Positions 1 through 18,949 of a stretch of 18,949 nucleotides of DNA are shown piece by piece (position 1 is the stretch's first letter; every line of letters begins with the position of its first letter). Under the pieces are notes generated by a model. The model worked only from the letters and a program-made list of their open reading frames with translations, was not told the origin of the DNA and searched no databases. A program made the position numbers and the translations under genes. Origin of the DNA: an uncultured Candidatus Competibacteraceae bacterium (GTDB lineage Bacteria; Pseudomonadota; Gammaproteobacteria; Competibacterales; Competibacteraceae); NCBI GenBank assembly GCA_937872125.1, contig CALMNY010000282.1, positions 1 through 18,949 of the forward strand. The letters run 5' to 3'.

Positions 1-9
1 ATGGTGTCC

Positions 10-15
10 ACCTCC
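10..15 (-). promoter_or_regulatory. Ribosome binding site for a gene starting at the left edge
   Basis: On the minus strand, right after the stop codon at 18-20, the sequence reads ACGGAGGTGGACACCAT and then the window ends. GGAGGT is a near-perfect Shine-Dalgarno sequence, 7 nt before the AT of a probable ATG whose G would be the first base outside the window. A downstream gene therefore probably starts here. In a canonical fli operon it would be fliL, but nothing of its coding sequence is visible. Confidence 0.5.
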
Positions 16-17
16 GT

Positions 18-701
18 TCACCCACCAGGACGTCCGCGGCGGGCGATCCGTTTACACGGGGGGAGGCTTGCCATGAGGAAGCGGGCCGAGCGGGGCGGCG
101 TCAAGCAGGGAAACGGCGGCGGCGGGCCCCGGGGGGGGCCGCCCCCGGGCCCCGGGCCCCGGGGGGGGTAGGAGGGCGCCGCACGGGGGGACCCGGTCAG
201 CGCCGGTCGCGCGGCGGTCAGCGCCGGGGCCTCCGGCGTCCCCGCGCCCCTCGCGACGGTCGCCTCCGGCGCATGGGGACCGGGGCGGGAGGAAGGCGCC
301 GCACGGGGTGACCCGGTCAGCGCCGGTCGCGCGGCGGTCAGCGCCGGGTCGGCGACCCCCGGCAGGGCGCGGATCGCGGGCCGCCCCGCCCCGGCGGTCG
401 GGTGCGCGGCGACCCCGGGCGCGGCTGCCGGGGCGGGGGCGGGCAGGCCCACGCCGCCCGGCGCCGCGGAGATCAGCCCGGCCGCGGCGGCACCGCTTGC
501 CGCCAGGTCGGGCGGCGGCTCGTCGGCGGGCGCCGGGCGGGCCGCCGGCCGTTCCGGCGGGTCCGCGAGCTGGCGCAGGAGGCCGGCGAACACCGTCCGC
601 GCCGCCGCGGGCGGCGCGGGGTGGGCGTCGGCGGCCGGGACGGGGCCGTCGCTCCGGCGGTCAACGGGGGCTGTCAGCGGCAGGCGGGCGAGGTTCAGCA
701 T
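18..701 (-). CDS. Proline/alanine-rich protein in fliK position (possible truncated hook-length control protein)
   Basis: A 227-residue frame starts at an ATG with GGAGAG about 9 nt upstream, 91 bp after fliI. The sequence is almost wholly Ala/Pro/Gly/Arg-rich with few recognisable blocks. Such low-complexity composition is normal for the N-terminal part of FliK, the secreted hook-length ruler, and fliK follows fliI/fliJ in many fli operons. The FliK C-terminal domain that switches export specificity (Flg_hook) is not visible. The second half carries a duplicated segment, ALTAARPALTGSPRAAPS, and two runs of eight G at 131-138 and 161-168, so the tail after about residue 178 may be out of frame. 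A strong ribosome binding site follows the stop codon directly, which argues that the frame does end here. FliK identity is inferred from position and composition only; it could also be an unrelated or degraded gene. Confidence 0.45.
   Translation of the reverse strand: MLNLARLPLTAPVDRRSDGPVPAADAHPAPPAAARTVFAGLLRQLADPPERPAARPAPADEPPPDLAASGAAAAGLISAAPGGVGLPAPAPAAAPGVAAHPTAGAGRPAIRALPGVADPALTAARPALTGSPRAAPSSRPGPHAPEATVARGAGTPEAPALTAARPALTGSPRAAPSYPPRGPGPGGGPPRGPPPPFPCLTPPRSARFLMASLPPCKRIARRGRPGG
171..228. repeat. Direct repeat copy 1 (58 bp) inside the fliK-like gene
   Basis: Positions 171-228 match 291-348 with two differences (174/294 and 189/309). The offset is exactly 120 bp, so the duplication keeps the reading frame and gives the repeated peptide ALTAARPALTGSPRAAPS. 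Confidence 0.85.
291..348. repeat. Direct repeat copy 2 (58 bp) inside the fliK-like gene
   Basis: Second copy of the 58-bp repeat starting at 171. The 62 bp between the copies are not repeated further, so this is a spaced duplication and not a tandem array. Confidence 0.85.
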
Positions 702-792
702 TTACCCAGCTCTCCAGGGGGGTGTCCGCGCCCGGCACCCGCCGCGCGCTGCCGGATTAATGCAATGATCAGGCCAGGCTGGAGCGGGGGCA

Positions 793-2259
793 TCAGGGGG
801 TACCGGGCCCGGGCGCCAACAGGGCGGCGAGTTTGGCCTGCGCGCCGGCGACGCTGTCGGCCTCCTCCACCCCCTGGCGCAAAAACGCCTCCAGGCGCGG
901 GTAATACTGCACCGCGGTGTCGAGCAACTGATCATGGCCGCGCTGGTACGCGCCGACCGCGATCAGATCCCGCGCCCGCTGGTAGCGGGAAAACAGCTGC
1001 TTGAAGGTGCGGATCTGTTCCTGCTGCGCCGCGCTGACCAGGGTGGTCATGGCGCGTGAGATCGATTGCTCGATGTCGATGGCGGGGTAATGGCCCTGAT
1101 CGGCCAGCGACCGCGTCAGGACGACATGGCCATCCAGGATCGCGCGCGCGGCATCGGCGATGGGCTCCTGTTGATCGTCGCCCTCGACCAGCACCGTGTA
1201 GAAGGCCGTGATCGAACCGCCGTCCGGCGGCCCGTTGCCCGCGCGCTCGACCAGTTCCGGCAGGCGGGCAAAGGCACTGGGCGGATAGCCGCGGGTGACC
1301 GGCGGTTCGCCGATGGCCAGGGCGATTTCCCGTTGCGCCATGGCATAGCGGGTCAGCGAGTCCATGATCAGCAGCACGTGCTGGCCCTGGTCACGGAAAT
1401 ATTCCGCGATGGTCGTCGCGTACGCCGCCGCCTGCAGGCGCAGCAGCGGGCTGTTATCGGCCGGGGCGGCAATCACCACCGCGCGGCGCAGCCCGGCCTC
1501 GCCCAGGTTGGCCTGAATGAATTCCTTCACCTCGCGGCCGCGTTCCCCGATCAGGCCGACGACAATGATCTCGGCGCTGGTGTGGCGCGCCATCATGCCG
1601 ATCAACACCGACTTGCCGACGCCGGAGCCGGCGAACAGGCCGATGCGCTGGCCGCGGCCGACGGTCAGCAGGGCGTCAATGGCGCGCACCCCGACCCCGA
1701 GGGGTTTGGCGATCGGCGCCCGCTGCAGGGGATTGAGCGGGGAGGCCTGCAGGGCGCGGCGCTCAGCGGTGACCAGGGGGCCCAGGTCATCCAGGGGGTG
1801 ACCGTCGCCCCCCAGCACCCGGCCCAGCAACGCCGGCCCGACCGGCAGCCGTTTGGCGCGCGCGCGCGGTTGATAGTGCGAGGCGGTCGCGCCCAAGCGC
1901 GGCGGGGGCGGGAGGTCATCGGCCGGGCGGACGACGGCGCCGGGCGCCAGCCCGGTGGTCGGGGTGGTCGGCATCATGTAGATCCGATCCCCGTTGAAGC
2001 CGATGACATCGGCCTCCACCCGCTCGCCATGCGGCGCGGCGATGTGGCAGGTCGCGCCGATCGGCGCCTGCAGGCCCGCCGCCTCCAGCACCAGCCCGTT
2101 GATGCGGATCAGGCGCCCGGCGACGGCGAACGGCTCCGCCTCGTGGACGCGGCGCGCGTGGTCGCGCAGATGGCGGCGCACGACGGCCAGCGCGTCCGGC
2201 ACGGGGTCGTCGCCGCGGGCCGCCGCGCCGGGCGCCCCGGGGGCGGGGGCCGGGCTCAT
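793..2259 (-). CDS. fliI: Flagellum-specific ATPase FliI
   Basis: FliI is the hexameric ATPase of the flagellar type III export apparatus, an F1-beta relative that works at the cytoplasmic base with FliH and FliJ. The 488 residues show the Walker A loop GSGVGKS at about 211-217, the GERGREV segment with the catalytic glutamate near 239, Walker B LLIMD at about 296-300 followed by [11 protein letters not shown], and [20 protein letters not shown] at about 324-343, all hallmarks of the FliI/YscN family. It is slightly longer than the roughly 440-460 residue norm because of a Pro/Ala-rich N-terminus. Its ATG overlaps the fliH stop codon as ATGA (2256-2259), implying translational coupling. No fliJ follows: only 91 bp separate its stop from the next start codon. 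Confidence 0.97.
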
Positions 2260-3077
2260 GCGTCCCCCCCCGCCGCCGGCGGCGCGGTCAGCAGGTGGTC
2301 GGGGAAGCCCCCGAGAAGCCGCGCCCAGCGGGTGGGTACGCTGGCATCGAGCTGGGTGGTGTCGGTGTCGAGGGTGCAGCCGCCGCGGCTGAGCGCCGGA
2401 TCCTCGATCAGCCGGTGGCCGGTGAGCGCCGGGTGTTCCGGCAGGTGCGCGCGCACCAGGGCGAGATCCGCGGGATGCAGATGAATCCGCGCCCGCGCCT
2501 GGGGCAACGCGGCCAGGGCGGACTGGAGCACGTCGAAAATCTGTTCCGGCCGGGTCTGCAGGGCGTGGCCCACCATCTTGCGCGCGATTTCCACGCTGAG
2601 GGCCAGCAGGTCCTCGGCGAGGGCCTGGTGCAGGGCGCCGGTCGTCGCCGCCAGGGCATCGAGCAGCGTGCGCAGGGTGGCGACCAGGGCGCCGGCCTCC
2701 TGACTGCCGGCTTCATACCCGGCCGGGCGGCCGTCCTGATAGCCGGCGGCGCGCCCATCGCGGTAACCCTCCTGGTGACCCTCCCCATAGCCCTTGGCGT
2801 AGGCCTCCCGCTGGCCGGTGGCGAAGCCTTCGGCATAGCCGGCCTGGTAGCCCTGCGTCCGCTCCGGCGGCGTCGCGGGGCCGGCCGGGGCGGCGGGCGC
2901 GGCGCTGGGCGCGGCGGCGCGGGGCGGGCGGGCGTCGGGCGCGGGGGCCGCGGGCGCGGGGGTGACCGGCGGCCGGGCGGGCGCGGCGGGGCGGGGCGCC
3001 GGGGGGCCAAAGTCCTCGGGCACCCACGCGCGCACCGGGTGGGGATCGCGGGGGCGCGGCCGGGTCAGGGGGGGCAT
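2256..3077 (-). CDS. fliH: Flagellar assembly protein FliH
   Basis: FliH binds and restrains the FliI ATPase and links it to the C ring. The 273-residue protein has a Pro/Ala-rich linker up to about residue 72, then a long run of GxxxG/AxxxG spacing at about 76-126 (for example [20 protein letters not shown]), the well-known FliH/YscL glycine-repeat helix. The C-terminal half has the expected HPADLALVR and [18 protein letters not shown] blocks that bind FliI. The start is supported by AGGAG 8 nt before the ATG. It lies 23 bp after the fliG stop and overlaps fliI by 4 bp. The proline-rich linker is longer than in enteric FliH. Confidence 0.93.
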
Positions 3078-3100
3078 GGGGCGGCTCCTAGCGCGGGCGC

Positions 3101-4174
3101 CTAGACATACTCGCCCGCGCCGGCGCTGGGCAGGGTCAGCCGGCCGTCTTCGGCGAGTTTGCGGGCGATGGCGACGATCTTGCGCTGCGCGGTTTCCACA
3201 TCCGTCAGGCGCACCGCGCCGCGCAGTTCGATCTCTTCCTTGAGGATGTCCGCGGCATCGGCGGACATGTTGCTGAAGAACCGCAGCTGGACGTCGGCCG
3301 TCGCCGCCTTGAGGGCAATGATGAGGGTGTCGGCATCGACCTGGCGGATCAGCAATTGCAGGCCGCGGTCGTCGATGCGCGCCAGGTGGTCAAACAGCAG
3401 CACCAGGCGGTCGGCCATGGCCGGATCGTAGGCCCGCACCCGGGCCAGGATCTCGGCCTCGTCCTGGTAATCGACCAGGCTGACAATGTCGGCGGCGGCG
3501 CGAATGCCCCCGGGGCCGGTGAGCTTGGGCGCCGCCCGGCTGTCCGCCAGGAGGCGGGCCAGGGCCGTGTCGAGCTCCTGCAGGGCGGCCGGGCGCACCC
3601 GGTCCAGGGTCGCCAGGCGCAGGATGACATCGCCGCGCAGGGTGCCCGGCAGGTGATGGACGATGCGCGCGGCCTGGGCAGGGTCCAGATGGGCAAAGAT
3701 GGTGGCAATGATCTGCGGGTGCTCGTTGCGGATCAGTTCCGCCGCATCCTCCGGCGCGATCCAACGCAGCTGGCGAATACTCGCCACCCCCACGTTCGGC
3801 AGGAAATGCTCGATCAGGTGCGAGGCCTGCTCGCTGCCCAGGGCGGTGGCGAACAGGTCGCGAATCTGGGTCGGATCGGCGTACACCGGCGGCCCCCCCT
3901 GCACCTGCGCCTGCAGCTCCACCAGCAGGTCGATCGCCACCGGGCGCGGCACGGTCGGCATGGCCGCCATGGCCTGGCCCAGCCGCACCTGGAGAGCGGT
4001 ATCGAGGTAGCGCAACACCGCGCCGGCGGGCTCCGGCCCCAGCGCCAGCAGCAGCATCGCCGCCTTTTCGACGCCGGTCAGGCCGGCCGGCGCGGGGGGC
4101 GCGGCGGCGGCGGGCGCGCCGCCCGGCGCCGCGGGGGATTCCGGGGTGGCCGTCGGGTTACTGGACGCTGCCAT
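3101..4174 (-). CDS. fliG: Flagellar motor switch protein FliG
   Basis: FliG forms the upper C ring, sits on FliF and takes torque from the stator. The 357 residues follow the family plan: N-terminal FliF-binding domain (LTGVEKAAMLLLALG at about 31-45), middle domain with the EHPQ motif at about 151-154 that contacts FliM, then AAADIVSLVD, the charged torque helix IDDRGLQLLIRQVD at about 267-280, and a C-terminal end RLAEDG-like segment finishing in GEYV. About 28 Ala/Pro/Ser-rich residues precede the usual N-terminus. The MFxF hinge motif seen in many FliG proteins reads LLF here, a mild change that may alter switching. It starts 3 bp after the fliF stop codon, so expression is probably coupled to fliF. 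Confidence 0.96.
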   Translation of the reverse strand: MAASSNPTATPESPAAPGGAPAAAAPPAPAGLTGVEKAAMLLLALGPEPAGAVLRYLDTALQVRLGQAMAAMPTVPRPVAIDLLVELQAQVQGGPPVYADPTQIRDLFATALGSEQASHLIEHFLPNVGVASIRQLRWIAPEDAAELIRNEHPQIIATIFAHLDPAQAARIVHHLPGTLRGDVILRLATLDRVRPAALQELDTALARLLADSRAAPKLTGPGGIRAAADIVSLVDYQDEAEILARVRAYDPAMADRLVLLFDHLARIDDRGLQLLIRQVDADTLIIALKAATADVQLRFFSNMSADAADILKEEIELRGAVRLTDVETAQRKIVAIARKLAEDGRLTLPSAGAGEYV

Positions 4175-4177
4175 TGG

Positions 4178-5821
4178 TCACTTCATCCATTCGCGAATTA
4201 CATGGGCGACCAGCCGCGGGTCGGTGCGGGCGAGTTCCCGGGCGCGGTCGAGGTGCGCCGCGTAGTCACCCGGCGCGCTGCCCTCGCCCGGGGCGCCCGG
4301 ACCCTCCCGGCGGCCGCTGAGGCTGACGCGCACGTCGTCGGCGGCTGCCGGGTCCCGCCGGCCGCTGTCCGGTCCGCGGATGGCGCGCAGCAGGGGGCGC
4401 AGCAGGGTGAAATAGGCCACCACCCCCGTCACGAGCACCATGACCCAGATGAGCAGGGTATTGATGAGTTGCAGCATCTCCTGGTCCTGCCAGAGGGGGA
4501 TCGCCGGGCCGTCTGCATTGAGGAACCGGGTGCTGGAGACGGCCAGGGTGTCGCCGCGCGCCTCCTGGATACCGACCGCTTCCGTGACCAGGTTGGCGAT
4601 GAGTTTCAGCGGGTCAACGCCGGCCGCCGGGTCCGGTGGGGGGGTGAGGGCGTCGTCATTGACCACCACCGCGACGGACAGCCGTTTGATCTGGCCCACC
4701 GGGCGCTTGGTGTGCGCGATGGTGCGGTCGACCTCGAAATTGGTGGTGGAACTGGTGCGGGTGCTCTGCTCGCCGGTGGGGGCGCCGGGGACCACCGGCG
4801 GGGTGGTGATGGGCGCGGTGGCCGGAACCGGCGGCTGGTTGGTCAAGGCCCCCGGCACGCCCTGGATGGTCGGCCCGCGCTGCTGCTCGTTGGCGAGGGT
4901 CTGACTGCGTATCGCCTGGTCCTTGTCCGGATTCGGCTTAAAGGTTTCGGCCGTCTGTTCGACCTCGCTGAAATCCACGTCCGCCGTCACCTGAGCACGG
5001 AAATGGTGGGCGCCGAACAGCGGTTCGAGCAGGTGGTTGATGCGCGCAACGTAATCGGCCTCCAGTTGCCGCACGTAGGCGATTTGCCCGGCATTCAGGC
5101 CCAGGCGGCCGCCGGGCCCGTCCGGGGCGGTCAGCAGCTCGCCGCGTTCGTTGACCAGACTGACCGCGGCCGGACTGAGTTGCGGCACGCTGGCGGAGAC
5201 GAGATGGACGATCCCGGCAATCTGGCCGGCATCGAGCGAGCGCCCCGGACGCAGGGTGATAAAGACCGAGGCGCTGGGCTTTTGGCTGTCACGCAGAAAG
5301 GCGGTGGGCCGCGGGATGGCCAGATGCACGCGCACCGCGGCGACCGCGCCCATGGCGCTGATGGTGCGCGCCAGCTCGCCCTGCAGGCTGCGCTGGTAGT
5401 TCACCTGCTCGCCGAATTGCGACAGGCCGATTTTCTGCTCATCCAGCAATTCGAAGCCGACGTGCCCGCCGCTGGGCAGGCCGCTGGCGGCGAGGCGCAG
5501 CCGGGTTTCGTGGACGGTCGTCCGCGGCACGAGAATGACCGCGCCGTCCCCCGACAGGCGATAGGGGACATTCTGCTGTTGCAGCGCGGTGATGATCGCG
5601 GCGCCGTCGCGGGCGTCCAGGTTGGAAAACAGGACGCCATACTCGGCCTCGCCGCGCCACAGCAGCAGGGCCGCGAGCAGGGCGAACACCAGGGCGCCAC
5701 CGACGGCCGCGGTGATTTTGCGCGCCGGGGACCACGTGGCCAGCCGTGCGCCCAGGGCGCTCAGGCGCGTGCGCAGGGTCGCGGCGGCTGCAGGTGGCGC
5801 GGCGGACTCAGGGTTGGGCAT
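4178..5821 (-). CDS. fliF: Flagellar MS-ring protein FliF
   Basis: FliF builds the MS ring in the inner membrane, around the export gate. From the ATG at 5821 the protein is 547 residues, close to the usual 550-570. It has a cytoplasmic N-terminus, a first membrane segment around KITAAVGGALVFALLAALLL, the periplasmic ring-building motifs (EYGVLFSNLDARDGAAI, LARTISAMGAVAAVRVHLA, PSASVFITLRPG), a second membrane segment near IWVMVLVTGVVAYFTLLRPL, and a C-terminal FliG-binding end ARTDPRLVAHVIREWMK. An upstream in-frame TTG at 5932 would add 37 Pro/Arg-rich residues with no ribosome binding site, so I prefer the ATG, although its own Shine-Dalgarno is also weak. It is the first gene of the fli operon here; fliE, often just upstream, is replaced by the end of the EPS cluster. 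Confidence 0.95.
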   Translation of the reverse strand: MPNPESAAPPAAAATLRTRLSALGARLATWSPARKITAAVGGALVFALLAALLLWRGEAEYGVLFSNLDARDGAAIITALQQQNVPYRLSGDGAVILVPRTTVHETRLRLAASGLPSGGHVGFELLDEQKIGLSQFGEQVNYQRSLQGELARTISAMGAVAAVRVHLAIPRPTAFLRDSQKPSASVFITLRPGRSLDAGQIAGIVHLVSASVPQLSPAAVSLVNERGELLTAPDGPGGRLGLNAGQIAYVRQLEADYVARINHLLEPLFGAHHFRAQVTADVDFSEVEQTAETFKPNPDKDQAIRSQTLANEQQRGPTIQGVPGALTNQPPVPATAPITTPPVVPGAPTGEQSTRTSSTTNFEVDRTIAHTKRPVGQIKRLSVAVVVNDDALTPPPDPAAGVDPLKLIANLVTEAVGIQEARGDTLAVSSTRFLNADGPAIPLWQDQEMLQLINTLLIWVMVLVTGVVAYFTLLRPLLRAIRGPDSGRRDPAAADDVRVSLSGRREGPGAPGEGSAPGDYAAHLDRARELARTDPRLVAHVIREWMK

Positions 5822-6054
5822 GCGGGGCCGGGGCGCGCGCGAGCGGCGGCGTGGCCGCGGGGGGTCCGGTGCGCCCGTCGCGGCGGGGCGGGGCGGCGTG
5901 GCACCCCGCCCGGCGGGGGTCGGGCAGGCCAAGGGCAGCGGTAGCGCGGGGCTGAATCAGGGGGTTCTCCCGGGGAACGACGCGAAGGGTGGAGCGGCGG
6001 ACGGCGCCCCGCCGCCGGCCCATCCGACGGTCGGGCGGGGACAGGGCGCGAGTG

Positions 6055-6099
6055 ATTATAGGGTGGAACCGCCGGGCGGTTTCTGACCAATTCTGTCAG
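6055..6099 (-). promoter_or_regulatory. Candidate promoter and operator of the fliF operon
   Basis: Reading on the minus strand, a perfect TATAAT lies at 6060-6055, overlapping the stop codon of the upstream gene. Exactly 20 bp upstream is GGTCAGAA (6088-6081), within CTGAC-N7-GTCAG (6083-6099), an inverted repeat. No good -35 hexamer is seen at 16-18 bp, so an activator-dependent promoter is likely. The same GGTCAGAA, 20-bp gap and -10 layout precedes the EPS operon. The transcript would start near 6048, giving a leader of about 225 nt before the fliF ATG. Confidence 0.5.
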
Positions 6100-7351
6100 C
6101 GCTACCCCCGGCCAGGCCCGGCGCGACCGGCGCGAACCGCGCGGTGGCCGCGGGCGGCGAATGGCCGGCCCGGCGGAAGCCCGTGGCGCCTAACAACAGG
6201 AAGCCGAGCCACAGATCGTCATGCCATAATTCCCCGCCATAGAGAATCATTACCGTAACGAACAGCACCGCGCTGTAGGGGCCCAGCCGCGCCCGCAGCT
6301 GGTAAAAGCGCCGCCCCAGCAGGACGAGGAACCCCAGGGTGGCGACCAGTCCCCATTCGGCCAGCAAGGTGCTGTAGCTGTTGTAGGGCTTGTTGAGGCT
6401 TGAACTGAGGGCGAAGGCATCCTGCTCGTTCACCGCGAGCAGCGCGCCGAGATAGTCATAGTGATAGTCGCTGGCAAACAGCCCCGGCAGGGTGGGCACG
6501 CCGTGCCCCGACGGCAGCAGGGCGCTGCCCCACAGGGCGGGGACGCTGGAGAACTGCCCCAGGCCGGCGCCGCGCAGCAGGGTGGCCGGTTGTTCGCGAT
6601 ACAGGGCGAGGACGGTGTCGAAGGCCAGGCGTTTCGGATGGGCGCCAAATTCGCTGGCGAGGGTGGTGTTCACCAGGTCCAGGCGCAGCAGGGCGTAGGC
6701 CAGCGGCAGGGCGATCACCAGCACCCCGGCCGCCAGCAGCAGGGGCCGGCGCCGGACCAGCAGGCTCAGGCCCGCCACGCCGGCGACAATGCCGACGATG
6801 TAACTCGGCAGGAGAAAGTTGATCAGCGCCAGCAGGCGCGCCCCGCGCCCGGGCCGGTCGCTGAGCTGTTCCGCCACCAGGCCAAAAAAGCCGATGAGGG
6901 TGACCAGTTGCGCCCCGCCCACGCCGTAGGCGCCAAAGTATTCATCCGGGAGATAGTCGCGGTAGGGGAGGCGCAGGGGAAACCCCAGGGTGAGGAGATG
7001 GTAAAAGCTGAACCCGGCCACCAGGACGTTGAGCAGCCGCACCACCTGGGTCGCCTGGGCGGCGGTGAGGCGCACCGGCGCGCCGGCCAGGAACAGCAGG
7101 GTGGGCAGGACCAGGGCTACCTCCAGCCCCAGGGCGGTGACCGAGACCCCCGGCCCCTGCAGATAGAAGGCGAGGGCGAACCACACCAGCCCTCCCACCA
7201 GCACCACCAGGGTGGCGCGGCGCAGGCGTCCTAGATCCACCAGCAGCAGGCTGGCGAGCAGGTACAGGGGATAGGTGGCCGCGCTGCGCGGCAGGGTAAG
7301 GAGCACCGCCACCAGTGCCGGCAGGAGCAGGCGGTAGCGCCAGGTAATCAT
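6056..7351 (-). CDS. O-antigen/EPS polymerase-like membrane protein (Wzy-like)
   Basis: From the ATG at 7351, which overlaps the preceding stop codon as ATGA, the protein has 431 residues. It is a polytopic membrane protein with roughly ten to twelve hydrophobic segments and a large soluble loop in the second half (about LDLVNTTLASEF to NKPYNSYSTLLAEWG), the topology of Wzy polymerases that join repeat units at the periplasmic face. The loop contains GAGLGQFSS and NSYSTLLAEWGLVA, similar in layout to the G-P-G and H-N-Y-L-E-W blocks of Wzy/WaaL proteins. It is the last gene of the EPS operon. The C-terminal tail of about 40 residues is non-hydrophobic, and its DNA includes the CTGAC element and the -10 of the fliF promoter. 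Wzy function is inferred from topology and context; sequence alone does not separate polymerase from ligase. Confidence 0.75.
   Translation of the reverse strand: MITWRYRLLLPALVAVLLTLPRSAATYPLYLLASLLLVDLGRLRRATLVVLVGGLVWFALAFYLQGPGVSVTALGLEVALVLPTLLFLAGAPVRLTAAQATQVVRLLNVLVAGFSFYHLLTLGFPLRLPYRDYLPDEYFGAYGVGGAQLVTLIGFFGLVAEQLSDRPGRGARLLALINFLLPSYIVGIVAGVAGLSLLVRRRPLLLAAGVLVIALPLAYALLRLDLVNTTLASEFGAHPKRLAFDTVLALYREQPATLLRGAGLGQFSSVPALWGSALLPSGHGVPTLPGLFASDYHYDYLGALLAVNEQDAFALSSSLNKPYNSYSTLLAEWGLVATLGFLVLLGRRFYQLRARLGPYSAVLFVTVMILYGGELWHDDLWLGFLLLGATGFRRAGHSPPAATARFAPVAPGLAGGSADRIGQKPPGGSTL
6080..6095. repeat. 16-bp direct repeat, left copy, at the EPS/flagella border
   Basis: TTTCTGACCAATTCTG on the plus strand is identical to 18145-18160, about 12 kb away at the other border of the EPS cluster. 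Its neighbour on the left is CCGGGCGGTTTC, while the right copy is followed by CCGGCGGTTTC, so the two modules occur in swapped order. Confidence 0.9.
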
Positions 7352-8772
7352 CGGCCGGCGCGCCCCCGGCGCCAGGCCCGGGCCAGGGTCAGCAGCAGCT
7401 TGGGCAGCGCCCGCCACCAGCGGCCCCGCCAGAGGTAGTACCGCAGTTCATCGCCGGCCATCAGCACCGGGAACAGCAGGAAGTGGCGATGGCGGCGGGC
7501 GAGGAGATAGCGCTGATGCGAGCGCGCGGCCAGGCGCGCCCGCAGCCGGTACAGCTGAGCGCGGCGGCGCGACACGCCGGCGGTGCCGGGGGCGATACGC
7601 TTGGCGGGGCGCCAGGCGCCGCGCTGGTCGGCGTCGTGCAGCCGCAGGGCCAGGCCTTCCCGGCGGTGGCGGAAACTGGCCGCTTGCGAGCGCACGATCT
7701 CCGGGGCGGCCAGGGCGGTGAGCGTCAGGCGCCCGGCGGCGGCCGCGGCGCTCAGCAGCGTCAGCAGCGCGGGATGGCGCACGATCAGCACATTGGCGCC
7801 GCGGGGATCGGCGACATAGCCGGGCAGCCAGGCATCCCCGGCCGCCAGATCCGCCAGTTCCCCGGCGACGTCGTCACACCCGTCGCAGGCCTGGGGCTTG
7901 AACAGCCCGAGGCCCCAATCCAGTCCGTAGAGCTTGGCGATCGGCACCACCCGCGGGGGCGCGGCCGCGGCGGCCAGGGGCGTGACGCTCACGGCGTAGC
8001 GGTTGGCGGGCGCCCCCGGGCGTTTATGGCGAAAGTCGATGGCAAAGGGTTCGCCGGGCGGGACGCCGCACTGCCAGGCAATCATTTCGGCAAAGGCCTT
8101 GCTTTTGAGGTGGCCGCAGAAAATGGCCAGGCAATAGGGGAGCGCCGCGCGCAGGGCCGGGTCCTGGCGGGCGAGGAGGCGGACCGCCTTGACGAAGCAG
8201 GGCACGCCGACGAAGGCAAAGCGCTGGCCGCGCCCGGCGAGGCCCTGGAGCACCTGGGCGAACTGCACCGGATAGTAGCGGGATTTGGCCCCCTGGCGCA
8301 CCGCCGCGACCGAGGTCGAGAGGCGGTACGCAAACTGGCCGGGCTGGTCGGCGGCGGGCGCCACGTGGATCACGCCGTCGATGTCTCCCCGGCGTAACAA
8401 TTCGCTGACCAGCCAGGTGACCAGGCCGCCGGAACTGCCGGCGGCGCGATAGTCGCCTTCGGTCACCGCGCCGGCGTACAGGCCGGCGTAGCGCCCCAGG
8501 AGCGGATGGTGATGGGGGGCGTCGGGGAAGAGTTCGGGCGCCAGGTGGTCCTCGTTGGCGGTGGCGGCGAAGGGGCAGACCTGGCCAGCCGCCGGCCGGG
8601 GCCGGGGCGGCAGGACGGCGGTGTAGAGGCCGTGGGGGGTTTCGGCGAGGGTGATGCGCGGATCCGCCACCGCGCAGGCGCCGCAGCCGATGCAGTAGCC
8701 GTGGGTCACCACCGCGGCCAGCACCGCCGCGGGGTCGTCCGGGGGAGGGAAGGGCGGGGGGACGGTGGTCAT
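7348..8772 (-). CDS. FrhB-like coenzyme F420 hydrogenase/dehydrogenase beta-subunit family protein
   Basis: The 474-residue protein starts at the ATG at 8772, which overlaps the flippase stop codon as ATGA. The N-terminus has C27-x2-C30-x2-C33 (GYCIGCGACAV) and C66-P, a pattern that could hold one 4Fe-4S cluster. Next come AGSSGGLVTWL, FVGVPCFVKAVRLL, LAIFCGHLKS and KPQACDGCDDVAGELADLAAGD, the recognised blocks of the FrhB family. The C-terminus is rich in Arg, with a hydrophobic/aromatic stretch that may touch the membrane. Members of this family occur in bacterial polysaccharide clusters, often next to pyruvyl transferases, where their substrate is not established; a flavin or F420-like redox role is known only for the archaeal enzymes. 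The gene stop overlaps the next start, so it is a full member of the EPS operon. Confidence 0.85.
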   Translation of the reverse strand: MTTVPPPFPPPDDPAAVLAAVVTHGYCIGCGACAVADPRITLAETPHGLYTAVLPPRPRPAAGQVCPFAATANEDHLAPELFPDAPHHHPLLGRYAGLYAGAVTEGDYRAAGSSGGLVTWLVSELLRRGDIDGVIHVAPAADQPGQFAYRLSTSVAAVRQGAKSRYYPVQFAQVLQGLAGRGQRFAFVGVPCFVKAVRLLARQDPALRAALPYCLAIFCGHLKSKAFAEMIAWQCGVPPGEPFAIDFRHKRPGAPANRYAVSVTPLAAAAAPPRVVPIAKLYGLDWGLGLFKPQACDGCDDVAGELADLAAGDAWLPGYVADPRGANVLIVRHPALLTLLSAAAAAGRLTLTALAAPEIVRSQAASFRHRREGLALRLHDADQRGAWRPAKRIAPGTAGVSRRRAQLYRLRARLAARSHQRYLLARRHRHFLLFPVLMAGDELRYYLWRGRWWRALPKLLLTLARAWRRGRAGR

Positions 8773-10064
8773 CGCGCGCCTCGCGGGGTGGGGGTGGGAA
8801 AGACCTGACGGCGCAGACCGCGCCAGTAGAGCCACGTCAGCACGAGGTCGCTGATCACCGTGGCCACCGCCGCGCCGGTCGCGGCGAAGGCGGGAATCAG
8901 GGCCAGATTGAGGGCCACGTTCAGCGCCGCGGTCAGCCCCATGTAGCGGACCTTGCGGTGGATATGCTCCCGGGTGCTCAACACCGCGCCCATGCCGGTG
9001 GCGACAAAGCGGAAGGGGACGGCGCAGGCCAGCACCATCAGCAGGTCGCTGGCGGCGGCATAGGCGTCGCCGAACAGCAGGCGGATCAGCGGCGGCGCCA
9101 GCCCCCACAGCGCCAGCCCGGCCAGCACGCCCAGCCCGGCCAGGACGCGGACGCTGGCGCGATAGGCCTGGTGGAAGCGCGCGCGGTCGTGATGCGCCCA
9201 GCGGTGCAGCTTGGGCTGCAGGTATTTCTGCACCAGGGCGGTGGGCAGCAGATAGACGCCGACCAGGGCGACAAACGCTACCTGGTAGACGCCGGCGGCG
9301 GCGGTGCCCACCAGCAGGCTGAGCAGGAGGATGTCGCTCTGGAAGTAGATCAGGTAAAACAGGCTGCCGAGGCCATAGGGCCAGGCCGCGCGGGCCACGG
9401 CGCGCCCGGACGGCACGGGCGCGGCGGGGGCCGCCACGGGCTGATGGCCGCGCAACCGCAGGCGGCGCAGGGCGCCGGGACGCGCCCAGACCAGGGTCAG
9501 GCCCAGGGTGAGGAACGCCACCACCAGCCAGACGCCGGCCACCTGGGGCACGCTCACTGCCGGGCCGGCCACGCCCAGCAGGCCGCCGAGCAGCCCCAGG
9601 CGCAACCAGGGCGGCGCCGCCTGCAGGAGCGCCAGGGTACGATACCGTTCCTCCAGCTGCAGGCGCGCCGCGGCCAGTTCCAGGCCCAGCTGCGCCGCCA
9701 CCTGGCCGGCGAGCAGGGCGATGACCAGGCCCACCCCCGGGGGGGCGCCCCCGGCGGCCCAGGCCAGCAGGCCGGCGGTGACCAGCGCGGTGCTGAGCGC
9801 GGCGAACCGATAGCTCCCCGGCAGCCAGCGGTGGGCCTGATAGCCCTCTTCCCCGTAGCGGCGCAGCCACAGCGGCGCCAGTCCCAGCCCGGCGAGCGGC
9901 GCCGCCAGGGAGACGCCGCTCCAGGCCGCGGCGAACAGGCCATAGTCGGCGGGCCCCAGGATGCGGGCCTGCACCACCTGGGTCAGGAAGGTGGCCGCCG
10001 CGCCGGAAAGCGCCCCCAGCCACAGGGCGGCCAGGGCGGCGAGGGTGTGCCGGGAGAGGCGCAT
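8769..10064 (-). CDS. Polysaccharide repeat-unit flippase (Wzx/MATE-type)
   Basis: From the ATG at 10064 the protein has 431 residues, standard for Wzx. Around twelve to fourteen hydrophobic helices are visible, with an N-terminal ARILGPADYGLFAAAWSGV segment that is characteristic of Wzx/polysaccharide transporters and a mid-protein LGSLFYLIYFQSDILLLSLL segment beginning the second half. The role would be to move the undecaprenyl-linked repeat unit from the cytoplasmic to the periplasmic leaflet. It begins 16 bp after the pyruvyl transferase stop and overlaps the FrhB-like gene by 4 bp. A longer frame reaching 10484 is only the antisense-free continuation through the preceding gene in another frame and has no family features. 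Confidence 0.88.
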   Translation of the reverse strand: MRLSRHTLAALAALWLGALSGAAATFLTQVVQARILGPADYGLFAAAWSGVSLAAPLAGLGLAPLWLRRYGEEGYQAHRWLPGSYRFAALSTALVTAGLLAWAAGGAPPGVGLVIALLAGQVAAQLGLELAAARLQLEERYRTLALLQAAPPWLRLGLLGGLLGVAGPAVSVPQVAGVWLVVAFLTLGLTLVWARPGALRRLRLRGHQPVAAPAAPVPSGRAVARAAWPYGLGSLFYLIYFQSDILLLSLLVGTAAAGVYQVAFVALVGVYLLPTALVQKYLQPKLHRWAHHDRARFHQAYRASVRVLAGLGVLAGLALWGLAPPLIRLLFGDAYAAASDLLMVLACAVPFRFVATGMGAVLSTREHIHRKVRYMGLTAALNVALNLALIPAFAATGAAVATVISDLVLTWLYWRGLRRQVFPTPTPRGAR

Positions 10065-10080
10065 CAGCGGCGGGGGACCG

Positions 10081-11301
10081 TCAGCGCCCCCACCACTGCC
10101 GCAGCGCCTCCCGGCTGGCCTGCCGCGCCGGTTCCAGGGCCGCGCGCAGCTGGGTGGTGAGGGCCGGCGCCTGGGCGCGCAGGACCCGGAAACGCGCTTC
10201 CAGGGCGGCGGCGGTGGCCTGCGGCAGCGGCAGCACATACTCCCGGGTGCCGAGCAGCTGTTGGTTGATGCCGGTGGCCTTGACGCTGTAACTGAGCGAC
10301 AGGGTGGGGATGCCCTGCGACAGCGCGGCGAGGGTGGTGTGGGTGCGGGCGCCGATAAAGGTCTGGCAGCGACCGATGAGCCCCTTGTACTGGGCGGCGT
10401 TCCACGTCGGGGGCGCGAGCCAGACGGCGCCGCGCACCGCCGGCTCCAGGCGCGCTTCCAGGGTGCGCAGCACCTGATAATCATCCGCGCCGCGGCGGCC
10501 GGGGCGGGCCATGACGTGGGGGATGAGGACCACGAACAGGTCGTCGCGCCGCACCCGCGCGCGGACGAATTGGGCCATTTCCCGATAGAAATCCAGCCCG
10601 TGGCGGGTGGCCAGCTGGTAGGCGATCGGGCTCAGATTGAGCCCGAGCAGCTGCTTGCCGGCCGCCTGGGCGTGGTCGAGCCGCGGCGCCGCCGCCATCT
10701 CGGCGGGCAGATGGAAGGCGGGATCGGTCGCCAGGGTCAGATTCTTCACGCCCGCGGCCGCCAGATAGTCGCGGGAGAGGGGCTCGCGGACGACCACGCC
10801 GGTGAAGCGGCGCAGATGGGCCAGCAGGGCCCGCTCCAGCGCGGGATGGGCATGAAACGGGCCGACGGAGGCCCCCCACAGCAGGGTGGGGATGCCGGCG
10901 TCCAGCGCGGCCGCGTCCAGGCTGGCAATGCGCACCGGCGGACCGTAATCGAGGGAGTACATGTCGCCGCCCAGGGACAACACCCGGTCCGCGGCGGCGA
11001 GCGCGGCGCGCTGGCGGGGATTAAGCGGCAGCCGGGTGACCCCGTCGTGGCGCGCCGGCCAGCGGCGCGCCATCAGGAAGCGCCAGGCGTGGTGCCACAG
11101 GGGGCGGGGATAGGTGGGGACAAAGCGCACGCCGGCCGCCTCATGTTCCGGCCATTGCTGGCGGTCGAACGCCGGCAGATCACTGGGGACCAGGATCTCG
11201 GCGCCCGGGGCGATCTCGTTGAGCAATTGACAGGTGGAGCGCACCAGCGCTTCGCAGCCGCGGTTGGCGAAATTACGCTGGCCAGTGAGATAGATGCGCA
11301 C
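10081..11301 (-). CDS. Polysaccharide pyruvyl transferase family protein
   Basis: The 406-residue protein (start GTG, with AGGGG 6 nt upstream) matches the polysaccharide pyruvyl transferase fold: N-terminal NRGCEALVRS, LSLGGDMYSLDYG, LLWGASVGPF, VVREPLSRDYL, and the C-terminal GARTHTTLAALSQGIPTLSL followed by YSVKATGINQQLLG, which is the usual G-x-R-x-H ... Y-x-x-K signature. Family enzymes such as CsaB and WcaK-type proteins transfer a pyruvate ketal from phosphoenolpyruvate to a sugar, giving the polymer a negative charge. It lies after a 171-bp AT-rich gap with its own candidate promoter and precedes the flippase by 16 bp. The donor is inferred from the family and was not tested here. Confidence 0.9.
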   Translation of the reverse strand: MRIYLTGQRNFANRGCEALVRSTCQLLNEIAPGAEILVPSDLPAFDRQQWPEHEAAGVRFVPTYPRPLWHHAWRFLMARRWPARHDGVTRLPLNPRQRAALAAADRVLSLGGDMYSLDYGPPVRIASLDAAALDAGIPTLLWGASVGPFHAHPALERALLAHLRRFTGVVVREPLSRDYLAAAGVKNLTLATDPAFHLPAEMAAAPRLDHAQAAGKQLLGLNLSPIAYQLATRHGLDFYREMAQFVRARVRRDDLFVVLIPHVMARPGRRGADDYQVLRTLEARLEPAVRGAVWLAPPTWNAAQYKGLIGRCQTFIGARTHTTLAALSQGIPTLSLSYSVKATGINQQLLGTREYVLPLPQATAAALEARFRVLRAQAPALTTQLRAALEPARQASREALRQWWGR

Positions 11302-11402
11302 AAGAAGCCCCTATTGATGGAGAAGAAGACAGCGAAATCCGCGCCTGACGAACACCTGCCTGGTGGGTCATGGTGAGCAGCGGCTTTGCGGTATTCCATC
11401 GT

Positions 11403-11431
11403 TATATAAAAAAAGACGGTAATGATTACAA
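11403..11431 (-). promoter_or_regulatory. Candidate internal sigma-70-type promoter
   Basis: In an AT-rich island on the minus strand, TTGTAA (11431-11426) and TATATA (11408-11403) are separated by 17 bp. A perfect inverted repeat GTAATCATTAC (11419-11429) overlaps the -35 and could be an operator. Transcription would start near 11396, giving a leader of about 95 nt before the pyruvyl transferase GTG at 11301. This would allow the distal half of the EPS operon to be expressed on its own. Confidence 0.5.
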
Positions 11432-11472
11432 AATGCCCGTCGTACCCGGTTGATTTGCTGGCCTGACCGCCT

Positions 11473-12435
11473 TCACGACTCCGGCACACGCGCGGGGCCG
11501 GCTGTCCACCCGGGCCGGTGACGGCGCACGCTCCGCCCGAGACCGCCCAGCAGGGCGCCCGCGCAGGCGCCGGGACTGGCGCGGCAGCCGCGCGTGAGAT
11601 AGGTCCAGCAGGCCGCCGCCTCGCCCTCGGTGAGGGCCAGGCCCGCCAGGCGGCCATACAGCGCGCCCTGAGCGCGGGCGCGGTGTCGGTCCGGTAACGC
11701 CTGCAGTTCCGCGGCGAACGTCCGCCAGAAGGCTTCCACGCCGGCGAGAATCACCTGCGCCCGGCGCCGGCCGCTGAAGTTTTTCCGATAGAGCGACTGC
11801 GGCAGGTAATCCACGGCGCCGTGTTGCAGCAGTCGCACCACCAGGGCGACATCCTCCTTGGCGCGCAGCCCGTGCGGAAACCCGCCGAGCGCCTGCACGG
11901 TGTCGCGCCAGCACAGCAGCCCGCTGGTGCTGATGATGTCCTGGCGGAACAGCAGCAGATCGTCCGCAAACCGCGTCCCGACCTGACGGGTCTGCAGGCG
12001 GCCCTGTTCATCGTGCGCCGCGCAGAAATTCGCCACCGCCGCCGGGCGCCGGGCGCACAGCGCGGCATACTGGCGGGCGAGTTTATCGGGATAAAACACG
12101 TCATCGGCATCGGCAAAGGCCAGCACCTGGCCGCGGGCATGGGCCAGCGCCAGGTTGCGCGCGGCGGCCGGCCCCTGGTTGTGGGCGCTGCGCAGGGCCA
12201 GCAGCGGGCGGGGCGCCGGTGTGGCCAACAGGACCTCCCAGGTGTGATCCGGGGAGGCGTCGTCGACGACGATGACCTCGAAATCGGCGAAGGTCTGGGC
12301 GAACAGGCTGGCGAGGGTGGCGGGGAGGGTGGCCGCGGCCCGGTAGGCCGGGAGGATGACCGACACGGCGACCGCGGCGGGGGCGGGCGGCCCCCGCCGT
12401 TCGCGCTGCGCAGGTGCGCGGGGTGGGGTGGCCAT
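11473..12435 (-). CDS. Family 2 glycosyltransferase
   Basis: The 320-residue protein has a GT-A fold signature: VSVILPAYRAAATLPATLAS near residue 25, FEVIVVDDASPDHTWE, NQGPAAARNLALAHARGQVL and FADADDVFYPDKL, where DADD is the metal/nucleotide-sugar-binding DxD. AKEDVALVVRLL fits the ED catalytic-base motif of this family. It would add one sugar to the undecaprenyl-linked repeat unit at the cytoplasmic face. About 23 Pro/Ala/Arg residues precede the domain. It starts 5 bp after the sulfotransferase stop and is followed by the AT-rich gap. The sugar and linkage cannot be told from the sequence. Confidence 0.92.
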   Translation of the reverse strand: MATPPRAPAQRERRGPPAPAAVAVSVILPAYRAAATLPATLASLFAQTFADFEVIVVDDASPDHTWEVLLATPAPRPLLALRSAHNQGPAAARNLALAHARGQVLAFADADDVFYPDKLARQYAALCARRPAAVANFCAAHDEQGRLQTRQVGTRFADDLLLFRQDIISTSGLLCWRDTVQALGGFPHGLRAKEDVALVVRLLQHGAVDYLPQSLYRKNFSGRRRAQVILAGVEAFWRTFAAELQALPDRHRARAQGALYGRLAGLALTEGEAAACWTYLTRGCRASPGACAGALLGGLGRSVRRHRPGWTAGPARVPES

Positions 12436-12440
12436 GGGCG

Positions 12441-13370
12441 TCAGGCACCGCCGGCGGCCAGGGTCAGTGCCGGACAGCAGGCGGCATTTTGCTGCGCCAG
12501 TTCGGCGAAGCGGCGCTGCCAGTCGTCGCGCAGGGTCTCGCGGGGCGGGGGGTGGACCGGGGTGGCGCCGCGGGTCAGGGCGTGCAGGCGCAGCATGGCG
12601 TGCTCGAACACCCAGCGCGTCACCGGGTTGTCCATCAGGCCGGGATGGAGTTGGCGCGCCTGGCGCGCCAGGATGCGCGCGCGGCGGGCGAGCGGCTGGG
12701 TGAGGTCCGGGACCGCGTTGGGGTAGACGGCAAAGTCGAAGTCATGGGTGGGCAGCCCGAGAAAGTCCAGCACCGCGCCCATGAAGGCGGGGGAGGCGAT
12801 CTGCTGGGTGTCGATATTCGCCAGGCGCACCCGTTCCAACCCGAACAGCGCGCGGGCCCGGGTGACGGCGGGGGTCAGCGCCGAGGCCTTGTGGTAGCCG
12901 CCCAACAGCCAGTGCGCGCGCTCGCCCCGCGCCTCCTCGTCCAGGGCCTGTTCGAAGCTGCGCGTTTCCTCGCCACGGGAGACGGAGAAGCGGAAATGGG
13001 AGCGGGCGCGCGGCAACGGCGCGCGATGCAGGAAAACGAAATAGGGGTCGATGTCCCGGTCCGCGGCGATGGCGGCGAAGGCCTCGGGATGGACGCAATA
13101 CAGGGTGCTGGCGTCGATGTGCAGCGTGGCGGGCGCCCCCGCGCGCAGATTATGCAGATAGGCCGCGCGGTCCTGACAAAATCCCAGCGTGGGGTACGGC
13201 CGGCGGGCGCGACCCTCGTAAGCGTACAACCGCGCGGCGTCCCCGGCGGGTAAAAAGAAATGCGGTTCCTTGTGCCGCGGCGCGGCGACGGCGGGGTGTT
13301 GCCCCAGGAGCGAGGCCAGGGTGGTGGTGGCGCAGCGGGGCAGTCCGGGAATGAAGACGATTTTCAGCAT
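12441..13370 (-). CDS. PAPS-dependent sulfotransferase family protein
   Basis: The 309-residue protein opens with FIPGLPRCATTTLASLLGQH, a good 5'-phosphosulfate-binding loop, followed by KEPHFF, and near residue 113 FVFLHRAPLPRARSHFRF, the 3'-phosphate-binding block with a conserved Arg and Ser. These are the two PAPS-binding signatures of heparan-type and bacterial carbohydrate sulfotransferases. Between the two glycosyltransferases in this cluster it most likely sulfates a sugar of the EPS. A sulfate group would need PAPS from cysteine/sulfate assimilation genes that are not in the window. The start ATG is clear but its Shine-Dalgarno is weak. A protein or lipid acceptor cannot be excluded. 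Confidence 0.82.
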   Translation of the reverse strand: MLKIVFIPGLPRCATTTLASLLGQHPAVAAPRHKEPHFFLPAGDAARLYAYEGRARRPYPTLGFCQDRAAYLHNLRAGAPATLHIDASTLYCVHPEAFAAIAADRDIDPYFVFLHRAPLPRARSHFRFSVSRGEETRSFEQALDEEARGERAHWLLGGYHKASALTPAVTRARALFGLERVRLANIDTQQIASPAFMGAVLDFLGLPTHDFDFAVYPNAVPDLTQPLARRARILARQARQLHPGLMDNPVTRWVFEHAMLRLHALTRGATPVHPPPRETLRDDWQRRFAELAQQNAACCPALTLAAGGA

Positions 13371-13412
13371 GGGCGGTCGCGGGGGTCTCCGTGGTGGGGG
13401 TGAGGGGGGCCG

Positions 13413-13428
13413 CCCCCGCGCGCGGGGG
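13413..13428. other. Perfect GC palindrome between glycosyltransferase and sulfotransferase genes
   Basis: CCCCCGCGCGCGGGGG is a perfect 16-bp palindrome in the 78-bp gap between two EPS genes. On either strand it could fold to a short hairpin; no T-run follows on the minus strand, so it is not a normal intrinsic terminator. An overlapping GGGGG-CCG-CCCCC pairing is also possible. It may modulate mRNA stability or translation within the operon. Confidence 0.35.
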
Positions 13429-13448
13429 TGACCGTCGGGGCGCGGGCG

Positions 13449-14252
13449 TCAGCGCCCGCCGGGGTCGGGCGCCGGCGTCCAGGGAGCCGGCCGCGGCGGC
13501 GCGGCGGGCGCCCCGACCACGTCGATGACCAGGCGCCCGGCGAGGAGATCGCGGGCCAGGCGCAGGGCATGACGGGGATAGTCGAGCAGGTAGCGGCGCA
13601 CCGTGTGCGGTTCCTGGACCATGCGATACAGAAAACGCAGCTGCAGGCGATTGATCCAGTCCGGGTAGTAGCGCAGGGCCGCGCTGCCGGCCGTCTGGCG
13701 GATGAAGCCGCCGCAGGTCAGCGCCGTGCCGGTAAAGCCGTGGGCGCGGGCGGCGGCGATGAAGCGCTCCTGCAAGCCGCCGCCCAGGCCCACCAGCAGC
13801 ACGCGGGCCGGGGAGGCGGCAAGCGCCTGACAGGTGGTGGTCCAGTCCTGGGCGGGGAAATACCCGGGGTGAGCGCCCACCACCCGTAAGCCGGGATAGT
13901 GCGCGCTCAGCTTGGCGACGAACGCCGCCAGTTCCTCCGCCCGGGCGCCGACCAGGTAGAGGGGGAGACCGGCGTCCTGGCAGTTAGCGAAGACCGCCGG
14001 GGCGATGGAGGTATAGTCGAAACTGACCCGCGGCAAACGCGGCAGACGGCCGCCCGTCAGCAGGCGTAGCAGCCCGAGCAGCAGGAAGCCGTCGCCATAC
14101 CAGACGAAGTCGCGGCGCTGCGCGGCTGGGACGGCCAGCACCGGGTATAAGGACGCCAGATTCACAAAGGAGATCGACGTGCCGGGGGCAAAATCCAGGG
14201 TGAACGCGCGGGCAAAGGTCAGGCGTTCCGCCGGTGGGGGACGGGTGGTCAT
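13449..14252 (-). CDS. WecG/TagA/CpsF-family glycosyltransferase
   Basis: From the ATG at 14252 (GGAG 11 nt upstream) the protein has 267 residues, the family size. Members act on undecaprenyl-pyrophosphate-linked sugars as the second transferase. Visible blocks are VNLASLYPVLA near the N-terminus, FVWYGDGFLLLG (equivalent to the LPDGxGV block with the catalytic Asp), LYLVGARAEE, VVGAHPGYF, LLVGLGGGLQERFIA (family: GxGxPxQExWI), and YPDWINRLQLRFLYRMVQEP plus RRYL, matching the W-x-x-x-x-x-LEW-x-YR-x-x-x-EP end. The P in G-x-P-x-QE and the RAP before the Trp are altered, so it is a divergent member. It follows the WcaJ gene by 47 bp, which fits a second-step role. Confidence 0.82.
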   Translation of the reverse strand: MTTRPPPAERLTFARAFTLDFAPGTSISFVNLASLYPVLAVPAAQRRDFVWYGDGFLLLGLLRLLTGGRLPRLPRVSFDYTSIAPAVFANCQDAGLPLYLVGARAEELAAFVAKLSAHYPGLRVVGAHPGYFPAQDWTTTCQALAASPARVLLVGLGGGLQERFIAAARAHGFTGTALTCGGFIRQTAGSAALRYYPDWINRLQLRFLYRMVQEPHTVRRYLLDYPRHALRLARDLLAGRLVIDVVGAPAAPPRPAPWTPAPDPGGR

Positions 14253-14299
14253 CCGGGGGGTTACTCCAGGCGAGAAGGAACGGGCGGCCGGCGGGGCGC

Positions 14300-15706
14300 T
14301 CAATAGGCGGCGTGGCCGCCAAAGCCCCGCAACACGGTGCGCAGAATGATCTTGAGATCCAGCCACAGCGACCAATGGCGGATATACCAGAGGTCATGCT
14401 CGACGCGTTTGACCATCTTGTCCTCGGTGTCCGTTTCGCCGCGCCAGCCGTTCACCTGCGCCCAGCCGGTGATGCCGGGGCGCACCAAATGGCGCAGCAT
14501 GTAGCCGTGGATCTTGCCGCGGTACAGCTCGTTATGGGCGATGGCATGCGGGCGGGGACCGACGATGGACATCTCGCCGCGCAGGACGTTGAGGAATTGC
14601 GGCAGTTCATCCAGGGAGGTGCGGCGCAGCAGGGCGCCCACCCGCGTCACCCGCGGGTCCTGGCGCTGCGCCTGGGTCACCACCGGGCCGTCTTCACACA
14701 CCGTCATGGTGCGGAATTTCCACACCTGGATCTCGCAACCATTGATGCCATAGCGCCGCTGTTTGAACAGCACCGGTCCCGGTGAGGAGCGCTTGACCGC
14801 CACGGCGATCAGCGCCAGCGGCAGGGCGATCAGCGGCAGGATCAGCGCGGCGCCGAGCACGTCTTCCAGGCGTTTCAGCCAGCCGGCGACCCCCCAGAAC
14901 GGCGTGTCATAGACCGACACCAGCGGCACGCCGTGCAGACTGGACCAGCGCCCTCCGGTGAGCGGCCCGGTGACCAGCGGCGGGACGAGAAACACCGAGA
15001 CGGTGGTGTCGGCGAGCTGGTCGATCAGCCGCTGCGCCAGGCGCCAGGCCGCCGGGGGCAGGGCGATATAGATGATCGCCACCTCGCCGCGGCGGGCGAG
15101 GCGCTCAATCTGCTGCAACTGCGCGGCGTGGCGGTCGGCGTCGCCCGCGGTGTATGCCAGCGCCGTGTGCAGTTCCAGCCCCAGCCACGGCTGCCGGGCG
15201 AGGGCGTGGGTCAGGTGGCGGGCGGCGGCGCCGCTCCCCCACACCAGGGTCGGGCGGCGGGTGGCCAGCGGTACCGCGAGCCGGGCGTAGAGCGGGCGGT
15301 AGAGCAGGCGCCATCCGCACAGGGCCAGGGGCACGGCGAGCAGCCACAGGCCGGTGGCGGTGCGGGAAAAGGAGGCGGTGGTTTTTAGGGCGTAGGCGAG
15401 GGCCAGCAGGATGAGGACCACCTGCAGCCACACGCCGCCGATGACCAGCCACTGGCGGCCGGGGGCCTCGGCCAGCCAGGGTCGGTAGAGGTGGCGCGCG
15501 TCGCCGAGGAGGACAAACAGCCCCGCAGCCAGGGCGGCGAGGACGACGTAGTCGGTGGTCAGCGGAATCTGGCGCCCCCAGACGAAGAGCGCGAGCAGTC
15601 CGGCGATGACCGTGAGGTCGACGACCTTGACCAGAAAGGCGGCGGCGACGTGGGGCGTGCCGGCGGTATGCGCGGGCAGGGAGAGGGTGTCGGCATGACT
15701 GGACAT
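14300..15706 (-). CDS. wcaJ: Undecaprenyl-phosphate sugar phosphotransferase, WcaJ type
   Basis: This enzyme starts the repeat unit by moving a hexose-1-phosphate, typically glucose, from UDP-sugar to undecaprenyl phosphate. The 468 residues have about four N-terminal membrane segments, a Rossmann-like central region (LVWGSGAAARHL), then a further membrane segment and the catalytic polyprenyl-phosphate transferase domain: SSPGPVLFKQRRYGING, VWKFRTM, LRRTSLDELPQFLNVLRGEM followed by SIVGPRP, and RPGITGWAQVNG. The C-terminal RVEHDLWYIRHWSLWLDLKI and GGHAAY endings resemble E. coli WcaJ. The full-length, two-domain form is complete. The next gene in the operon is the second-step transferase. Glucose as substrate is inferred from the subfamily; galactose-specific relatives exist. 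Confidence 0.93.
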   Translation of the reverse strand: MSSHADTLSLPAHTAGTPHVAAAFLVKVVDLTVIAGLLALFVWGRQIPLTTDYVVLAALAAGLFVLLGDARHLYRPWLAEAPGRQWLVIGGVWLQVVLILLALAYALKTTASFSRTATGLWLLAVPLALCGWRLLYRPLYARLAVPLATRRPTLVWGSGAAARHLTHALARQPWLGLELHTALAYTAGDADRHAAQLQQIERLARRGEVAIIYIALPPAAWRLAQRLIDQLADTTVSVFLVPPLVTGPLTGGRWSSLHGVPLVSVYDTPFWGVAGWLKRLEDVLGAALILPLIALPLALIAVAVKRSSPGPVLFKQRRYGINGCEIQVWKFRTMTVCEDGPVVTQAQRQDPRVTRVGALLRRTSLDELPQFLNVLRGEMSIVGPRPHAIAHNELYRGKIHGYMLRHLVRPGITGWAQVNGWRGETDTEDKMVKRVEHDLWYIRHWSLWLDLKIILRTVLRGFGGHAAY

Positions 15707-15759
15707 GGGGAACGCGGTCTCGGGACGTGATCAGGCGCCGGCGCGGGCCGGCGGGAGGG

Positions 15760-17193
15760 TCAGTTGAGGGGTGGGGCGGTCGTCACCGGCCACCGGGTGG
15801 CGCGGGCGGCGGCGGAGCAGGTGCCGCCACGGGCGGCGCGGCGGGGCGGGCGCGCCGGCGGGGGGGCAAAAAACACCCCGGCCAGGACGGCAAAGACCAG
15901 CTGGTTGAGCGGGATCCGCAAGCCATAGTCGACCAGCTCATGGCCGGCGACGAGCAGCAGCCCCAGGCCGGCCCCCAGCGGGAGGGGGTTCGCCGCCGCC
16001 CGGCGCGCCGCGCGCACCACCCGGTAGCCCTGGAGCCAAAAGGCGCCGAGGGCGGCACTCAGCAGCAGCGCGCCAGGGGCGCCGGTTTCCACCAGCCATT
16101 CCAGGTAGTCGTTGTGCGCGTGGTTGAGCACCACGTCGGGCAGGGTCACCGGCTGGGCGGGGGGCATGACCAAGGCGTAGGTGCCGGGACCGCTGCCCAG
16201 CGGCCACCAGGCGCGCAGCACCTCCAGGGTGACGGTGAGGATGCGCGGGCGGGCATCCGCCAGCAGGGCGTCGACGCTGAAGCGGGCGATCACCGGCGCC
16301 AGACCCATGACGCTGGCCACGCCCAGGGCGAACAGCAGGAGGCCGCCGGCGACGCCGAGGGCGCGGCCCGCGCGCCACCGGGGGGCGCCCAGGGTGAGCG
16401 CCAGGACCAGCCCCAGCAGGGCCAGGGTGATGCCGGTGCGGGAGCGGGTGAAGAGGAGGCAGAGCAGGAGGAAGGCGGCCACCGCGCCATAGCCCAGGGC
16501 GCGCTGACGGGCGGCGGCCGCGTCCGGGCGCTGGCCCGCGGGCGGGCGCAGGGTGAGCAGCACCGCCAGCGGCACCAGCATTTCCAACAGCAGCGCCAGG
16601 TGGTTGCGGTTGGTGAAGCTGCCGGTGGCGGAACCGGCGTGCGCCCCCTGCGCCAGCAGCCAGGCGGAGCCGCTGCTGGCGCTGGCGAATTGCAGCAGGC
16701 CATACAGGCCCTGGGCGACGGCCAGGGCGAGGAGCAGCCCCAGCAGCCGGACGTGGTGCGCGGGGCCGAGCTGGCGCACGGCGAGAAACACCGCCAGCGG
16801 CGCCAGCAGGTCCAGGGCCACCGCCCAGGTGGCGAAGGGGGCGAGGCTCAGGGGCGCCCAGGCCGGTTCGCCGGCCCCCAGCCACGTGCCCGGCGCGTGG
16901 TACCGCGCGTGCCCGCCTAGGTCGGCGAGCCCGGCGGCGGGCAACGGCAGGAGGTAGAGCCAGGGGAGGAGGGCGAGCGCCGCCAGCCCGGCGGTCAGGC
17001 GCGGGGCCGGCCGGACCGCCGGCGCCCCCCCCAGGGCCGCGCCCAGGGTCAGGACCGCCCCCGCCTGCAACCCGGTGCTGGTCAGGGGGCCGGGCCAGAC
17101 GGCGACCGCCAGGGCGGCGGCCAGCAGGGCGGTGACGGCCCAGGTGAGGCGCGTGGCGGCCCGCGCCGCCGGGGTCCGGGCGTCAGGCGTCAT
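15760..17193 (-). CDS. O-antigen ligase/polymerase family membrane protein
   Basis: The 477-residue protein has about twelve hydrophobic helices and the Wzy_C/O-antigen ligase blocks: GSFTNRNHLA, LFTRSRTGI, PLGSGPGTYALVMPPAQPV and NHAHNDYLEWLVETGAPG in the large periplasmic loop. These contain the Arg and His residues typical of WaaL and related enzymes. In an EPS locus it may polymerise or ligate repeat units, and it differs from the second polymerase-like gene at the end of the operon by having clear ligase motifs. Its ATG lies 11 bp inside the 3' end of the phosphatase gene, suggesting coupled translation. The C-terminus is rich in Ala/Arg/Pro. Polymerase, ligase or protein glycosylation ligase roles cannot be separated by motif alone. 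Confidence 0.88.
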   Translation of the reverse strand: MTPDARTPAARAATRLTWAVTALLAAALAVAVWPGPLTSTGLQAGAVLTLGAALGGAPAVRPAPRLTAGLAALALLPWLYLLPLPAAGLADLGGHARYHAPGTWLGAGEPAWAPLSLAPFATWAVALDLLAPLAVFLAVRQLGPAHHVRLLGLLLALAVAQGLYGLLQFASASSGSAWLLAQGAHAGSATGSFTNRNHLALLLEMLVPLAVLLTLRPPAGQRPDAAAARQRALGYGAVAAFLLLCLLFTRSRTGITLALLGLVLALTLGAPRWRAGRALGVAGGLLLFALGVASVMGLAPVIARFSVDALLADARPRILTVTLEVLRAWWPLGSGPGTYALVMPPAQPVTLPDVVLNHAHNDYLEWLVETGAPGALLLSAALGAFWLQGYRVVRAARRAAANPLPLGAGLGLLLVAGHELVDYGLRIPLNQLVFAVLAGVFFAPPPARPPRRAARGGTCSAAARATRWPVTTAPPLN

Positions 17194-18034
17194 CGGCAGC
17201 TCCCGCCCGCCTTCCCCCGCGCGGGCGGTCCCAGCGGGGCAGCCAGCGCCGCAGCCCGCCCGGCGGGCGCCGTACCGGGAGCGAGCGGGTCAACCCCGGG
17301 GGGGCGGGCACGGCCTGGGGCGGGCGCTGGGCGAGGATGGCCGCCGGCCGGTCCACCACCAGGCGCGTGGCTTCGTCGGCGCCCAGGAGTTGGGCAGCCC
17401 GCGCTCGCGCGGCGCTCAGTTCCGGGCGGCGCCGGTGGGGATCGTGGGCGTCGCTGGCCAGGACGTGAATCAGACCCTCGGCGGCAAACCGCTCACTCCA
17501 GCGCTGGGCGTGGCGACCAAAGCCCCCGAGCAGCGCCCCGGCGGTGACCTGCAGCCAGGCGCCGGCCTGGGCCGCCTGGAGAAACCACGGGTAGTGGGTT
17601 TCATCCAGCCAGTCCAGCCGTTCGGGGTGGGTAATCAGGGGGATGAAATCCGCCTGCAGCGCGTCCTGGATCTGAGCCAGGAAGCGCGCCGGAACGGCAT
17701 GATGGGGTGGCTCCAGGAGAAAGTACCGGCTGGCGGCCAGGGTGGGATAGCGCCCGTCGCTCAGGGCGGAAAGGCATTCGGGCGTGAGGTAGATATCCGC
17801 GCCGGCACTGACGGCCAGGGGGATGTCGTGCGCCTGCAGTTCCTGGCGAAAACCGGTCAGGGCGGCGGCAATCACGGCAGCGGTATGGGGGTAGAGCCCC
17901 GGATAGATATGCGGCGTGCAGACGCTGTGCGTGATGCCGTCCGCGACGGCAATCCGCGCCATGGCCAGGGCGTCTTCCAACGTCGCGGGCCCGTCGTCAA
18001 GAGCCGGGAGTAAATGACAGTGCAGATCGATCAC
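17183..18034 (-). CDS. CpsB/YwqE-type PHP-domain protein-tyrosine phosphatase
   Basis: The 283-residue protein begins at a GTG and opens with IDLHCHLLPALDDGP, a metal-binding HxH motif of the PHP phosphatases, with TPHIYPGLYP, GADIYL, ITHPER and SDAHD giving the other metal ligands. CpsB/CapC/YwqE enzymes remove phosphate from bacterial tyrosine kinases that control capsule and EPS polymerisation. Residues after about 245 form an extra Arg/Pro/Gly-rich tail not seen in typical 250-residue members. It is the first gene of the EPS operon, behind the CTGAC array. No matching BY-kinase/Wzc gene is in the window. The Shine-Dalgarno is weak (GAGG about 14 nt upstream). Confidence 0.9.
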   Translation of the reverse strand: MIDLHCHLLPALDDGPATLEDALAMARIAVADGITHSVCTPHIYPGLYPHTAAVIAAALTGFRQELQAHDIPLAVSAGADIYLTPECLSALSDGRYPTLAASRYFLLEPPHHAVPARFLAQIQDALQADFIPLITHPERLDWLDETHYPWFLQAAQAGAWLQVTAGALLGGFGRHAQRWSERFAAEGLIHVLASDAHDPHRRRPELSAARARAAQLLGADEATRLVVDRPAAILAQRPPQAVPAPPGLTRSLPVRRPPGGLRRWLPRWDRPRGGRRAGAADDA

Positions 18035-18126
18035 GGCAGCGGATTTAGCCTCGTTTAGACCCCGGGAATGACGCCGATACTCGGCGGGAATGCGGGCGCC
18101 ATATTACCCGGATGCCAGCGCCGACG

Positions 18127-18166
18127 TTCTGACCGGTACTGACATTTCTGACCAATTCTGACCGGC
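18127..18166. repeat. Four helically phased TTCTGACC-type repeats
   Basis: TTCTGACCGG, TACTGACAT, TTCTGACCAA and TTCTGACCGG follow each other without gaps. The first and last units are identical, the second is weakest. Confidence 0.85.
18145..18160. repeat. 16-bp direct repeat, right copy, at the start of the EPS cluster
   Basis: TTTCTGACCAATTCTG is identical to 6080-6095. It spans repeats three and four of the CTGAC array. Confidence 0.9.
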
Positions 18167-18336
18167 GGTTTCACGGCCCCAGGCGGGGTGTGCATCGGGC
18201 GGAACGTGCCGGCGGCTTGCCCGCGACTGCGGCGGGGGGTGGGTGCGGCGGGGGACGGGTGCGATGGGGAGCCGGCACGGCGGGGCGGGGGGCGTGTCGC
18301 CCCTGGTGGGGTCCGCCGGCCAGGTAGCGGGCTGAT
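18167..18336. other. Gene-free GC-rich spacer
   Basis: Between the EPS operator and the RHH gene promoter the sequence is G-rich with long runs of GGGG and no convincing coding frame, hairpin with a T-run, or repeat. I see nothing here beyond spacing between two divergent promoters. Confidence 0.5.
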
Positions 18337-18365
18337 TTGGTGTTCTAATCGACGGTGGTTATACT
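18337..18365 (+). promoter_or_regulatory. Candidate promoter of the RHH gene
   Basis: TTGGTG (18337-18342) and TATACT (18360-18365) are 17 bp apart; TATACT differs from consensus at one base. Transcription would start near 18372, giving a leader of about 155 nt before the GTG at 18528. Confidence 0.5.
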
Positions 18366-18375
18366 AGGTAGGTAA

Positions 18376-18478
18376 TGGATACGCAATGCAGCGGCACATG
18401 CCGGATGGATCGGCGGTTATCGGGCGCACCCGTGAGGGCTGCGCCCGGGGCGACCCGGCCGGACAGACCTGCTATCCA
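18376..18478 (+). ncRNA. Structured 5' leader of the RHH gene (possible cis-regulatory RNA)
   Basis: TGGATA-c-GCA (18376-18385) can pair with TGC-TATCCA (18470-18478), a 9-bp closing stem with one bulged C. It encloses a strong hairpin: CGGGCGCA (18421-18428) with TGCGCCCG (18440-18447) and an inner CCC-GTGA-GGG capped by a GNRA tetraloop. A smaller GCCG/CGGC hairpin is possible at about 18400. The layout resembles a riboswitch or protein-binding leader, but I do not recognise a known class. Confidence 0.35.
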
Positions 18479-18527
18479 GTTGTTTTTAATAGCTTAAACC
18501 TGAATTTGCGCGAGGTATACGCGACCT

Positions 18528-18746
18528 GTGGGTACCAAAAGACGTCTGGGCTACACCCGCTCCGAGATCTATCTGCCCCGCCATCTCGCCGAGGCCCTGG
18601 AGCCGCTGCGCACGTCGGAACAGCGGTCGGTGTCCAAGGTGATCGTGGCCCTGTTGCGCGACTATCAGGCGGGCACGCTGGCGCTGCCGCCCCCCTGGAG
18701 CGGGGCGGCGCCGACCCCGGAACCCGGCGCGGGCCCGGCCCCCTAG
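18528..18746 (+). CDS. Small ribbon-helix-helix-type DNA-binding protein
   Basis: The 72-residue protein has the pattern of an Arc/MetJ/CopG repressor: a beta strand RSEIYLP, helix RHLAEALEPLRTSEQ and helix SVSKVIVALLRDY, about residues 12-47, followed by a Pro/Ala/Gly-rich tail. The GTG start has GAGG 12 nt upstream, a little distant. It is transcribed away from the EPS operon, from a shared intergenic region of about 490 bp, an arrangement common for local regulators. RHH proteins such as AmrZ control both exopolysaccharide and flagella in pseudomonads, but this protein is not recognisably AmrZ. The overlapping longer frame beginning at 18386 has no protein-like features. Target and function are unknown. 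Confidence 0.6.
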   Translation: MGTKRRLGYTRSEIYLPRHLAEALEPLRTSEQRSVSKVIVALLRDYQAGTLALPPPWSGAAPTPEPGAGPAP

Positions 18747-18772
18747 GGGGGGCTGGCGCCCGACCCTGGCCC

Positions 18773-18788
18773 GGCGCGGCACCGCGCC
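18773..18788 (+). terminator. GC hairpin after the RHH gene
   Basis: GGCGCG-GCAC-CGCGCC is a perfect 6-bp stem with a four-base loop 27 bp after the RHH stop codon. No T-run follows, so termination, if any, would not be of the classical intrinsic type. Confidence 0.25.
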
Positions 18789-18840
18789 ACGGGCACGACG
18801 CATCCCAGCCACCTAAAACGGAGGAAGCGAGTCAGGCGGC

Positions 18841-18943
18841 GCGCGTGGCGCCCGCCCGCCCCGTCCCCAGGACGGGGTCTCGCGCAAACGACAGGTCAAC
18901 TACCCCGGCCTGAAGGCCGGAGCTTGAAAGAGCTGGGTTGACC
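18841..18943 (+). ncRNA. Structured element: IS200/IS605-type end or IscB/TnpB-associated guide RNA candidate
   Basis: Several nested pairings stand out. GCGCG (18841-18845) can pair with CGCGC (18881-18885) around the stem CCCCGTCC/GGACGGGG (18859-18877, loop CCA). Then GGTCAAC (18894-18900) pairs with GTTGACC (18937-18943), enclosing CCGGCC-TGAA-GGCCGG (18905-18920) and AGCT-TGAAAG-AGCT (18921-18934), a three-way junction. The core ACCCCGGCCTGAAGGCCGGA is of the kind found at IS200/IS605-family ends and in RNAs near IscB or TnpB genes. The strand and any partner nuclease gene are uncertain, since the window ends 6 bases later. Confidence 0.4.
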
Positions 18944-18949
18944 AGGGAA

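Follow-up and report, generated by a model that had tools for sequence, protein, structure and literature searches.

Tandem GTCAGAA arrays before exopolysaccharide and flagellar genes of an uncultured Competibacteraceae bacterium as putative boxes of an OmpR/PhoB-type regulator

Tandem-box promoters and the two promoters of the window

The sites of the response regulators OmpR, CpxR, RstA and TorR are built of tandem half-sites with a period of about 10 bp, including arrays for several dimers. The arrays described here are similar to these sites in their tandem half-sites of about 10 bp but differ in the consensus word, and we know of no GTCAGAA site for any of the four proteins. A literature search at the level of titles and abstract openings found no published description of a GTCAGAA box. 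In Salmonella, directly oriented PhoP boxes work at 12, 23 or 33 nt, and boxes located 21–23 nt from the -10 represent architecture III (PMC3335776). A box placed at 21, 22 or 24 nt retains about 25% of the activity seen at 23 nt, and little activity is left at 25–28 nt. The arrays share with architecture III a direct hexamer repeat, the direct orientation, a distance of 21–23 nt to the -10 and, in some cases, a second upstream box. They differ in that the PhoP box is (T/G)GTTTA, repeated with an 11-bp period that leaves five nt in between (PMC3335776), whereas here the unit is GGTCAGAA, the period is 10 (9) bp and up to six units are present.

The window, by which the whole analysed stretch of 18,949 nucleotides is meant, belongs to contig C282 of the source bin G000. 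It contains an exopolysaccharide (EPS) gene cluster followed by flagellar genes, with the following features, all on the minus strand:

17183–18034, minus: first gene of the EPS operon, CpsB/CapC family (PF19567)
6056–17193, minus: remaining EPS cluster
793–5821, minus: flagellar genes fliF, fliG, fliH and fliI
18127–18163, minus: EPS array of four units, GGTCAGAA / GGTCAGAA / TGTCAGTA / GGTCAGAA, at 18163–18156, 18153–18146, 18144–18137 and 18134–18127 (spacing 10, 9, 10)
18134–18127, minus: proximal GGTCAGAA site of the EPS head, separated by exactly 20 nt from TAATAT (18106–18101)
18101–18106, minus: -10-like hexamer TAATAT, its first T 27 bp past the first G of the proximal GTCAG
6081–6098, minus: fliF array of two units, TGACAGAA at 6098–6091 and GGTCAGAA at 6088–6081 (spacing 10)
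6088–6081, minus: proximal GGTCAGAA site of the fliF head, separated by exactly 20 nt from TATAAT (6060–6055)
6055–6060, minus: -10-like hexamer TATAAT, offset 27

The EPS cluster encodes Wzy/O-antigen-ligase-like, WcaJ-type sugar transferase, WecG/TagA/CpsF, sulfotransferase, GT2, pyruvyl transferase, flippase-like and FrhB/FdhB-like proteins, and the product of its last ORF (6056–7417) has no Pfam match. The first G of GTCAG is located at 18162, 18152, 18143 and 18133 in the EPS array and at 6097 (as GACAG) and 6087 in the fliF array. Transcription is predicted to start at about 18094 and 6048, respectively. The fliF -10 includes the stop codon (6058–6056) of the last EPS-cluster ORF, so the fliF array sits inside the 3′ end of that ORF. 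The listed fliF ORF starts at 5932, and an in-frame ATG was read from the sequence at 5821.

The first-pass annotation had placed GGTCAGAA 20 bp before a -10-like hexamer at both operon heads, had seen no good -35 at normal spacing and had considered chance unlikely. The coordinates proved to be right: the pattern GGTCAGAA-N20-TANNNT occurs twice in the window and in none of 200 dinucleotide shuffles, and GGTCAGAA alone occurs four times (mean expected 0.14), counts that lie far above the shuffle controls. Consensus scans around both promoters (5500–6500 and 17900–18949) likewise yielded no sigma-70-type -35/-10 pair. That annotation had overlooked that each site is the promoter-proximal unit of a tandem GTCAGAA array.

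Arrays of the source genome and their distance to the -10

The arrays are tandem direct repeats of GTCAGAA with a period of 10 bp, once or twice replaced by 9 bp. Ten arrays, found with patterns requiring at least two units, were tabulated; the spacings are 9–10 in all ten, and each array has two, four or six units. Over their 30 units the word is mostly GGTCAGAA, with GTCAG complete in 29 (the exception is GACAG of fliF), although, the units having been picked by G(T/A)CAG, these counts inform on the behaviour of A7 and A8 and not on significance. Six arrays are present in G000: fliF and EPS (both on C282), C52, C181, C35 and C283. The pair pattern GTCAGAANNNGTCAGAA with up to two mismatches was found at 27 places of the genome (11 in the reversed control), and all eight places with 0–1 mismatch fall at five loci, namely C35, C52, C283, EPS and fliF, while the four-unit array of C181 appears as three overlapping two-mismatch places. 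The strict pattern GTCAGWNNNNGTCAGWA gave nine matches and none in the control. The triple pattern with three mismatches (82 matches vs 92 in the control) was uninformative except for the exact C181 array, and GGTCAGAA as a single word occurs often in G000 (145 places vs 52 in the reversed control).

Outside the window, the C52 array precedes a gene for a polysaccharide export protein followed by one for a Wzc-like chain-length/tyrosine kinase protein, an export operon of the wza/wzc type, and the C181 array precedes two outer-membrane beta-barrel genes. The C52 export protein has relatives encoded on metagenome contigs, P0002, P0003 and P0004, with identities of 88, 80 and 69%, respectively. 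The array of C283 lies near the contig end, and its downstream gene is beyond the contig. The longest array, with six units (C35), precedes a plasmid-type rep gene, the product of which shows matches of about 30–36% to plasmid replication proteins. Homologues of this product were found in 1288 records of the plasmid searches, all below 60% identity, and the C35 array itself gave two matches there, at E 7. A scan of IMG/VR returned 76 stretches, most of which looked like simple repeats or phage arrays on inspection by eye. Iterons are repeats of about 17–22 bp located at a plasmid origin; reading the arrays as iterons of a plasmid rep protein was rejected in view of their 10-bp period and of the same arrays standing before EPS, export, outer-membrane protein and flagellar genes.

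Counted from the first G of the proximal GTCAG, the -10 begins at offset 27 in fliF, EPS, C52 and C181, at 26 in C35 and at 38 in C283. Expressed as the gap between GGTCAG and the -10, this is 22 nt in four of the six arrays, 21 nt in C35 and 33 nt in C283. A scored scan of offsets 12–59 peaks at 27, with a permutation p of 0.0005 for the six G000 arrays, 0.0002 for the five without C283, 0.00005 for all 11 arrays and 0.016 for the nine that exclude the two of the window; these p values are a guide, the hexamer weights and the choice of the proximal unit having been set after the sites were seen. Overall, the box stands at whole helical turns from a -10 with a weak -35, and a site before bioB in genome G460 does not fit. 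The C283 array and one on contig C388 of G460 have -35-like CTGACC/TTGACC. The spacer between the -35 and -10 of sigma promoters measures 16–18 bp; an alternative sigma factor using GGTCAGAA as its -35 was rejected because of the 20 nt to the -10 and the further units upstream. The drop of PhoP activity at 22 nt to about a quarter of that at 23 nt (PMC3335776) counts against an OmpR/PhoB reading of the arrays with a 22-nt gap.

Occurrence in other genomes and a candidate sensor-regulator pair

The source bin looks chimeric by its composition. For the array contigs, taken in part or whole, GC is 65–73% and the tetranucleotide correlation with C282 at least 0.95; C283 (65% GC, 3.1 kb) is the least certain among them. 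Several more of the sampled loci, along with C163 and C94, show 60–65% GC and correlations of 0.80–0.90 with C282. Of 68 loci brought by motif matches, 47 fall short of 66% GC; the other 21 reach or exceed it, and many of these repeat the array loci. The high-GC part of the bin is probably incomplete. The FliF of the window is 39–41% identical to FliF of three members of the assigned genus and 60% identical to that of L113, a Gammaproteobacteria MAG and the nearest FliF relative found. Since the composition of the window contigs departs from that of much of the bin and FliF is nearer to L113, relatives from the assigned genus are an unfair test of conservation. The DnaE fragment of C181 has a match in 359 of 369 genomes, with best identities of about 73–75%, and the FastTree phylogeny of 49 DnaE matches placed it on a long branch with no family close by. 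Relatives of CpsB, Poly_export and FliF were found in 13, 39 and 30 of 59 genomes (G000 included), respectively; the top identities outside G000 among the matches listed (52%, 46% and 48%) are too distant for footprinting.

Among 369 Gammaproteobacteria genomes, GTCAGWNNNNGTCAGWA was matched in 58, G000 included, with at most two matches in each of the 368 others. Among 210 genomes of the order to which the L113 genome belongs, it was matched in 41: five times in G460 and twice in G461 (controls 0), and at most twice in the remainder except G454, where one sequence recurs in 10 identical copies, six of which share one position close to the starts of contigs; these copies were taken as an assembly artefact. 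In the assigned genus and family (59 genomes with G000), 31 places with at most one mismatch were distributed over 24 other genomes; 14 of the 31 were inspected and, by eye, look like single pairs, most in coding sequence, with L107 carrying a third GTCAG 8 bp on. A locus of G560 has an odd number of units, three, and those of G590 and G432 have one pair each; none of the three has TANNNT at 26–28. At L343 (G143), a single strict pair lies between a gene for a response regulator, 36% identical to a G460 regulator described below, and a large exoprotein-like gene, which is suggestive, but as one of some 59 loci inspected may be due to chance.

The rarity expected of the motif holds in part: in its paired form it is seldom met in other genomes, but the single GGTCAGAA is common in G000. 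Conservation before orthologous operons was not seen in the relatives compared: L113 lacks an exact GTCAG pair (the pair pattern in its genome gave eight places vs four in the control and no array), and the strict matches of G460 and G461 precede a candidate small RNA locus, dsbC, bioB and a site on an integrase contig, with no EPS or flagellar gene among their targets. The EPS/flagellar part of the proposed regulon was seen in one organism only.

In G460, a dsbC-like gene on contig C306 is preceded by a four-unit array (10, 9, 10) with TAAAGT at offset 27. Contig C388, which carries an integrase, has TACAGT at 26 or TATACT at 37 behind TTGACC (gap 32 nt, or 21 with the other hexamer), and the site before bioB (C18) is a poor fit with its -10-like hexamer at offset 63. 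Contigs C368 of G460 and C55 of G461 share one locus, 87% identical by mean column, in which a pair with CATGAT at 27 is followed by about 160 nt, a second pair with CATGCT or CATGAT at 27 and a short reading frame; the C368 hexamers were accepted once the offset was known. The stretch of about 160 nt ends, by eye, in a strong intrinsic terminator and contains in both genomes a conserved CUCCUCC stretch. The terminator, the conservation in two genomes and sub-threshold Rfam matches make it a candidate small RNA, placed at about 5200–5355 (minus strand) of locus L388. It resembles the Rfam families anti-hemB, Betaproteobacteria toxic sRNA and suhB (MmgR) through CUCCUCC and weak matches of 22.8–31.2 bits, but membership of these families was rejected, every match being under the gathering scores (41–50).

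In both genomes, a kinase gene begins beside the first pair, divergent from the array, and a regulator gene adjoins it tail to tail, so that the kinase gene lies between the regulator gene and the arrays. The kinase has the LadS-like domains 7TMR-DISMED2, 7TMR-DISM_7TM, HisKA and HATPase_c, and the regulator (219 aa, Response_reg and Trans_reg_C) belongs to the OmpR family; only in G460 and G461 is a response regulator linked to the arrays. LadS is tied to EPS and biofilm control and acts through GacS/GacA. The kinase shares with LadS-type 7TMR-DISM kinases the DISMED2 and 7TM sensor and the kinase core, and one of its database matches (48%) is named LadS; it differs in adjoining an OmpR-family regulator gene, whereas LadS works via GacS/GacA. 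In a tblastn search over the loci fetched up to that point, matches along the full length were confined to G460 and G461; L343 gave the 36% regulator match, and the other loci gave generic kinase or receiver matches. No such kinase or regulator gene was located in G000: in the two protein searches, with 3079 and 960 matches, none of the 120 best listed came from G000, as judged by an inferred source mark. The plasmid search with the regulator gave no match at E 1e-30. Relatives of the pair are widespread, and the arrays were seen in few genomes.

The proposed regulator, its alternatives and its meaning

It is reasonably likely that the arrays serve as boxes for a response regulator of the OmpR/PhoB type, which would activate EPS and flagellar genes jointly. 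Such an activator is the simplest reading because of the tandem 10-bp half-sites, the PhoP-like distances and the lack of a consensus-like -35; the ability of other protein families to bind tandem 10-bp repeats counts against it. Regulator dimers would bind head to tail on one, two or three GTCAGAA pairs spaced by 10 bp, with the proximal half-site ending 22 nt, or two helical turns, upstream of the -10. The bound regulator would compensate for the missing -35 and recruit the sigma-70 polymerase, and an active kinase would switch on jointly the EPS operon, fliFGHI, the EPS export operon and the outer-membrane pair. The signal pair may be a LadS-like 7TMR-DISM kinase with a 219-aa OmpR-family regulator of the G460/G461 type, which is, judging from its place beside the arrays of those genomes, the likely factor acting on the arrays of the window. 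Probably, one signal-responsive activator switches these genes on together. The suggestion that one DNA-binding activator or repressor coordinates both operons is supported as to a shared regulator by six arrays with a recurring offset; between the two signs, activation fits better, given the poor -35s and a spacing of two helical turns, as in PhoP-type activator boxes.

Control by a different tandem-binding regulator, for instance of the ribbon-helix-helix or plasmid-partition type, would give the same co-regulation with no two-component signal. The six-unit array before the plasmid-type rep gene and the integrase on contig C388 of G460, by which mobile elements seem to carry the boxes, speak for it; the two- or three-turn distance to the -10, as in PhoP-type activators, and the OmpR-family regulator and kinase beside arrays in two genomes make it unlikely. 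A silencer or repressor shutting EPS and flagellar genes would also act near the -35 position, where the proximal units lie. However, no consensus-like -35 remains there to be repressed, and activators touching the polymerase typically keep a constant spacing over several targets, so that this reading is quite improbable.

The motile/sessile switch put forward earlier, in which a single protein would turn one operon on and the other off, draws on the frequent inverse control of EPS and flagella. It runs against the common orientation and offset of both promoters, a geometry from which a same-sign response, and therefore co-activation, is expected. In addition, the fliF array falls within the last part of the EPS cluster, with which it shares the strand, and a scan of 5500–6500 found no terminator-like site; since the fliF -10 also holds the EPS-ORF stop codon, read-through from the EPS cluster into the flagellar genes is possible, and an opposite switch seems very improbable. 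Chance, for which the frequency of single GGTCAGAA in G000 might speak, has a nearly negligible probability with pairs, arrays and offset far above their controls.

Under the OmpR/PhoB-type reading, the coincidence of two sites becomes a regulon defined by its consensus word, its spacing rule and its list of targets, together with candidates for the sensor and the regulator. A wider model, of which we found no earlier description, is doubtful though conceivable: a two-component regulon with a LadS-like sensor, an OmpR-type regulator and the GTCAGAA box would co-activate EPS, export, outer-membrane proteins and the flagellar basal body, would drive a CUCCUCC small RNA elsewhere, and would be tapped by mobile elements so that plasmid rep answers the surface/biofilm signal of the host. 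If the regulon is real, one signal turns on EPS and flagellar genes together in this uncultured lineage, and a plasmid rep gene would listen to the same signal.

Composition of the source genome bin and HEARO RNA matches

The array-bearing contigs of the source bin G000 have a GC content of 65-73%, while several other sampled loci of this bin have 60-65%. The bin as a whole, to which the window belongs as contig C282, looks chimeric, because several of these loci differ from the array-bearing contigs in both GC content and tetranucleotide usage. HEARO RNA matches were located on two array-bearing contigs (gathering, the Rfam membership threshold, is 83 bits):

window 18895-18949, match cut off by the window's end, 34.2 bits, under gathering
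L079 (C283) 480-704, full match, 94.9 bits
L079 (C283) 756-2132, RRXRR-HNH gene, preceded by the full match

Candidate sites and small RNAs in other loci

The following features were also recorded:

L081 3138-3155 (-), leader region with GGTCAGAA-NN-GGTCATGAC, CTGAC downstream
L082 7323-7340 (+), leader region with the same words, CTGAC downstream
L343 (genome G143, another family) 1387-1640, GTCAGAATTGGTCAGTA, with a response-regulator gene on one side and a large gene of exoprotein-like type on the other
L388 about 5200-5355 (-), candidate small RNA, CUCCUCC and terminator
L390 about 8640-8794 (+), candidate small RNA, CUCCUCC and terminator

The two leader regions resemble each other, and their words are possible weak or mixed-orientation sites. 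The candidate small RNA, found in two other array-carrying genomes (G460 and G461), showed a weak likeness to the anti-hemB, toxic sRNA and suhB (MmgR) families, every match being under gathering. One 17-base match is present 10 times in genome G454 (L364 and other contigs), six times at an identical place near contig starts, and is probably an assembly artefact.

Phage contigs and a plasmid-type replication gene

In six IMG/VR phage contigs (L213, L214, L226, L228, L266 and L274) a TGTCAGTNNA-like word occurs 4-6 times per contig, and in several of them TATAAT-like boxes follow it a short way downstream; ArpU/RinA-like and terminase/HNH genes, judged by eye, lie nearby. These words and boxes are perhaps phage late promoters. 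An array was also located on contig C35 of the source bin:

L077 (C35) 6166-6230, six-unit array
L077 (C35) 6347-7579, plasmid-type replication gene, preceded by the array

This contig also carries HerA/TraC-like and topoisomerase genes. Plasmid replication may respond to the host regulon.
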